A stretch of DNA of 64,000 nucleotides, taken from contig CP051237.1 in assembly GCA_017794825.1 (NCBI GenBank), positions 2,418,001 through 2,482,000 on the forward strand, read 5' to 3'. Below, in pieces: positions 1 through 64,000 of the stretch. Position 1 is the stretch's first letter; each line of letters starts with the position of its first letter. A program made the translations under genes and the position numbers. The DNA comes from Pararhizobium sp. (lineage in GTDB: Bacteria > Pseudomonadota > Alphaproteobacteria > Rhizobiales > Rhizobiaceae). The notes beneath the pieces were generated by a model, which ran no database searches, was not told where the DNA came from, and saw only the letters and a program-made list of their open reading frames with translations.

Positions 1-183
1 ATCTGCTTCGGCGCTTCGGTGCTGGATTCTCGGAATATGCCAATCGCCGGTGTCGCCGTTAGCCTCTTGGCGGAGGAAGTAACCAAAAACGAGCGCGAAG
101 AGATCATTGCCAATATCCGACGGATCGCCACCCGTCTGTCTGCCCGCATGGGCGCAGATCTGGATCGTGCTCGCTTATCTTGA
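1..183 (+). CDS. IclR-family regulator, C-terminal fragment (cut by window start)
   Basis: The first frame is open from base 1 to a TGA at 181-183 and gives 60 residues. They read like the end of an IclR effector-binding domain: the FGASVLDSRNMPIAGVAVS stretch is the usual last beta-hairpin (invariant P and G before a hydrophobic strand), followed by a long charged helix ending in RLSARMGAD. The start and DNA-binding domain lie upstream of the window. No target or ligand can be deduced. The next 1 kb has no gene, so this regulator is not obviously in an operon with anything to its right. Confidence 0.75.
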   Translation: MCFGASVLDSRNMPIAGVAVSLLAEEVTKNEREEIIANIRRIATRLSARMGADLDRARLS

Positions 184-1226
184 CGAGCAAGATCAAGCTC
201 AGCGCTCCCATGTCGGAACAAGATTTTCTGAAGGTGTGATCAGAAAAGGCTCTTTATGGTTATTGATCGTGGTTGAAGGTCGAGACCAACGTCACCCAGG
301 AGGTACTGGCCCCATATCACAATGGGCCAGTGGGAGCTAGCGATGTGCGGTCTCCAATCAAGCGCGGGCTTGATACGCGTACGTGTCTAATATGGCATGA
401 TCTGATCGAAGAACGGTTTCCATTTCCCAGTTTTTGCTTGGCAAGCTCCGCTTCTGGTTGTGTTGCGGGATACTAGTTGGTTAGATTCGCTGCGGCAGCA
501 CCATAGAAAACAAAATAAGCAATAAAAATCAGCTGTATAGTGTATTTTCATTTTCAGACGTCTACCTTTCAGTCCACCTACGGATATATGGTTGCCCCTT
601 CACAGATTCATCCCGTGCATGCGGAGAACAGTTGGTTGCGGGGGCAGGATTTGTTGAAGCACCTACTGTAGAAATATGCGTTTAGGACACTCGACAATAC
701 GATGGGCGACAAGTCTCATTCCCTACCGCTCTTACCCCAATCCTAGGCGCTTTCGCCCTAAATCCAGAACCGAAGTTGATATGCCATAGGCGATTCTGAT
801 TGGAGTTTTCTGACATGGCGAAGGTGCTGGCGAGTAATACTGATAAGGAGAGCGCGGGTTCGACTACTGCAATGCCCTCAACTCCGGACTCTTTCCGGCC
901 GAATTCAGAACGGCGAAAAAGTGCCATTTTTCGCCGTCAAGTGCGCTTGGGCTTTCGGCCGTTTGCTGACGTTCGACGAGGTTGTCAAAGTCGCCTTACA
1001 CGCTCCGAGAATAGATATGCGAATTCAACTTCCTTACAGGAATGGCCGGCCTCTGAGACCTTGCTATGTACGTCTAATCAGGAGGCATTTTCGGCCATTG
1101 ATTGAAGTGCTGAGTTCGGTACGTATCTGCTGGTTCGAAGACAATGTGGATGTCGGTTGACTGGCACCTTTCCCATCGCTTACTGCTTGGTCCAACTGTG
1201 CCCGAGATGGATCTGAGGTGTAAAGC
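184..1226. other. About 1 kb with no recognisable gene
   Basis: Short open frames exist on both strands, none longer than about 100 codons, and none has a recognisable domain, a convincing ribosome site or rhizobial codon bias. Base composition is more AT-rich and irregular than in the flanking genes, especially at 480-700. I see no tRNA, IS end or clear terminator. It could be decayed coding sequence at an old junction. The promoter of the lactonase gene should lie at its right end. Confidence 0.5.
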
Positions 1227-2339
1227 ATGGGTAAAAAACAGCTTGTCTTCATCGGTGGGCTCAATCGCGAAGCTCCATATTTCCAGGGCGCGCGCGGCGT
1301 GGGGCTCTCTGTGTTTAGTTTTGACGATCAGTCTCTGGAAACGGCCTTGCTCGCCGAATATGGCGGCATAGACAATCCCAGCTATCTTTCCGTGAATGAC
1401 GACGGCTCCCGGATCTATGCTAATTCCGAAATCTTCGGCTGGCCCGAGGGACTGGTGACGGCGCTTGCTTTAGATCGCGCAACGAACACGCTCTCCCATA
1501 TCAACATGCACGCGACGCTCGGCAGCATCACGGCGCACAACATGATAACGCGCGATGGCTCGAAGCTGCTGGTTTCGAACTACGCAATGGGCGACAGCGG
1601 CCCCGACCGCTCACTCGTTGTTTTCGGGCTGGGCGACGACGGAGGCCTGACGAACGTCCTATCCGCCGTCGCTCATGTCGGAACAGGGGCCGATCCGGAG
1701 CGTCAGGAACGTAGCCACGCCCACAGCTTAACTGAATTGAAGACGGGCGGCGTCGCTGTCGCCTGCGACCTTGGTCTGGACATGCTGATCGCCTACCGGC
1801 TTGATCCGGATGGTTCGTTGTCCCGACTCGACGAGTTGAAATTGGCACCTGGCTCCGGTCCGCGGCATCTGGCGTTGCATCCGGACGGCAAGATGATCTT
1901 CGTCATCAACGAACTAAACGCAACAATCTGCTCGCTGCGTATCGATGGTGAAACAGGCGCAATGAGCCTGCTCGACACGCAGTCCGCCGCCGATGCGAGC
2001 CAGCCGGACGTCGAGAACCATTGCGCCGATCTGCAGATATCGCCGGACGGCCGGTTCCTTTACGGGTCGAACCGCGGACACGACACTGTGGTCGTCTTCT
2101 CAGTCGATGCGGAAAGCGGCAAACTGACATTGGTCGGTCACGCGCCATGCGGCGGAGCGACGCCGCGCAATCTCGGCATGTCCCCGGACGGTGCTTTCCT
2201 GTTTTCCGCCAACCAGAACGCCGACCGGGTTACGATCTTCCGTCGCAATGAAGAGACCGGCGTATTGACCGATACTGGTAGGGCGATTGAAACCGGCACG
2301 CCGATGTGCGTCAAATTCGCCCGGACGCCGCTTGCCTGA
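1227..2339 (+). CDS. Lactonase family protein (seven-bladed beta-propeller, 6-phosphogluconolactonase-like)
   Basis: This 370-residue protein has the length and repeat pattern of the cytoplasmic propeller lactonases (Pgl/YbhE type), which hydrolyse sugar lactones. Blade repeats of the form PDGxxIY/PDGRFLYGSNRG recur about every 50 residues, with typical elements such as SGPRHLALHPDG and PRNLGMSPDGAFLFSANQ. No signal peptide is visible, so it is probably cytosolic. A GAGG ribosome site lies just before the ATG. It is convergent with the IclR gene (3 bases between stops) and sits beside a sugar-type ABC importer and an amidohydrolase of the lactonase-containing superfamily, which fits sugar-acid or lactone catabolism. 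The exact substrate is unknown. Confidence 0.85.
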   Translation: MGKKQLVFIGGLNREAPYFQGARGVGLSVFSFDDQSLETALLAEYGGIDNPSYLSVNDDGSRIYANSEIFGWPEGLVTALALDRATNTLSHINMHATLGSITAHNMITRDGSKLLVSNYAMGDSGPDRSLVVFGLGDDGGLTNVLSAVAHVGTGADPERQERSHAHSLTELKTGGVAVACDLGLDMLIAYRLDPDGSLSRLDELKLAPGSGPRHLALHPDGKMIFVINELNATICSLRIDGETGAMSLLDTQSAADASQPDVENHCADLQISPDGRFLYGSNRGHDTVVVFSVDAESGKLTLVGHAPCGGATPRNLGMSPDGAFLFSANQNADRVTIFRRNEETGVLTDTGRAIETGTPMCVKFARTPLA

Positions 2340-2342
2340 GGG

Positions 2343-3185
2343 TCAGTCGGTCGACAAAGGAAATTCGGGGCGGCGAAGCCTGCCGCCGAGTTCGCGCGAC
2401 AGCGTGTCGGCGCATTCGAACAGACGCTGTTCCGCCTCGGTGAGTTGCACCTCGTTTTCCACCCAGACAAGGTAGGGCATGGTCAGCGCCGCCTGCACGT
2501 TGCCGCTGGAATCAACGATCGGAAAACTTACGTCCGTAATCCCGCGCAGTGTCTCGTCGCTGACGCATTCGTAGCCGCGCCGGTTGACGTCTGAAATTCT
2601 GTCAATCAGCGGCTTCGGATCCTCTCCCCGCTCGCGCAATGCCCCGCCCAGGGCCTCTTCCAGGGAACGCCGCACTGAGGATGGCTGGAAGGCGATCAGG
2701 GTGCGGCCCGAGGCGGTTTTGAGTAGAGGACGCTGGGTTCCGAGTCTGACGCGGAAGCCGATAGGCGCAGGATTGTCAGAAACCACGACAACACGCGTCG
2801 TCCAGCCGTCGAGGACCGATATGATGACGACCTGTTCCACCTGCATCGCGAGGCGATCGAGCACAGGGTGAGCCGCCTGGATAAGACGGCGGATCGGGAG
2901 GTGATTGCTTGCGAGATCGAACAGTTTCAGCGACAGGCGAAAGGCGTCGTCTCCGGGACCGCGCACAACATAGCCGCGCCTTTCCAGCGACATCACCACG
3001 CGATACACTTGCTGGACCGATCGGTTGAGTTTCTGGGCGATCTGGCTGAGTATCAGGCCTTCAGACTGGAGAGCGAGAAGTTCCAGGATGTCGAGCCCCT
3101 TCTCGAGCGCCGGCGCCCGATAGGATGACGGTACGGAGGGTGTAGGCTGGGCCTTTCGGGTGGAAGTTTCCTTGACGCTGCTCAT
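2343..3185 (-). CDS. IclR-family transcriptional regulator
   Basis: This is a full-length IclR protein of 280 residues. The winged helix is near residues 25-90 (ALEKGLDILELLA, then the LSQIAQKLNRSVQQVYRVV recognition region), and the effector-binding domain fills the rest (GTQRPLLKTASGRTLIAF, RGYECVSDETLRGITDVSFP). The frame is open 348 bases further upstream, but ATG 3185 is preferred: it has a GGGAAGGACGG ribosome site, and a longer form would overlap the divergent gene and its promoter. It is divergent from the deacylase-dehydratase-amidohydrolase operon. An imperfect palindrome at 3242-3263 in front of it recurs at 11018-11039, so I infer that it is the local regulator of the cluster. Confidence 0.9.
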   Translation of the reverse strand: MSSVKETSTRKAQPTPSVPSSYRAPALEKGLDILELLALQSEGLILSQIAQKLNRSVQQVYRVVMSLERRGYVVRGPGDDAFRLSLKLFDLASNHLPIRRLIQAAHPVLDRLAMQVEQVVIISVLDGWTTRVVVVSDNPAPIGFRVRLGTQRPLLKTASGRTLIAFQPSSVRRSLEEALGGALRERGEDPKPLIDRISDVNRRGYECVSDETLRGITDVSFPIVDSSGNVQAALTMPYLVWVENEVQLTEAEQRLFECADTLSRELGGRLRRPEFPLSTD

Positions 3186-3241
3186 CCGTCCTTCCCTAAT
3201 AAGTCGAGGCGCTGGATACCAGTAAAAATTCACTGTTGCTA

Positions 3242-3263
3242 GTATCATAAATAAACGATAGTT
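3242..3263. promoter_or_regulatory. Probable IclR operator, copy 1
   Basis: An AT-rich 22-bp site with outer arms TATC and GATA lies in the gap between the divergent IclR gene (start 3185) and the deacylase gene (start 3360). Its reverse complement matches 11018-11039 at 19 of 22 positions, with three substitutions and no gaps. Sharing between two divergent promoter regions of one cluster is what a pathway-specific repressor would need. That the IclR protein binds it is inference. Confidence 0.6.
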
Positions 3264-3359
3264 TTCATATAGAAAAAATGAAGCCGCTTTTGCAAGGCGG
3301 GATCGTTTGAGCGCGTAACCGATTTCGCATGGTTCGGAGACGCCGGGAGGGGAGTTTCC

Positions 3360-4364
3360 GTGGGCAGCAAAGTCGGCGACACCGATATCGACTTCAATAT
3401 TGGCGGCAAGCAGACGGGTTTCCTGCGCCTGCCCTATTCCGAACATGACGACGCCTGGGGCGTCATTCCCGTCCCGCTGGCCGTCATCAGCAACGGTGAC
3501 GGGCCGACCGTCATCCTCCAGGGCGGCAATCACGGCGACGAATATGAAGGTCCGATCGTGCTTGGAGAGATCATACGCGATCTCGATCCCGAGAGCGTCA
3601 ACGGCCGCCTGATAATCGTCCCGGCGCTCAATCTTCCGGCGGTACTAGCCGGCTCCCGGGTTTCGCCGATAGATGGCCTCAACCTGAACCGCACCTTTCC
3701 CGGCGATTCCTCGGGATCGCCGACGCAGCAACTTTCTTCCTGGGTCAACGACGAGCTCTTTCCGATGGCTGACGCGTTCGTCGATCTGCATTCCGGCGGG
3801 TCTTCCCTGTCGATCGTCCCGAGCGCAATCGTCGAGCCCTCGGACGATCCGGCCTTGACCGCGCGCAATCATGAAGCCGTCGCTGCTTTCAATGCGCCGA
3901 TGAGCGTTGTCATTTCGAACCGCGGAGACACCCGCACGTCGACTGCTTCGGCGGTGCGCGCAGGATTGGTCACGGTCGGCACGGAAATGGCCGGCGCCGG
4001 CACGGTTTCCCCGGAGGCGGTGAAACTCTGTCGTCGCGGGGTGAATAATCTGTTGCATCATTTTGGCGTTCTCAAATCGGCGAACACATCGCCGCCGGTA
4101 ATCGGAACGGAACAGGTTTTCCATGAACTCGGACCGAATGCGCATGTCCTGACCGAGGACGCCGGCGTATTCGAATCCTTTCATGCTCTGGGATCCCGCG
4201 TCCGCGCGGGAGAGGCGGCCGGTCGTGTGCATTCGCTCAGCGATCCGCGCAAACCGCCTGTGGAACTGACCTTCTGGGCCGACGGGGTAGTCTACGGTCT
4301 TCGTCATCCGGGCCGCGTCCGACCGGGCAATTGTTGCGCTGTTGTCGCCTCGCCATGTGAATGA
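3360..4364 (+). CDS. Succinylglutamate desuccinylase/aspartoacylase family deacylase
   Basis: The product has 334 residues and a zinc carboxypeptidase-like fold. Zinc ligands are visible as H58 and E61 in GNHGDEYEG and H144 in DLHSGG, with the substrate-binding NLNRTFPG at 108-115. The family removes acyl groups from N-acyl amino acids; ectoine-pathway deacylases (DoeB) are close in architecture, but specificity cannot be read here. The start is GTG 3360, seven bases after GGAGGGG. It is the first gene of a tight operon with a PLP dehydratase (1 base between stop and next ATG) and an amidohydrolase, and it is divergent from the IclR gene. The combination suggests stepwise breakdown of an acylated amino compound. 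Confidence 0.82.
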   Translation: MGSKVGDTDIDFNIGGKQTGFLRLPYSEHDDAWGVIPVPLAVISNGDGPTVILQGGNHGDEYEGPIVLGEIIRDLDPESVNGRLIIVPALNLPAVLAGSRVSPIDGLNLNRTFPGDSSGSPTQQLSSWVNDELFPMADAFVDLHSGGSSLSIVPSAIVEPSDDPALTARNHEAVAAFNAPMSVVISNRGDTRTSTASAVRAGLVTVGTEMAGAGTVSPEAVKLCRRGVNNLLHHFGVLKSANTSPPVIGTEQVFHELGPNAHVLTEDAGVFESFHALGSRVRAGEAAGRVHSLSDPRKPPVELTFWADGVVYGLRHPGRVRPGNCCAVVASPCE

Positions 4365-4365
4365 C

Positions 4366-5316
4366 ATGAAAGTATCACTCGACGATATCAGACAGGCGCA
4401 AACACGCATTGCGCCGCATATCAGAAAAACGCCGCTCATGGAGGCGACGATTGTCGCCGAGCCGCCAACACCGGCGCGTCTCTGGCTGAAACTGGAGAAC
4501 CTACAGGTCACCGGCTCCTTCAAGGCGCGGGGCGCGACCAGCAAACTTCTCACGTTGCCGCCGGATGAGCTTGCGGCCGGTGTGGTCACGGCCTCCGGCG
4601 GAAATCACGGCCTTGCGACGGCCCGCGCAGCGAACATGGCGAAAGTGCCGGCAACCATCTACGTCCCGGAGAATGTCGCGCCCTACAAAGTGGACAAGCT
4701 GCGGGCAATGGGGGCGAAAGTGATTGTCACCGGTTCGGTCTGGAACGAGACCAACCGGTATGCGACCGCATTCGCGGAAGAAACCGGCGCCGCGTATTTT
4801 CACCCCTTCGCCGATCCGGCCGTGGTGGCCGGGCAGGGCTCCCTGGCGCTGGAAATCCTGGAAGAGCGGCCGGGTCTCACCGCAGTCCTGATCGCCATCG
4901 GAGGCGGCGGTCTCATCACCGGAATGGCGATAGCCCTGAAAGCACTAAAGCCTTCGATCCGCATCATAGGAGTCGAACCGGTGGGCTGTCCCACCTTTCA
5001 TGCCTCCATCGTGGCCGGACATGTGGTTCCGGTCGAAAAGGTAACGACTCGCGTCGCCACCATGGCGTGCGCCGAAACCGATCCGGAAGTTTTCGCACTC
5101 TCTCGCAGTCTGATAGACGAAGTCGTGCTCATCGAGGACGAGGACATGGTTTCCGCCGCCCACTATCTTTGGTCGGAATTCGGTCTCGCGGCGGATCTGA
5201 GCGGCGCCGCGGCAATTGCCGCATTGCGCACCGGGCGCGTCGTGTTCTCCGAAAGCGATGAGGTTTGTGCGCTGGTCTGCGGCGCCGGCACGGAAGGCAT
5301 CGCTAGTGGGCAGTGA
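4366..5316 (+). CDS. Threonine/serine dehydratase-like PLP enzyme
   Basis: This 316-residue fold-type II PLP enzyme resembles the catalytic domain of threonine ammonia-lyase and the hydroxyectoine-utilisation dehydratase EutB. The Schiff-base lysine is K53 in GSFKARGA, the phosphate and carboxylate loop is SGGNHG at 77-82, and a glycine loop GGGGLITG lies near 175-183. There is no ACT regulatory domain, as in catabolic forms. I chose ATG 4366, one base after the upstream stop codon; a TTG 24 bases earlier is possible. The next gene starts inside its last codons. The likely reaction is elimination of water or another beta-substituent from a hydroxy amino acid; the substrate is not known. Confidence 0.85.
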   Translation: MKVSLDDIRQAQTRIAPHIRKTPLMEATIVAEPPTPARLWLKLENLQVTGSFKARGATSKLLTLPPDELAAGVVTASGGNHGLATARAANMAKVPATIYVPENVAPYKVDKLRAMGAKVIVTGSVWNETNRYATAFAEETGAAYFHPFADPAVVAGQGSLALEILEERPGLTAVLIAIGGGGLITGMAIALKALKPSIRIIGVEPVGCPTFHASIVAGHVVPVEKVTTRVATMACAETDPEVFALSRSLIDEVVLIEDEDMVSAAHYLWSEFGLAADLSGAAAIAALRTGRVVFSESDEVCALVCGAGTEGIASGQ

Positions 5317-6211
5317 GACCTATCGCGGACCAATCATAGACGCCCATCACCATCTGTGGGATCTGCGCCTCGAGCGTCATGCCTGGCTCGACTGGCCGAA
5401 ACGCGGCGATGAACTTGCGCCGCTGCGGCGCAATTACCTCGTCGACGACTATCTCGAGGCTTCATCCGGATCGGGGATCGTCGCAAGCGTCCATGTGGAG
5501 GCGAACTGGGATCCGACCGATCCGCTCGGCGAAACCTTATGGCTTGACGATCTGGAACGCCCGGCGGGCATCGCGGCCCGATATGTCGCCAGCGCCGCGC
5601 TGGCCAGCGACAATGCGCAGGAAATCATCGAACGACAGGCCGCGCACGAAAGCGTCGCCGGCATCCGCGAAATCATCTCCTGGCATCCTGACCCCGCCAA
5701 GGCCCGGGTGGAACGAGGCGACCTGATGGAGGATGCCCAATGGCGCGCCGGGCTGACGCATCTGCAGAGCCACGGTCTCAGTTTCGACCTGCTGATATCG
5801 AGCCGCCAGCTCGATATGGCCTTGCGGTTGGCGCGGGATTTCCCGGATATGCAGTTCGTCCTCAACCATTGCGGCAGTCCGATGGACCGTGACGTCGAGG
5901 GTTTGGACCACTGGCGCGCATCGCTTCGCCGTCTTGCCACGGCGAAAAATGTGAGCCTGAAGATTTCCGATCCCGTCGCCTATGACCCGGCATGGACGCG
6001 CGAAAGTCTGGCGGGCGTGATCCTTCACTGCATCGACTGCTTCGGCGCAGGGCGATGCATGTTCGCCAGCGACTATCCGGTCGCCGGTCTGCATATAACA
6101 TTTGATCACTGGCTCGCGCTCTTCAGCGACATCGTCGCCGATCTGTCTGAAGACGAGAAGCGTTCGCTGTTTTTTGACAACGCGCGGAAGGTCTATCGCA
6201 TTCCTGCCTGA
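5306..6211 (+). CDS. Amidohydrolase 2 family protein (TIM-barrel, lactonase-like)
   Basis: The protein has 301 residues if started at GTG 5306, which overlaps the dehydratase stop by 11 bases. A longer open frame exists, but its extra N-terminus is just the other reading of the dehydratase gene. Metal-binding DAHHHLWD at 12-19 and the late aspartate in FASDYPV are the signature of the COG3618 group, which includes L-fuconolactonase and 2-pyrone-4,6-dicarboxylate lactonase. In operon with the deacylase and the dehydratase. It is convergent with the ABC permease genes. Hydrolysis of a lactone or cyclic amide is the most likely role. Confidence 0.85.
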   Translation: MGSETYRGPIIDAHHHLWDLRLERHAWLDWPKRGDELAPLRRNYLVDDYLEASSGSGIVASVHVEANWDPTDPLGETLWLDDLERPAGIAARYVASAALASDNAQEIIERQAAHESVAGIREIISWHPDPAKARVERGDLMEDAQWRAGLTHLQSHGLSFDLLISSRQLDMALRLARDFPDMQFVLNHCGSPMDRDVEGLDHWRASLRRLATAKNVSLKISDPVAYDPAWTRESLAGVILHCIDCFGAGRCMFASDYPVAGLHITFDHWLALFSDIVADLSEDEKRSLFFDNARKVYRIPA

Positions 6212-6220
6212 TGACGACAG

Positions 6221-7180
6221 TCAGATCCGCGTGCTGACATGCGGGTCACGACCGTAGAGCGAAACCAGCAGGATGATCACAAGACCAAGGGCCGCTTGCA
6301 CCACCGAGGGCTGGAGGCCGAGGCCGATAAGCAGCGTGTTGAGCTCGGTTAGCACGAGCGCACCCGCGACCGTGCCGAGATAGGACCCGCGTCCGCCGAC
6401 CAGCGCCGTTCCGCCGATAACGACGGCGGCGATCGTCTGGAACAGGTAGGGTTGCCCCACTTCGCCATAGGCCGAGCCCGTAAAGCCCAGGAGCAGGATG
6501 CCTGTCACGGCGGCGAAGAAGGCGCTGATCGCGAAGGTCAGCGTCCACATCCCGAGAGGACTGATCAGTGCGAGCATGGCTGCGCGCGGATTGTTGCCTA
6601 GCGCATAGACGCGCCGCCCGTAGGGCGTGCGCACCAGAAGAACCGTGATCACGGCGATCACAACAATGAAGCAGGGAACGAGCCAGGGCACCGGCAGTCC
6701 CATGGCCGATCCACCAATGGACACGAACTCGGAGAGCAGGGCGGGAGCTGAACCGGACGGGAACCCCGCAGTCCACAAGAGGACCGAGCCCTGGATTATG
6801 GTGCCGACGCCAAGTGTCACGATCAGCGGATGGATATTGAGCCCGCCGGAGACCAGCCCGTTAAACGCGCCGATCACGAGCGCCAGCGCCAGAACGATGA
6901 CGCAAACGACCCAGAAACTCATGCCGTCGCCATACAATTGCGCCGAGACCACATTGGCGAAACCGATGACAAACGGGATAGAAAGATCGATGCCGCCCAG
7001 AATGATCACCAGCGTCTGGCCGATCGAGGCGATTGCAAGCAGCGATGCGAGCACCAGCATGGCCCTCATCGAAAAGGCCGAACTGTAGCCCTGGATGAGC
7101 AATGTTCCGAGCATATGCAGGGCTATGGCGATGAGAAATGCGCCAAGCGCTCTTCGCTGGTCTGTCGACAGGTTCTTCAT
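6221..7180 (-). CDS. Ribose-type ABC transporter permease (second permease)
   Basis: This is a 319-residue inner-membrane protein of the RbsC/BPD_transp_2 family with about eight to ten hydrophobic segments. Family motifs are GQTLVIILGGIDLSI near the N-terminal third and GGRGSYLGTVAGAL near the end; YALGNNPRAA is the ATPase-contacting loop. ATG 7180 overlaps the stop of the first permease by four bases, so the two are translationally coupled. The longer open frame upstream is a shadow of the neighbouring permease. It is the last gene of the importer operon and convergent with the amidohydrolase. Confidence 0.9.
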   Translation of the reverse strand: MKNLSTDQRRALGAFLIAIALHMLGTLLIQGYSSAFSMRAMLVLASLLAIASIGQTLVIILGGIDLSIPFVIGFANVVSAQLYGDGMSFWVVCVIVLALALVIGAFNGLVSGGLNIHPLIVTLGVGTIIQGSVLLWTAGFPSGSAPALLSEFVSIGGSAMGLPVPWLVPCFIVVIAVITVLLVRTPYGRRVYALGNNPRAAMLALISPLGMWTLTFAISAFFAAVTGILLLGFTGSAYGEVGQPYLFQTIAAVVIGGTALVGGRGSYLGTVAGALVLTELNTLLIGLGLQPSVVQAALGLVIILLVSLYGRDPHVSTRI

Positions 7181-8178
7181 GATCCCGCCCTCTGCGCTCT
7201 TTGTTCCATATATCGATCCTGAAGCGCAGTCAGGACGATGGCCAGCACGAGGATCGCGCCGTAGCTGATTTGCAAGATGAATGTCGAGACGTTGAGATAG
7301 GTCAGCGCGCTCTGCAGCAGAAAAATGTCGATGGCGCCGATAGCGGCGCCAATGACGCTGCCGCGTCCGCCGGCCAGACTGACTCCGCCGAGCGCAACCG
7401 CCGAAATCGCGATCAGCGTATAAGTCGGTCCGACAGCCGGGTCGGCCGACCCGATCAGCGCCGTCAGCATCAGTCCCGCCGCCCCGGAAAACAGTCCGGT
7501 GATGACGAAAGACAGGAAACGGACCTTTGTCACCGGCACGCCGGCGGTGTAGGCGGCGCGGTCGTCGCTGCCGACCGCCATCAGCTGGTCGTAATAAGGC
7601 GTCCGGCAGATCGCCCACCAGACCAGGTACACGCATCCGAGCGGCAGGATCGACCATGTTCCGGCCAGTTGCGAGAGCCATTGCGGCGCCGTTCCGGTGG
7701 GCGCGGGCAGGATCGTCAGCGTTGCGCCGACGAGCACAAGATAGGTGCCCAGCGTGGCGACAATCGGCTGGATCCGCAGGATCGTCGCCAGGAAGGCATT
7801 GACCACACCGCCCGCCACTCCGACCAGCAAGGCCGCCGGAACAATCACGAAGGGCGATGATACGCCCAGCATCTGGATGAAGACGAGCACGATGATCGCA
7901 TTGACGAAACCCATCAGCGGTCCGACGGAAATGTCGATGCCGCCGCGCCCGCCGAGAAAGGCCGGGGTCGAGGCGACGGCTGCGCCTATCAGCGGCGCGG
8001 CCAGCCCGACCAACGTTCCCCAGGCGGCCGGCGCGAACCGCGCCGGATTGAGCCAAATATTGATCGCCAGAAGAATGACGAAGAGCAGCGGCGCGAAGCC
8101 CGCGCTGGAAAAAACGCTGCGCTGCACAGCTCTGGCCAGGCGATATCCCGAACCTGTCGTGGCGCCCCGCTCACTCAT
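7177..8178 (-). CDS. Ribose-type ABC transporter permease (first permease)
   Basis: The product is a 333-residue RbsC-like membrane protein. The conserved GGRGGIDISVGPLMG stretch and the late GGVSLAGGRGSVIGA motif mark the family. Together with the second permease it would form a heterodimeric pore in the inner membrane. It overlaps the second ATPase gene upstream by four bases and the second permease downstream by four bases. The set of two different permeases plus a split ATPase is unusual for a ribose-class importer, where one permease gene often suffices. Confidence 0.9.
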   Translation of the reverse strand: MSERGATTGSGYRLARAVQRSVFSSAGFAPLLFVILLAINIWLNPARFAPAAWGTLVGLAAPLIGAAVASTPAFLGGRGGIDISVGPLMGFVNAIIVLVFIQMLGVSSPFVIVPAALLVGVAGGVVNAFLATILRIQPIVATLGTYLVLVGATLTILPAPTGTAPQWLSQLAGTWSILPLGCVYLVWWAICRTPYYDQLMAVGSDDRAAYTAGVPVTKVRFLSFVITGLFSGAAGLMLTALIGSADPAVGPTYTLIAISAVALGGVSLAGGRGSVIGAAIGAIDIFLLQSALTYLNVSTFILQISYGAILVLAIVLTALQDRYMEQRAQRAGS

Positions 8179-8924
8179 GAGTCTCTTCCGAACATGGTTG
8201 CGATGATGCGGTCGGCGCTCATTTCCTCACCGGAGAGACGGCTTGCGAGTTCGAAATCTCGAAACACCAGAACACGGTCGCACAGATGCAATGATTCCTC
8301 GATTTCCGTTGAAAGAATTATCAGCGCCATGCCCTCGCCCGACAGTTCACGGAAGACTTCATAGAGTATCTTGCGCGTCGCGATATCCACGCCTCTCGTC
8401 GGATCGTTCAGCAGCAATACGCCCGGCTGCAAGGCAAGCGCCCGCGCCAGCAGGACTTTCTGCTGGTTTCCGCCGGAAAGCGTGGTGATCGGCTCCCGCG
8501 GATGGGGCGCCACAATGGAAAGTCGCTCGCGGTAATGGTCGTAGCGTTCGCGGCGGCGGCGATAGCTGATGAGACCCGCGACGCAGTCCCGGGTCACTGT
8601 CGCCATGGCGAAATTGTCGAGAATCGAGAGAGCCGGAAAAATCCCGCTGGCGCGCCGATCACGCGGAAGGTATGCGACGCCGTGCAATACGGCGCGGCGA
8701 AAGCTGTTGATCGCGTGCGTGCGCCCGGCGTCGTCGCGGTACCCGATGCTGCCGCCTGCAGGGGTGACGAGGCCGGCCAGCATTTCCAGAAAGCGTTCCT
8801 GGCCGTTTCCGTCCAGACCGGCGAGGCCGACGATCTCGCCGGCGCCGATGCTTTCGTCGATCGCCTGTCGGTCGGCCCGCAGCCGCAGGCCTTCCACGAT
8901 CAGCTTGTCCGCTGCCGCGTTCAC
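8175..8924 (-). CDS. Sugar ABC transporter ATP-binding protein, equivalent to the C-terminal half of RbsA
   Basis: A single nucleotide-binding domain of 249 residues. The P-loop is degenerate (GLAGLDGNGQERF, no GKS/T), as in the second half of RbsA-type double ATPases, while the LSGGNQQKVLLARAL signature and the Walker B LLLNDPTRGVD are kept. It begins at GTG 8924 overlapping the TGA of the preceding ATPase gene, and its stop overlaps the first permease. Here the usual ~500-residue RbsA polypeptide is made as two proteins. This could be a real split or a one-base frameshift in an rbsA gene; the full ends and normal combined length (492 residues) allow either. Confidence 0.85.
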   Translation of the reverse strand: MNAAADKLIVEGLRLRADRQAIDESIGAGEIVGLAGLDGNGQERFLEMLAGLVTPAGGSIGYRDDAGRTHAINSFRRAVLHGVAYLPRDRRASGIFPALSILDNFAMATVTRDCVAGLISYRRRRERYDHYRERLSIVAPHPREPITTLSGGNQQKVLLARALALQPGVLLLNDPTRGVDIATRKILYEVFRELSGEGMALIILSTEIEESLHLCDRVLVFRDFELASRLSGEEMSADRIIATMFGRDS

Positions 8925-9652
8925 TCTTCGACCCCCGCCATTTCCGGGGCCATCAGGGCAAGCAGTTTCTCCGGCTCAAGCTCCTCGCGCTCGAGTGTGG
9001 TGACCACGCGGCCGCTTCTCAAAACAGTGACCTTGTTCGAGAGACCCATCACCTCGTCCATGCGATGGGTGATGAAGATAATCAGGCAACCGTCGGCGGC
9101 CAACCGGCGCATCAGGTCGAACACCGCTTCGCGGTCTGCAAAATCAAGCGCTGCGGTCGCTTCGTCCAGAATCAAAATTTTCGGTTTGCGCACCAGCGCG
9201 CGCGCAATGACCACGAGTTGCTGTGCGGCCAGCGGCAGCCGGCCGGCCGGCTCTTCGAGGGGCGCCTCTGTAACGGCGAATTCCTTGAGCGTCCGCGCCG
9301 CCAGCGATGCGCGGTCGCGGCGCGCAATCCTGCGCCGCCAAAGGCCGTCGTAGCCGAGCAGGATGTTGTCGATGACATTGCGGTCCGGCGCAACCAATAC
9401 TTCCTGGAACACCGTGGCGAAGCCCTTCTCCTGGAAAGCCGCCGGGTTCTTCCCCGTGATGTCTTCGCCTGAAAGCAGGATTTCGCCGGCGTCGGGTGAG
9501 ACAATGCCGGACAGCAGTTTGACGAGCGTGCTCTTGCCCGAACCATTCTCGCCGAGGATTGTGTGTATTTCGCCGAAATCGAGCGATATGTCGGCTCGGT
9601 CGAGCGCCACCGTTTCACCGTATCGCTTCGATAGGCCCTTTATTTCGAGCAT
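8921..9652 (-). CDS. Sugar ABC transporter ATP-binding protein, equivalent to the N-terminal half of RbsA
   Basis: A 243-residue ATPase domain with an intact Walker A (GENGSGKST, near residues 35-43), a Q-loop in FQEVLVAPDRNV, a signature-like region with the substitution LPLAAQQLVVIARAL, and Walker B ILILDEATAALD. In RbsA proteins this is the domain with the intact P-loop. It is followed with a four-base overlap by the partner domain gene. A terminator-like hairpin at about 9696-9738 separates it from the binding-protein gene, so binding protein and membrane components may be made at different levels. Confidence 0.87.
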   Translation of the reverse strand: MLEIKGLSKRYGETVALDRADISLDFGEIHTILGENGSGKSTLVKLLSGIVSPDAGEILLSGEDITGKNPAAFQEKGFATVFQEVLVAPDRNVIDNILLGYDGLWRRRIARRDRASLAARTLKEFAVTEAPLEEPAGRLPLAAQQLVVIARALVRKPKILILDEATAALDFADREAVFDLMRRLAADGCLIIFITHRMDEVMGLSNKVTVLRSGRVVTTLEREELEPEKLLALMAPEMAGVEE

Positions 9653-9695
9653 TGTGTCCCGTCGTCAGCTCTTGCAGTTACGGCGAATAGTGTCA

Positions 9696-9738
9696 GAAAA
9701 GCCGCCCCGGCGCACCCGCAAGGGGCGCCGGAGCGGCT
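9696..9738 (-). terminator. Hairpin with T-run between binding-protein gene and ATPase gene
   Basis: On the minus strand a 14-bp GC-rich stem (arms 9725-9738 and 9700-9713, one mismatch) is followed by TTTTCTG. It lies just after the binding-protein stop and before the ATPase genes. It could act as a partial terminator that favours binding-protein mRNA, common in ABC importer operons. Confidence 0.65.
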
Positions 9739-9755
9739 CGTCCCGGGAGGGGCTT

Positions 9756-10967
9756 CTACTGACCCGCGCAGGGGTCGGGCGTCGCCGAATAATCGAATTC
9801 GGGAATTGCTTCGGGTTTCTTGAAGTAATCGTTCATGAGCTGCGGCGGCAGCGGATCTTCCGGCGCGACCGGGAAGATCGACGACGAAGCCGGCGTCATG
9901 CAGTCCTGATACCAGGAACCGAGTTCATCCTGCTTCACTTCCGGCACCGGAACCATGATGATGTTGAGCTTCGGCTCCTGGCCTTCCAGTGTCCTTACAC
10001 CAACACGGAACAGAGTCTGCGAAGTCCAGGTCGGCATCAGCGCGCCGCCGGCAAAACGGAACTCGTCCTGGTTTTCATTCCAGTAGCCAAGGGCGTCGCC
10101 GGAGATGCTGCCGGTGATCAGCGGCACCGAACGGCCAGCCTGCTTGAAGGCTTCCGCGACGATGCGCGCTTCGCTGCCGGAGGTCCAGACGGCATCGATC
10201 GGCTGCGGGCTTGTTGCGAGCGTCTGAAGAACGACGGTCTTGGTCACGTTGGCCGACCAGTTGCCGTTGACATCGCGGACAACCTTGACGTTGTCGGCGG
10301 CGTCAAACGCCTTGTCGGCGCCGGCCTTCTGCTGTGCGACGAGCGGGCTTCCGGCGATGCCTTCGACGCGCAGGACGTTTCCACCCCTGTCGCCTAGGTC
10401 GTCGACGATCGCCTGGGCAAGGTCCTGTCCGAACTTGACGTAATTCGAATCGACATTGATCGCATAGGGGCTGGTCACGGCGCCGGCGCCTGTCACGAAG
10501 GGAATTCCGGCGTCATAAGCGGCCTTGATCGCCTCGTTGAGAGCTGTCGAAGAGCCGGCGAAAGACGTGATGATGCTGCAACCCTTGTCGATAAAACTGC
10601 GGATCTGCGAGATCTGACGGCTGACGTCGCCGTTGGAGTCGGACATCTCGAAGCTTTCGACCCAGCCCTTGTCCTTGTAGACATCGGCTAGCCGTTTCAG
10701 TTCGTTGGTGGTCGAGACGCGCCAAGGATTTCCCTGATAGGATTCCGAATGGCACCATTTCCAAGGCTTTTCCGGCATTTTGAAGCCGTCATAGGCGCCG
10801 GGCTGAAGCGTGTCCTCGACTCCGTCGTACAGAGCCTTCAGTTCGGGCGGAAGCGTGTTGAACGCTTCCGGCGTTTCCGCCGATGCAGCGCCGATCTGTA
10901 AACACAGCGCTGTCGCCAGCAATCCTGTTCCAGCGACCGTAGTCGGATTGAATTTCTTCCAGGCCAT
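9756..10967 (-). CDS. Periplasmic sugar-binding protein of the ribose-type importer
   Basis: The precursor has 403 residues and a Sec signal peptide at 1-30 (positive MAWKK start, hydrophobic core, AASA cleavage site before ETPE). The mature part is a type-1 periplasmic binding fold: SNGDVSRQISQIRSFIDKG, ITSFAGSSTALNEAIKAAYDAGIPFV and GDRGGNVLRVEGIAGSP are typical elements. ATG 10967 is chosen because GAGGAGGAGC precedes it; the open frame continues far upstream but over a divergent gene. It is the first gene of the importer operon, divergent from the CoA-transferase, with an IclR-type site in the shared promoter. The ligand is unknown; the late cysteines (SWYQDC, PDPCAGQ) may form a disulphide. 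Confidence 0.88.
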   Translation of the reverse strand: MAWKKFNPTTVAGTGLLATALCLQIGAASAETPEAFNTLPPELKALYDGVEDTLQPGAYDGFKMPEKPWKWCHSESYQGNPWRVSTTNELKRLADVYKDKGWVESFEMSDSNGDVSRQISQIRSFIDKGCSIITSFAGSSTALNEAIKAAYDAGIPFVTGAGAVTSPYAINVDSNYVKFGQDLAQAIVDDLGDRGGNVLRVEGIAGSPLVAQQKAGADKAFDAADNVKVVRDVNGNWSANVTKTVVLQTLATSPQPIDAVWTSGSEARIVAEAFKQAGRSVPLITGSISGDALGYWNENQDEFRFAGGALMPTWTSQTLFRVGVRTLEGQEPKLNIIMVPVPEVKQDELGSWYQDCMTPASSSIFPVAPEDPLPPQLMNDYFKKPEAIPEFDYSATPDPCAGQ

Positions 10968-11017
10968 TCTTGCTCCTCCTCTTGTGGGAAACTTCCTGAT
11001 GAAGTTTTCCATGTGAT

Positions 11018-11039
11018 AACTATTGTTTATATACGATAC
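11018..11039. promoter_or_regulatory. Probable IclR operator, copy 2
   Basis: The 22-bp AT-rich site matches the reverse complement of 3242-3263 at 19 of 22 positions. It lies about 50 bases upstream of the binding-protein ATG (minus strand) and about 175 bases before the CoA-transferase start (plus strand). The core GTTTATATAC is an exact palindrome. Position and sharing suggest coordinated control of both divergent promoters by the IclR protein encoded at 2343-3185. Confidence 0.6.
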
Positions 11040-11213
11040 ATGACGGGAGTCAATTTCGCTGATCGGGGAATACCGGACACGAATGACAGGAATGAACAAA
11101 ACGCACGTACAAATCGACTCTCGCGCCGATAATCCATATGTGCGGGCCGCGAATTGCCGGAAACCGGGAGACTTTGCGGACCAGGTGGAACGCGAAACCG
11201 AACAGAAAGCACC

Positions 11214-12374
11214 ATGACATACAGCTCCGATTTGCCGCTCGCCGGCCTCGTCGTACTCGACATGAGCCAGTTCCTTTCCGGCCCCTATGCGACCTTGCGC
11301 CTGCAGGATCTCGGCGCGCGGGTCATCAAAATCGAGCGCCCGGGCGCCGGCGATCTTTCGCGCACACTCTATCTCAGCGACACCGAGATCGGAGGGGACT
11401 CGACTATCTTCCATGCCATCAATCGCGGCAAGGAAAGCCTCGCTGTCGATCTGAAGAATCCCGATGATCTCACCCGCCTCAAGAGACTGATCGCGAAGGC
11501 CGACGTGCTGGTCCAGAACTTCCGGCCAGGTGTCATCGAACGCATCGGGCTCGATTACGAAACCGTCTGCGCGATCAATCCGAAGATCGTCTACGGTTCG
11601 ATCAGCGGCTATGGCGAGGAAGGCCCGTGGGTCAAGCGGCCGGGCCAGGACCTGCTGGCGCAGGCGCGTTCCGGCGTCATGTGGCTGAGCGGCAACGACG
11701 GGGACGGCCCCGTGCCGATGGGGCTTGCGGTCGGCGACATGTTCGCCGGAGCAGCCCTCGCGCAAGGCCTTCTCGCGGGCCTGGTCAAGCGCGGACTGAC
11801 CGGCGAGGGGTGCCATGTCCAGACCAGCCTGCTCGAGGCGCTCGTCGATTTCCAGTTCGAGGTGCTAACGACTTACCTCAATGACGGGCAACGGATGCCG
11901 AAGCGCTCGGGGTTCCGCAGCGCCCACGCCTATCTTGCCGCACCCTACGGCGTGTACGAGGCGAAGGACGGATTCATCGCCATCGCCATGACGCCGATCC
12001 CGCGGCTGCAGGAGCTCATGGAGCTGGATGCGCTGACGCCCTATGCCGACGATCCGGGAAGCTGGTTCACCAGCCGGGACGAAATCAAGAAGATCATCGC
12101 CTCGGCGATCGCGGCAAAGACGGTGGCGGAATGGCAGTCGCTTTTCGAACCGGAAGATATCTGGTGTTCGCCGGTGCTCGACTGGGACGAACTGATGGAG
12201 AGCGAGGGCTTTTCCGTCCTCGATATGCTGCAGCGGGTCGAGCGCGAGGACAATGTTTCGATCCTCACAACGAGCTCGCCGATCCGCGTCGACGGCGTGC
12301 GGCCGACAATCAAGCGTGCGGCACCGTCCGTAGGCGAGCACACTGTTAGGATTCTCGAGGAATTCGGCCTGTGA
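11214..12374 (+). CDS. CaiB/BaiF (family III) CoA-transferase
   Basis: 386 residues from ATG 11214. This is the typical length of class III CoA-transferases, which move CoA between carboxylic acids through an aspartyl-CoA anhydride. The catalytic aspartate is D146 in RPGQDLLAQARSG, equivalent to Asp169 of formyl-CoA transferase. The N-terminal GLVVLDMSQFLSGPYAT and VQNFRPGVIERIGL motifs are also present. The upstream in-frame ATG 11154 is less likely because family N-termini begin close to the LAGLVVLD strand. It is divergent from the binding-protein gene and overlaps by four bases a truncated solute-binding gene. In the cluster it probably activates a carboxylic acid intermediate. Confidence 0.88.
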   Translation: MTYSSDLPLAGLVVLDMSQFLSGPYATLRLQDLGARVIKIERPGAGDLSRTLYLSDTEIGGDSTIFHAINRGKESLAVDLKNPDDLTRLKRLIAKADVLVQNFRPGVIERIGLDYETVCAINPKIVYGSISGYGEEGPWVKRPGQDLLAQARSGVMWLSGNDGDGPVPMGLAVGDMFAGAALAQGLLAGLVKRGLTGEGCHVQTSLLEALVDFQFEVLTTYLNDGQRMPKRSGFRSAHAYLAAPYGVYEAKDGFIAIAMTPIPRLQELMELDALTPYADDPGSWFTSRDEIKKIIASAIAAKTVAEWQSLFEPEDIWCSPVLDWDELMESEGFSVLDMLQRVEREDNVSILTTSSPIRVDGVRPTIKRAAPSVGEHTVRILEEFGL

Positions 12375-12556
12375 GCGTACGGCTGAAGGGAATGACATGG
12401 AGCCACCCGCGCGGATACGATCCGATGATCGCCCGTTCGCGGCTGTGGAACGGGAAGGCGGCGACATCAAATCCACCGAAACGCCGCCTGGCGTCGGCTT
12501 GGGCTAGAAGCCGCCCGTCTAAAAAAGGCTGGCGGGGTCATCGAGCTTGGAATTGA
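12371..12556 (+). pseudogene. 5' fragment of an extracellular solute-binding protein gene
   Basis: The GTG at 12371 overlaps the CoA-transferase TGA (GTGA), a normal coupled start. The first residues, LKGMTWSHPRGYDPMIA, match the start of a family of solute-binding proteins often encoded beside CaiB/BaiF CoA-transferases. A full gene would be about 1.1 kb, but similarity fades after about 30 codons and the frame stops at 12556. Another frame across about 12520-12595 reads KKAGGVIELGIEGIYAQRQ to a stop and may be the tail of a different broken gene. The rest was probably lost when the neighbouring recombinase segment arrived. Confidence 0.6.
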
Positions 12557-12911
12557 AGGCATCTACGCGCAGCGGCAGAGTGTCAACAACGCCTGAGGGA
12601 AACTCTGGTATGTATCATTCAGATCTCTGTATTTTGCATATTCGCGGGGTGGCTGCTTTTGGACCATAGCAGTTGCTCACCATCCGCCTGCGATGCACGC
12701 TAACTACGCCAATTAGTTCTTCCGTTCTATGTGCAGCGAATGCCTGCATACTGCCCAAGAAGAACGCGCATAGTAGTACCGCAAAAGTCAAAAAAGGGTC
12801 ATTTTTCCTCTTTTTGTGAACCCATCCAGGATGTCCGCTGTACTCTCGTAAACCGACATCCTGCGATTTGTCGGGCATCTTGTCCTGTCTTCAATCGAAG
12901 GGAGAAGGACA
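12557..12911. other. Intergenic junction between broken gene and small recombinase
   Basis: There is no gene here. Composition changes from GC-rich at the left to AT-rich around 12600-12900, which fits a recombination junction. The promoter and ribosome site (GAAGGGAGAAGGAC) of the recombinase gene are at the right end. I found no perfect direct repeat that would mark an attachment site. Confidence 0.4.
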
Positions 12912-13544
12912 ATGCGCATTCAAAACGAACATCCGAATACCCGCGTATGCAACAATACCCGAAAAGGAAAGCTGATCGGTCAGAAGCCGCCACTCCAGCC
13001 AAGGCATGTCTGGGCTATCAGGACCAGACTACAGCTTGGAAAACGGGTGCGTGACCTTGCGCTGTTCAACGTAGCAATCGACAGCAAACTTCGCGGCTGT
13101 GATGTCGTCCGACTCAGGATCGAGGACATCGCACCGAACCGGCACTGCCTCGAGCGTGCGACCATCAGGCAGCGCAAAACAGGTCGCCCGGTAAAGTTCG
13201 AACTCACCGAACAGACACGCCAGGCCGTCGACCAGCACCTGTCGAAAATGCAGCAATCTGAAAACGGATATGTGTTCCCAGGGACCAGGAAACGCAACAG
13301 CCATCTCACGACACGGCAATATGCGCGCCTGGTGTCGCAATGGATTTCCAGCATCGGTCTGGATGCATCGATGTACGGAACGCATTCCCTGCGCCGAACG
13401 AAAGCTGTGCTGATCTATCGGAGGACGGGCAACCTGCGAGCTGTTCAGCTTCTGCTTGGCCACACCCGGATCGAAAGCACTGTCCGGTATCTCGGTGTCG
13501 AGGTTGACGACGCTATTGCACTCGCTGAACAACTGGAGGTCTGA
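12912..13544 (+). CDS. Small tyrosine recombinase/integrase
   Basis: The 210-residue product is essentially a catalytic domain of the lambda-integrase family without the usual core-binding domain. All catalytic positions can be seen: R61 (KLRGCD), K89 (RQRKTGRP), H158 and R161 (THSLRRTKA), H184 (LLGHTRIEST) and nucleophile Y193 (VRYLGV). The GGAGAAGGAC ribosome site precedes ATG 12912. Many alphaproteobacteria carry such short integrases as isolated genes. It stands beside a truncated gene and before a LysR regulator, so it may have brought in or rearranged this junction. No attachment sites were identified. Confidence 0.87.
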   Translation: MRIQNEHPNTRVCNNTRKGKLIGQKPPLQPRHVWAIRTRLQLGKRVRDLALFNVAIDSKLRGCDVVRLRIEDIAPNRHCLERATIRQRKTGRPVKFELTEQTRQAVDQHLSKMQQSENGYVFPGTRKRNSHLTTRQYARLVSQWISSIGLDASMYGTHSLRRTKAVLIYRRTGNLRAVQLLLGHTRIESTVRYLGVEVDDAIALAEQLEV

Positions 13545-13699
13545 AGTTGCGGGTGGAGCAGACATGCTCCACCCAGCTTCAAAAAGAGTGAATTTGACCC
13601 CCTTGCTGACCCCTGCCAAAACGAATTTGGTTGCCCCTGCCCCGAACCATCGCCTGGCCGCTGGTCGGAAGATGAAAGACGCTCCAGAACACTTTGAAT

Positions 13700-14593
13700 C
13701 TATCCGCGATAACGCAACGCTTCGACTAAAAGCTTGAAAGCGGGCGAGGACTGGCGGCGGCTGGGATAGTACAGGTGAAACCCGGGGAACGGCGGACACC
13801 AGCGCTCCAGTACGCGAACAAGCTTCCCGCTCTCAATATGCTCCGCAAGCACGTGTTCCGGAAGACTGGCCAGGCCCAGACCGGCGACTGCGGCGTCGAC
13901 AACCATATCCGTATCGTTGCAGGCGAACTGACCCTCGACCCTGACATTAACCGGACGACCGCCTTTCTCGAACTCCCACGCATAGAGCCCCCCATAGGTT
14001 GCGAGCCGCAGGTTTATGCAGGTGTGGTCGGTCAGATCATGCGGTGTCTTTGGCACAGGATGTCTCTCGAAATAATCCGGAGAGCCAACCACCGCCATGC
14101 TGACATCCGGTCCGATACGAACCGCTATCATGTCCTTTTCAACCTGCTCTCCCAATCTAACGCCCGCATCGAACCGTTCGTCGACGATATCGACCAGTCG
14201 CTGCTCGATCGAAATCTCGATATTGAGGTCGGGGTATTCCATCAGCAACGCCCTGACGGCTGGCATCAAAATTTGCTGCGCCGCGTTCTTACTCGACGTC
14301 AAACGGATCGTGCCGGCAGGTTTCTCGCGCAACTCGCTTAGACTTTCGAGCCTCGTGTCGATCTCGTCGAAGGCCGGACGCAGCGTCCGGGCAAGTTGCT
14401 CGCCGGCTTCCGTTGTCGATACCGATCGCGTCGTACGGGTCAGCAAACGGACGTCCAATCGCTCTTCCAGACGACGAACTGTATGACTGAGGGAAGACTG
14501 CGAGGTTCCCAGACGCGCTGCAGCGCGGGTAAAGCTTCGTTCCTCCGCCACGGCGAGAAACGCCATGAGATCACCGAGTTCATCCCGCTTCAT
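13700..14593 (-). CDS. LysR-family transcriptional regulator
   Basis: 297 residues. The N-terminal HTH covers about 1-60 (SFTRAAARLGTSQSSLSHTVRRLE), followed by a type-2 periplasmic-binding-like effector domain (FDAGVRLGEQVEKDM, PGFHLYYPSRRQSSPAF). The last motif is typical of the CrgA/AphB-like branch. ATG 14593 gives the canonical short N-terminus; the frame opens 13 codons earlier. It is divergent from a clearly related LysR gene at 14819. Such regulators often control adjacent oxidoreductase genes, and four aldo/keto reductase genes lie to the right. Confidence 0.88.
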   Translation of the reverse strand: MKRDELGDLMAFLAVAEERSFTRAAARLGTSQSSLSHTVRRLEERLDVRLLTRTTRSVSTTEAGEQLARTLRPAFDEIDTRLESLSELREKPAGTIRLTSSKNAAQQILMPAVRALLMEYPDLNIEISIEQRLVDIVDERFDAGVRLGEQVEKDMIAVRIGPDVSMAVVGSPDYFERHPVPKTPHDLTDHTCINLRLATYGGLYAWEFEKGGRPVNVRVEGQFACNDTDMVVDAAVAGLGLASLPEHVLAEHIESGKLVRVLERWCPPFPGFHLYYPSRRQSSPAFKLLVEALRYRG

Positions 14594-14818
14594 TGATGAA
14601 TTCCTGGTTAAAATATCAGCCTGAGCTATCAATATAGATCAAGAAGATTGTAGTGACAGCGATAGAGTGGGCCAAAGTTGCATCTCTCTTCAATCTAACT
14701 ACGGGTTCTATTTGCCGCCAGCAGCACCTGATTGCCGAAACTGATTATTCATTAGAAAATTGCATCAATATGCAGCTCAATATACATTATTTGAGAGCAA
14801 AGCGTGAGAGGCGGAAAT

Positions 14819-15712
14819 ATGTCAGAAAAGATCTACGACGATATCGCGGCCTTTATCGTCGTGGCGCGCGAGGAAAGCTTCACAAAAGCGGCAGCCAAGT
14901 TGGGCGTGTCCCAATCCGCCCTTAGCCAAACCATCCGAAATCTTGAAGGTCGACTGCAAATGCGGTTGCTATCCCGCACGACACGAAAGGTTAGCGCTAC
15001 GGAACTCGGCGAGCAACTTCGGGAATCTGCGGAAGCACGGTTGCACTCGATTGCCGATGATCTGAACCGCTTGCGGGGCCTGTCCAGCGCACCCTCGGGT
15101 ACAATCCGGATTTCATCGAGTTCTCATCCGACCGAAAATATCCTGTGGCCGAAGCTTGCGCCACTACTAATAGAGTTTCCCGATTTAAACCTTGAAATTG
15201 ATTCCGATGCCGCCCTTGTCGATATCGTAGGCAAACGCTTTGATGCGGGCGTTCGTTTGGGAGAACAGATTGACAAGGACATGGTTTCGATACCAATCGG
15301 CCCGCCCGAAAGAATGCGTGTTGTCGCCTCACCCGACTACTTGCGACGTTATGGGACGCCGCAACACCCGCGAGACCTGACTTCACATGACTGCATCCAG
15401 ATCCGGATGCCTACGGCACAAGCACCGATTCCCTGGGAATTCAAGAAAGATGGTGAAGAGTTGAATGTGCGCGTATCAGGTAGGGTCATTTGTAATAATC
15501 GCAATGTCCAGATTGACGCGGCAAAACAAGGTTTGGGCTTGGCATGGATATTGCAGGATTTCGCGTTGCCAATTATTGAACGCGGAGAACTGGTGGGGGT
15601 GCTCAGCGATTGGTGTAATGAGTTTCCCGGATTCCATCTGTACTATCCCAGTCGCCGTCAGCATTCTCATGCCTTTGAACTTATAATCAAGGCATTGCGC
15701 TGGCGTGGGTGA
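14819..15712 (+). CDS. LysR-family transcriptional regulator
   Basis: A 297-residue LysR paralogue of the divergent neighbour: FDAGVRLGEQIDKDM, PGFHLYYPSRRQHSHAFELI and the HTH SFTKAAAKLGVSQSALSQTIRNLE match almost position for position. ATG 14819 follows GAGAGGCGG. The gene is more AT-rich than its partner, so one of the two probably arrived or drifted separately. It reads toward the esterase/aldo-keto reductase operon starting 300 bases downstream and is the best candidate for its regulator. Confidence 0.88.
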   Translation: MSEKIYDDIAAFIVVAREESFTKAAAKLGVSQSALSQTIRNLEGRLQMRLLSRTTRKVSATELGEQLRESAEARLHSIADDLNRLRGLSSAPSGTIRISSSSHPTENILWPKLAPLLIEFPDLNLEIDSDAALVDIVGKRFDAGVRLGEQIDKDMVSIPIGPPERMRVVASPDYLRRYGTPQHPRDLTSHDCIQIRMPTAQAPIPWEFKKDGEELNVRVSGRVICNNRNVQIDAAKQGLGLAWILQDFALPIIERGELVGVLSDWCNEFPGFHLYYPSRRQHSHAFELIIKALRWRG

Positions 15713-16013
15713 TTATACGGATTTTCTTATAACCTCATCCCGATTTCGACCAATTATCGTATAAGCGACAACCTACTATCTTGTCCTCAAGCTGATCAGA
15801 TGAGGATAGGACATGCCCGAGATAAACGCGAACAGTATCAATCTGCCGCCAATTTGGTCGGACAAGCGGTCGTGAGCCTTGCTATCCGCCAGACGTGGCA
15901 AATCCTTTACCACCATCACGATCTTTACGCGGAGCGGAACGGAATTTCGCTTCTCACACGACTTACTCGTGCCAACCAAACTCTTCGAAACACTATACTG
16001 AGGCACCCAGAAT
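15713..16013. other. Promoter region of the esterase/reductase operon
   Basis: 300 bases between the LysR gene and the carboxylesterase gene. The only open frame, 15800-16027, has no recognisable domain and overlaps the esterase start. It presumably contains the operon promoter and a LysR site, but I cannot point to a convincing T-N11-A element or -35/-10 pair. Confidence 0.4.
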
Positions 16014-17672
16014 ATGACTGCATCTGAGTATTTGTCCCGCCGTACTTTTCTTTCTTTGTCGGCTGCTAGCATCTCCACACATGCCATCTTCCGTGGCTCC
16101 GCCTTTGCCAGCAAACCAGTAGTTGCATCAACTGCATCCGGAAGACTTCGCGGATTCCATAGCAAGGGCGCAGTGACGTTTTTAGGCATCCCCTATGCCG
16201 CCGAAACTTCAGGCAAAAACCGGTTCCGCTCGCCTCAACCCGTCTCCGCATGGCAAGGTGACCGCGACGCAGTCGGTTACGGGCCATTGGCTCCCCAGAC
16301 GCCTAGCTCGCTCGGCAAGGATGATCCTACTTTCGAATGGTACTTTCAAGATCAGGTGCAGGGCGAAGATTGCCTTGTCCTGAATGTCTTCACGCCTGAC
16401 CTGAACCCAGACGCCAAGCGGCCAGTGATGTTTTACATTCACGGCGGCGGGTATGTTAACGGCGGCGGCGGAGGCGCCGGCCTCGATGGCGCAAACCTCG
16501 CCAATTTCGGCGATGTTGTTGTAGTAACGATCAATCATCGCCTCAATGCTTTCGGTTTTACAGACCTGTCGCCGTATGGTGAGGAATTCGTCGATTCCGC
16601 CAATGCCGGGATGTTGGATATCCTGGCTGCTTTGGAATGGGTGCGCGACAACATCGAATCTTTTGGTGGTGATGCTGGCAATGTGACTTTGTTTGGTCAA
16701 TCGGGCGGCGGGTCGAAGATTCTCATCCTGCTGGCAATGTCTGGCGCGCAGGGATTGTTCCACCGGGCAATCTCCATGAGTGGCGCAGCCGGATTGAATA
16801 TCGATTTGGCCTCCGAGATGCGTCCCTATGTCGATGCGCTGCTGACAGAATTGAATATTAACACCGATAACGTCGCGACCATTAAAGAAACTCCAATCGA
16901 GAAAGTTCTCACGGCTCGGGACCGCGCTGTCGCCGCCTCACTAGAGGGCGCCCGTCCAGTGATTGACGGCCGCCACATTACCACTAGCGCGATGACGCCT
17001 GAGGGCATGGCGACACATGCGCATGTGCCGTTGATTTTCGGTCACACAGAAACTGAAGCGACGCTGTTCTTTCGAAACGATTTGCGCAACTTCAATCTGA
17101 CCGAAAATCAAATGCGCACAAGAATGCACCAAGCATTTGGCATAGATGATGCAAAAGTCGATGCGATCATGGCCGCCTATCGTTCCGACGCCCCTGACAT
17201 GACGCCCTCCGATATCCTCATCGCAGTTACTTCGGATGTTCAGTTCAGGCTTCCCTTGACCCGAGCGGCTGAGAAACGTTCGGGCACGGCAGGACAGGCG
17301 CCGGTCTGGCTCTATAACTTCGCATGGACGATTCCGGAGAATGGTGGCGTGCTGGGCTCGCCCCATGCCGTCGATATCCCCTTCGCGTTTGGAACGATCG
17401 ACGCGGCTGGCGCTATGGTTGGGCCCGGTGATGCACCACGCAAGACTGCACTCAACATGATGTCGGCATTTGTGAACTTTGCCCGCAACGGTGATCCCAA
17501 CAATAGCCGTATGCCTCAATGGCAAGCATATGACGCCATCAACCGCACCACAATGCGTATTGATGCGGAATGTGAGGTCAACAATGGTTTTCGCGCCGCT
17601 GCGAGTGCAGAAATCGCGGACCTCAAGATCGACCCATTTAATCGCGCAGCTCTCTACCGTTATGAGGATTAG
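16014..17672 (+). CDS. Type-B carboxylesterase with Tat signal
   Basis: A 552-residue member of the cholinesterase-like carboxylesterase family. A Tat signal is visible at the start (SRRTFLSL, R9 R10, hydrophobic run, cleavage near residue 32), so the folded enzyme should reach the periplasm. Catalytic elements: oxyanion HGGG at 143-146, EDCLVLNVFTP at 118-128, nucleophile S230 in GQSGGG, an acidic residue at E346 or E348, and H451 in SPHAVDIPF. It would cleave carboxylic esters of sizeable substrates. It is followed after 3 bases by an aldo/keto reductase, so ester cleavage and carbonyl reduction look coupled in one operon. Confidence 0.88.
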   Translation: MTASEYLSRRTFLSLSAASISTHAIFRGSAFASKPVVASTASGRLRGFHSKGAVTFLGIPYAAETSGKNRFRSPQPVSAWQGDRDAVGYGPLAPQTPSSLGKDDPTFEWYFQDQVQGEDCLVLNVFTPDLNPDAKRPVMFYIHGGGYVNGGGGGAGLDGANLANFGDVVVVTINHRLNAFGFTDLSPYGEEFVDSANAGMLDILAALEWVRDNIESFGGDAGNVTLFGQSGGGSKILILLAMSGAQGLFHRAISMSGAAGLNIDLASEMRPYVDALLTELNINTDNVATIKETPIEKVLTARDRAVAASLEGARPVIDGRHITTSAMTPEGMATHAHVPLIFGHTETEATLFFRNDLRNFNLTENQMRTRMHQAFGIDDAKVDAIMAAYRSDAPDMTPSDILIAVTSDVQFRLPLTRAAEKRSGTAGQAPVWLYNFAWTIPENGGVLGSPHAVDIPFAFGTIDAAGAMVGPGDAPRKTALNMMSAFVNFARNGDPNNSRMPQWQAYDAINRTTMRIDAECEVNNGFRAAASAEIADLKIDPFNRAALYRYED

Positions 17673-19781
<2,109 letters not shown>

Positions 19782-19821
19782 TCCGACTAGACGTCCTGTC
19801 CGCCAAATACTGGAGCTTGTG

Positions 19822-21653
19822 ATGAAACGCAAACTGGGCCCACTACTGATCTCGATGATTGCAACCACAGCTTTGCCGGTCGGTGCACAGTCTGAGACCG
19901 AATATCCTGGTCGGATATGGGAACCGAGCAAGGCTCGATACGTCGCAACCGTCGACGAGGAGGTTTCCATCACCCTGTCGGACGGCACCGTGCTCGTCGG
20001 TGCGGTGGCGTACCCGACCGACCCGGCGACAGGAGATCGCGCCGAGGGGGAATTTCCAGTGATCGTGGAATTCTCACCCTACCTGCGACTGGCACAACCG
20101 GTTAGCCCGAATCCGTACCTGACGGAACATGGCTATATCTACGCACTCGTCCGTCCGCGCGGCACAGGCGGCTCGCAGGGTGAATTACAGCAGTTTACAT
20201 CGCAAGATGGGCGCGATGGCGCCGAAGTGGTAGACTGGGCTGCGGAAATCGAAGGATCCAATGGGAGGGTTGGCCTACTTGGGTGTTCTTATCCTGGTGC
20301 AACAGCGCTCGCCACAGCTGCAGAAGTTGAACCAGATTCACCGCTAAAGGCAGTAATCGCGGCCTGCATCGGGCTCGATATGCAGCATCGGCAAGTCTGG
20401 ACGACAAACGGTTTGCCAAACGCAGCGCTTAACGCCTATGCACCGCGCGCAACGTATCTAATGGGCGATCAACCGTCCGTTCTGGATTATTTTTCGGGCT
20501 TCGTGGAAGGTGTAATGGCGGGCGGGCCAGAGGCCTATGACGGCTACTGGCGGGATCGATTGCCACTGAGCCGTGCCAAGGACATCGTAAAAAACGGAAT
20601 CCCGGTGCTGTTGTGGACCGGATGGGACGACATCAACGAGATCGGAGGCATTCACGCCTATTTGGCAATGCAGAACGCAGCGGCGGGTCGACCAGTTTTC
20701 TCCCCAATGAACGATGACCCAACTGATCCGCGCTGGCAGATCATCGTCGGTGATTGGGGTCATGCGAAGGGTCTCGATGCCGGCGTTTATCTACAGTGGT
20801 TCGAGACCTGGTTAAAGGATGTCGATACCGGCATTGGAAACACTTCAACCCCAATGCATGTTTTCGAGAAAGGCACCGATCGCTGGCTCAACCTAAGTGG
20901 CTATCCGGTCGTTGACGACACTTCGGAATGGTATCTAGGGCCAAACGGCGCGCTGATGATGACGCCGCCTGGCATTGAGGGCGAGGAACGGCTGAACTGG
21001 GGCGACCCCACATCGGAAAACGGACGGCTCGTCTTCTCCACTAGTCCCTTCGCGGAGGGCGCGACCATTGCCGGGCCGATCAGTGCGACGATCTTTGCAA
21101 GCACCAGCAACACCAACCTCGAACTTATCGCGAACCTCTATGACGTCGCACCCGACGGCACGTCGAAGCGCATCAGCGTCGGCGCGGTACTTGGAAGCCA
21201 AAGCCGCCTGGCCGATGGCAAGTCGTGGACGGAGCCGGACGGCACGGTTACCTGGCCGTGGCACGAATTGCTGCGGGACGACTATCTGATCCCGAATGAA
21301 CCTGCGCGGTTTGACCTCTTTCTGGCGATACGGCAATGGGGTGTTGCGCCGCGGCATAATTTGCGACTGGAGTTGACCACTCAGAGCCATACGGATGCCT
21401 GCCCTGTCGAAGGCGATTTGCCGATGATATCGGAACCCTGCCGCCTGACCGCGCTGCAAGCCGAGACGCTACCCGGCGGTGCCTATCAGGTTCTCTGGGG
21501 GCCTGACCATGCCTCAACCTTGAACTTGCCGCTGCTGCCCTACCGGCTATTTCCGGAAGCCGCTTCGAGACCCGCGCCCACCGCTTGGGACGAAACGACC
21601 CGCAGCATGGTGGAGGCCACCACGACTCTGCCAATGGAATGGGACGTGGCAAA

Positions 21654-21657
<4 letters not shown>
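19822..21657 (+). CDS. CocE/NonD-type hydrolase (X-Pro dipeptidyl-peptidase S15 fold), exported
   Basis: 611 residues from ATG 19822. The N-terminus looks like a Sec signal (KRK, hydrophobic core, VGAQS cleavage). The N-terminal half is an alpha/beta hydrolase with nucleophile S156 in LGCSYPGA, oxyanion tyrosine in EFSPY, acid D269/D270 in WTGWDDINE and H314 in GDWGHAKG. The C-terminal jelly-roll domain starts near residue 390 (ISATIFASTSNTN). Relatives include cocaine esterase and glutaryl-7-ACA acylases, which cleave esters or amides. It overlaps the following hydrolase by four bases. A longer in-frame opening upstream only shadows the AKR gene. Confidence 0.87.
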
Positions 21658-23904
<2,247 letters not shown>

Positions 23905-23968
23905 ACATCGAGCAACTCTTGCACCGGGCGCAAAACCCCGACTCTCGCGTTTCTGAGGAAAGCGATCT

Positions 23969-25858
23969 ATGACAAATCGTTCCATCCGTGACATTCTTTG
24001 CGCAGGTCTGGTTGCTACGATGGCGCTACTTGCCGCCGGCGAGCCTGACTTCGCCACAGCCCAAGACGAAACGAGCTATCCTGGTGGAACCTGGGAACCA
24101 GGCCCGCCACGATCTGGCTTCGAGGTCGAGACTGGACTGCGCGTGACAATGGATGATGCCGTCGAACTCGAAGCCAGCATCGCCTGGCCGACCGACCTTA
24201 AAACCGGCGAACGCGCTGACGGTCCGTTTCCCGTGGTGGTCGAACACATGCCATATGTCCGCCTTGGAGCTCCGGTCGAAGTCAATACATACTTTGCACA
24301 GTATGGATATATCTCAGCCCAGGTCCGTGTGCGCGGGTTGGGCCGGTCGGGCGGCGATGTCCAGTTCCTCTCTTCACGGGATGGGCTGGACGGCCGCAAC
24401 ATCGTCGACTGGGCGGCCAAAGATGTCGAGGGCTCGGATGGTCGCGTGGCGCTGATTGGTTGCTCCTGGCCGGGCGTGACAGCGATGAATGACGCAGCCT
24501 TTGTTGGCCCTGGCTCGCCGCTTCGAGCCGTCGTTGGCGCCTGTTCCGGATTAGGAAATATGCAGCGCCAGTCCTGGATCGGCGCGGGCATGCCGACACA
24601 GAGCTTTTGGTCCTTCGACGCCCGCGGCGCAGCCCTGACTGGCAATTCAGAGGCCGGCATCCACTTCTTCCAGGAAATGACACGTTCGGTTATGGCAGGC
24701 GAAGACCCGGCTTTCGGTGGCGGCGAATACTGGAGCGTCCGCGCACCCACTGAACACGCTGTCAGGATTATTCAGAACGACGTTCCAGTGCTGCTATATG
24801 CCGGTTGGGGCGACGTAGTCGAGACTGGCACGGTGCGCGCTTACCTCGGCTTGCAGAACGCTGCCGCGGGGCGGCCCGTCTTCGCTCAGATGGAGCCGGA
24901 CCAGCCCGTCGATCCGCGTTACCAGTTGATTATGGGCGGCTGGCGTCACGCACAGGGCCTTGATCTTGGCATTTATCTGCAATGGCTGGAAACGTGGGTT
25001 CGCGGGGTCGATACCGGCATCCAGAACACCGCGACGCCGATGCATGTGTACGAGATGGGAACCGACCGTTGGCTGAACCTAACCGGCTTTCCGCAAGTGG
25101 TCGATCACACACAATGGTGGTTGGGACCGGGGGGTGTGCTAACCAGCCATGTGCAGAAGCCGGGCAAGGCTACGCTGGCCTACGCGCTTCCCGACGACGA
25201 AAATGGCAAGCTTCGCTTTGAGACGCCGCCGCTAGCCGAGGGCGCCACGCTCTCCGGCTCTATGAGCGCGATTATGCATGCGCATTCCAGTAACACGAAC
25301 CTCGTGATGATAGCACGGCTCTATGACGTGGACGCTGCGGGCGAGGCGACGCTTATCAGCCGCGGAGCAGTGCTAGGCAGTCAGCGGGAGCTCGATATGG
25401 TGCGATCCTGGACCGATGCAGAGGGCACCGTCACATGGCCATGGCCCACGTTGTCACGGGACGCGTATCTGACGCCGGGTGAGGTCTATCGGTTCGACAT
25501 CGCGCTCGCCCCACGTCAGTGGGGGGTGCGGCCTGGACACAGGCTGCGGCTGGAATTGACCACTCAGACGCCGTTAGACGTGTGCCCCGCAACGGAAATG
25601 CCGCCAGTCAACGACACCGACCCCTGCCGTCTGACCGAAACGCAGGAGGAAACCGTGCCGGGCGGCGTCTATACTGTGCTGTTTGGGCCTGAGACGCCGT
25701 CGGCGCTGAACCTGCCGCAGCTTGCCTTCATGACCTTCTCAGACGTGCCTGCTGGTCCGGCGCCGACCCCGTGGAGCGAGTCGTTCCGGCGCATGTCTGA
25801 CCCATCGCAAGGCGACACGATCCACACAATCCCGCTCGACTGGGGCATCGCCAACTGA
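23969..25858 (+). CDS. CocE/NonD-type hydrolase, exported (second copy)
   Basis: 629 residues, collinear with the hydrolase at 19822: the start after the signal (SYPGGTWEP versus EYPGRIWEP), S166 in IGCSWPGV, the acid in YAGWGDVVE and H in GGWRHAQG correspond. A Sec-like leader covers about 1-32. The C-terminal beta domain ends with TVPGGVYTVLFGPETPSALNLP, matching its paralogue. The ribosome site TGAGGAAAG precedes ATG 23969. The two copies have diverged enough to suggest different substrates rather than recent duplication. Confidence 0.88.
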   Translation: MTNRSIRDILCAGLVATMALLAAGEPDFATAQDETSYPGGTWEPGPPRSGFEVETGLRVTMDDAVELEASIAWPTDLKTGERADGPFPVVVEHMPYVRLGAPVEVNTYFAQYGYISAQVRVRGLGRSGGDVQFLSSRDGLDGRNIVDWAAKDVEGSDGRVALIGCSWPGVTAMNDAAFVGPGSPLRAVVGACSGLGNMQRQSWIGAGMPTQSFWSFDARGAALTGNSEAGIHFFQEMTRSVMAGEDPAFGGGEYWSVRAPTEHAVRIIQNDVPVLLYAGWGDVVETGTVRAYLGLQNAAAGRPVFAQMEPDQPVDPRYQLIMGGWRHAQGLDLGIYLQWLETWVRGVDTGIQNTATPMHVYEMGTDRWLNLTGFPQVVDHTQWWLGPGGVLTSHVQKPGKATLAYALPDDENGKLRFETPPLAEGATLSGSMSAIMHAHSSNTNLVMIARLYDVDAAGEATLISRGAVLGSQRELDMVRSWTDAEGTVTWPWPTLSRDAYLTPGEVYRFDIALAPRQWGVRPGHRLRLELTTQTPLDVCPATEMPPVNDTDPCRLTETQEETVPGGVYTVLFGPETPSALNLPQLAFMTFSDVPAGPAPTPWSESFRRMSDPSQGDTIHTIPLDWGIAN

Positions 25859-26089
25859 GAGAACAAGTATTCAGCTGAAGCGGTCGTCTAATAGTCCGAG
25901 GTCCTCAGCGGTTTTACTGCAGATTACCTCAAGCTTCATTTATGAAGCTGAAATATAAACCCATACGATTCCTGTCATCTAATCCCATAGTGCTGCCCCC
26001 ACTATCTAATCGTTGATGACGATGTTGCAGCAGGAGGGTTGCGTACCCATCGCCAGTTGAGCCGATGACGAAGCGCAGCAAAGGAAAAA

Positions 26090-26542
26090 ATGATGCAATA
26101 CATGAGATTTTTAGCATTGGTTTTGCTGATCCTTCCAGGAACCAAGTCATTTGCGGAGCCCAACCAAGTTACACTCCCCGAAATTGAGATGCTTGAACAC
26201 TACACGACAGTTCGCCGTGGCGAAGTCACCGAACACATGATGACGACGCGTGATGCCATCGACGCCGTAGAATCTGGAAAACCGATCCCGCCAGGGAATC
26301 ACGTGGTCCTGGTCGATTACCGCGAAGGTGAAGTCTATCGTTATTTTGTCATGCTCAAGGGCGAAGGCTGGGGCGAGGAATATGCCGAGGCGGAACGCGC
26401 CGGGGACTGGCAGTTCCAGTGGTTCTGGGCGGACGGTTCAATTAACATGGACGAAGATACGGCCCGCTGCCGTTCCTGTCACCGCAGACGCGCGGATGTA
26501 GAGTTCATGTACACTTTCGACGATCTGCTGGCGTTCGAATGA
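26090..26542 (+). CDS. Cytochrome P460-like haem protein, exported
   Basis: 150 residues with a signal peptide (cleavage near KSFAEP, 19-24). A single haem-attachment motif RCRSCH gives C127, C130 and H131, close to the C-terminus as in cytochrome P460 proteins. The central part (NHVVLVDYREGEVYRYFVMLKGEGWG) fits the antiparallel beta fold of that family, which includes periplasmic haem enzymes acting on hydroxylamine and other small oxidants. AAGGA lies five bases before ATG 26090. Its stop overlaps the DUF4405 gene by four bases. The family assignment is from motif and layout only; a role as electron acceptor is inferred. Confidence 0.7.
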   Translation: MMQYMRFLALVLLILPGTKSFAEPNQVTLPEIEMLEHYTTVRRGEVTEHMMTTRDAIDAVESGKPIPPGNHVVLVDYREGEVYRYFVMLKGEGWGEEYAEAERAGDWQFQWFWADGSINMDEDTARCRSCHRRRADVEFMYTFDDLLAFE

Positions 26543-27231
26543 AAAGGCTGGTCGGTCTGTCACTCGATTTGCTGGCGGCTCCCCTTTTGTTGGGCGCTTT
26601 CGCATATTGGGCGTTCGGCAACCTGACCCACGAGTTGATCGGGACGGCCCTCATCCTCCTGCTTTCCTGGCACAATATCCGCAAACGACGCTGGTTTCTT
26701 GCACTTGCGCAAGGTCGTTTTAACCTTCATCGCCTAGTGGGCCTGACGCTGACGATCGCGCTGGCCGGCATGATGCTGGTCGCGACCGCTACAGGTCTCG
26801 CAATCTCGCGCAGCGTGCTGCCGGTACAATTGTCCTCCGGCTATCTGATCGCCGAGATCCATTTTGCGTCCTCCTACTGGGCGCTTTCGCTCGCGGGGAT
26901 CCACCTGGGATGGCATTGGCATCGTGTGCTGATGGCGCTGCATATTGGCGCGGGCCCATCACGTCATATTCTGCGGCTCGCAGCGACAGCTCTTGCCGTT
27001 CAGGGTGTGATCAGCGGCCAAACCCTGGGCGTCTGGCCACGATTGATCTTGAAGCCGACAATGAGCTTTTGGGATTTCTCCACATCGACCATGCCGTTCT
27101 TTCTGCACTTGGCAGCATTCATGGGTCTGTTTGCCGTTATGGGCCACTATACCAGCCTGCTGGTAAGGCAGCGTAGCAAGCCTGCCGGAGACCGAAGACA
27201 GCAGGAAACACGCAGCTATTTATCTATCTGA
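26539..27231 (+). CDS. DUF4405-like haem-binding membrane protein
   Basis: 230 residues with about five or six transmembrane helices and histidines placed inside them (LTHELIG, LLSWHNIRKRR, LHRLVG, EIHFASSYWALSLAGIHLGWHWH), the pattern of di-haem cytochrome b561-like DUF4405 proteins. ATG 26539 overlaps the P460-like stop (ATGA), so a small exported c-type haem protein and a membrane cytochrome b are made together. Electron transfer between periplasm and membrane quinone is a reasonable guess; no catalytic partner such as a flavoprotein is adjacent. Confidence 0.7.
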   Translation: MKRLVGLSLDLLAAPLLLGAFAYWAFGNLTHELIGTALILLLSWHNIRKRRWFLALAQGRFNLHRLVGLTLTIALAGMMLVATATGLAISRSVLPVQLSSGYLIAEIHFASSYWALSLAGIHLGWHWHRVLMALHIGAGPSRHILRLAATALAVQGVISGQTLGVWPRLILKPTMSFWDFSTSTMPFFLHLAAFMGLFAVMGHYTSLLVRQRSKPAGDRRQQETRSYLSI

Positions 27232-27337
27232 GGTATAACAGCATGCGGGATTGATTGGATTGTCGACATAACGGCGCTGATCTACTTTCGAGCCTATTGA
27301 AAGCCATCGCCATCGAAGCAAACAACAAGGAAAAACA

Positions 27338-28357
27338 ATGTACGCGACAGTTTTGCACGGCCCCGGCGACGTTCGATACGAAAAAATCGACGATCCGAAG
27401 ATACTCCAGCCGACCGACGCAATCATTCAGCTCTCGGCAACCTGCATTTGCGGGTCAGACCTTTGGCCGTATCGCGGGCTGCAACCTCAGGACCGACCCA
27501 TGCACATGGGTCATGAATATTGCGGGGTTGTGATCGAGGTCGGCAGTGAGGTTAAAAACATCAGACCCGGTCAGTTCGTCGTGGGCAGCTTCTGCCTGTC
27601 GGACAATACCTGTCCTCATTGCCAGTTCGGCTTCCAGTCATCCTGCATGCAGCGCGAGTTCATGACTGGAGCCCAGGCGCCCTTCGCGCGTGTGCCACTG
27701 GCCGATGGCACTCTGGTCGCAACCGAGGAAATGCCCGATCCCGACATGATCCCGCATATGCTGGCGGTTTCGGATGTGTTGGGCACAGGTTGGTACGGAG
27801 CCGACGCAGCCGGCGTGCGCGAAGGCGGAACAGTTGTCGTCGTCGGCGACGGCGCCGTAGGCCTCATGGGCGTGCTTGCGGCATCCCAGATGGGCGCAGG
27901 CCGCATCATCGCCATGAGCCGCCATGAAAGCCGCCAGAAACTGGCACGCGAATTAGGCGCCACCGACATCGTCGCGGAACGCGGCGAAGAAGGCGTCGCA
28001 AAGATCATGGACATGACGGACGGCGTGGGCGCAGAGTCGGTTCTGGAGTGTGTGGGTATGGAACAATCCATGCAGCAGGCGATTGGCGTGTGCCGCCCCG
28101 GAGGCACGATCGGCTATGTCGGCGTGCCGCATGGCGTGAACTTCGATGGCCAGCAGCTTTTCTTCAACCAGCAACGCATGCTGGGCGGCCCGGCGCCCGT
28201 ACGGCGTTTCCTGCCCGACCTGATGAAGCGTGTGCTGGACGGCAAGATCCATCCCGGCAAGGTCTTTGATCTGACCCTGCCTATCGACCAGGTGGCCGAG
28301 GGTTACAAGGCCATGGATGAGCGCCGAGCCATCAAGACCATGCTGGCCGTGGCCTGA
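27338..28357 (+). CDS. Zinc-dependent alcohol dehydrogenase
   Basis: 339 residues of the medium-chain dehydrogenase family. Catalytic zinc ligands are C38 (CICGSD) and H59/E60 (GHEYCGVV). A structural-zinc lobe is present but unusual: CPHC and one further cysteine in a shortened loop (SDNTCPHCQFGFQSSC). The Rossmann motif GDGAVGLMGVLAA is intact. The next gene, an SDR, starts two bases after its stop. It probably oxidises an alcohol or reduces an aldehyde in the cytoplasm. Confidence 0.88.
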   Translation: MYATVLHGPGDVRYEKIDDPKILQPTDAIIQLSATCICGSDLWPYRGLQPQDRPMHMGHEYCGVVIEVGSEVKNIRPGQFVVGSFCLSDNTCPHCQFGFQSSCMQREFMTGAQAPFARVPLADGTLVATEEMPDPDMIPHMLAVSDVLGTGWYGADAAGVREGGTVVVVGDGAVGLMGVLAASQMGAGRIIAMSRHESRQKLARELGATDIVAERGEEGVAKIMDMTDGVGAESVLECVGMEQSMQQAIGVCRPGGTIGYVGVPHGVNFDGQQLFFNQQRMLGGPAPVRRFLPDLMKRVLDGKIHPGKVFDLTLPIDQVAEGYKAMDERRAIKTMLAVA

Positions 28358-28358
28358 A

Positions 28359-29183
28359 ATGACCGAGGTTACGGTCGTTTTCGGCGCCGGCGGCATCGGT
28401 CAGGCCATCGCCCGTCGCATCAGCAGCGGCCGCCACATTGTGGTGGCCAATCACAGCCAGAATTCAGCTGACAAGGCTGCCAACCTGCTGTCGAACGCCG
28501 GGTTCGAAACAACGCCGATGCATGCCGACGTGTCGGACCGCGCCATGGTGCAGGCCGTCGTCGGAAAGGCGAAGGAGCTCGGACCGATCAAGGCCCTGGT
28601 GCAAGCGGCAGGCGTGTCGCCTTCGCAGGCGCCGATCGAATCCATTCTCAAGGTCGATCTTTACGGCACGGCCATGCTGCTGGAAGAATTCGGCAGGGTG
28701 ATCGCGCCAGGCGGTTCGGGCGTGGTGATCTCGTCGCAATCCGGTTATCGCATGCCGGCCCTGACCGCGGAACAGGACGCACTTCTGGCTACCGCGCCGG
28801 CAGAAGATCTGCTGGATCTCGATTTCGTCAAGGGCGTAAAGGACACGCTTCATGCCTATCAGATGTCGAAACGCTGCAATTCACTCCGGGTTCGGGGTGA
28901 AGCGGTGAATTGGGCAAAGCGGGACGCCAGAATAAACGCGATCAGCCCGGGCATCATCGTAACGCCTCTGGCGCATGACGAACTGTATGGCGAGCGTGCG
29001 GAGTTCTATCGTGCGATGCTGGCGAAGATGCCGGCGGGCCGGGCCGGAACGCCGGATGAAGTGGCAGCGCTTGCGGCGCATATCATGGGGCCGGATGGCG
29101 GCTTTATTACTGGCAGCGACTTCCTGATCGACGGCGGCGCGACAGCCAATTTCTTCTACGGTCCTGATGCAGCTAAGCCATGA
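28359..29183 (+). CDS. SDR family oxidoreductase
   Basis: 274 residues from ATG 28359, one base after the alcohol-dehydrogenase stop. The cofactor motif GAGGIGQAIA lies at about 8-17, QAAGVSP takes the place of NNAG, and YQMSK (YxxxK) provides the catalytic pair. The C-terminal GGFITGSDFLIDGGATA is typical of classical SDRs. Coupled to the dehydrogenase, it likely acts on the next carbonyl or hydroxyl step. Confidence 0.88.
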   Translation: MTEVTVVFGAGGIGQAIARRISSGRHIVVANHSQNSADKAANLLSNAGFETTPMHADVSDRAMVQAVVGKAKELGPIKALVQAAGVSPSQAPIESILKVDLYGTAMLLEEFGRVIAPGGSGVVISSQSGYRMPALTAEQDALLATAPAEDLLDLDFVKGVKDTLHAYQMSKRCNSLRVRGEAVNWAKRDARINAISPGIIVTPLAHDELYGERAEFYRAMLAKMPAGRAGTPDEVAALAAHIMGPDGGFITGSDFLIDGGATANFFYGPDAAKP

Positions 29184-29304
29184 GCGTCGTCTCGATTAAT
29201 CGAAACTGGATATGAAGCCTATCGAATTTCATATCATTATCCGATTGGTGACGAGAGACTATATTCCTTACGAGTGATAGTTCGGCCATGCCTGAAAGGA
29301 AGCC

Positions 29305-29703
29305 ATGATGGAGATTACAAGAAGCGGCAGCAAACCTTCGGCACCGGGCCCGGCTGACTATTTCACTGGAACCGTGCGCATAGACGCGCCGTTCCAGGGC
29401 ACTGAGCCTGCCCGCGTCGGCGGCGCGACGGTGACGTTCGAGCCCGGCGCGCGAACCGCCTGGCATAAACATCCGCTGGGACAGACACTGATCGTGATAT
29501 CCGGCCTTGGCTGGGTGATGCGGGAGGGTGGATCGAAGGAAGATATTCATCCCGGTGACATCATCTGGTTTGCTCCGGGCGAAAAGCACTGGCATGGCGC
29601 TACGGACCGGACAGCCATGACCCATATCGCCATCGCCGAATCCGAGAATGGATCTCCGGTGACGTGGATGGAAAAGGTTTCGGACGAAGATTACTGCGGC
29701 TGA
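29305..29703 (+). CDS. Single-domain cupin
   Basis: A 132-residue cupin. The metal motif is seen as HKHPLGQ (two His) with a later HWHGA; the strand order is typical of small RmlC-like cupins of the quercetinase/CMD-associated type. ATG 29305 has AAAGGA before it; an ATG one codon later is equally possible. It is closely similar in its core to the C-terminal domain of the fusion protein at 36365-37600 and to the cupin at 63618. It may be an isomerase or dioxygenase-like enzyme; function not established. Confidence 0.85.
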
Positions 29704-29740
29704 GGTCGCTTAACCGTCCACAACAAGGAAAGTCAGGATA

Positions 29741-31222
29741 ATGACAACCGCATCGCATTCGCGATTGGCGGCGCGGCCTGCTGCCGTGCTTGCCATCGTG
29801 CTCACCAGCTATCTGATGATCGTGCTCGACATATCGATTGTCATTACCGGGTTGCCTGAGATTCAGGAAAGCCTCGGCCTATCGGCTGTTGGCCTGTCCT
29901 GGGTGCAAAACGCCTACATGCTCTTCTTTGGCGGCTTCCTGCTTCTTGCTGCTCGAGCCGGCGATGTGTTCGGACGCAAGCGCATGTTCCTTTCGGGTCT
30001 TGTACTCTTTACCGGCACCTCGCTCCTTATCGGAATCGCGCCTTCTGCTGAAGTCCTGATTGGTGCGCGTGCGCTTCAGGGCATGGGAGCAGCGATCCTG
30101 GCGCCCTCGGTGCTAGCCCTCATATCGACCCATTTTGCAGAAGGTCCCGAGCGTACGAGGGCACTGGCTTACTATTCCATGGTCGCAGGTGTAGGCTCCA
30201 GCCTCGGACTTGTTCTGGGTGGCATTTTTGCTGATCAGATATCGTGGCGGGTAGGTTTCGTCATGAACGTCCCGATCGGTCTCGTTTTAATGTTGGCTGC
30301 AAGTCGCATTCTCGAAGAAACAGACCGAAAACCCGGTGCTTTCGATCTCGTCGGCGCCGTGACCTCAACGATGGGAATGGGCTTCCTCGTCTACGGCATC
30401 ATACGGTCCGCGGAATATGGCTGGAGCGATACTGTGACCGACGGCACGATTTCGCTGAGCCTCGTCTTCTTCGTTATCTTCATAGTGAACGAAGCCCGGG
30501 TCCGTCAGCCCATGCTTCCGCTTCGCCTCTTTGCGAGCCGGGAGCGCTCGAGCGCTTACGGCGCCAGAATGCTTTTCCTCGGCGCCATGGTCAGCTTCTT
30601 CTTCTTCACCACGCAGTTCATGCAGGGCGTTCTGGGCTATTCGCCGCTCGAGGCGGGCATAGGTTTCCTGCCTATGACACTTCCGACGTTCGTGGCTGCG
30701 GTTCTGGTCCCGAAGCTGACAGTCCGGTTCGGCAATGGTGGCCTGCTTGCGATGGCACTTTTGATGACCGCAGCGGGAATGCTCTGGCTCGGACAAGCAG
30801 ACGCAAGCGCGTCCTATGCAGCTGGTGTTGCCCTGCCCATGATTCTTATCGGCTTCGGAAACGGTTTCGCGCTCGGGCCGCTCACGGTCGCCGGAGTAGC
30901 CGGCGTAACCGATGCCGACGCCGGCGCCGCCTCTGGACTGGTCAATGTTGCACACCAGCTCGGAGGAACCCTGGGGTTAAGCGTTCTCGTTGCGGTCTTC
31001 GTCAATGCCGGCGATGCGTCGCTCGTCAGTTCCGATCTTCTTGCACATCGTATCGGCGTCTCCGTATCCTGGGGAGGCATGTTCCTGCTCTCGGCAACCG
31101 GCCTCGTTCTCGCATTCATCGTCTGGCCGAAGATGACCGCAATGCGCAACAACGAGCAACGACGTCCACAAGACACATCAGGCAATCCCGCCAACACGGC
31201 TGTCTCACATTCTCACAGCTAA
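29741..31222 (+). CDS. DHA2-family MFS drug/metabolite transporter
   Basis: 493 residues with about 14 transmembrane helices, as in EmrB/QacA-type proton antiporters. Motif A is RAGDVFGRKRM; motif C-like VAGVGSSLGLVLGGIFAD follows in the fifth helix, the mark of exporters. It lies between the cupin and an aldo/keto reductase, 12 bases before the latter, so it is probably in the same operon and removes a toxic substrate or product. Confidence 0.88.
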   Translation: MTTASHSRLAARPAAVLAIVLTSYLMIVLDISIVITGLPEIQESLGLSAVGLSWVQNAYMLFFGGFLLLAARAGDVFGRKRMFLSGLVLFTGTSLLIGIAPSAEVLIGARALQGMGAAILAPSVLALISTHFAEGPERTRALAYYSMVAGVGSSLGLVLGGIFADQISWRVGFVMNVPIGLVLMLAASRILEETDRKPGAFDLVGAVTSTMGMGFLVYGIIRSAEYGWSDTVTDGTISLSLVFFVIFIVNEARVRQPMLPLRLFASRERSSAYGARMLFLGAMVSFFFFTTQFMQGVLGYSPLEAGIGFLPMTLPTFVAAVLVPKLTVRFGNGGLLAMALLMTAAGMLWLGQADASASYAAGVALPMILIGFGNGFALGPLTVAGVAGVTDADAGAASGLVNVAHQLGGTLGLSVLVAVFVNAGDASLVSSDLLAHRIGVSVSWGGMFLLSATGLVLAFIVWPKMTAMRNNEQRRPQDTSGNPANTAVSHSHS

Positions 31223-32277
<1,055 letters not shown>

Positions 32278-32290
<13 letters not shown>

Positions 32291-32480
32291 AGATCGGTGT
32301 GATCACGCCGCCGGCGGGGATCAACCTTTTGCGATGATTGGCGCATCCGAGCGACGTGTGAATTCCCCGCTGATGTTTCGCGTAATCCTGCCTTTCATCA
32401 TCATGGAATGCATCACCTTTCTGTTGCTGCTAATAATCCCTGAAATTTCGACTTGGCTGCCTTCGTTAAGCTACGGTTGA
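32278..32480 (+). pseudogene. C-terminal remnant of a TRAP transporter large permease (DctM)
   Basis: The frame at 32278 reads IEIGVITPPAGINLL, the conserved motif of DctM/large TRAP permeases, then stops at a TGA. Shifting by one base at the TTTT run continues as AMIGASERRVNSPLMFRV, then a hydrophobic last helix and TWLPSLSYG to a stop at 32478-32480. That matches the last 65 residues of such permeases with one base lost. No other TRAP component is present here, so this is debris of a lost transporter. Confidence 0.7.
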
Positions 32481-32519
32481 ATAAGCCAATTTTACCATGA
32501 TGGGAGGTATTGCATAGAC

Positions 32520-33377
32520 ATGATCAAAAGCTCCAACGCACCCGACAAAGTGGCAGTCATCATTGGCGCCACGTCGAAATGGCAGTCGGACGGCGCCAAC
32601 ACCCATTTGATCGGGGGTGGTCCGATTTCCGATGCCGACGTGCCTGTCACCGCACGCTGGGGAATTGGCGGGGCATTGGCCCAGAAATTCGCTGATGAAT
32701 CCTACCTGACCGTGGTCACCACGCGTCGCAGGGAAAATGCGGCGCCCCTGGCCCAGGCGATTGAAGAAACCGGTGGGCGTTGCATGATCGTTGAGCTTGA
32801 CCTTGAACGACGCGAGTCGATCGCCGAAGCCTTCGCCGTGATCCGCGAGGCGACGGGCGTACCCGAAATCGTGATCTACAATGCAGGCTATATCCACGGG
32901 CGTGAGCTGCCGGCGGGACAAGAACTGATCGAGCACGTGCCTGAAGACATCTTCGAAACTGCGCTCAGTATAGCCTGCCGGGGTCCGTACCTTATTGCCA
33001 AGACTGTTCTGCCGCTGATGCGTGCAGCCGGCCAGGGTTCGTTTTTTCTGACCAACAACCCCCATTCGCTTCGCGGTAGAAAACGGCGCACCGGGGAATC
33101 GCTTTACTATCCGCGGGTGTTGATGCGTGCCCTCAGCCAGGTGTTGACTGAGGAATATTCACCACATGGAATTCATGTCGCCAACGTGATCGTCGACGGC
33201 ATGATCGATTCGCCCGGAACTCGCATAGTGCGGGATGGACCCCATAAGGATAATGATGAATTACTCCTTGATCCCAAGCGCATCGCCGAAGCCTATTTCT
33301 ATCTGCACATGCAGGACCGGAGTTGTTGGACGCACGAAATCCAGCTGACGCCTTTCAATCGTCCGGTGGCATTCTGA
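32520..33377 (+). CDS. Atypical SDR family protein
   Basis: 285 residues. The fold is SDR-like (VAVIIGA, VTTRRREN, IYNAGY, GPYLIAK), but two features are odd. The glycine motif is split: GATSK is separated from WGIGGALA by about 25 extra residues. The catalytic position reads LYYPRVL, so there is tyrosine but no lysine four residues on. It may be a non-catalytic or altered-mechanism member. The start at ATG 32520 lies soon after GGGAGG. It stands alone between two copies of a direct repeat. Confidence 0.75.
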   Translation: MIKSSNAPDKVAVIIGATSKWQSDGANTHLIGGGPISDADVPVTARWGIGGALAQKFADESYLTVVTTRRRENAAPLAQAIEETGGRCMIVELDLERRESIAEAFAVIREATGVPEIVIYNAGYIHGRELPAGQELIEHVPEDIFETALSIACRGPYLIAKTVLPLMRAAGQGSFFLTNNPHSLRGRKRRTGESLYYPRVLMRALSQVLTEEYSPHGIHVANVIVDGMIDSPGTRIVRDGPHKDNDELLLDPKRIAEAYFYLHMQDRSCWTHEIQLTPFNRPVAF

Positions 33378-33420
33378 GCAGGTAATCCCGTGTGGCATAG
33401 GTATCGACTTTAGCTTGAAC

Positions 33421-33505
33421 CGGATCAACCGCTGATCGGCGCGGCCGCGGCGACACCAGCCCGAAGGGTGAAGTCCCATCGCGCCTAAACGATCATAGGT
33501 GTCGA
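33421..33505 (+). repeat. Imperfect direct repeat, copy B (overlapping cyclase gene end)
   Basis: The partner of the repeat at 32204-32290. It contains the last 15 bases of the AKR gene out of context, followed by flank and the end of the convergent cyclase gene. The two copies bracket about 1.1 kb containing the TRAP remnant and the SDR gene. Confidence 0.55.
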
Positions 33506-34942
33506 CCAGATCGATACGGGCCTGCTCCTGCCTTTCACGATATGCTCTCCGCCGGGGCTGAGGTTCTTGACCAAAGTCTGAATTTCAGCCCCGCATGCTT
33601 TGGCTGTTGCCACCAGATCATCGCTCGCTACGATTGAAGCTTCGATTTCACGCGTGAGACTTTCGAGCCTGCTTGCCACGTTCACAGTATCACCGAGTAC
33701 GGTGTACTCCAGACGTCTGTCATCTCCGATATTGCCGACCAGAACCTCGCCATAGTGGACACCGATCCCGATGCCGATTTCAAGTTCGTGACGGGATCGA
33801 CGTTCTCGGTTCCATCTCTCGATTTCGGCGACCATTTCACCTGCGCAAGCGAGTGCCCGAACTGCATCATCCGGACGTGTGCGAGGGGTTCCGAAATTCA
33901 CCATGATCGCATCACCGATATACTTGTCGACGGTCCCGCGATGGGAAAAAGCGATCTGGGCGAGCCTGCCGTGAAACTCGCTCAACAGCTTCACCAGTTC
34001 TTCAGGCTCAAGACGTTCTGAAAGACTGGTAAAGCCCCGCATATCTGCAAACAGAACTGCGACTCTCTGCCTGGCAGGTATCAACGCCTGACTGCTCGAC
34101 GACAATTCGCGCACGATATTTGGCGAGAAATACCGTGACAGGGCGCTGCGCTGCGCCTCGGCAGAAGCCTGCCTGCGCACCAGACGGCGCGATCGCCATA
34201 CGGTGAGCGTCAGTATTACCGTGACCAGAACCAGAAAAACAATCTGATATTGGAGTGTCGTGAGACTGACTGTATCCGGATCGAGGAATTCTTCCAGGAT
34301 GGCTGCATCCTCGCCACGTTCGAGAGCCTCGCTCGCAGTCCTGGTATTGGCGCCCGGCTGATTGGCCACCCACAGATAGATGCCGCTCCACGCACTGATG
34401 CAGGCCACTCCGGTCAGTAGAACCAGCCTGGGTGAATAGCTCAAAGCCATGCTGACCAGAAATACGCCGAGCCAGAGGAAATTCCAGAGACGCAGATTGA
34501 GTTGCGGCGTCCAGTTATCAAGGGGAACATAAGGGGCTGGAACAATCAGGACATAGCTCAGCAGTAGCGCATCGAGGAGCAACAGGACGGGGACCAGCCA
34601 TCGCCACCGCCGTGTCCCAAATCGGGTCAGCAAATGGGAAAACGCACCAAGAACTGCGAAAGCACCAAGAACCAAAATATAGAAAATGGAGCGGTCGAAC
34701 GGGAGCGTAAGCGACCAGCCGGCAAGGATGGCAATTATGATCATGCGAACCCGAAACATGTAAGCCATGCCGCGCCTTTCCTCGCGTGCAATGGCATCGC
34801 CGATTGCGTTGACCGGTTTTCCCTCGTCAGCTATGCGCAGGATAGAAATCGCCTTGCGTGCAGCACCCGAGCCCATCCAGTCTTCAAGGCTTAACAGCAA
34901 GCTCAATCCGGTCACCGACTTACCCTTTGTATTTGGGCCCAT
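33485..34942 (-). CDS. Membrane-bound class III adenylate/guanylate cyclase
   Basis: 485 residues from ATG 34942. About five or six transmembrane helices lie between 60 and 240, then a linker helix and a class III catalytic domain at about 285-480. Metal aspartates are in VLFADMRGFT and YIGDAIMVNFG, and the transition-state pair N/R is in VNVASRLE. The nucleotide made cannot be read safely; DKYIGDA with lysine favours ATP. The longer open frame upstream lacks a ribosome site and overlaps the AT-poor flank. It is convergent with the island SDR region and may link membrane signals to cAMP. Confidence 0.85.
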   Translation of the reverse strand: MGPNTKGKSVTGLSLLLSLEDWMGSGAARKAISILRIADEGKPVNAIGDAIAREERRGMAYMFRVRMIIIAILAGWSLTLPFDRSIFYILVLGAFAVLGAFSHLLTRFGTRRWRWLVPVLLLLDALLLSYVLIVPAPYVPLDNWTPQLNLRLWNFLWLGVFLVSMALSYSPRLVLLTGVACISAWSGIYLWVANQPGANTRTASEALERGEDAAILEEFLDPDTVSLTTLQYQIVFLVLVTVILTLTVWRSRRLVRRQASAEAQRSALSRYFSPNIVRELSSSSQALIPARQRVAVLFADMRGFTSLSERLEPEELVKLLSEFHGRLAQIAFSHRGTVDKYIGDAIMVNFGTPRTRPDDAVRALACAGEMVAEIERWNRERRSRHELEIGIGIGVHYGEVLVGNIGDDRRLEYTVLGDTVNVASRLESLTREIEASIVASDDLVATAKACGAEIQTLVKNLSPGGEHIVKGRSRPVSIWSTPMIV

Positions 34943-35145
34943 TCGCTGGGCATTCCTGCGGAGGTGGAAGCGCGAGTATCCGATGACGGACCAGAACAGG
35001 CAAACAGCCAGTTGATTTCGGTTGGGTGATCGTATTCGGCAAATGCGGGGCACCTGCATCAGGGGATGCCGGTCAGGCAATCGATTCGATCGCCAGCCAG
35101 CAAGAGCAATGGGTTTCCGGCATCGGAAAGACGCGGTCTAATATC

Positions 35146-36345
35146 TCAACTCGCGGGCCTCAGGCGCACCAGCGCGCCATTGTCCGCATCGATCAGTATC
35201 ATGACCGCACCGTCTTCCTGTGCCACATCAACATCGCGAATACGATTCTGCCCCTGCAGATAGCGTGCTTCGCCCACGACGCGTCCATCCTCGAGATTGA
35301 GCCTAACCAGGGCTCTTGCCGCAAGCCCACCGATCAACGCATCTCCTTGCCAGTCGGGAAACATTGGACCGTCGTAAAATACCAGTCCGGAAGGCGCGAT
35401 AACCGGATCCCAGTAGTACACGGGTTGTTCCACATCGTCGCGTTCGGTGACGCCATTGCCGATTGGAGACCCGGAGTAATCTTCGCCATAGGTCACGGTG
35501 GGCCAGCCATAGTTTAAGCCTGGTTGTGGTCGGTTCAATTCATCGCCGCCGCGCGGACCATGTTCCACCGTCCATAGCGTCCCGTCCGGACCAATTGCCG
35601 CCGATTGCAGATTCCGGTGACCAAAAGACCATATTTCCGGCAGGCCCCCTTCGATTTCCGGATTGCTCGCGGCAGGACCTCCCATCGGGTCGATGCGCAA
35701 CACCTTGCCCAGATGCGTACCTACGTCCTGAGCAAGATGGCGCGGTTCAGGCAGAGAGCGCTCGCCGGTGGTCACGAAAAGCGCGCCCTCCCCGTCGAAG
35801 ACCAGTCTTGAGCCAAAATGCAGAGTCGACCGCCATGCGGGCTGCTGTTGAAAGATAACCTCGACCTGCTCCATCGCACTGCCATCCGGCGACAACACTC
35901 CGGTAGCGACGGCTGTGGCATTCTCGCCATTGCCACGCGGCTCGGAGAAGCTCCACCACACGCGTCGGGTATCGGCGAAATCCTCACGAACCACGACGTC
36001 CAGCAGGCCACCCTGCCTTCTGGCGTCCACTTCCGGAAGACCGGCGATTGGTCCGGAGAGCAGGCCTTCGGGCGACACAATCCGCATGCGTCCCGGTCGT
36101 TCCGTTACAATCCAGCTTTCATCCGGCAGCTGGTCCATTCCCCATGGATGATCGAGGCCGTCCGCAATGACATCTCTTTCGAGGGTCAGGCTGTCTTCGA
36201 CGACGGGCGCACGGGTTTGATTGTTGAAGGCAGGCGTCTGTGACGCAGCGTTGGGAGACGCGGCGTTGAAATTCTGAGCGGATGCCGAAGCAATGCTCCC
36301 GAAGAGCATCACTGTCGCCAGGCGGGAATACAATGAATGTGTCAT
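35146..36345 (-). CDS. PQQ-dependent sugar dehydrogenase (YliI/aldose sugar dehydrogenase type), exported
   Basis: 399 residues with a signal peptide (MTHSLYSRLATVMLFG, cleavage near ASAQN). A six-bladed propeller of the GSDH family follows: GLDHPWGMDQLP, TERPGRMRIVSPEG, FGHRNLQSAAIGPDG, EHGPRGGDELN and YYWDPVIAPSGLVFY. Members oxidise aldose sugars or other alcohols in the periplasm using PQQ. No pqq synthesis gene lies nearby. ATG 36345 gives the proper leader; the frame continues 21 codons upstream. It follows the CMD-cupin gene by 19 bases on the same strand. Confidence 0.87.
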   Translation of the reverse strand: MTHSLYSRLATVMLFGSIASASAQNFNAASPNAASQTPAFNNQTRAPVVEDSLTLERDVIADGLDHPWGMDQLPDESWIVTERPGRMRIVSPEGLLSGPIAGLPEVDARRQGGLLDVVVREDFADTRRVWWSFSEPRGNGENATAVATGVLSPDGSAMEQVEVIFQQQPAWRSTLHFGSRLVFDGEGALFVTTGERSLPEPRHLAQDVGTHLGKVLRIDPMGGPAASNPEIEGGLPEIWSFGHRNLQSAAIGPDGTLWTVEHGPRGGDELNRPQPGLNYGWPTVTYGEDYSGSPIGNGVTERDDVEQPVYYWDPVIAPSGLVFYDGPMFPDWQGDALIGGLAARALVRLNLEDGRVVGEARYLQGQNRIRDVDVAQEDGAVMILIDADNGALVRLRPAS

Positions 36346-36364
36346 CGATCTTTCTTTCGACCGT

Positions 36365-37600
36365 TCAGCTATCGTTATCGCACAGAGAGTTTGCGGGTCC
36401 GTCGGCATACACAGCGGGGTCGACCTTCTCCATCCACGTCACACCTGTTCCATCCATTGATTCCAGCAAGGCAAGATGTGTCATCGCGCTGTCTTCCGAG
36501 GCTCCATGCCAATGGCGAACATTAGGAGGAATCTGGATGAAATCTCCGGGACCGGCTTCGATGATATCGTTACCTTCGCTCTGCACCCACGCGCAGCCTT
36601 CAGTGACATAGAGTGTCTGACCCAGCGGATGGGTGTGCCAGGCCGTATAGGCGCCAGGCTCGAAGTGCACGATGCCGCCGCCGAGTGCCGCCGGTTCTGG
36701 CGCGGAAAAGAGCGGACCGACGGTGACCGTACCGGTAAAGTTCTCTTCCGAACCTTCGAGCGTTTCGCCGTCTTCACCTCGCACAACGCCAAGCGGCGCC
36801 TGAACGATCTTCGTTGCGCCGTCGTCCCGGCCACTGTCGGTTGCCTTCGCCACGAATACTTCGTTAAGAACAGGCACAGCAGAAAAGGCACGCGGCCAGC
36901 CGGTATAATAGGCAAGGTGCCGCACCATTTCGCCGGCTTCCGCTTTGCTCATGCCATTGTCGATGGCACGGTTCAGATGGAAAGGCAGTTGTTCCGCCTG
37001 CCCCATCGCGATGAGCGCGGCCATGGTCACCATCGATCTGTCGCGCGGAGCAATGCCCGGTCGCAGCCACAGGTCGGCAAACAGCACCTCGTCCGTATCA
37101 TCGGCCAGATTGGAAGCTACAGGTCGCGCGACCCGGTCAACGGCCGCTGCGCGAGCCGCTTCGGTCTCGACATCCTGCGCCAACCGGGGTGCGGATGTGT
37201 CGATCTCTACTTCTACGCCGCGGTCGGCGAAGACCTTCTCGACCTCGAAAACCGAAGAAATCGTCACGGGCCAGCCGGCGTAGAACGCAAGATGCGCCAG
37301 CATCTCCGCGATCTCTTCGGGCAATACGCCGTTATCAAGCGCACGCGCCGTATGTCCGCGCACCTGTGCGGAATTGCCGGAAGCAATCAGGGCAGCAACG
37401 GTTACAAGGCTGCGGTCACGTGCCGAAAGCGTGCCGTCAGGCCAGACTTCGCCGAACAAGACCTCGTCGGTATAGGCGCCGAAAGGCGGCGCCACCTTGT
37501 AGACAGCCTCCGGAGCAATGCGGCCCTGCGGACGGTCCTGAGCATTGGCCGCAAGCGCCAGGCTCGACAGCAGAATGGAACTTGTGATGGTCTTGCGCAT
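36365..37600 (-). CDS. Exported fusion: two carboxymuconolactone decarboxylase domains plus cupin
   Basis: 411 residues with a signal peptide at 1-20 (AANAQ). CMD domain 1 at about 40-135 (VTVAALIASGNSAQVRGHTARALDNGV, HLAFYAGWP) and CMD domain 2 at about 165-255 (VTMAALIAMGQAEQLPFHLNRAIDNGM, HLAYYTGWP) are internal repeats. A cupin at about 290-400 has HTHPLGQ and HWHGA. CMD domains usually lack free catalytic cysteines in this subgroup, as here. The cupin is a paralogue of the separate cupins at 29305 and 63618. ATG 37600 has GGAGAC before it. Enzymatic role unknown; lactone or peroxide chemistry is possible. Confidence 0.87.
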   Translation of the reverse strand: MRKTITSSILLSSLALAANAQDRPQGRIAPEAVYKVAPPFGAYTDEVLFGEVWPDGTLSARDRSLVTVAALIASGNSAQVRGHTARALDNGVLPEEIAEMLAHLAFYAGWPVTISSVFEVEKVFADRGVEVEIDTSAPRLAQDVETEAARAAAVDRVARPVASNLADDTDEVLFADLWLRPGIAPRDRSMVTMAALIAMGQAEQLPFHLNRAIDNGMSKAEAGEMVRHLAYYTGWPRAFSAVPVLNEVFVAKATDSGRDDGATKIVQAPLGVVRGEDGETLEGSEENFTGTVTVGPLFSAPEPAALGGGIVHFEPGAYTAWHTHPLGQTLYVTEGCAWVQSEGNDIIEAGPGDFIQIPPNVRHWHGASEDSAMTHLALLESMDGTGVTWMEKVDPAVYADGPANSLCDNDS

Positions 37601-37656
37601 GATTTGTCTCCGGGATTGGCACAGAAGCCGGGTTTGGGTTGTGTGACGGCGCGTGC

Positions 37657-39852
37657 TCAGACGGCAGGCAACTCGTCGAGAAGCTTGTCGAGCTTGACGG
37701 GGTAGTCTCGGGTGCGGACGCCGGTGGCGTTGTAGACGGCGTTGGCCACCGCAGCCGAGACACCGCACAAGCCCAACTCGCCCACGCCCTTGGCCTTCAG
37801 CGGGGATGAAACGTTATCGAGTGTGTCGAGAAAGACCACGTCCTGTTTCGGAATATCGGCGTGGATCGGAACCTCGTATCCCGCCAGGTCGTGATTGACG
37901 AAAAAACCCTTCGCCGTGTCGACGGCGATCTCTTCCATCAATGCAGCGCCGACGCCCATGACCATGCCGCCGATCACCTGGCTTCGGGCCGTGATCGGGT
38001 TCAGGATCCGGCCTGAATCGCAGACCGCAAGCATGCGTCGCACACGGACCTCTCCCGTGGCGACATGCACGCCGACCTCCACGAAATGGGCAGCGAATGT
38101 GGAAACGACCTGTTCACGTCGAAACTGCCCGAATTCGATGCTGTCTTCCGCGACGATTTCTCCGTCTGCTGCGATGTCACCGAGCGGGGTCAGGGTTCCA
38201 CCGTTTGCGACGCCTCCGTCAGCGAATATCAAGGCGTCTGCATCTTCGACATCCAGTCGGCCGGCGATTTCCCTGCGCAGGGCGATACAGGCAGCGTAGG
38301 TCCCGGCGGTGGAGCTGGCCGCGCCCCATTGGCCGCCCGACCCCGAAGAAACGGGATAGTCGCTGTCGCCCAATCGAACCTCAACCTGGTCGAGTGGGAG
38401 ACCCATTGTCTCCGCGGCGGTCTGCGCAATGATTGTGTAGGAGCCCGTGCCGATGTCAGTCATGTCTGTTTCTACGATCAGCCGCCCGTCCGGTTGCAGA
38501 CGAACGCGCGCACCGGATGTCGTGGCAGGGCCGCCACGATAGGCGCCGGCCATGCCATGACCGATCAGCCACATGCCGTCCCGTCGAGTTCCGGGGGCCG
38601 TGTTGCGATCAGCCCAGCCGAATGTCTCTGCACCCTCGCGAAGACATTCCACAAAATGCCTGTCGGAGAATGGTCTTTCCGGGTTTTCCGGATCGACCTG
38701 GATATCGTTGATCACACGAAACTCGACCGGATCGATGTCCAGTTTTTCGGCCATTTCATCCATGGCGATCTCCAGCGCCATAAGACCTGAAGCCTCACCG
38801 GGCGCCCGCATCGCATTGGCCTCGGGAAGATGCATTTCCGCCAGGTGATTGACTATCAGCCGGTTCTCGCCAGCATAGAACCTCCGTGTCTGGGCAACCG
38901 CGTTCTCGCCGCGCCCCCCGGGCAATGTATTGGACATCGCCTCGTGCGATATGGCGGTTATGCGGCCATCCGGGGTGGCGCCGATGCGAATCCGCTGAAT
39001 GGTCTGGGCGCGATGGGTCGTGTTGTTCATGATCATGGGACGCGGCAGTGTCACCTTGACCGGTCGCCCCGTCTCCCGGGCAGCGAGAGCAGCGAGAATA
39101 GCATCGGCGCGAACAAACAACTTCACACCGAAGCCGCCGCCGATGAATGGACTGTCGACGCGGATATCTTCGGAATCCATCGACAACGTGGTCGCGAGGG
39201 CGGACTTGTTCCACTGTATCATCTGGTTCGACGTCCAGATCGTCAGCTTGCCATCCTGCCACTCGGCGATGGTGGCGTGCGGCTCCATCATCGCGTGCGA
39301 GTGCCCCGGGGTCCGGTATGTCTCGTCGAGTGTCACCGGCGCCTCGGCAAAGGCAGTTTCGAAATCTCCGATGCTGGAGACCGGCTCCGCGCGCTCGCGA
39401 TTTTCCCAGGCCTCTTCGAGATCGAAACTGGCGTTCCCGTCGACCTCATAATCCACATCAATCATCCGGGCGGCGGCACGAGCCTGTTCGAAACTCTCCG
39501 CCACGACGACGGCGATCGCCTGATGATAATGTTCGACGATGTCACCGCCAAACAGATGCGCTACATGCCAGTTAGAGGGTTTCGGCATCGAACCAATGTC
39601 GAGCGCGGAAATTACCGCCACTACCCCCGGCGCCGCTTCGGCTCTGGAAGTGTCCATCGACAGAATACGGCCTTTGGCAATGGCCGACCCGAGAGGATAG
39701 CCGACCAGTTGTCCGTCAGCCACGTCATGACGTTCATAGGCATAAGGCGCGCTGCCGGTTGTCTTCAACGGACCATCTATACGCGGTGTGGGTTTACCGA
39801 TCACCTGCGCGCTATCGAACAGGTTCGTTCCTGCAGGGGCGTTGAATTGCAT
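37657..39852 (-). CDS. paoC: Molybdenum aldehyde oxidoreductase large subunit (PaoC/YagR type)
   Basis: 731 residues, the length of E. coli PaoC (732). This subunit of the xanthine oxidase family binds the molybdenum cofactor: GGGFGVKLFVRAD, MRAPGEASGLMALE and the catalytic glutamate in GVGELGLCG near 705 are seen. It is the third gene of a paoA-paoB-paoC operon, five bases after paoB. In E. coli the complex sits in the periplasm and oxidises a range of aldehydes to acids. The order and lengths match that system closely. Confidence 0.9.
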   Translation of the reverse strand: MQFNAPAGTNLFDSAQVIGKPTPRIDGPLKTTGSAPYAYERHDVADGQLVGYPLGSAIAKGRILSMDTSRAEAAPGVVAVISALDIGSMPKPSNWHVAHLFGGDIVEHYHQAIAVVVAESFEQARAAARMIDVDYEVDGNASFDLEEAWENRERAEPVSSIGDFETAFAEAPVTLDETYRTPGHSHAMMEPHATIAEWQDGKLTIWTSNQMIQWNKSALATTLSMDSEDIRVDSPFIGGGFGVKLFVRADAILAALAARETGRPVKVTLPRPMIMNNTTHRAQTIQRIRIGATPDGRITAISHEAMSNTLPGGRGENAVAQTRRFYAGENRLIVNHLAEMHLPEANAMRAPGEASGLMALEIAMDEMAEKLDIDPVEFRVINDIQVDPENPERPFSDRHFVECLREGAETFGWADRNTAPGTRRDGMWLIGHGMAGAYRGGPATTSGARVRLQPDGRLIVETDMTDIGTGSYTIIAQTAAETMGLPLDQVEVRLGDSDYPVSSGSGGQWGAASSTAGTYAACIALRREIAGRLDVEDADALIFADGGVANGGTLTPLGDIAADGEIVAEDSIEFGQFRREQVVSTFAAHFVEVGVHVATGEVRVRRMLAVCDSGRILNPITARSQVIGGMVMGVGAALMEEIAVDTAKGFFVNHDLAGYEVPIHADIPKQDVVFLDTLDNVSSPLKAKGVGELGLCGVSAAVANAVYNATGVRTRDYPVKLDKLLDELPAV

Positions 39853-39857
39853 GACTA

Positions 39858-40814
39858 TTACTCCCTTGCCTCGGTCAGCATTACCGCGAGCGTGCGTTCA
39901 GCCAGAGTTATCTTGAAGGCATTGTCATCTTTGGGATTGGCGCCTTCCAGGAGGCGCGCAATGACGGCGGAGGCGCCGTTCGGCAACTCGGCGTCGGCGG
40001 CAGCGTCGCGCCATGGGCGCGGTGCGACACCGCCCAAAGCCACCCGGCCGGAACCGTCCGGCTGCACGACGAGCGCCACGGATACAAGAGCAAATGCATA
40101 GGATGCCCGGTCACGCACCTTGTGATAGGCATGATGCCCTCCGAGCGGTGCTGGCAGAACGACGGACGTGATGAACTCTCCCTTTTGCAGAACCGTTTCG
40201 GTGTCTGGTGAACCGCCAGGCAGCGCGTAAAACTCTGCCAAGGGAATCGAGCGGCTGTTTCCGCTGGGCAAAACAGTCTCGATCGTCGCGTCAAGCAGCA
40301 TCATTGCAACCGCCATGTCGCTTGGATGGGTAGCGATGCATGCCTCTGATGTACCGATGATTCCGAGCTGACGCGTGGCGGCGCCTTCAACCTGTGCGGC
40401 ACAGCCAGAGCCTGGATTGCGCTTGTTGCAGGCCATATTGGTGTCATAGAAATAGGGGCAGCGGGTTCGCTGCAAAAGATTGCCTGCCGTCGTTGCCTTG
40501 TTGCGGAGCTGCCCGGATGCCCCGGCGACCAGCGCACGGGTCAATACACCGTAGTCGCGACGGATGCGAAGATCGGCGGCAAGATCGGTGTTGCGCACCA
40601 GCGCGCCGATGCGCAATCCTCCGGAATCAGTCTCTTCTATCGCATCGAAGCCAAGGCCGTTCACGTCGATCAGATGCACAGGAGTTTCTATCTCAAGCTT
40701 CATGAGATCGAGAAGGTTTGTCCCACCCGCAATGAACTTGGCGCCTGAAATCTCCGAGGCGCGCAGGGCCGCAGCAGCAGGATCTGCGGCGCGTTCGTAA
40801 CTGAATTCCCTCAT
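39858..40814 (-). CDS. paoB: Molybdenum aldehyde oxidoreductase FAD/4Fe-4S subunit (PaoB/YagS type)
   Basis: 318 residues, equal to E. coli PaoB. FAD-binding elements are [16 protein letters not shown] and [23 protein letters not shown]. The segment [21 protein letters not shown] carries the extra cysteines that bind the 4Fe-4S cluster typical of PaoB. It overlaps paoA by four bases upstream and is followed by paoC. It passes electrons from the molybdenum site to an acceptor. Confidence 0.9.
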
Positions 40815-41461
40815 GCCCGTTCCTCCGCAACCTGCTGGATGGCAGCCAGAATATTGTCGTAGGCGCCGCAGCGGCAGATGTTGCCGGACATGCGCTCCTT
40901 GATTTCCTCGCTGCTCATCGGAATGTCTGCAGTTATGTCATCAGTGACATGGCTTGGAATTCCGGCCCTGATTTCTTCGATTACTGCCTTGGCCGAACAG
41001 ATCTGACCCGGTGTGCAGTAGCCACACTGAAATCCATCATGCTCCACGAAGGCAGACTGCATCGGGTCCATATCGTCGGGCGAACCCAGACCTTCGATCG
41101 AGGTAATCTCGTCACCTTCATGCATGCATGCCAGGGTCAGGCATGAATTGATCCGCCGGCCATTGACCGTCACAGTGCAGGCGCCACATTGGCCTTGGTC
41201 GCAACCCTTCTTGGTTCCGGTGAGCTGCATGGTCTCGCGAAGCGCATCGAGCAGAGTTGTCCGATTGTCCACATCCAAGTCGCGTGCTGCACCATTGACG
41301 GTAAGCTGGACCGAAGCTCTGACCGGGCCGACAGGGGCGGCGATCTCCAGTGAATTCGGATCCTGGGCCAGAAGATCTGTCGGCAGATGCGCCAGCAGCG
41401 CAGTCGCCGCTGTGCCGAGCATCAGTTCCCGGCGTTTCAGTCTTATCTCGGGTGGGCTCAT
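40811..41461 (-). CDS. paoA: Molybdenum aldehyde oxidoreductase 2Fe-2S subunit with Tat signal (PaoA/YagT type)
   Basis: 216 residues. A Tat leader ([17 protein letters not shown], cleavage near LLAQD) exports the whole complex. The plant-type 2Fe-2S set [16 protein letters not shown] plus one C later, and the second cluster CGYCTPGQ...[10 protein letters not shown], are complete. First gene of the operon. The dedicated cofactor chaperone paoD is not seen beside paoC, so insertion of the cofactor must use a protein encoded elsewhere. Confidence 0.9.
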
Positions 41462-41954
41462 GGTGAATCCTCTTTGCTGGACCGGGGCCGACAGGGCATC
41501 AACGCATGACGTGGGATGCGCCTGTCCTGCCCTTGCAGTCTGGCTGGTCGTTCACGACCTGCCCTATACAGCTAGTGGTTTCACCTCTGGGGATTAGGTG
41601 CGGATATTCGATAGGACTAATAAGTCTGGTTCATGAATAGGCCACAGCGAGGGAAGATTAATCACATTAGAAGTGCATGAATCCGGATCGGAGGTAAGAT
41701 CGAGCATTGATGCCAGAGTGCTAGAAATTCGCAATGGTGAGATCAAACACAACGAAAGTGAGTTGATGTTCACCATGGGCCGGTCTTGCTCATTCTGCGA
41801 AGACAAGCCAACGGGGATATTTGGCCCTTTTTCGCCGTATTCACATGCGGGAAAATCCGTCCGGAATCATGGGCAGTCCGGACGTTTTGACAGAATGGGT
41901 CTGCCAGACTTCACGAACAACGAGACAGGATCCAGACAGATCTACACATCCCAA
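41462..41954. other. Intergenic region upstream of paoA, no recognised gene
   Basis: About 490 bases with no gene I recognise. The paoA promoter should lie at the left end. The open frame beginning at 41673 has no family similarity until it enters the istB fragment near 41955, so its first part is not treated as coding. The sequence is probably insertion-element wreckage. Confidence 0.4.
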
Positions 41955-42277
41955 TCGACAGCCCTGATCGCCAATCGGCTTGTCCATTTCGATCTCGTCA
42001 TCCTCGACGAACTGGGATACCTGCCGTTCAGTGCATCCGGGGGAGCTCTGCTCTTCCATCTCCTCAGCAAGCTCTACGAGCGCACCAGCGTCATCATAAC
42101 CACGAACCTGAGCTTCAGTGAATGGGCTGCCGTCTTCGGTGACGCCAAGATGACCACCGCATTGCTCGACCGGCTCACCCACCACTGCCATATTCTCGAA
42201 ACCAGAAACGAAGCTTCCGTTTCGAAAACAGCACTGCAAACCAGTTCGAAAAAGAAGGGAGAAAAGCAAAATCTTGA
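41955..42277 (+). pseudogene. istB: IS21-type istB fragment
   Basis: From about 41955 the frame reads [23 protein letters not shown], then the IstB core [20 protein letters not shown] and [14 protein letters not shown], the Walker B and sensor part of IS21 helper ATPases. The P-loop half is missing. A one-base shift near 42210 is needed to continue as ESFRFEN-like sequence to the TGA at about 42275. No istA is present. This is a dead remnant that ends just before an IS3 element. Confidence 0.75.
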
Positions 42278-42339
42278 CCACGGCATAACCGCCGTTCCTG
42301 TCCGTCGTCAGAGTTATTCGGAAAGCGTGAGCGTTTTCA

Positions 42340-42357
42340 CAACGGAGGCTCTGGTTC
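42340..42357 (+). repeat. Left terminal inverted repeat of the IS3 element
   Basis: CAACGGAGG followed by CTCTGGTTC. Matches the reverse complement of 43729-43748 except for two extra bases and one change in the middle. It lies about 16 bases beyond the end of orfB. Confidence 0.6.
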
Positions 42358-42372
42358 GGTTTCTGTTTGAGT

Positions 42373-43341
42373 TTAGGCGGCCGCGGCTTGGTGCTGCAAC
42401 CGGCGTTTTCGGATTGTCTGTTTCTTGATCTCCTCTCTCATCTTCAGGATATTCGCGCCTCGGCCGTGATAGACGTCGGCGGGTGTCAGGTTGGCTAGGC
42501 TCTCGTGGTAGCGATGGTTGTTGTAGTGATCGACGAAGGCGCTGATCTGGCGTTCCAGGTCGCCGGGCAGGAAGTAGTTTTCCAAGAGCACACGGTTCTT
42601 CATCGTCTGGTGCCAGCGCTCGATCTTGCCCTGGGTCTGCGGGTGATGCGGGGCGCCACGGACATGATCCATCCCCTTGTCTTCGAGATAATCAGCCAGA
42701 TCGGCAGCAACGTAAGATGAGCCATTATCGCTGAGCAGCCTCGGCTTCTGCACAACCGTCGCGCTGCCGCAGCCGGATGCCTCCAGCGCGCCGGTGACGT
42801 CCGCAGCTTTCATCGTCGTGCAGAGCTTCCAGGCAATAATGTAGCGACTATAGTCGTCGAGGATCGTGCTGAGATAGAACCAGCCCCAGCCGATGACCTT
42901 CAGATAGGTGAAGTCGGTCTGCCAGAGCTCGTTCGGCCGGCTGGTTTTGTCCCGGAACTCATCGGCCGCGCGGATCACCACGTGAGCCGGGGCAGTGATC
43001 AGATCCTCGGCGCTGAGGATGCGATACACCGAGGATTCCGAGACGAAGTAACGTTTCTTATCGGTGTATTTGACCGCCAATTCGCGGGGCGTCAGGTCTT
43101 CGTGCTCCAGGGCAAAGTCGACGACATCGTCGCGAACCGTGTCCGGGATGCGGTTCCAGACCGACCCGGGCCGGGGCGAACGATCGGCCAGGCCATCGAT
43201 GCCGCCATCGCTCTAACGCGCGTACCAGTCGTAATAGGTGCTGCTGGGGATGCCGAGCATACTCAAGGTCTGTCGGGTCGGCAGATGTGATGCCTCGACC
43301 GTGCGGATGATCTCCAGCTTCTCAGATGCGGGATACCTCAT
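42373..43341 (-). pseudogene. IS3-family transposase orfB with in-frame stop
   Basis: From ATG 43341 the frame encodes 42 residues (RYPASEKLEIIRTVEASHL, a helical lead-in, to TYYDWYAR) and then meets TAG at 43213-43215. The same frame continues without a break through SDGGIDGLADRSPRPGSVWNRIPD into the DDE integrase core: LWQTDFTYLKV (first D), LLSDNGSSY (second D), GKIERWHQTMKNR (E), ending at 42373. The stop therefore replaces a sense codon in an otherwise complete 322-residue transposase. Without suppression the element cannot move on its own. Confidence 0.8.
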
Positions 43342-43363
43342 TCGTCGTCGCCCCCATCCCCGA

Positions 43364-43705
43364 TCATGCTTTTTTGAGCAGACGGTTCTCAAGCGTCAGC
43401 CCAGCAACCACCTCCTTCAGCGCGGCAGATTCCGACCGCAGTTCTTTGACTTCAGGAGATGTCGCTTGTCGCGCTGTGTCACCCGCCAAACGGTTCTTCC
43501 CGGCTTCGAGGAATTCCTTTGACCAGGAATAATACAGGCTCTCGGCCTCACGGCGGCACAGCGCGGCAATGCTCTCCTCGCCACGAAGGCCCGCCAGAAC
43601 AATCCTGATCTTCTCCTCGGCAGAGTAGTGTTTGCAGGTTTTCCTTTTGATACCCCTGACCAACTTGTCAGCGGCTTCCTTCGATGTTCCGGATGTCTTG
43701 TTCAT
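43364..43705 (-). CDS. IS3-family transposase orfA (helix-turn-helix subunit)
   Basis: 113 residues from ATG 43705. The HTH_Tnp_1-like domain KHYSAEEKIRIVLAGLRGEESIAALCRREAES is followed by a leucine-rich coil (EVKELRSESAALKEVVAGLTLENRLLKKA), which in IS3 elements dimerises the protein. It ends in AAAAAAGCATGA; orfB lies in the +1 frame relative to orfA, so a simple -1 slip on the A run would not fuse them, and orfB probably starts on its own ATG. Confidence 0.8.
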   Translation of the reverse strand: MNKTSGTSKEAADKLVRGIKRKTCKHYSAEEKIRIVLAGLRGEESIAALCRREAESLYYSWSKEFLEAGKNRLAGDTARQATSPEVKELRSESAALKEVVAGLTLENRLLKKA

Positions 43706-43728
43706 CTTCGCTCCATAATGGCTTCGAT

Positions 43729-43748
43729 GAACCAGAAATCCTCCGTTG
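43729..43748 (-). repeat. Right terminal inverted repeat of the IS3 element
   Basis: Read on the minus strand: CAACGGAGGATTTCTGGTTC. Its outer neighbour TGAG gives a TG-starting end, typical of IS3. Pairs with 42340-42357. Confidence 0.6.
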
Positions 43749-43751
43749 CTC

Positions 43752-44214
43752 AAACCCCTAATTCTGTCCGGTAGACGCTGACGTCAGACAGACTCTAAGT
43801 GAACTTCCCCGTTTCAGCCTATGTTTTAGAAAGTCGGAAGCGAAACCACGATTGTTGTTGTCTTTGATCCCAGTGGGATTCATTCCTGCAATCCTATCCG
43901 TCAACTATCCGAATCATTGTCAATGGGCCACAATGAATCGTTGGGTAAAGCGGTGTCCAGCTCCATCTTGAATTGTGCATGCACAACAGCTGAGAAGTAA
44001 ATAGTTTCTCAGGAGTAGCGCAGTCTGTCGTAAGACATTCGCTCGCTAATCTGTCGTTCATCTCAGTTGGGAATCCCTTTGTTCGGATGTGCGGACACAT
44101 GCAATTCGTCTACGCAGAAAAGAGCATAATCGAAGTGTCCCCTTTCTTTTAACCGTCCACGAGTTTGAATTTCAAAAATCGTTTGTCCAAATGGCTATCG
44201 ATGATCAATGGATG
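43752..44214. other. Intergenic DNA between IS element and integrase, no gene seen
   Basis: AT-rich stretch without a convincing open frame or RNA gene. I searched it by eye for a copy of the tRNA-Ser 3' end that could be the second attachment site and found none. Confidence 0.4.
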
Positions 44215-45840
44215 TTAGCTTCTCGTGTTGCGCTCAAATAGATCCTGCGCACGTCTGAAGTCGGGATCTGTTTCTGCGATCTCATTGCGCTCGTAGGCGA
44301 GATAGAGCTCGAGCTCGGTTCGGTGTGAGAGGGCACGGCGGCAGAGTTCGTCGAGGACGGTTTCGCGCTCACTGTCCTGCATGGAGGCATAGTGCTTACG
44401 GATCGTCTCATATGGTGTGTGACCGAAATTGAGCTGAAGGGCGACTTCTTCAATTATCATCATCGCCCCACGCTTGGAGAGAAAGGGATGCAAGATCTTG
44501 CGGAAATCACGCGACGAGATGCCCTCCCTCGAGATATCCGCAGCTTGGGCCGCATTCTTGATAATCTGCTGCACCGGGTCATCGGATTTCCAGCATTGCG
44601 CTAATTCGGCTTCAGCTGGTCGATAGCCGAGGCCAATCCGGTTTGGCTGAACGTAACGGTCCGGTAGAAAGAATGGAGCATTGTCACCGAAGTCATTCGC
44701 TTCGCGCCACCGAGCCCACTCCGTGATCGCACCGAGCAACCCCGAACCCAAATCAAGGCAATAGGTGCGGATGTGTTTACCCCTTTTGGTTTTAACCCCG
44801 TCGCGCGGATCTTGATTGATCCACCTTGTCTGTGTGTTGACATGCTTACCTCGGAGCGTAATCAGAGCTGCAACGCGGATGCCAGTCACGATAAACATCG
44901 AAATTATAGCTCGATTCCGCAGCTCGACCGGTGACGATTGCGGCATGGCCGCGAAAAGGCAGAGCGCCTGGTGGTAATTCAAACTAGTCCCTTTCACCAT
45001 ACCGTTTTCCGCAGCCCGTTCATCGCGAGAAAGTTTGAAATAGCCGGGAAGATCAGGATCCATCCGGATATCGGGCCGGCGCTGCAGCCATCTGAAAAAC
45101 GCACGGCAGCGATCAAGTGTATGCAACACAGTCGATCTACTGAGCCCCAGGGATCCTTCAAGGTCTCGCCTTCGACGAAGCTCTTTCTTGAATCGACGGA
45201 CATCGTCGATGGTAACTGATTCAAGGGGCTTGTGGCCGAGGAATGCGCTCATTCGTGCAAGCGCGCGCAGGTGTTCATCTTTAGTTGGCACCTCGCTTTC
45301 CTGATGGTCGTCAAGAAAGATCCTGTAGCTGTAAAGTCGCCGCAAATTGGAACTGTTAGTTTCCGGTGGTATTGGGGCCCCATTTCTCACAACACCCCGA
45401 GAGACTCCACCTTCATTTGCGTCGGACGAGTCTACGGCGTTGTTGTGGGAAGCGGAATAAATTTCGCCCAGAATACTAGGCGCGACGCTGACTTGTAGCA
45501 TGTTGTGGCAATCCATGCACTTTCCTGTCACTGAGAGGCATGTGCTTTCAGTCGCATCAACTAGGATAGTCCCAGCAACCAACGGCTTGAATCCCAAGCA
45601 TCCCGAGCAAAATACTCGTCCATTCTCGGGCAAACGGCCTTCTGACCAGCGCATATCCGTAAGGACCTGGCGCACTTTATATCCAGTGAAGAGTTGAGGG
45701 CGCTTGGTGTCGATAGGCTCCAGTCCGCGACGTATCCAGTTGGTTATAGTGTTGTCACACACACCGAACATCTCGCTGAGTTCTTCTCTGGTGTAGACCC
45801 AGTGGCGGCGTGCTTTGGTGGGATCGTGCCGGCGCGACAT
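44215..45840 (-). CDS. Large tyrosine recombinase with N-terminal HTH and zinc-binding cysteines (island integrase)
   Basis: 541 residues. Residues 13-60 resemble a MerR/AlpA-like HTH (YTREELSEMFGVCDNTITNWIRRGLEP). Next come four cysteines in two CxxC pairs (FCSGCLGF near 78-81 and GKCMDCH near 108-111), likely a zinc ribbon. A SAM-like core-binding domain lies at about 180-270, and the catalytic domain at about 300-510 with TGIRVAALITLRG (Arg), a weak SSRDFRK box in place of HxxR, FGHTPYETIRKHYAS (His and Tyr). It is two bases after the second AlpA gene and reads away from the tRNA-Ser gene. This is most likely the integrase of the genomic island. Confidence 0.83.
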   Translation of the reverse strand: MSRRHDPTKARRHWVYTREELSEMFGVCDNTITNWIRRGLEPIDTKRPQLFTGYKVRQVLTDMRWSEGRLPENGRVFCSGCLGFKPLVAGTILVDATESTCLSVTGKCMDCHNMLQVSVAPSILGEIYSASHNNAVDSSDANEGGVSRGVVRNGAPIPPETNSSNLRRLYSYRIFLDDHQESEVPTKDEHLRALARMSAFLGHKPLESVTIDDVRRFKKELRRRRDLEGSLGLSRSTVLHTLDRCRAFFRWLQRRPDIRMDPDLPGYFKLSRDERAAENGMVKGTSLNYHQALCLFAAMPQSSPVELRNRAIISMFIVTGIRVAALITLRGKHVNTQTRWINQDPRDGVKTKRGKHIRTYCLDLGSGLLGAITEWARWREANDFGDNAPFFLPDRYVQPNRIGLGYRPAEAELAQCWKSDDPVQQIIKNAAQAADISREGISSRDFRKILHPFLSKRGAMMIIEEVALQLNFGHTPYETIRKHYASMQDSERETVLDELCRRALSHRTELELYLAYERNEIAETDPDFRRAQDLFERNTRS

Positions 45841-45842
45841 TG

Positions 45843-46421
45843 TCAGCGATGAGTGCGTCTGCGCGACTTATGGAACTCTACAAAACGGTCGATTTCTGAC
45901 CAGTCCCAGCGCGTGGAACCGCCAATCCTGATCGGGAGTGGAAAATCGGGATCTTTGCTCGGCAACCGCCAGACCTTCGAGACGCTCATACCCAGGTAGG
46001 CTGCGACTTCTTCAACCCTCAGCATCCGAGGGGTGATTGCTGCTGGCGTTTGCTTCAGAGAATCCTCTGACGCCGGAGGTATGCTCTCGATTAAATTATC
46101 TGCATCATTTGTCACTCGATCCGGGCGCTCAGACACAGCTGAATCTGAGGTTAAGTCAGCATCTTCCGATACATTATTCCCTATTGTTGAGCCGACTTCA
46201 GCCCTATGTGAAAGATCAAAATGATGCGGTTTTCTGCCAATCTCACGTGCCTGGCTCGCTTCTGCATAGACGTTGTGATGACCTTTCGTGTCGGGGTTGC
46301 CCAATCCCGTGGAGGGCCCAGGGGAGGTGTTGCCGTCGAAAGCTGATAGCACTTCCGGATCAGCGTCGGATCCCGACCCAGAGCGCACGAATCCGGCTTC
46401 CTGGCACCAGTCTTTGCTCAC
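45843..46421 (-). CDS. AlpA-like helix-turn-helix protein (candidate recombination directionality factor), long form
   Basis: 192 residues. The last 65 form an excisionase/AlpA HTH: MLRVEEVAAYLGMSVSKVWRLPSKDPDFPLPIRIGGSTRWDWSEI (shown here in part; the hallmarks are the YLGMS helix and the G-S-T-R-W wing). The first 125 residues are polar and low in hydrophobics, probably disordered. ATG 46421 overlaps the upstream AlpA stop by four bases, and the integrase follows after two bases. Such proteins usually bend attachment DNA for excision or activate the integrase. Confidence 0.78.
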   Translation of the reverse strand: MSKDWCQEAGFVRSGSGSDADPEVLSAFDGNTSPGPSTGLGNPDTKGHHNVYAEASQAREIGRKPHHFDLSHRAEVGSTIGNNVSEDADLTSDSAVSERPDRVTNDADNLIESIPPASEDSLKQTPAAITPRMLRVEEVAAYLGMSVSKVWRLPSKDPDFPLPIRIGGSTRWDWSEIDRFVEFHKSRRRTHR

Positions 46422-46840
46422 GACAGGTTCTCCAGACTTCCTTCAAAAGCCCGGATCTCGGACTCCCGCCATCGGCTCGTGCCAGGTGACAACTTCACAG
46501 GTTGGGGAAATCCGGGACGGCTTTTAGCCCAGCGCCAGATTGTCGCTCTCGTCACATGATAACGCGCACAAAGGTCGCGGACGCTTAGATAGCTTTCGGG
46601 TGTAGGTCTCGAGGCGAAACCCAGATTCTGAACTGACTGTTCAGGTGGAGGGTCAGCTGGAATAGTATTGTTCGCTTCAATTCCAAATGGAAATGAAGCC
46701 GCTTCCTGCAGATCGAATATCGCAGTCTCGTCTGAGCTCCCAGTTTCTTGTCCCGTCGTATCCACGGGCAGGAGATTTTTGAAAAGCTCAGTCTGTTCGG
46801 ATGGTACAGTCTTTTCTGACCATAAAGGTTTGCGAGGCAT
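46418..46840 (-). CDS. AlpA-like helix-turn-helix protein, first gene of the integration module
   Basis: 140 residues from ATG 46840, chosen because GGGAGC lies four bases upstream; an ATG at 46852 lacks a ribosome site. The HTH is in the last 55 residues (YLSVRDLCARYHVTRATIWRWAKSRPGFPQPVKL, then SPGTSRWRESEI). The first half is polar. It is related in plan to the next gene but not a simple duplicate. Two different AlpA proteins in front of one integrase suggest a two-part control of integration and excision. Confidence 0.75.
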   Translation of the reverse strand: MPRKPLWSEKTVPSEQTELFKNLLPVDTTGQETGSSDETAIFDLQEAASFPFGIEANNTIPADPPPEQSVQNLGFASRPTPESYLSVRDLCARYHVTRATIWRWAKSRPGFPQPVKLSPGTSRWRESEIRAFEGSLENLS

Positions 46841-47122
46841 GCTTGCTCCCATGCTGCATAGCAGCGTTTGGAGCCCAGCACGTCCTGCGCAGAGGCTTTG
46901 TTAAACGAATGGTCTCAATCTGACCGATTCGCATTCTTTTGGCAATAATTGGTATCGCAGGTGCACAGCTGAAAAATCCCGATGCCAGTGGATCTTGCAG
47001 TTCAATTCGCGCATTCCCATGTGACGAGGGCAATAACCTGACAGCGTCTGTGGGGCTGAATGATGGTCCAGCTTCTTAAATACTAAATAATTGCTATTAT
47101 TTCAGCTATTTACAATCTTTTC

Positions 47123-47212
47123 TGGCGGAGAGAGAGGGATTCGAACCCTCGAGACGGTTTCCCGCCTACACACTTTCCAGGCGTGCGCCTTCGACCACTC
47201 GGCCACCTCTCC
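47123..47212 (-). tRNA. tRNA-Ser (anticodon GGA)
   Basis: On the minus strand the 90-base sequence starts GGAGAGGTGGCCGAGTGG and ends with encoded CCA. The acceptor stem pairs over seven positions (last a G-T wobble), the anticodon loop is CTGGAAA with anticodon GGA, a long variable arm (GGCGGGAAACCGTC region) is present as expected for serine tRNA, and GGTTCGAATCC is the T loop. Its 3' end faces the island integrase module, so it is the probable attachment site. Confidence 0.95.
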
Positions 47213-47464
47213 GCAATATGCCGGGCAGGCCCTGTGGGACTTCTTCCGGAACGGCGCGCACTATAGTCAAGACGAAATCAGGATCAACCATAATTTCGCG
47301 TGAAGCTGACAGAAATAACACGACCGCAATCCGGGCGCCATCAAGCCCTGGAGGACCGCGCATTTCCGCGCAACGGTAACGTCACTGTTTCGATTTCATG
47401 TGCGGCCGACATGGTTTAAGGCTTGCTTGAGCCATCCCATATGGAACTGCAACGGAGCCAACAT

Positions 47465-47782
47465 ATGAGATTTCTGCTTCGCGCCATCAGCCTGCTGGCC
47501 CTGATCATGGCCGTGATCGCCGGCGTGCAGGACGCCATCAAGTCGGTGGCCTCTTCGCAGATCGTGATCACATCGCTTGGATCGGCGTGGTACACTATCA
47601 GCCCGGAAACGCTCACCCAGGCGCAAACGATCGTCCAGGGTCATCTTCACCCTTTCCTGTGGGATCCGGTGATGCAGTGGATATTGCTGCAGCCAGCCTG
47701 GGCGGTGTTTCTGGCGATCGCGCTGTTCTTCTATCTCATCGCATGGCGTCGGCCGAAACCGGCCGGGCGCTTCTCCGTCTGA
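47465..47782 (+). CDS. Small two-helix membrane protein, conserved type, unknown function
   Basis: 105 residues from ATG 47465 (CGGAGCC before it). A hydrophobic helix at about 6-25 with a signal-like start ([17 protein letters not shown]) and a second at about 70-95 ([20 protein letters not shown]). The loop between them contains [16 protein letters not shown], which I recall from conserved alphaproteobacterial inner-membrane proteins without assigned function. It is 14 bases before msrA and probably co-transcribed. Confidence 0.75.
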
Positions 47783-47796
47783 CAAGGAGCCAGATC

Positions 47797-48453
47797 ATGT
47801 TCACAGACCTCTTTTCGAAACGCCACAAGCTGGAAATGCCTTCGCAAGCCGATGCATTGCCGGGCCGCGACACGCCGCTGCCGACCGCAACCAGCCATTT
47901 CGTCAACGGGCGGGACCTCAAAGGCCCATATCCCGACGGCATGAAGACGGCGATGTTCGCCATGGGCTGTTTTTGGGGCGTCGAGCGGATTTTCTGGACA
48001 CTCGACGGGGTATGGGTGACGGCGGTCGGATATGCCGGCGGCATCACGCCCAATCCGACATACGAAGAAACGGTCACCGGCCTTACCGGTCACGCCGAAG
48101 TGGTGCTCGTCGTTTATGACCCGGAAAAGATTACCTACGAAGATCTTCTGACAGTGTTCTGGGAAAGCCATGATCCGACACAGGGCATGCGTCAGGGCAA
48201 TGACGTCGGCACTACCTACAGGTCAGCGATTTACGCCTTTGATGATGCGCAGCTTGCGGCGGCTGAAAAAAGCCGAAAGGACTATCAGCTGGCCCTCGGC
48301 AAGGCCGGATTCGGCCGCGCCATCACCACTGAAATCAAAAAGGCGCCCGTGTTCTACTTCGCAGAAGACTATCACCAGCAATATCTGGCGAAGAACCCGA
48401 ACGGCTATTGCGGCGTCAGGGGAACCGGAGTCGCCTGCCCGGTTGGCGTGTAA
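47797..48453 (+). CDS. msrA: Peptide methionine (S)-S-oxide reductase
   Basis: 218 residues from ATG 47797, after AAGGAGCC. The catalytic motif GCFWG is at about 57-61 ([15 protein letters not shown]). [16 protein letters not shown] and the end of the domain EDYHQQYL...YCG are standard. A C-terminal cysteine pair ([13 protein letters not shown]) provides the resolving residues. It repairs oxidised methionine in proteins. Longer upstream frame ignored. Confidence 0.95.
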
Positions 48454-48633
48454 AGCATAATTGCGCATTTCCTGCGCCTGAGCGGCCTGTGCCTGCATTT
48501 TGTGCGTGATTCTTGCCATGAGCCGTGCAAGGATGGATCAAGGCTATAAGCGCCTACAGCGCATAGGCCCGCCGCAACCGGACTGGCGGTGCGGAAACCA
48601 ATAACGAATGGAACAACGACAGGGTTGGTCACA

Positions 48634-49626
48634 ATGAAGCGTACACTTCTCAGCATGTTTGCACTCGCCGCGATGTCGGCCACGGCCTTGGCCGCCGATA
48701 TCAAACCGGCGATCATCTATGACCTCGGGGGAAAATTCGACAAGTCATTCAACGAGTCCGCCTTTAACGGCGCGGAGAAGTTCAAGGAAGAAACCGGTAT
48801 CGAATACCGGGAATTCGAAATCCAGAACGACGCGCAGCGTGAACAGGCGTTGCGCCGCTTCGCCCGCGACGGCAACAATCCGATCGTGATGGCCGGCTTC
48901 TCCTGGGCGGCCGCGCTCGAAGACGTGGCGGCCGACTATCCGGACATCAATTTCGCGATTATCGACATGGTCGTCGACAAGCCGAATGTCCGCTCGGTCG
49001 TCTACAAGGAGCAGGAAGGTTCCTATCTGGTAGGCGTGATGGCGGCCATGGCGTCCGAAAGCGGCACGGTTAGCTTCATCGGCGGAATGGACATTCCGCT
49101 GATCCGCAAATTCGCCTGTGGTTACAAGGGCGGCGTAATGGCCACCAAGGACGACGCGAAGGTTCTCGAAGCCATGACCGGCGACACGCCGGAAGCCTGG
49201 AACAACCCGGTCAAGGGCGGCGAGATCACCAAGTCGCAGATCGCGCAGGGTTCTGACGTCATCTACGCAGCCGCCGGCGGAACCGGCATAGGCGTGCTAC
49301 AGGCGGCCGCCGACGAAGGCAAACTCGGCATCGGCGTCGACTCCAACCAGAACGGACTGCAGCCGGGGCACGTGCTGACCTCCATGCTGAAGCGCGTGGA
49401 CGTCGCCGTCTACAACGCTTTCAAGGACGCGCAGGACGACAAGTTCACCTATGGATTCAACGTTCTGGGCCTTGCCGAGAACGGCGTGGACTACGCCATG
49501 GATGAAAACAATGCGCCGCTGGTGAGCCAGGACATGCGCGACGCCGTCGAGCAGGCGAAGTCGGACATCATTGAAGGCAAGATCGTAGTGCACGACTACA
49601 TGTCGGATGAAAACTGCCCGTACTGA
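48634..49626 (+). CDS. BMP-family ABC transporter substrate-binding protein (nucleoside/purine type)
   Basis: 330 residues from ATG 48634 with a signal peptide at 1-20 (SATALAA). The BMP/Med domain shows IYDLGGKFDKSFNESAFNGAEKF near the start, AGFSWAAALEDVAADYPDINFAIID and IYAAAGGTGIGVLQAA. Homologues bind nucleosides or purine-like ligands for an ABC importer, whose other genes are not here. A strong terminator follows at 49656. Confidence 0.88.
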   Translation: MKRTLLSMFALAAMSATALAADIKPAIIYDLGGKFDKSFNESAFNGAEKFKEETGIEYREFEIQNDAQREQALRRFARDGNNPIVMAGFSWAAALEDVAADYPDINFAIIDMVVDKPNVRSVVYKEQEGSYLVGVMAAMASESGTVSFIGGMDIPLIRKFACGYKGGVMATKDDAKVLEAMTGDTPEAWNNPVKGGEITKSQIAQGSDVIYAAAGGTGIGVLQAAADEGKLGIGVDSNQNGLQPGHVLTSMLKRVDVAVYNAFKDAQDDKFTYGFNVLGLAENGVDYAMDENNAPLVSQDMRDAVEQAKSDIIEGKIVVHDYMSDENCPY

Positions 49627-49655
49627 TTGCACTCGACAACAGTTGACCTCGAAAG

Positions 49656-49684
49656 CCGCCGGGTCATTTGACCCGGCGGTTTTC
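49656..49684 (+). terminator. Rho-independent terminator after the BMP gene
   Basis: Perfect 11-bp stem (arms 49656-49666 and 49669-49679, two-base loop TT) rich in GC, followed by TTTTCT. It lies 30 bases after the binding-protein stop and 10 bases from the convergent yraN stop; the other strand ends in CTTTCG, so it may work weakly in both directions. Confidence 0.9.
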
Positions 49685-49688
49685 TATT

Positions 49689-50060
49689 TCAGAAGGCGTT
49701 GGGGAAATGAACTGGCCAGCGACCGGGAATGACCGCCACGATGTCGTAGCGCAGGGACAGCCGGGACGCGTCCCGTTGCCGTGACAGCCAGACATCGCCG
49801 GCGGCCGCAATGCGCCTGGCCGCGCTCGCCGTGACCGCGTCGACAGCGGCCTGTTCGCTGGCGCGCGCCTTGACCTCGACGAAGACCGCCAGATCGCCCT
49901 TGCGCATGATGAGGTCGACTTCGCCATGGCGGGTGCGATACCTGCGAGCGACCGGGCGATATCCTTTCAGGACAAGCGCGAGCGCAGCGAACCACTCACT
50001 CGAATGCCCCTTCCTGAAGGCCTTGTGACGCGCGGCGGAATCGATCTTGCCGCCGCTCAC
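49689..50060 (-). CDS. yraN: YraN family protein (UPF0102, predicted endonuclease fold)
   Basis: 123 residues. The nuclease-like core is [51 protein letters not shown], where the E, D and ExK residues are placed as in PD-(D/E)XK enzymes (quoted motifs: GEVDLI and VFVEVKAR). GTG 50060 overlaps the rsmI stop (GTGA). Function of the family is not proven; linkage to rsmI is common in rhizobia. Confidence 0.9.
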
Positions 50061-50941
50061 GCGCCGTCCCCCTTCATCGCGAGAAGCCGGCTGTAAAGCG
50101 ACTTGCGCGAAAGACCGGTCACTCTAGCGGCCTCAGTCGCCGCCTTTCCGGGCGCGAGGCTTTCGCCAAGTTCCCTCAGCAATTCGTCGACATCGACTTC
50201 CTGTATATCGGGAGCTTCCGGAGGACCGATCACGAGGACGATTTCGCCGCGCACATTGTCTGTTGCGGCATAGCGCCGGGCAAGCGCGTCCAGGCTGTCG
50301 CGCCGGACTTCTTCATAGGTCTTTGTCAGTTCACGGCAAACCGCGGCCGATCGGTCGCCGCCGAGTGTTTCGGCGCAGTCGGACAATGACGCGGAAAGGC
50401 GTTTCGGCGACTCGAAGAAAACGAGAGTGCCCGGAACGCTCTTCAGTTCCAGAAGCCTGTCTATCCGCGCCTTCTTGCGGTTCGGCAGGAAGCCTGCGTA
50501 CAGAAAAGCGTCCGTCGGCATTCCGGAGGCGACAAGCGCTGCGAGCGGCGCCGATGCGCCCGGAACCGGCGTTACTCGAATCCCCGCCTCTATCGCCTGC
50601 TCGACAAGCCTGTATCCCGGATCGGAAACAAGCGGCGTTCCCGCGTCGGAGACGAGAGCGACCGATTTGCCTTCTCCAAGCGCGGCGATCAGCGCCGGCC
50701 CGGCCTTCGCCGCATTGTGCTCATGATAGGCCACGGGTCGCACGGATATGGCGTATCGATCGAGCAGTTTGCGTGTAACGCGCGTATCCTCGCAGGCGAC
50801 GATGTCCGCCGCGGCCATGGTTTCCAGCGCACGTATCGTTATATCGCGCAGATTGCCGATCGGGGTCGCCACAAGATAGAGACCGGCCTCGATGGGCCCG
50901 GCGGAAATTTCCTGCGTTCCGATGTGATAGCTGCCTGCCAT
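50057..50941 (-). CDS. rsmI: 16S rRNA 2'-O-methyltransferase (C1402)
   Basis: 294 residues if started at ATG 50941. Tetrapyrrole-methylase fold with [47 protein letters not shown] and [16 protein letters not shown], all standard in RsmI. The end carries a small HTH-like tail ([17 protein letters not shown]). An in-frame ATG at 50980 is also possible. It methylates the ribose of C1402 in 16S rRNA. Divergent from the lipoprotein gene at 51100. Confidence 0.93.
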
Positions 50942-51099
50942 GCGCCCTGATCCCGAGATGCCTTCACCCGGGTTTCGCATACTTTACCCGCGGCAGGCAA
51001 TCGCTCGGTCAGCGACAGGCTTCCTCCCTCTTTACCGCCGGTATTTTAATCAATACTAATCGTTCGGGTCGCCATTGGCGAAACTAGGGGGACTGGGGA

Positions 51100-52332
51100 T
51101 TGCGGGAAATACCGAAACGGGCGTCAGGTCGCCTGACGGCGTTGATCATCGCGACCGTTGCTTTGGCGTTCACCGCATGCCAACAGACGGTCAACTACGG
51201 TCTGCCTGCGGATATGCAGGCAGAGCCGGCGTTCGAAGCAACAAGTTTGCCGGAAAAGACCGGCCCGGCCCAGGGGGAAGTACTGGGTTCCGGTTCGACG
51301 CGAGTCGCCATGCTTCTGCCGCTGTCGGCGGCGGGTAACGGCGCCCGGGTCGCCGCCGAATATCGCAACGCCGCAGAACTTGCGCTGGAGACCCGCGGCG
51401 AACACACGATGGAGCTCGTCGTCAAGGATACCGGCGGAACCCCCGAAGGCGCGCGAGCGCGCGCCGAAGAGGCGATCCGCGAGGGCGCCGCTCTGGTGCT
51501 TGGGCCAGTCTTTTCAACCAGCGTCGCCTCGGCCGCGAACGTCACCCGGCCTGGCAAGCGGGTCGCAATCGCCTTTTCTTCCGATCCGACAGCCGCTTCA
51601 CCCGGCGTCTACCTGATGTCCTTCCTGCCAAGCCAGGTTGTCGACCGGGTCATTTCCTATTCCGTCAGCATCGGATCTCCGTCCATCGCGGCGATCCTGC
51701 CGGAAGGCGCCTATGGCGCGCTTGTCGAGAAACAGTTGCGCGCCTCGTTGAAGCAGCGCGGCGGCAGGCTGACCGGCGTTTCCCATTATCGCTACGACAA
51801 TCAGTCGCTGGTCACGGCCGTCGAGCAGATTCTCCCGGCGATCGAGGAGGCTGATGCGATTTTCCTGCCCGATGGAGGCCAAGCGCCCATTGCAATTGCG
51901 CGGGTGCTCCAGTCGGAAGGCGTAAAACTTACGGAAAAGCGCCTGATCGGCACCGGACAATGGCGGTCTTCCGATCTGAAATCAGCCTATCTGCAGGGCG
52001 GCATCTTCGCCGATATGGACGACACCTATTTCGCGCCGTTCCGGGAAAAGTATCACGAGAAATTTGGCGGCGACCCGACGGTCAATGGCGGACTTGGCTA
52101 TGATTCGGTGATGCTGGCGGCCGAACTGCTGATGTCCGGGAGCCCAGAGGCGTTTTCGCGTTCCAATCTCGAAAACAGCCGCGGCTATCTCGGCGTCACG
52201 GGCGCCTATCGGTTCCTGCCGGATGGCTTGAGTTCACGAAGCCTCGCCATCTACCAGATACAGGAGGGCGAGACGGTCGTTCTCCAGCCCGCTCCGCCCC
52301 ATCCCGGAGTAATCACCACGGCGCAATACTGA
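51100..52332 (+). CDS. Penicillin-binding protein activator, LpoA-like lipoprotein
   Basis: 410 residues with a lipoprotein signal (LIIATVALAFTAC, Cys at about 27). The body is a type-1 periplasmic binding-like domain: RVAMLLPLSAAGNGARVAAEYRNAAELAL, LVLGPVFSTSVASAANV and RLIGTGQWRSSDL are characteristic. The start is TTG 51100 after a run of G; no ATG is available before the signal. It is the usual rhizobial neighbour of rsmI. Probably stimulates peptidoglycan synthases from the outer membrane. Confidence 0.85.
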   Translation: MREIPKRASGRLTALIIATVALAFTACQQTVNYGLPADMQAEPAFEATSLPEKTGPAQGEVLGSGSTRVAMLLPLSAAGNGARVAAEYRNAAELALETRGEHTMELVVKDTGGTPEGARARAEEAIREGAALVLGPVFSTSVASAANVTRPGKRVAIAFSSDPTAASPGVYLMSFLPSQVVDRVISYSVSIGSPSIAAILPEGAYGALVEKQLRASLKQRGGRLTGVSHYRYDNQSLVTAVEQILPAIEEADAIFLPDGGQAPIAIARVLQSEGVKLTEKRLIGTGQWRSSDLKSAYLQGGIFADMDDTYFAPFREKYHEKFGGDPTVNGGLGYDSVMLAAELLMSGSPEAFSRSNLENSRGYLGVTGAYRFLPDGLSSRSLAIYQIQEGETVVLQPAPPHPGVITTAQY

Positions 52333-52356
52333 AAAGCAAACGGACGGAGCTTTCAT

Positions 52357-52860
52357 TCAACGGCGCACTCTTGCAAGGGCGCCGGAGAAAGCATCCGCGA
52401 AACTCTCGCGGTCCTCCGGGTTGAGAAAGGATCCGATATCGGTCGCGCGGCCTTCGCCTGACACGGCCATGCGCGTGATCCCGATTTCGTCATGCCGGGA
52501 AACATCGAACCGCGCCCAAAGCGGATTCCAGCGAAACTCGGTGGAACGACCGGAAGGCGCATATTTGCTGATCAGCAAATCTGTCCGCGAAACGGTTACG
52601 GTCTCCCTCGCGCGCGCCGAACGGTAGTTTAGCCAGAAGGCCCCGAACAGTAGCGCAAGATCTAGCCCGAAAAACGCGCCCACGGGCCAGGCGCCGGAAA
52701 CCATGAAGACAGTGGAATGGACAAGGGTGACGACCGTGGCGACGCCCATCAAGACGATAAAGCCGGCGCGACCGAGAGACCGGTGCGGCGTAAGCAATGC
52801 CTCGAAGACCGGCTTCTCCGGATCAGGCGCGACACACTCTGACGAGTTGCTTTTGTCCAT
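52357..52860 (-). CDS. DUF2244 membrane protein
   Basis: 167 residues from ATG 52860. Two adjacent transmembrane helices at about 33-75 (GFIVLMGVATVVTLVHS, then AFFGLDLALLFGAFW), followed by a cytoplasmic DUF2244 domain (YRSARARETVTVSRTDLLI, RWNPLWARFDV). The family is common in alphaproteobacteria and has no assigned role. It is divergent from nth with only about 20 bases between starts, so they share a promoter region. Confidence 0.85.
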   Translation of the reverse strand: MDKSNSSECVAPDPEKPVFEALLTPHRSLGRAGFIVLMGVATVVTLVHSTVFMVSGAWPVGAFFGLDLALLFGAFWLNYRSARARETVTVSRTDLLISKYAPSGRSTEFRWNPLWARFDVSRHDEIGITRMAVSGEGRATDIGSFLNPEDRESFADAFSGALARVRR

Positions 52861-52882
52861 GACAGGCGAATATAGAGAAATA

Positions 52883-53632
52883 ATGCAAAAGGCAAAACCA
52901 GAATCTCCGCCCGCGGGCGCGCGGACGTCTAAGCGCCGCAAAGCAAGAAAAAGACTGCCGAAGAGTCTGTATTCAAAACCTGAACTGGACGAGATCTTCC
53001 GACGTTTCTCCGTGCAAAGGCCCGAGCCGAAGGGCGAACTGGAGCATGTCAACGCCTACACGCTCCTGGTCGCGGTGGTCCTGTCTGCGCAAGCGACCGA
53101 CGCGGGCGTCAACAAGGCGACGCGCGCGCTGTTTGCAATTGCCGACACGCCCGAGAAAATGCTGGCGCTTGGAGAAGACAGGGTTCGGGAGCATATCCGC
53201 ACGATCGGCCTCTATCGCAATAAGGCGAAGAACGTCATCTTGCTTTCGCGCGCGCTCATCCATGACCATCACGGAGAGGTGCCTGCCGACCGCGACGCGC
53301 TTACGGCCCTGCCGGGAGTCGGACGAAAAACCGCAAATGTGGTGCTGAACATGGCGTTCGGACAACCAACCATGGCTGTCGACACCCATATTTTCCGGAT
53401 CGCCAACCGCATTGGTCTCGCGCCTGGAAAAGATGTCGACGAGGTAGAGCAAAATCTGCTGCGCACGGTGCCGGACTGCTATCTGCTGCATGCCCATCAC
53501 TGGCTGATCCTGCATGGACGCTATGTCTGCAAGGCCCGCAAGCCGGACTGCCCCGCCTGCGTTATCGCCGATCTCTGCAAGTACAAGGCAAAGACGACGG
53601 ATGTACCGGCGCTGCTCCCAGGGGTTTCCTGA
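52883..53632 (+). CDS. nth: Endonuclease III
   Basis: 249 residues from ATG 52883 (GAGAAAT before it); an in-frame ATG at 52859 is possible. Helix-hairpin-helix LPGVGRKTANVVLNMAFG carries the catalytic lysine (GRKTA); the catalytic aspartate is in AVDTHIFR. The C-terminal 4Fe-4S motif is CKARKPDCPACVIADLC. It removes oxidised pyrimidines and nicks the site. Stop codons of this gene and the convergent gene abut. Confidence 0.95.
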   Translation: MQKAKPESPPAGARTSKRRKARKRLPKSLYSKPELDEIFRRFSVQRPEPKGELEHVNAYTLLVAVVLSAQATDAGVNKATRALFAIADTPEKMLALGEDRVREHIRTIGLYRNKAKNVILLSRALIHDHHGEVPADRDALTALPGVGRKTANVVLNMAFGQPTMAVDTHIFRIANRIGLAPGKDVDEVEQNLLRTVPDCYLLHAHHWLILHGRYVCKARKPDCPACVIADLCKYKAKTTDVPALLPGVS

Positions 53633-54346
53633 TCACGCCGCGAATTCAGGATCTTTTCGCGAAATCATCTTGTGAAGATGGACCATCATCGAGGCGCCGA
53701 AGATCGGCGTCAGCAGATTGACAATCGGGATTGCAAGCACCGCCGCAATGACGAGGCCGCCTAAGAAAATCGTCATGCCATGCTTCGAGCGCATCTGACG
53801 AACCTCATCCGCGCTGCGGAAACGCAGCGCGGCGAATTCGAAGAACTCGCGGCCGAACAGATATCCGTTGACGACGAAAAAGGCCACGAGATTTACGCCC
53901 GGAACCAGCAGCAGAAAGAGCGCCAGCAGATTGCCGGCGATGACAACGCCAAGGAATTTCAACGTATAGATTGCTGCGCGGCCAACGGGTAGCGCCTGTC
54001 CCGGCGCATCGACCGGGTAGTCGCGCGTTTCGATGACTTCAGCGACGCCATCGAGAAACAGGCCGGCGACAATCGCCGTCACCGGCGCAATCAGCAGCAC
54101 GAAGGCTGCGGCAAGGCCAAGCGAGGCGATAATGCCTGCGAGCGAACCAATCCAGATAACCCAGTCCGGCATCGTCGGAAGGAACGCCTGGACCCACGGC
54201 GCCACATAGGCGACGAAAATCTCCCGAATCAAGATCCAGCCGCCAACAAGCAGCAGCAGGGTCAATCCGAGAATTCGCCAGAAGGCGGCGCGCGTTTCCG
54301 GCGCAAGCATATTGCGGCCGGCAAGCCGCGCGGCTTCAAGAATCAT
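53633..54346 (-). CDS. CysZ/EI24-like membrane protein
   Basis: 237 residues from ATG 54346. About four to six hydrophobic segments; the PGVNLVAFFVVNGYLFGREFFEFAALR motif (quoted in part: VVNGYLFGREFFE) and the late TPIFGASMMVHL match the EI24/CysZ family. E. coli CysZ mediates sulphate uptake; alphaproteobacterial members are often annotated the same way without proof. Convergent with nth at zero distance. Confidence 0.85.
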   Translation of the reverse strand: MILEAARLAGRNMLAPETRAAFWRILGLTLLLLVGGWILIREIFVAYVAPWVQAFLPTMPDWVIWIGSLAGIIASLGLAAAFVLLIAPVTAIVAGLFLDGVAEVIETRDYPVDAPGQALPVGRAAIYTLKFLGVVIAGNLLALFLLLVPGVNLVAFFVVNGYLFGREFFEFAALRFRSADEVRQMRSKHGMTIFLGGLVIAAVLAIPIVNLLTPIFGASMMVHLHKMISRKDPEFAA

Positions 54347-54539
54347 GGGAAGGGTTCGTCTGGACCATGGAATGCAGATAGTGATCCGCCTGACCAAATC
54401 AAGCGCGAAGAAAACGAGTCACATGGTCGCGAATTCCCAAAACACAGGTCATCGGCTTTTCAAAGGCGGCAAACCCGGCTAGATCACTCTCGTCATCAAC
54501 AGGCGCACAATCGAACCAACGGCATGAGGGACTGACCGC

Positions 54540-55565
54540 ATGAGTGATCTGGATGTTCTTTGCATCGGAAACGCAATCGTCGACATCATCGCGAGATGCG
54601 AGGAATCGTTTCTGATCGAAAACGAGATCACCAAGGCGGCCATGAACCTGATCGACGCCGAACGGGCCGAACTGCTCTACAGCCGTATGGGGCCGGCCAT
54701 CGAGGCTTCGGGCGGAAGCGCAGGAAATACGGCTGCCGGTGTCGCGAGCTTTGGCGGCAAGGCGGCGTTCTTCGGCAAGGTCGCCGATGATCACCTTGGC
54801 GGCATCTACCGGCATGACATCCGCTCCCAGGGCGTGGTGTTCGACACAAAGGCTCTCAAGGACCATCCGCCAACGGCGCGGTCCATGATTTTCGTTACGC
54901 CGGACGGAGAACGCTCGATGAACACGTATCTGGGCGCCTGCGTGGAGCTTGGTCCGGAGGACGTGGAGGCGGAGATCGTCGCAGCCGCAAAGGTAAGCTA
55001 TTTCGAAGGCTACCTTTGGGATCCGCCGCGCGCCAAGGAAGCCATCGTGCTGTGCGCGAAGATCGCGCACGAAAACGGCCGTGAAATGTCGATGACGCTA
55101 TCGGATCCGTTCTGCGTGGATCGCTATCGCGAAGAATTTCTGGAACTGATGCGCGGCGGCACTGTCGACATCGTCTTCGCCAACGAGCATGAGGCGATAT
55201 CGCTGTATCAGACAGCTTCGCTCGAAACCGCGGTCGACCTGCTTGCGCAGGATTGCAGTCTGGCCGTCGTCACACGGGGCGAAAAAGGCTCAATCGTCGC
55301 CAGGAAGAACGAGCGGATTGCAATTCCGGCGATCGAAATCGAGAAACTCGTGGACACGACGGGCGCAGGAGATCTCTACGCAGCAGGCTTTCTCTATGGC
55401 TACACCAGCGGCCGAACGCTGGAGGATTGCGGACATCTCGGCAGCCTTGCCGCCGGTCTGGTGATCCAGCAGATCGGGCCACGACCCATGCTGTCGTTGA
55501 AACAGGCGTCCATCGACTACGGTCTTTCAGACGGCGCCTCGACGGACACGCGCAACCGGGCCTGA
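54540..55565 (+). CDS. PfkB-family carbohydrate kinase (adenosine kinase-like)
   Basis: 341 residues. The N-terminal GNAIVDIIA, ASGGSAGNTAAGVASFGGKAAFFGKVADDHLG and the catalytic DTTGAGDLYAAGFLYG (Asp as base) are standard. Closest to the adenosine kinase/ribokinase branch found next to grpE in rhizobia. Likely phosphorylates a nucleoside or sugar with ATP. A GC hairpin at 55556-55574 sits between this stop and the convergent grpE stop, without a clear T-run. Confidence 0.9.
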   Translation: MSDLDVLCIGNAIVDIIARCEESFLIENEITKAAMNLIDAERAELLYSRMGPAIEASGGSAGNTAAGVASFGGKAAFFGKVADDHLGGIYRHDIRSQGVVFDTKALKDHPPTARSMIFVTPDGERSMNTYLGACVELGPEDVEAEIVAAAKVSYFEGYLWDPPRAKEAIVLCAKIAHENGREMSMTLSDPFCVDRYREEFLELMRGGTVDIVFANEHEAISLYQTASLETAVDLLAQDCSLAVVTRGEKGSIVARKNERIAIPAIEIEKLVDTTGAGDLYAAGFLYGYTSGRTLEDCGHLGSLAAGLVIQQIGPRPMLSLKQASIDYGLSDGASTDTRNRA

Positions 55566-55581
55566 ACGGCCCGGACGTCAT

Positions 55582-56235
55582 CTATTCCCGATCGCCAACT
55601 TCGGCGCTGGCGGCTTCCGTCTGTTTGGGTCCACCCTTGGCGACGCCCACCATCGCTGGCCGCAACACGCGCTCGCCAATCACGTAGCCATCCTGAACCA
55701 CGTCGACGACCGTGTTGTTGGGCACGTTCGGATCAGGAACCTCGAACATGGCCTGGTGGAAATTCGGATCGAATTTCTCGCCCTTCGGCGCAAGCTTCTT
55801 CACGCCGTGGCGCTCGAGCGCCGACAGCATCGAGCGCTCTGTCATCTCGACGCCTTCAATAAGCGCCTTGAGGCCAGCCTCGCCAGCCTCTCGCGCTTCG
55901 GCGGGGATGGCGTCGAGCGCGCGGCGCAGATTGTCCGACACGCTGAGCATGTCGCGCGCGAAACCGGAAACGGAATAGGACTTGGCGTCCTTGACGTCTC
56001 GGGCCGTGCGGCGACGCAGATTGTCCATCTCCGCGGCCATGCGCAGATATTTGTCTTTCCACTCGTCGGCTTCGGCTGCAAGAATTTCCAGCGGACCCAT
56101 CGGATCGGCGGATTCGCCCTCGCCGGTTTCCGGATCGACGACTTCTTCCTGCGACGCCGCGTCGTTGGCGGCTTTCTGTTCGGGCACAATCTTTCCTTCG
56201 TCGTCAATACCGGGTTTCTTCGTCTCATCGGTCAT
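55582..56235 (-). CDS. grpE: Heat-shock nucleotide exchange factor GrpE
   Basis: 217 residues. An acidic, disordered start is followed by a long coiled coil ([27 protein letters not shown]) and the DnaK-binding beta domain ([35 protein letters not shown], quoted motif: [12 protein letters not shown]) ending with [15 protein letters not shown]. It exchanges ADP on DnaK. Downstream of hrcA on the same strand with 140 bases between. No CIRCE operator seen. Confidence 0.95.
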
Positions 56236-56375
56236 GACGTGACTTGTCCTTCTTTCGTATTTTCGATGTCGTGACGCATATCGAGGTTTCGTGACAAAAA
56301 ATCAAGGGACGAAACCACGCGAATCACGGCTTCAAGGCGCGGACGCAATCTATGCTCCAGATCTTGCAGGGACGC

Positions 56376-57452
56376 CTAGCGGATCATCCTGGAAACGACC
56401 TGGGCGGTATAGTCGACCATGGGAACAATGCGGGAATAGTTGAGCCGCGTCGGACCGATGACGCCGACCGCGCCGACGATGCGGTCGTCGCTGTCGCGAT
56501 AGGGCGCGACCACAAGAGAAGAGCCGGAAAGGGAAAACAGCTTGTTCTCCGAACCGATGAATATCCTTACGCCGGAGCCGGCCTCCGCAAGATCGAGCAA
56601 TTCGATCAGCCCGTCCTTTTTCTCCAGATCATCGAAGAGCATGCGCAGCTTGTCGATCTCCTCGATGTCGCGCATGGTGTCGAGAAGGTTGGCGCGTCCG
56701 CGCACGATCAGTCGGGCCGGCTGACCTTCCGAAGAACCCGACCACACGGCGACGCCCCGTTCGACAAGGTCCCGGGACAACGCATCCAGTTCGTCGGCGA
56801 CCGTCTGCTTGAGGCGATGCAACTTGCCGCGCAACTCGGGCAGAGTGTGGCCGGCCAGGTGCGCGTTGAGAAAATTGGCCGCCTCAACGAGCTGGGACGC
56901 CGTGACGCCGACGGGCAGCTCGATGATCCGGTTCTCGACCTGGTCGCCCTCGCCGACGATGATCACCAGAGCGCGCGTCGCATCCAGCCTGACGAATTCG
57001 ATATGGCGCACGATGGCGTCGCTCTTGCTGGCGATGACCAGCCCGGCTCCTCGTGAAAGGCCGGACAGCAACTGGCTCGCCTCGGTCAGAAGCGTTTCCA
57101 CAGAATGATCGCGATTGCCGCCGCGCACCTGACGTTCGATCATGTCGCGCTCTTCGGTCGAAAGGTCGCCTGTCTCCATGAAGGCGTCTACGAAAAAGCG
57201 CAGGCCCTGCTGCGTCGGAAGGCGTCCGGCGCTGACATGCGGCGCGTAGATCAGTCCAAGCTCCTCGAGGTCGCTCATTACATTGCGGATCGATGCCGGC
57301 GACAGTGGATGGGCCAGGATGCGCGAGAGGCTCCGCGATCCGACCGGCTCGCCGGACTCCAGATAGGTCTCCACGATACGACGGAATATTTCGCGCATCC
57401 GCTCGTCATGCGGCATGGCGTTGGAAAGATCGAAATTTGCCATATTGCTCAT
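56376..57452 (-). CDS. hrcA: Heat-inducible transcription repressor HrcA
   Basis: 358 residues from ATG 57452; another ATG at 57473 is possible. A winged helix at the start (MREIFRRIVETYLESGEPVGSRSLSRIL, MSDLEELGLIYAPHVSAGRLPT) precedes a GAF-like domain (VIVGEGDQVENRIIELPVG) and the late DRIVGAVGVIGPTRLNYSRIVP. HrcA represses groESL-type promoters through CIRCE. I did not find a CIRCE element between here and rph or before grpE. Confidence 0.95.
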   Translation of the reverse strand: MSNMANFDLSNAMPHDERMREIFRRIVETYLESGEPVGSRSLSRILAHPLSPASIRNVMSDLEELGLIYAPHVSAGRLPTQQGLRFFVDAFMETGDLSTEERDMIERQVRGGNRDHSVETLLTEASQLLSGLSRGAGLVIASKSDAIVRHIEFVRLDATRALVIIVGEGDQVENRIIELPVGVTASQLVEAANFLNAHLAGHTLPELRGKLHRLKQTVADELDALSRDLVERGVAVWSGSSEGQPARLIVRGRANLLDTMRDIEEIDKLRMLFDDLEKKDGLIELLDLAEAGSGVRIFIGSENKLFSLSGSSLVVAPYRDSDDRIVGAVGVIGPTRLNYSRIVPMVDYTAQVVSRMIR

Positions 57453-57650
57453 GCGAACCCTGTGACCGGCCATTTTCCGGTCGCTGTCTGTCGATCAACC
57501 CGCAGTCCGCTCCGTCCTTTCGATCAGGCCGTCGACGGCGGGAAAATCTGCAATTGTCGCGACACTATATAGGTGTTTTTCTTTGCTTGCATACACAAGG
57601 GGCGTTACATAGCACCAGAAACAACAAAGATGTTCCAAGGGAGTAAAAGG

Positions 57651-58367
57651 ATGCGGCCATCAGGCAGGAAGCCCGACCAGATGCGGGACGTCTCATTCGA
57701 ACGAGGCTATTCCAAACATGCGGAAGGCTCTTGCCTCGTCAGGTTCGGCGATACCCATGTCCTGTGTACGGCGAGCCTCGAAGAACGGGTTCCACCGTGG
57801 CTGCGCAACGCAGGTCGCGGTTGGGTTACGGCGGAATACGGAATGCTGCCTCGGGCGACCGGCGAGCGCATGCGCCGCGAAGCGAGCGCCGGCAAACAGA
57901 GCGGCCGCACACAGGAAATCCAGAGGCTCATCGGGCGGTCGCTTCGCGCCATCACGGATCTGGAAGCGCTTGGTGAACGGCAGATTTCGATCGATTGCGA
58001 TGTCATTCAGGCCGATGGCGGAACTCGCACCGCGTCAATCACCGGGGCGTGGATTGCACTTTACGACTGCCTGAAATGGATGGAAAAACGCCAGATGGTG
58101 AAGACGGAAAAGGTCCTCAAGGATCACGTTGCGGCCATTTCCTGCGGCATTTTCCTCAAACAGTCAGTGCTCGATCTCGACTATGCGGAAGACTCATCCG
58201 CTGAAACGGACGCAAATTTCGTCATGACTGGCGCGGGCGGCATCGTGGAAATACAGGGAACGGCTGAGGGCGCGCCATTCAGCCAGGACGAATTCCAGGC
58301 CATGCTTGATCTCGCCAAGGCCGGCGTTTCAAATCTGGTCGAATTGCAGAAACAAACCATCGGATAA
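57651..58367 (+). CDS. rph: Ribonuclease PH
   Basis: 238 residues, the usual length. RNase PH fold with [47 protein letters not shown] and [21 protein letters not shown]. It trims tRNA 3' ends using phosphate. AAGGGAG lies seven bases upstream of ATG 57651. Divergent from hrcA, as in many rhizobia. First of a run rph, VOC, rdgB, hemW on one strand with very short gaps. Confidence 0.95.
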
Positions 58368-58373
58368 CGGGCC

Positions 58374-58790
58374 ATGACAGCCATCTCCGGCGTTCTCGAA
58401 ACGGTCTTGTACGTACCCAACCTCAACGCAGCGGAAATATTTTACGGAAGCATCATCGGTCTGGAAAAGGAAGTGCGCGTCGGTAACCGCCACGTCTTCT
58501 TCCGCTGCGGCGAGAGCATGCTCCTGATTTTCAACCCGGAAGAGACGGTCAAGCCCCCGACCGACCTGAAGATGCCGGTGCCTCCGCATGGCGGCCACGG
58601 CGAGGGACATGTCTGTTTCCGTGTGCCGGGCGACAAGCTTGACGCGATCAAGGATATGCTGGAAGACAACGAAGTTTATATCGAGGCGGACTTCTTCTGG
58701 CCCAATGGCGCCCGATCGATCTATATCCGCGATCCGGCCGGCAACAGCGTCGAATTCGCCGAACCGCGTTTGTGGAATTTTGAAAAGTAA
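58374..58790 (+). CDS. VOC (glyoxalase/bleomycin-resistance fold) family protein
   Basis: 138 residues, one VOC domain ([25 protein letters not shown], late [16 protein letters not shown]). Metal ligands are likely H and E at conserved strand positions (HVCF, SVEFAEP). The family ranges from lyases to dioxygenases and resistance proteins. Starts six bases after rph and ends four bases before rdgB, so it travels with this processing operon. Substrate unknown. Confidence 0.85.
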
Positions 58791-58794
58791 ACCG

Positions 58795-59406
58795 TTGCGC
58801 AAGCTCACCGAAAGAAAAATTGTCATTGCGAGCCACAACCTGGGCAAAGTGCGCGAACTGCGAGCGCTCATGGATCCGCTCGGCTATGAAGTAGCGACAG
58901 CCGCCGACCTCGATCTCGACGAACCCGAGGAGACCGGCTCCACATTCGAAGCCAATGCGAAACTGAAGGCGCTGGCCGCCGCAAAAGTCGCCAACATCCC
59001 CGCTCTGGCTGACGATTCCGGCCTTTCCGTGGACGCTCTTGACGGCGATCCCGGAATTTATTCCGCCCGTTGGGCAGGTCCGGGCAAGGATTTCCGGCTG
59101 GCCATGAAGAAGGTGACGGACCGGCTTGCCGGGCTGCCGCCGGAGAAACGGTCCGCCCGATTCGTGTCAGTCATCTGTCTTGCCTGGCCAGACGGCCATA
59201 CCGAGTTCTTCCGCGGCGAGGTGGAAGGCGCGCTGACGGAAAGTCCTGTCGGCGACGGCGGTTTCGGATACGATCCAATCTTCCTGCCGGAAGGACACGG
59301 GCGTACTTTTGGCGAGATGGGCGCCGACGAAAAGCAGGCGCTTTCGCACCGGACCCGCGCATTCGCCAAGTTCGCCGACCAGTGTCTTGTTGAATCCGGA
59401 CCCTGA
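58795..59406 (+). CDS. rdgB: dITP/XTP pyrophosphatase (non-canonical purine NTP)
   Basis: 203 residues from TTG 58795. The start of the fold is [56 protein letters not shown] and [20 protein letters not shown] are RdgB/Ham1 motifs. No ATG is placed closer to the conserved start and only a weak ribosome site is visible, so it may depend on translation of the upstream gene. It hydrolyses inosine and xanthosine triphosphates. Confidence 0.93.
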
Positions 59407-59408
59407 CC

Positions 59409-60572
59409 GTGCCGCCTCATGATCCTGCCGAACCGGGATTCGGCGTCTATGTGCATTGGCCCTTTTGCGCAGCCAAGTGCCCCTATTGCGATTTCAATTC
59501 CCATGTCCGACACGGCGCGATTGACCAGGGCCGCTACGTCCGCGCTTTCGCGCGCGAAATCCGGCGCATGCTGGAACTGACAGGTCCGCGCGCGGCGACC
59601 AGCGTGTTTTTCGGCGGCGGCACGCCGTCTCTTATGACGCCGGCCACCGTTCAAGCGATACTCGACCTGATCGACGCCGCCTGGCCGCTTGTCCACGGGG
59701 CCGAGATTACGCTTGAAGCCAATCCGTCCAGCGTTGACGCGGAGAATTTTCGCGGATATCGCAGCGCCGGCGTCAATCGCGTTTCACTCGGTATTCAGGC
59801 GTTGAACGATCCGGACCTGCGGTCGCTCGGACGCCTTCACAATGTCGCCGAGGCGCTGCGCGCCATCGAACTTGCCAGGGAGCTGTTTCCTCGCATGTCC
59901 TTCGACATTATCTACGCCCGACCCGGTCAGACAGTCGAGGCGTGGGAAAGCGAACTCAATCAGGCGATGTCCTATGCGGTCGATCATCTGTCGCTTTACC
60001 AGCTTACCATCGAACGCGGCACACGTTTTTTCGACCTGCACAAGGCCGGCAAACTCGTGGTGCCCGACGGTGATCTGTCAGCGGAACTCTATGAAACGAC
60101 GCAGGAAATAACACAGGCGCGCGGCATGCCCGCCTACGAGATCTCCAACCACGCAAAGCCGGGCGCGGAGAGCAGGCACAACCTGACCTATTGGCGCTAT
60201 GGCGACTATGTCGGGCTTGGGGCTGGCGCGCATGGCCGGATCACGACGCAAGAGGGCAAGATTGCAACGTCCAATCACCGCCGCCCGGAAACCTGGCTTG
60301 AAGCGGTGATGAAGGACGGCAACGGTTTCGACGCCGTTGACCCGCTGGACAAGCCGGCGCAGGCCGACGAGCTGATGCTGATGGGCCTGCGTCTCAGGGA
60401 AGGCATGGATCTTGTGCGGTGGAGCAACCTTTCCGGCCGCTCGATCGATCCGGGAGCGGAGACCTTCCTGCAAAGCCACGGACTGATCGAGCGCGCCGGC
60501 AATGCGCGGTTGCGCTGCACCCCGGCAGGCATGATGGTGCTGGACGCGGTCGTCGCCGATCTTGCGATCTAG
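59409..60572 (+). CDS. hemW: HemW-type radical SAM protein
   Basis: 387 residues from GTG 59409, two bases after rdgB. The radical-SAM motif is FCAAKCPYCDFNSH (CxxxCxxC), then VFFGGGTPSLM and EANPSS. The downstream HemW elements YEISNHAKPGAESRHNLTYWRYGDYVGLGAGAHGR (quoted motifs: YEISNHA and YWRYGDYVGLGAGAHG) separate it from oxygen-independent coproporphyrinogen oxidases. It is a haem chaperone. The TAG stop at 60570-60572 is part of the inverted-repeat element that begins at 60569. Confidence 0.93.
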   Translation: MPPHDPAEPGFGVYVHWPFCAAKCPYCDFNSHVRHGAIDQGRYVRAFAREIRRMLELTGPRAATSVFFGGGTPSLMTPATVQAILDLIDAAWPLVHGAEITLEANPSSVDAENFRGYRSAGVNRVSLGIQALNDPDLRSLGRLHNVAEALRAIELARELFPRMSFDIIYARPGQTVEAWESELNQAMSYAVDHLSLYQLTIERGTRFFDLHKAGKLVVPDGDLSAELYETTQEITQARGMPAYEISNHAKPGAESRHNLTYWRYGDYVGLGAGAHGRITTQEGKIATSNHRRPETWLEAVMKDGNGFDAVDPLDKPAQADELMLMGLRLREGMDLVRWSNLSGRSIDPGAETFLQSHGLIERAGNARLRCTPAGMMVLDAVVADLAI

Positions 60573-60871
60573 AGCCATTCTTGTTTAGCTGGAAACATTT
60601 GATGGAGGGAAATCGGCTCACTCGGCTAGGCGCGTCGCGCAGTGCGATGTGGTGCATCGGGCAAGCGGCGCAACGACGCCGATGGGCCGATTTCCCCCAC
60701 CTTGCAACGAAGTATCGCGTTGAAACATCACGGAAACAGGCCGTGCGATTTTGCCCGCTGACTGCGTTGACCCGTGTTCGTGGTGGGATAACACCACGTC
60801 ACACGGTTCGCCTTGTCAGCAACCAAAATCGCTACGGTCAAATGATTCCATCTAAGCAAGAATGGCTCTAG
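60569..60871. repeat. 303-bp inverted-repeat element (MITE-like) after hemW
   Basis: Outer ends are 34-bp inverted repeats starting CTAGAGCCATTCTTG (left 60569-60602, right 60838-60871, 31 of 34 paired). Inside lie a second perfect 11-bp pair (60607-60617 and 60686-60696) and a third short pair around 60779-60798. No coding frame is present. The left end contains the hemW stop. Size and nested repeats fit a miniature transposable or rhizobial intergenic element. Confidence 0.75.
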
Positions 60872-60879
60872 AAACGTTC

Positions 60880-62841
60880 CTACAGCGCAGCGGTTTCCCG
60901 AGCCAGTTCGTTCACCGCTCGCCGGTTTGCCTCGAGCATGAATCCGTCGAAAAAGGCAGCAAGGTCCGCGTGAGCCTCGATCGGTAGAACATGCGCCACA
61001 TACTGGTCCGGCCTGACAACGACCATGCAACCATGATCGCGATCGACGCCGCGCATGTCGAATATGTCGCCACGCGCCGGATCCGGGCAGAACACCTTGG
61101 TATGATCGATCAGACCGTAGCGCCCTTTTCGGGGTTTCAGAAACGCGGGCAGGGTTTTCAGCGCCAGGTCTCGATGCCCCTGCTGGAATACCGCGTGGAC
61201 GTCGATCAACGAATCGATATCGGCCTCTTCCGGAGTGTATTTGCACAGCGGAGAATCCTGCGATCCGGAAAGGAATTTGCAGAGCGCGTCAATTGACGAA
61301 CCTGCAGCCGAGGGATCTTCCGAGGACGCAAAGACATAGATGCGCCAGCGGCCGTCGGCCGCGGCGCAATGGCCAAGTTCGAACGGCTTTGCGTCGGCCA
61401 GACGGATAACCGGGGCCGAATGCAGTCGCATGCCGATCGTCAGTCCCTTCGCCAGATGCTGGTGGGTCGGTTCGGCTGAAATGACGGAATGGCGGTAGCG
61501 CGTCGCGGTGCCCGCGGTGTAACGCCCGTGGCGTACGAAATAATCCTGTACATCCGCAGGCTCCACGCCGTCCGGATGATCGGCGGATTTCAAAGGCGCG
61601 CTCAGCATCTTGGCCCATTCCCGATCGAAATCGATCAGTTCCGCAGCGATCGCCTGACGTTCCGCCGAATAGCTGTGCAGCAACTCCGGCGACGTCTGAC
61701 TCCGGAGAACAGCAGCAAGCTTCCAGCCAAGATTGAAGGCGTCCTGCATCGACACGTTCATGCCCTGCCCGGCTTTCGGACTGTGGGTGTGACAGGCGTC
61801 GCCCGCAATGAAGACCCGCGGCAAACGCTCAGCCACCTTGTCGTCCGGGACGTCGTCGAACTTGTCGCACAGCCGCTGTCCGATCTCATAGACAGACCAC
61901 CAGGCCACCTCTTTCACATCGAAACTGTACGGATTGAGAATACGTTTCGTGGCCGCGACAAGGTGGTCGACCGTAATGTTGCGGTTCGCCACGCGCTCGT
62001 TTTCACTCAGTTTGTCGAGCTCCACATAGATGCGGATGAGATAATCGCCCTCTCGCGGGATCAAGACGATACTGCCCTCGCCAGTCGACTGTATCAGCGA
62101 CTTGCGCCGAATATCTGGGAAATCCGTGACTGCGAGAACGTCCATGACGCCCCACGCCTGATTGGCCGAATCTCCGCGCAGTTCCCGGCCCAGTAACCGG
62201 CGAACGGCGCTGCGGGCGCCGTCGCACCCGACGACGTAGCGCGCGCTGACGGTTTCCGTTTCACCTTCATGGCCCTTATCGAGCCTTTCGAAACGCGCAG
62301 CGACCGGAGAGCCTTCCTCGTCTTCGACTTGCATGTCCGTCAATCGGCGAGAATAATACGGCGCCATCCGGGACGGCGATCTGAGCATGGTCTCGAGGTA
62401 GAAATCGTGCACCCGGGCCTGGTTCAGGATGACATGGGGAAACTCGGAAAGGCCGTCCTCCACATCCTGCACCACCCCATGTCGTGTGATCATCTCCGGC
62501 CGCGCATCGTCTGGTCTCCAGAAGGTCGTCTCGTTGACCCAATAGGCTTCCTTCAGCACTCTTTCGCTGAAGCCGAAAGCATGGAACATCTCCATCGTTC
62601 GACAGGCAATGCCGTCCGCCTGGCCCAGCTCGAGCGGGCCGGCTTTCTGATCAACAACCAGCGTCTTTATGTCCGGAAAGGCCGACAGTTGCGTCGCCAG
62701 GGTGAGTCCTGCCGGGCCGCAACCGACAATCAGAACATCAACCGTTTCCGGCAGGCTGTCCCCGGACAAGGCCGGGTGCGCCGTCGAAGGCTCGGACATT
62801 GCGGGGTCGCCGGTTCGAAATCCGTTCAGATGAAACTGCAT
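60880..62841 (-). CDS. FAD-dependent aromatic monooxygenase, 3-hydroxybenzoate 4-hydroxylase-like
   Basis: 653 residues from ATG 62841 (GAGGAGGG upstream; a TTG three bases before is possible). Group A flavin hydroxylase: VLIVGCGPAGLTLATQL (GxGxxG), VVGCDGARSAVRRLLG (DG motif), FIAGDACHTHSPKAGQGMNVSMQD (GD motif, quoted in part: GDACHTHSPKAGQGMN). A thioredoxin-like C-terminal domain from about 470 is as in phenol and 3-hydroxybenzoate hydroxylases (MobA is about 640 residues). It probably adds a hydroxyl group to a phenolic acid with NADPH. Divergent from a MarR regulator. Confidence 0.88.
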   Translation of the reverse strand: MQFHLNGFRTGDPAMSEPSTAHPALSGDSLPETVDVLIVGCGPAGLTLATQLSAFPDIKTLVVDQKAGPLELGQADGIACRTMEMFHAFGFSERVLKEAYWVNETTFWRPDDARPEMITRHGVVQDVEDGLSEFPHVILNQARVHDFYLETMLRSPSRMAPYYSRRLTDMQVEDEEGSPVAARFERLDKGHEGETETVSARYVVGCDGARSAVRRLLGRELRGDSANQAWGVMDVLAVTDFPDIRRKSLIQSTGEGSIVLIPREGDYLIRIYVELDKLSENERVANRNITVDHLVAATKRILNPYSFDVKEVAWWSVYEIGQRLCDKFDDVPDDKVAERLPRVFIAGDACHTHSPKAGQGMNVSMQDAFNLGWKLAAVLRSQTSPELLHSYSAERQAIAAELIDFDREWAKMLSAPLKSADHPDGVEPADVQDYFVRHGRYTAGTATRYRHSVISAEPTHQHLAKGLTIGMRLHSAPVIRLADAKPFELGHCAAADGRWRIYVFASSEDPSAAGSSIDALCKFLSGSQDSPLCKYTPEEADIDSLIDVHAVFQQGHRDLALKTLPAFLKPRKGRYGLIDHTKVFCPDPARGDIFDMRGVDRDHGCMVVVRPDQYVAHVLPIEAHADLAAFFDGFMLEANRRAVNELARETAAL

Positions 62842-62895
62842 CAATCCGCCCTCCTCATCACGCCCGGGTCAAATGCGGGCCAGCGTTTTCTGTTG

Positions 62896-62923
62896 ATCAG
62901 TATACTGATTATCAGTATACTTG
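62896..62923. promoter_or_regulatory. MarR-type operator pair
   Basis: A perfect 14-bp palindrome ATCAGTATACTGAT at 62896-62909 and a second copy of its first 11 bases at 62911-62921, exactly 15 bases later. They lie in the 112-base gap between the divergent monooxygenase and MarR genes, where a repressor could block both promoters. Confidence 0.75.
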
Positions 62924-62953
62924 TAAACTACGGCCGAGAAAAGGGAGACTGGC

Positions 62954-63415
62954 ATGAGCAGCTACGACGAAATGCCGGGCCATCTGGTTCGCAGGTTGCA
63001 GCAGGCGGCGGTAGCGATCTTCCATGCCGAGGTTGCTCGCGCGGGGTACGATATGACGCCTGTTCAATATGCTGCGCTGACAGCAGTCCGGCGAAATCCG
63101 GGCATCGATCAGGCGACGCTCGCAGGACTCATCGCCTATGACCGCACAACAATTACCGGCGTGGTTGACCGACTGGTCCAGAAGGGTTTTCTGACACGAC
63201 ACCCGAGCAAAACGGACAGGCGCGCCCGCACGCTGTGCGTCACGGAACGGGGGCACATTGCGCTTGGAGAAATTCAGCCAGCCGTTGAACAGGCGCAGCA
63301 GACAATGCTGAGAGGTCTGGACAAAGGTGAATCACGGGAATTCATGCGCCTGCTCGCAAAGGCCGTGGGCGCCGTCAACGATCTCAGCCGCGCGCCGCTC
63401 AAGACGGCCCGTTAA
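62954..63415 (+). CDS. MarR-family transcriptional regulator
   Basis: 153 residues. Winged helix at about 40-105 (DMTPVQYAALTAVRRNPGIDQATLAGLIAYDRTTITGVVDRLVQKGFLTRHPSKTDRRARTLCVT; quoted motifs: TTITGVVDRL and SKTDRRAR) and dimerisation helices at both ends. Divergent from the monooxygenase with a double operator between them. The pair resembles mobA-mobR of Comamonas, where MobR responds to 3-hydroxybenzoate; the ligand here is inferred. Confidence 0.9.
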   Translation: MSSYDEMPGHLVRRLQQAAVAIFHAEVARAGYDMTPVQYAALTAVRRNPGIDQATLAGLIAYDRTTITGVVDRLVQKGFLTRHPSKTDRRARTLCVTERGHIALGEIQPAVEQAQQTMLRGLDKGESREFMRLLAKAVGAVNDLSRAPLKTAR

Positions 63416-63617
63416 TTTCCCTTCCACAGCCACGCCGTGTCGGGACGCCAGGCACATCATCGCATTGCGCATTTGAGCTGGAATTGGCTGATTGCTCAAC
63501 ACGGCCGAGGCAGCCGTCCCCGTTCCGTCAATTGCTCCTCGCCCCTTACCGAACGCTGAGGAAACGCTATAACTACCTTGAAACAGCCATTCACAACCTG
63601 AGAGCGAGGAAGATTCG

Positions 63618-64000
63618 ATGGATATCAGCAAGGCGGGTTCCCGCCCGTCCAGACAGGGTCCTGAAGAGTGGTTTACGGGAACGGTCCGGATCGATCCGTT
63701 GTTCGAGGCCCCTTCACCGGCTCGCGTCGCCGGAGCCAGCGTGACCTTCGAACCCGGAGCACGCACCGCCTGGCACACCCATCCGCTTGGACAGACGCTG
63801 GTCGTAACGGCCGGATCCGGACTTGCGCAACGCGAAGGCGGATCCATCGAGGAACTACGGCCAGGCGACGTCGTCTGGTTCGCGCCAGGTGAAAAACACT
63901 GGCATGGAGCTTCGCCTTCTTCGGCTATGACCCATATAGCAATACAGGAAATGCAGGACGGAAAGGCTGTCGACTGGATGGAACACGTTTCCGCGGATCA
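63618..64000 (+). CDS. Cupin-domain protein (cut by window end)
   Basis: From ATG 63618 (GCGAGGAAG before it) the frame stays open to the window end, 127 codons. [38 protein letters not shown] and [19 protein letters not shown] show a cupin almost identical in layout to that at 29305 and to the C-terminal domain of the fusion protein at 36365. Expected to end within a few codons of the window edge. It lies in chromosomal DNA outside the island. Confidence 0.85.

Follow-up and report, generated by a model that had tools for sequence, protein, structure and literature searches.

A probable accessory cassette with a Xer-like tyrosine recombinase at the tRNA-Ser(GGA) end of a P4-type genomic island in Pararhizobium sp.

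Must a recombinase whose gene adjoins a tRNA be the enzyme that uses this tRNA as its integration site? The question is raised by a stretch of 64,000 nucleotides from Pararhizobium sp. (GenBank CP051237.1, positions 2,418,001 to 2,482,000; from here on the window, with negative positions lying to the left of its first nucleotide), where two AlpA-like genes and a gene for a 541-amino-acid tyrosine recombinase (YR) are arranged head to tail beside tRNA-Ser(GGA). The original prediction, made from the nucleotide sequence, took these three genes for the integration module of an island, in place of a P4-type integrase. We analyzed the genes, the limits of the surrounding foreign DNA and the relatives of each component.

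Three genes beside tRNA-Ser(GGA)

Identification of open reading frames and Pfam searches confirmed the gene content and the packing, a four-base overlap followed by a two-base gap (Table 1). The genes lie on the tRNA strand and are transcribed away from the tRNA 3′-end. Both small proteins exceed the Pfam curated cut-off of 21 bits for Phage_AlpA, and the first is presumed to be an excisionase or regulator. Relatives of the second, with 202 amino acids, occupy the same position at loci L005 and L006. The three contiguous tyrosine recombinase genes by which recombinases-in-trio and GInts are recognized are absent, as there is one YR gene with two AlpA-like genes.

Table 1. Features of the window between the island cargo and tRNA-Ser(GGA)
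Feature	Coordinates	Strand	Evidence
Portion of the island cargo lying in the window; transport and catabolism predominate	1..41461	.	Synteny gap with G415; Pfam
Transposase remnants (IstB fragment; ORFs matching HTH_Tnp_1 and rve) separating the cargo from the cassette	41673..43753	.	Pfam
541-aa fusion of HTH/Zn-ribbon protein and simple (Xer-like) tyrosine recombinase	44215..45840	-	
Core-binding and catalytic domains (approximately residues 164-516) with Arg in place of the HxxR His	44293..45351	-	
Presumed Zn-ribbon, C78/C81 and C108/C111	45508..45609	-	Four Cys invariant in 26 rows
HTH part, residues 15-64	45649..45798	-	HTH_17 match below cut-off; predicted helices
AlpA-like HTH protein 2, 192 aa	45843..46421	-	Phage_AlpA 27.7 bits
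AlpA-like HTH protein 1, 144 aa	46418..46852	-	Phage_AlpA 22.8 bits; PHROG excisionase matches
Non-coding island end, tRNA to first AlpA gene, A+T-rich beside tRNA	46853..47122	.	Sequence
14-nt att core, tRNA 3′-end: arm TGGCGGA (7 nt) and spacer GAGAGAG (7 nt)	47123..47136	+	
tRNA-Ser(GGA), integration site	47123..47212	-	ARAGORN; blastn match with G415 begins exactly at 47123

In the 541-amino-acid protein, Pfam detected Phage_integrase (residues 290-489) and a SAM-like domain (185-255), and there was no Arm-DNA-bind match among the hits. The best structural match of the model, over residues 164-478, was XerA (Z 16.8, rmsd 9.4, 254 residues aligned). The protein is a simple, Xer-like recombinase in that it has the core-binding and catalytic fold and no recognizable arm-binding domain. 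The HTH (HTH_17 at residues 15-39, below the Pfam cut-off), the two CxxC pairs and the RDFR box that had been predicted were all present. However, the N-terminal part that had been regarded as extra proved to be a neighboring gene fused to the recombinase. Among 47 loci (counted without L131, a repeat of L086, and without a weak YR match of 89 amino acids in L112), the HTH/Zn gene was separate and adjacent in 41, fused in three and not detected in three. The existence of the pair in split and fused forms suggests joint action of the HTH/Zn-ribbon protein and the recombinase. The N-terminal 150 amino acids, folded alone, had no PDB match at E 0.001 or better and an HTH match to BldC at E 0.075, a result that excludes nothing. 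Comparison with the L006 protein gave dN/dS values of 0.27 for the N-terminal part and 0.13 for the YR part.

The catalytic set of tyrosine recombinases is R-K-H-R-H/W-Y. Residues R179, K208, R299, H325 and Y335 are invariant in 24 rows. The HxxR box reads HDFR in the L005 and L006 relatives (73% identical) and RDFR in the window, and the loss of this histidine indicates that the window copy may be impaired.

The island and its far-end integrase

The foreign block of 65.4 kb is a P4-type genomic island integrated in tRNA-Ser(GGA). Blastn and synteny comparisons showed that DNA from G415, of the same genus, aligns no further than the exact CCA end of the tRNA, read from the sequence at 47125-47123. 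Since G415 carries other DNA at this position, a clean empty site was not seen in the comparison. To the left, the island extends past the window start to -18323. A copy of the tRNA end, which the original prediction proposed to look for on the far side, was found there twice, as an exact 14-nt copy at -18323 (G000 2399677) and as a 16-nt copy at -21168. The former, the partner att copy, reads TGGCGGA-GAGAGAG-TCCGCCA, and 164 bp from it lies the gene of a P4-type integrase (-18145..-16928) with the domains Arm-DNA-bind_3 (PF13356), Phage_int_M (PF22022) and Phage_integrase (PF00589). The island therefore possesses an integrase with an arm-binding domain, direct repeats of the tRNA 3′-end and an integrase gene beside one att copy. 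The usual position of the integrase in P4-type islands is next to the tRNA; here it is distal. The 16-nt copy was set aside as main att partner, being without an inverted arm and away from the integrase. Because the foreign DNA reaches out to this copy, the element may alternatively be a single one of 68.3 kb; we treat -21168..-18323, with EAL and DUF4440 genes, as a separate tandem remnant.

As read from this arrangement, the far-end integrase probably inserted the island. Strand exchange would take place within the 7-bp spacer of TGGCGGA-N7-TCCGCCA and would leave the 14-nt repeat. The non-coding segment at the tRNA side presumably includes the att arm and the promoter region; A+T-rich island starts, judged by eye, also occur in other tRNA-Ser islands. 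Cargo content was assessed by running Pfam on a sample of 20 proteins, of which 18 are encoded between -16762 and 39852. An integrated island with direct repeats at tRNA-Ser(GGA) and a conserved three-gene unit thus stood as originally proposed, whereas the role of this unit as tRNA integrase was not supported.

tRNA choice among relatives

The neighborhoods of homologs were surveyed, and the order AlpA-HTH/Zn-ribbon-YR was conserved wherever all three components of the cassette were detected. A P4-type arm domain was found no more than 6 kb from the cassette at 26 of 42 loci, against 0.48 expected under random placement, a lenient null given the general clustering of mobile genes at tRNA hotspots. 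The other 16 loci had none within 6 kb, including nine with none on the contig. The 42 loci are rows that reach the recombinase part, excluding G000, N-terminal-only rows and four further rows below the family cut-off. Since only a few candidates were scored in each genome, the numbers of YRs are minimum values. The position of the cassette relative to the P4 integrase varies: it was downstream and colinear, convergent or at the opposite end of the island. Cassette islands with two recombinases occur across the order to which the window belongs and in named Roseobacteraceae plasmids. Phage records had no match at E 1e-5, nor did a viral-contig scan that is sensitive to close relatives only. 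The cassette was not recognized in the literature searched, which in full text comprised open-licence papers. The HTH/Zn-YR pair alone was also observed in a plasmid of Legionella, where a serine recombinase is its neighbor.

To which of the two recombinases tRNA choice belongs was addressed with phylogenetic trees of 32 integrase-YR pairs. The six nearest kin of the window's P4 integrase in this set all belong to tRNA-Ser islands with the same repeat. Together with the window's own integrase they make up two subgroups (the window, G321, G098, G217 C50 and G186; G328 and G344). In all seven cases the island occupies a tRNA-Ser gene (anticodons gga, cga, tga and gct), the repeat is one of tRNA positions 77-90, and the integrase is distal. 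When the trees were first built, the tRNAs of G344, G217 C50 and G186 were not yet known; G186 was unlabeled, and the Ser label of the other two came first from the core sequence and was later confirmed. A tRNA label is lacking for six of the 32 pairs (TM1040, R. conchae, G395, G019, G006 and G096). The tRNA type tracks the phylogeny of the P4 integrases more closely than that of the YRs: the tRNA-Ser labels require one change on the P4-integrase tree (support 98) versus four, at least two of them forced, on the YR tree, which is unsure because its deep branches are long. The supported branch puts four unlabeled integrases (G006, G019, G096, G395) together with those of the Ser islands. Agreement between the trees is weak (r 0.25; 82 of 2000 shuffles as high), and the partnership is therefore loose.

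Islands with related P4 integrases and no YR match served as controls, chosen from the best-ranked matches by size of contig; nine were scanned, and a tenth (G240, 1.3 kb) was unused. Five islands bounded at both ends are in tRNA-Ser with a 14-15-nt repeat; in one of them, G090, the integrase adjoins the tRNA instead of being distal. In G289, where the integrase also adjoins tRNA-Ser, no second repeat copy was found. An AlpA-profile match was present in eight of the nine stretches, in seven of them no more than 3 kb behind the P4 integrase, and AlpA therefore seems part of the island core. Conversely, the cassette also occurs in tRNA-Leu, -Thr and -Ala islands, with a P4-type integrase adjoining the tRNA. 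The cassette was rejected as the tRNA-Ser integrase because the tRNA follows the P4-integrase tree and YR-less islands keep site and repeat. In the window it is the cassette that borders the tRNA, with the P4 integrase far away, which counts against an accessory role. Nonetheless, the P4-type integrase at the far repeat, the YR-less tRNA-Ser islands and the contrast between the trees lead us to consider it likely that the island was integrated by the far-end integrase and that the three genes form an accessory cassette without a part in the choice of tRNA.

Role of the cassette and relation to known systems

As an accessory unit, the cassette would travel with P4-type islands and supply a second, simple Xer-like recombinase, its AlpA proteins being presumed excisionases or regulators. 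The HTH/Zn-ribbon protein, a separate adjacent gene product in most relatives and fused in the window, most likely recruits the recombinase to a putative second site and not for tRNA choice. Such a site could serve in control of island excision, dimer resolution or cargo exchange. No YR recombination site was found among inverted repeats near the cassette, palindrome copies and break-points. A palindrome or double motif recurs at eight loci, roughly 75-96 bp before AlpA (e.g., CCGAATTCGG). It was strong at some loci (0 or 1 of 60 shuffles) and not at others (up to 12 of 60), had no copy pattern at cargo borders at 15 loci, and resembles an operator more than it does a core site.

There is some chance, clearly smaller, that the cassette is instead an independent small mobile element that prefers P4-type islands near the integrase and parasitizes them. 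Its variable position, the weak congruence of the trees and the sharp edges of the homologous block in the L078/L080 pair, one lying 98 bp upstream of AlpA and the other 10 bp beyond the YR stop codon, agree with this explanation. However, AlpA seems to be island core, the order of the three genes is constant, and terminal repeats of the cassette were looked for and none was found.

We consider it somewhat less probable still that the YR exchanges cargo, or mediates phase variation, for the defense genes often found behind it. Nine of 10 large ORFs from nine cassette loci matched PADLOC restriction/defense models at E 1e-20 or better (eight of nine loci), compared with two of nine proteins (two of five loci) in YR-less controls; these ORFs were hand-picked, mostly by size, from nine of 15 listed loci, the samples are small, and defense genes are frequent in P4-type islands in any case. 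BREX genes (BrxF, BrxC, PglXI) start no more than 0.8 kb behind the YR in L006, and restriction-modification genes flank it on both sides in Ruegeria TM1040. Nevertheless, none of 18 proteins sampled from the cargo of the island looked defense-like in the Pfam searches, and break-points in close island pairs revealed no shared site at cargo borders.

Least probable, and in our opinion improbable, is that HTH/Zn-YR and AlpA are the tRNA-Ser(GGA) integrase and the P4-type enzyme belongs to another, older or tandem island: the cassette does abut the tRNA, the two left repeats suggest more than one event there, and in L077, L081, L037 and L085 the YR is within 0.8 kb of tRNA-Ser or directly after tRNA-Ser within the cassette, but in L077 and L081 the far repeat is likewise accompanied by a P4-type integrase, the -18323 repeat with its inverted arm adjoins the P4 integrase in a position and length found in six other islands, and the YR-less and non-Ser islands described above argue against it.

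Tentatively, the accessory cassette may define a class of two-recombinase islands in which a Xer-like YR obtains a second DNA-binding function from a separable HTH/Zn-ribbon subunit, in effect an arm-binding domain supplied in trans that is fused to it in the lineage of the window, and acts alongside a P4-type integrase, perhaps exchanging or holding defense cargo. If the accessory reading is correct, many P4-type islands hold a second, uncharacterized recombination system, several of them beside restriction or BREX genes. Cooperation between the HTH/Zn-ribbon protein and the YR would make the origin of two-site integrases testable. The accessory reading would also caution that a recombinase adjoining a tRNA need not be the one using that tRNA.

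CP4-57-like islands are P4-type (Arm-DNA-bind_3/PF13356) tRNA islands with AlpA. The intY and alpA islands of Pseudomonas are P4-type islands of this kind, and the window's island resembles them, as far as described in the part of the source considered here, in its tyrosine integrase, tRNA/tmRNA 3′-end, 14-bp direct repeat and AlpA and, in relatives, defense cargo (PMC12595487). It differs in the distal integrase and the attached HTH/Zn-ribbon-YR cassette. Simple tyrosine recombinases include Xer, TnpR with DUF3701, IntKX and Brujita (PMC8138268), whose core-binding and catalytic domains the window YR shares, with XerA as its closest structural match; an HTH and Zn-ribbon partner, as found here, is not named for any of them in section 7 of that survey. 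The same 2021 survey, in the portion drawn on here, ties mobile integrases to the gain of an arm-binding domain (PMC8138268), and the HTH/Zn partner, if it acts as proposed, would be another route to adding one. GInts (ginABCD; PMC5385486), strand-biased elements (intA-tfp-intB-srap; PMC10214605), RIT and Tn554 likewise carry more than one tyrosine recombinase gene per element. In these elements, as presented in the cited excerpts, the recombinase genes are adjacent in one operon, whereas the window's island combines a separately placed P4-type integrase with one Xer-like YR accompanied by AlpA and HTH/Zn genes.

Organization of the island at tRNA-Ser(GGA)

The genome of Pararhizobium sp. consists of one contig of 6.06 Mb, and its bases 2418001-2482000 form the window. 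The original prediction read three genes beside tRNA-Ser(GGA) as an integration module, and the ORFs, the tRNA call and the domain matches agree with its description of them. Starting from the 3' end of the tRNA, and all on its strand, there are genes for AlpA-like proteins of 144 and 192 amino acids, which overlap by four bases, followed after a two-base gap by a tyrosine recombinase (YR) of 541 amino acids. In the YR, residues 15-39 weakly match an HTH, and the protein also contains two CxxC pairs. Its core-binding part is SAM-like, and in its catalytic part the HxxR box is RDFR.

The DNA to the left of the tRNA is an island. G415, a genome of the same genus, matches the window rightward from the exact CCA end of the tRNA, and leftward the two rejoin only outside the window. 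A repeat of the tRNA end had been suggested to lie upstream, and two exact copies, of 16 and 14 nt, were found there. The 2.8-kb stretch that they flank, which contains an EAL-domain gene with a CSS motif and a DUF4440 gene, is probably the remnant of an older insertion at this tRNA. At the same tRNA-Ser, G415 has about 41 kb of different DNA with no match to the P4-type integrase or the YR (tblastn, E 1e-3). The tRNA-Ser(GGA) gene looks like an insertion hotspot.

A Pfam sample of 20 proteins included 18 encoded in the island cargo, 17 of which had a family. These were mostly metabolic and comprised transporters, an esterase, peptidase-like hydrolases, and molybdopterin and glucose/sorbosone dehydrogenases. 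The interval between cargo and cassette holds transposase pieces (an IstB fragment, HTH_Tnp_1 and rve).

Coordinates of the features in the island and in the loci compared (negative values lie to the left of the first base of the window)
Feature	Sequence	Coordinates	Remarks
tRNA-Ser(GGA)	window	47212..47123	minus strand
YR, 541 aa	window	45840..44215	minus strand
Start of rightward match to G415	window	47123	CCA end of tRNA
Leftward rejoining with G415	outside window	-21230	
tRNA-end copy, 16 nt	outside window	-21168	exact
tRNA-end copy, 14 nt	outside window	-18323	exact
2.8-kb stretch	outside window	-21168 to -18323	L110 832-3677
P4-type integrase	outside window	-18145..-16928	points into island; domain matches
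Sampled cargo	both	-16762 to 39852	
Transposase pieces	window	41673-43753	
Different DNA, about 41 kb	G415 C6	1072516-1113892	L070, L090
6.4-kb stretch	L078	3902-10301	
Junction	L080	8926/8927	
Region of recombinase-family gene	L039	8840-10385	

The P4-type integrase and the tRNA-Ser site

A standard P4-type integrase (arm-binding, central and catalytic domains) is located at the tRNA-distal end, 164 bp from the 14-nt copy. The repeat beside it, TGGCGGA-GAGAGAG-TCCGCCA, has a 7-base spacer between 7-base inverted arms. Related integrases have the same design beside them in G321, G098 and G344, and a version with the right arm altered in G328 and G217 C50. In a tree of 32 integrases that of the window falls within two adjacent subgroups with seven members together, the first including those of the window, G321, G098, G217 C50 and G186 and the second those of G328 and G344. 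All seven lie in islands in tRNA-Ser genes (anticodons gga, cga, tga and gct), those of G344, G217 C50 and G186 having been identified only after the first tree had positioned their integrases. In every case the repeat spans tRNA positions 77-90 (two bases longer in one) at a distance of 8.9 to 65.4 kb, with the integrase at the tRNA-distal end.

A tRNA was assigned in 26 of the 32 P4 integrase-YR pairs that made up the trees (Leu 11, Thr 7, Ser 7, Ala 1). The tRNA-Ser label required one change on the integrase tree (support 98, with four unlabelled integrases on the same side of the branch) versus four on the YR tree, of which two or more are forced. The two trees agree only weakly, which suggests that integrase lineages have exchanged cassettes. 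As a control, nine stretches around other related P4 integrases were inspected, and none had a YR match; the HTH/Zn profile matched weakly in that of G360 (E 4e-5). In five of the stretches a tRNA-Ser and a 14-15-nt repeat marked the two ends, with the integrase distal in four and adjoining the tRNA in G090. In a sixth, G289, the integrase adjoins tRNA-Ser and the second repeat copy is absent from the stretch. Because these islands have the tRNA-Ser and repeat and no YR match, use of the site would not depend on the YR.

The AlpA-HTH/Zn-YR cassette

Among 397 genomes sampled from the order, at least 38 have homologues of the 541-aa protein (E 1e-8), and among 398 from the phylum at least 14 do (E 1e-20), the window's genome being counted in both. 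Four plasmid records contain homologues as well, including one of Legionella adelaidensis. In this plasmid (L039) a recombinase-family gene, presumably for a serine recombinase, directly follows the YR and overlaps a tRNA-Asn end.

The conserved unit is AlpA, an HTH and presumed Zn-ribbon (HTH/Zn) protein, and the YR. Among 47 distinct YR loci the HTH/Zn gene was a separate neighbor in 41, fused in three (the window, L006 and Ruegeria TM1040) and not found in three. It is also fused in L005; the L005 and L006 cassettes, 97% identical in metagenome bins labelled Roseovarius and Rhizobiaceae, reflect either recent transfer or mis-binning. The four Cys residues of the HTH/Zn part are invariant in 26 aligned rows. 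The best structural match of the YR was XerA (Z 16.8, rmsd 9.4, 254 residues); the N-terminal domain on its own had no significant structural match. In a comparison of the window with L006, the N part had a dN/dS of 0.27 and the YR part one of 0.13, which indicates purifying selection since the two diverged. The HxxR His is present in at least 90% of 24 aligned rows; L005 and L006 have it too, and the window has Arg instead, so that this enzyme may be impaired.

Of 42 loci, 26 have a P4-type arm domain no more than 6 kb from the YR, compared with 0.48 if placement were random; with a limit of 30 kb the number is 32. The order tRNA-P4 integrase-AlpA-HTH/Zn-YR is frequent; elsewhere the integrase is convergent with the YR or lies at the island's far end.

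Palindromic motifs, of which CCGAATTCGG is one, precede AlpA in L075, L079, L080, L086, L088 and L124, and also in L082 and L115. They are centered 75-96 bp upstream of the AlpA start, with two copies about 20 bp apart in some loci, and are likely operators and possibly recombination sites. In L078, one of two close islands, a 6.4-kb stretch fills precisely the interval from the upstream gene to the AlpA promoter palindrome; it corresponds to a junction in the other, L080.

Large ORFs of other cassette islands matched PADLOC restriction or defence models (E 1e-20 or better) in nine of ten cases, at eight of nine loci, versus two of nine ORFs, at two of five loci, in YR-less control islands, a hint only because ORFs were hand-picked, mostly by size. 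In L006 the BREX genes BrxF, BrxC and PglXI start at most 0.8 kb behind the YR.

Proposed roles and relation to known systems

In the proposed pathway, the P4-type integrase would insert the island at tRNA-Ser and, together with AlpA, excise it. In Shewanella, AlpA-family excisionases increased island excision (PMC12016545). Judging from the coordinates, attP in the circular form would be flanked by the integrase and the AlpA operon, oriented back to back and separated by about 450 bp. The HTH/Zn-YR pair would be a second recombinase that brings its own DNA-binding partner, and its fusion suggests that the two function as one complex. Our best guesses are that the pair assists excision or the resolution of dimers, or that it exchanges the cargo behind the YR.

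In the open-licence literature searched, no description of the HTH/Zn-YR pair or its link to P4-type integrases was found, and the simple-recombinase section of a 2021 survey names no HTH/Zn-ribbon domain (PMC8138268). P4-type islands, AlpA and Xer-like recombinases are already known.
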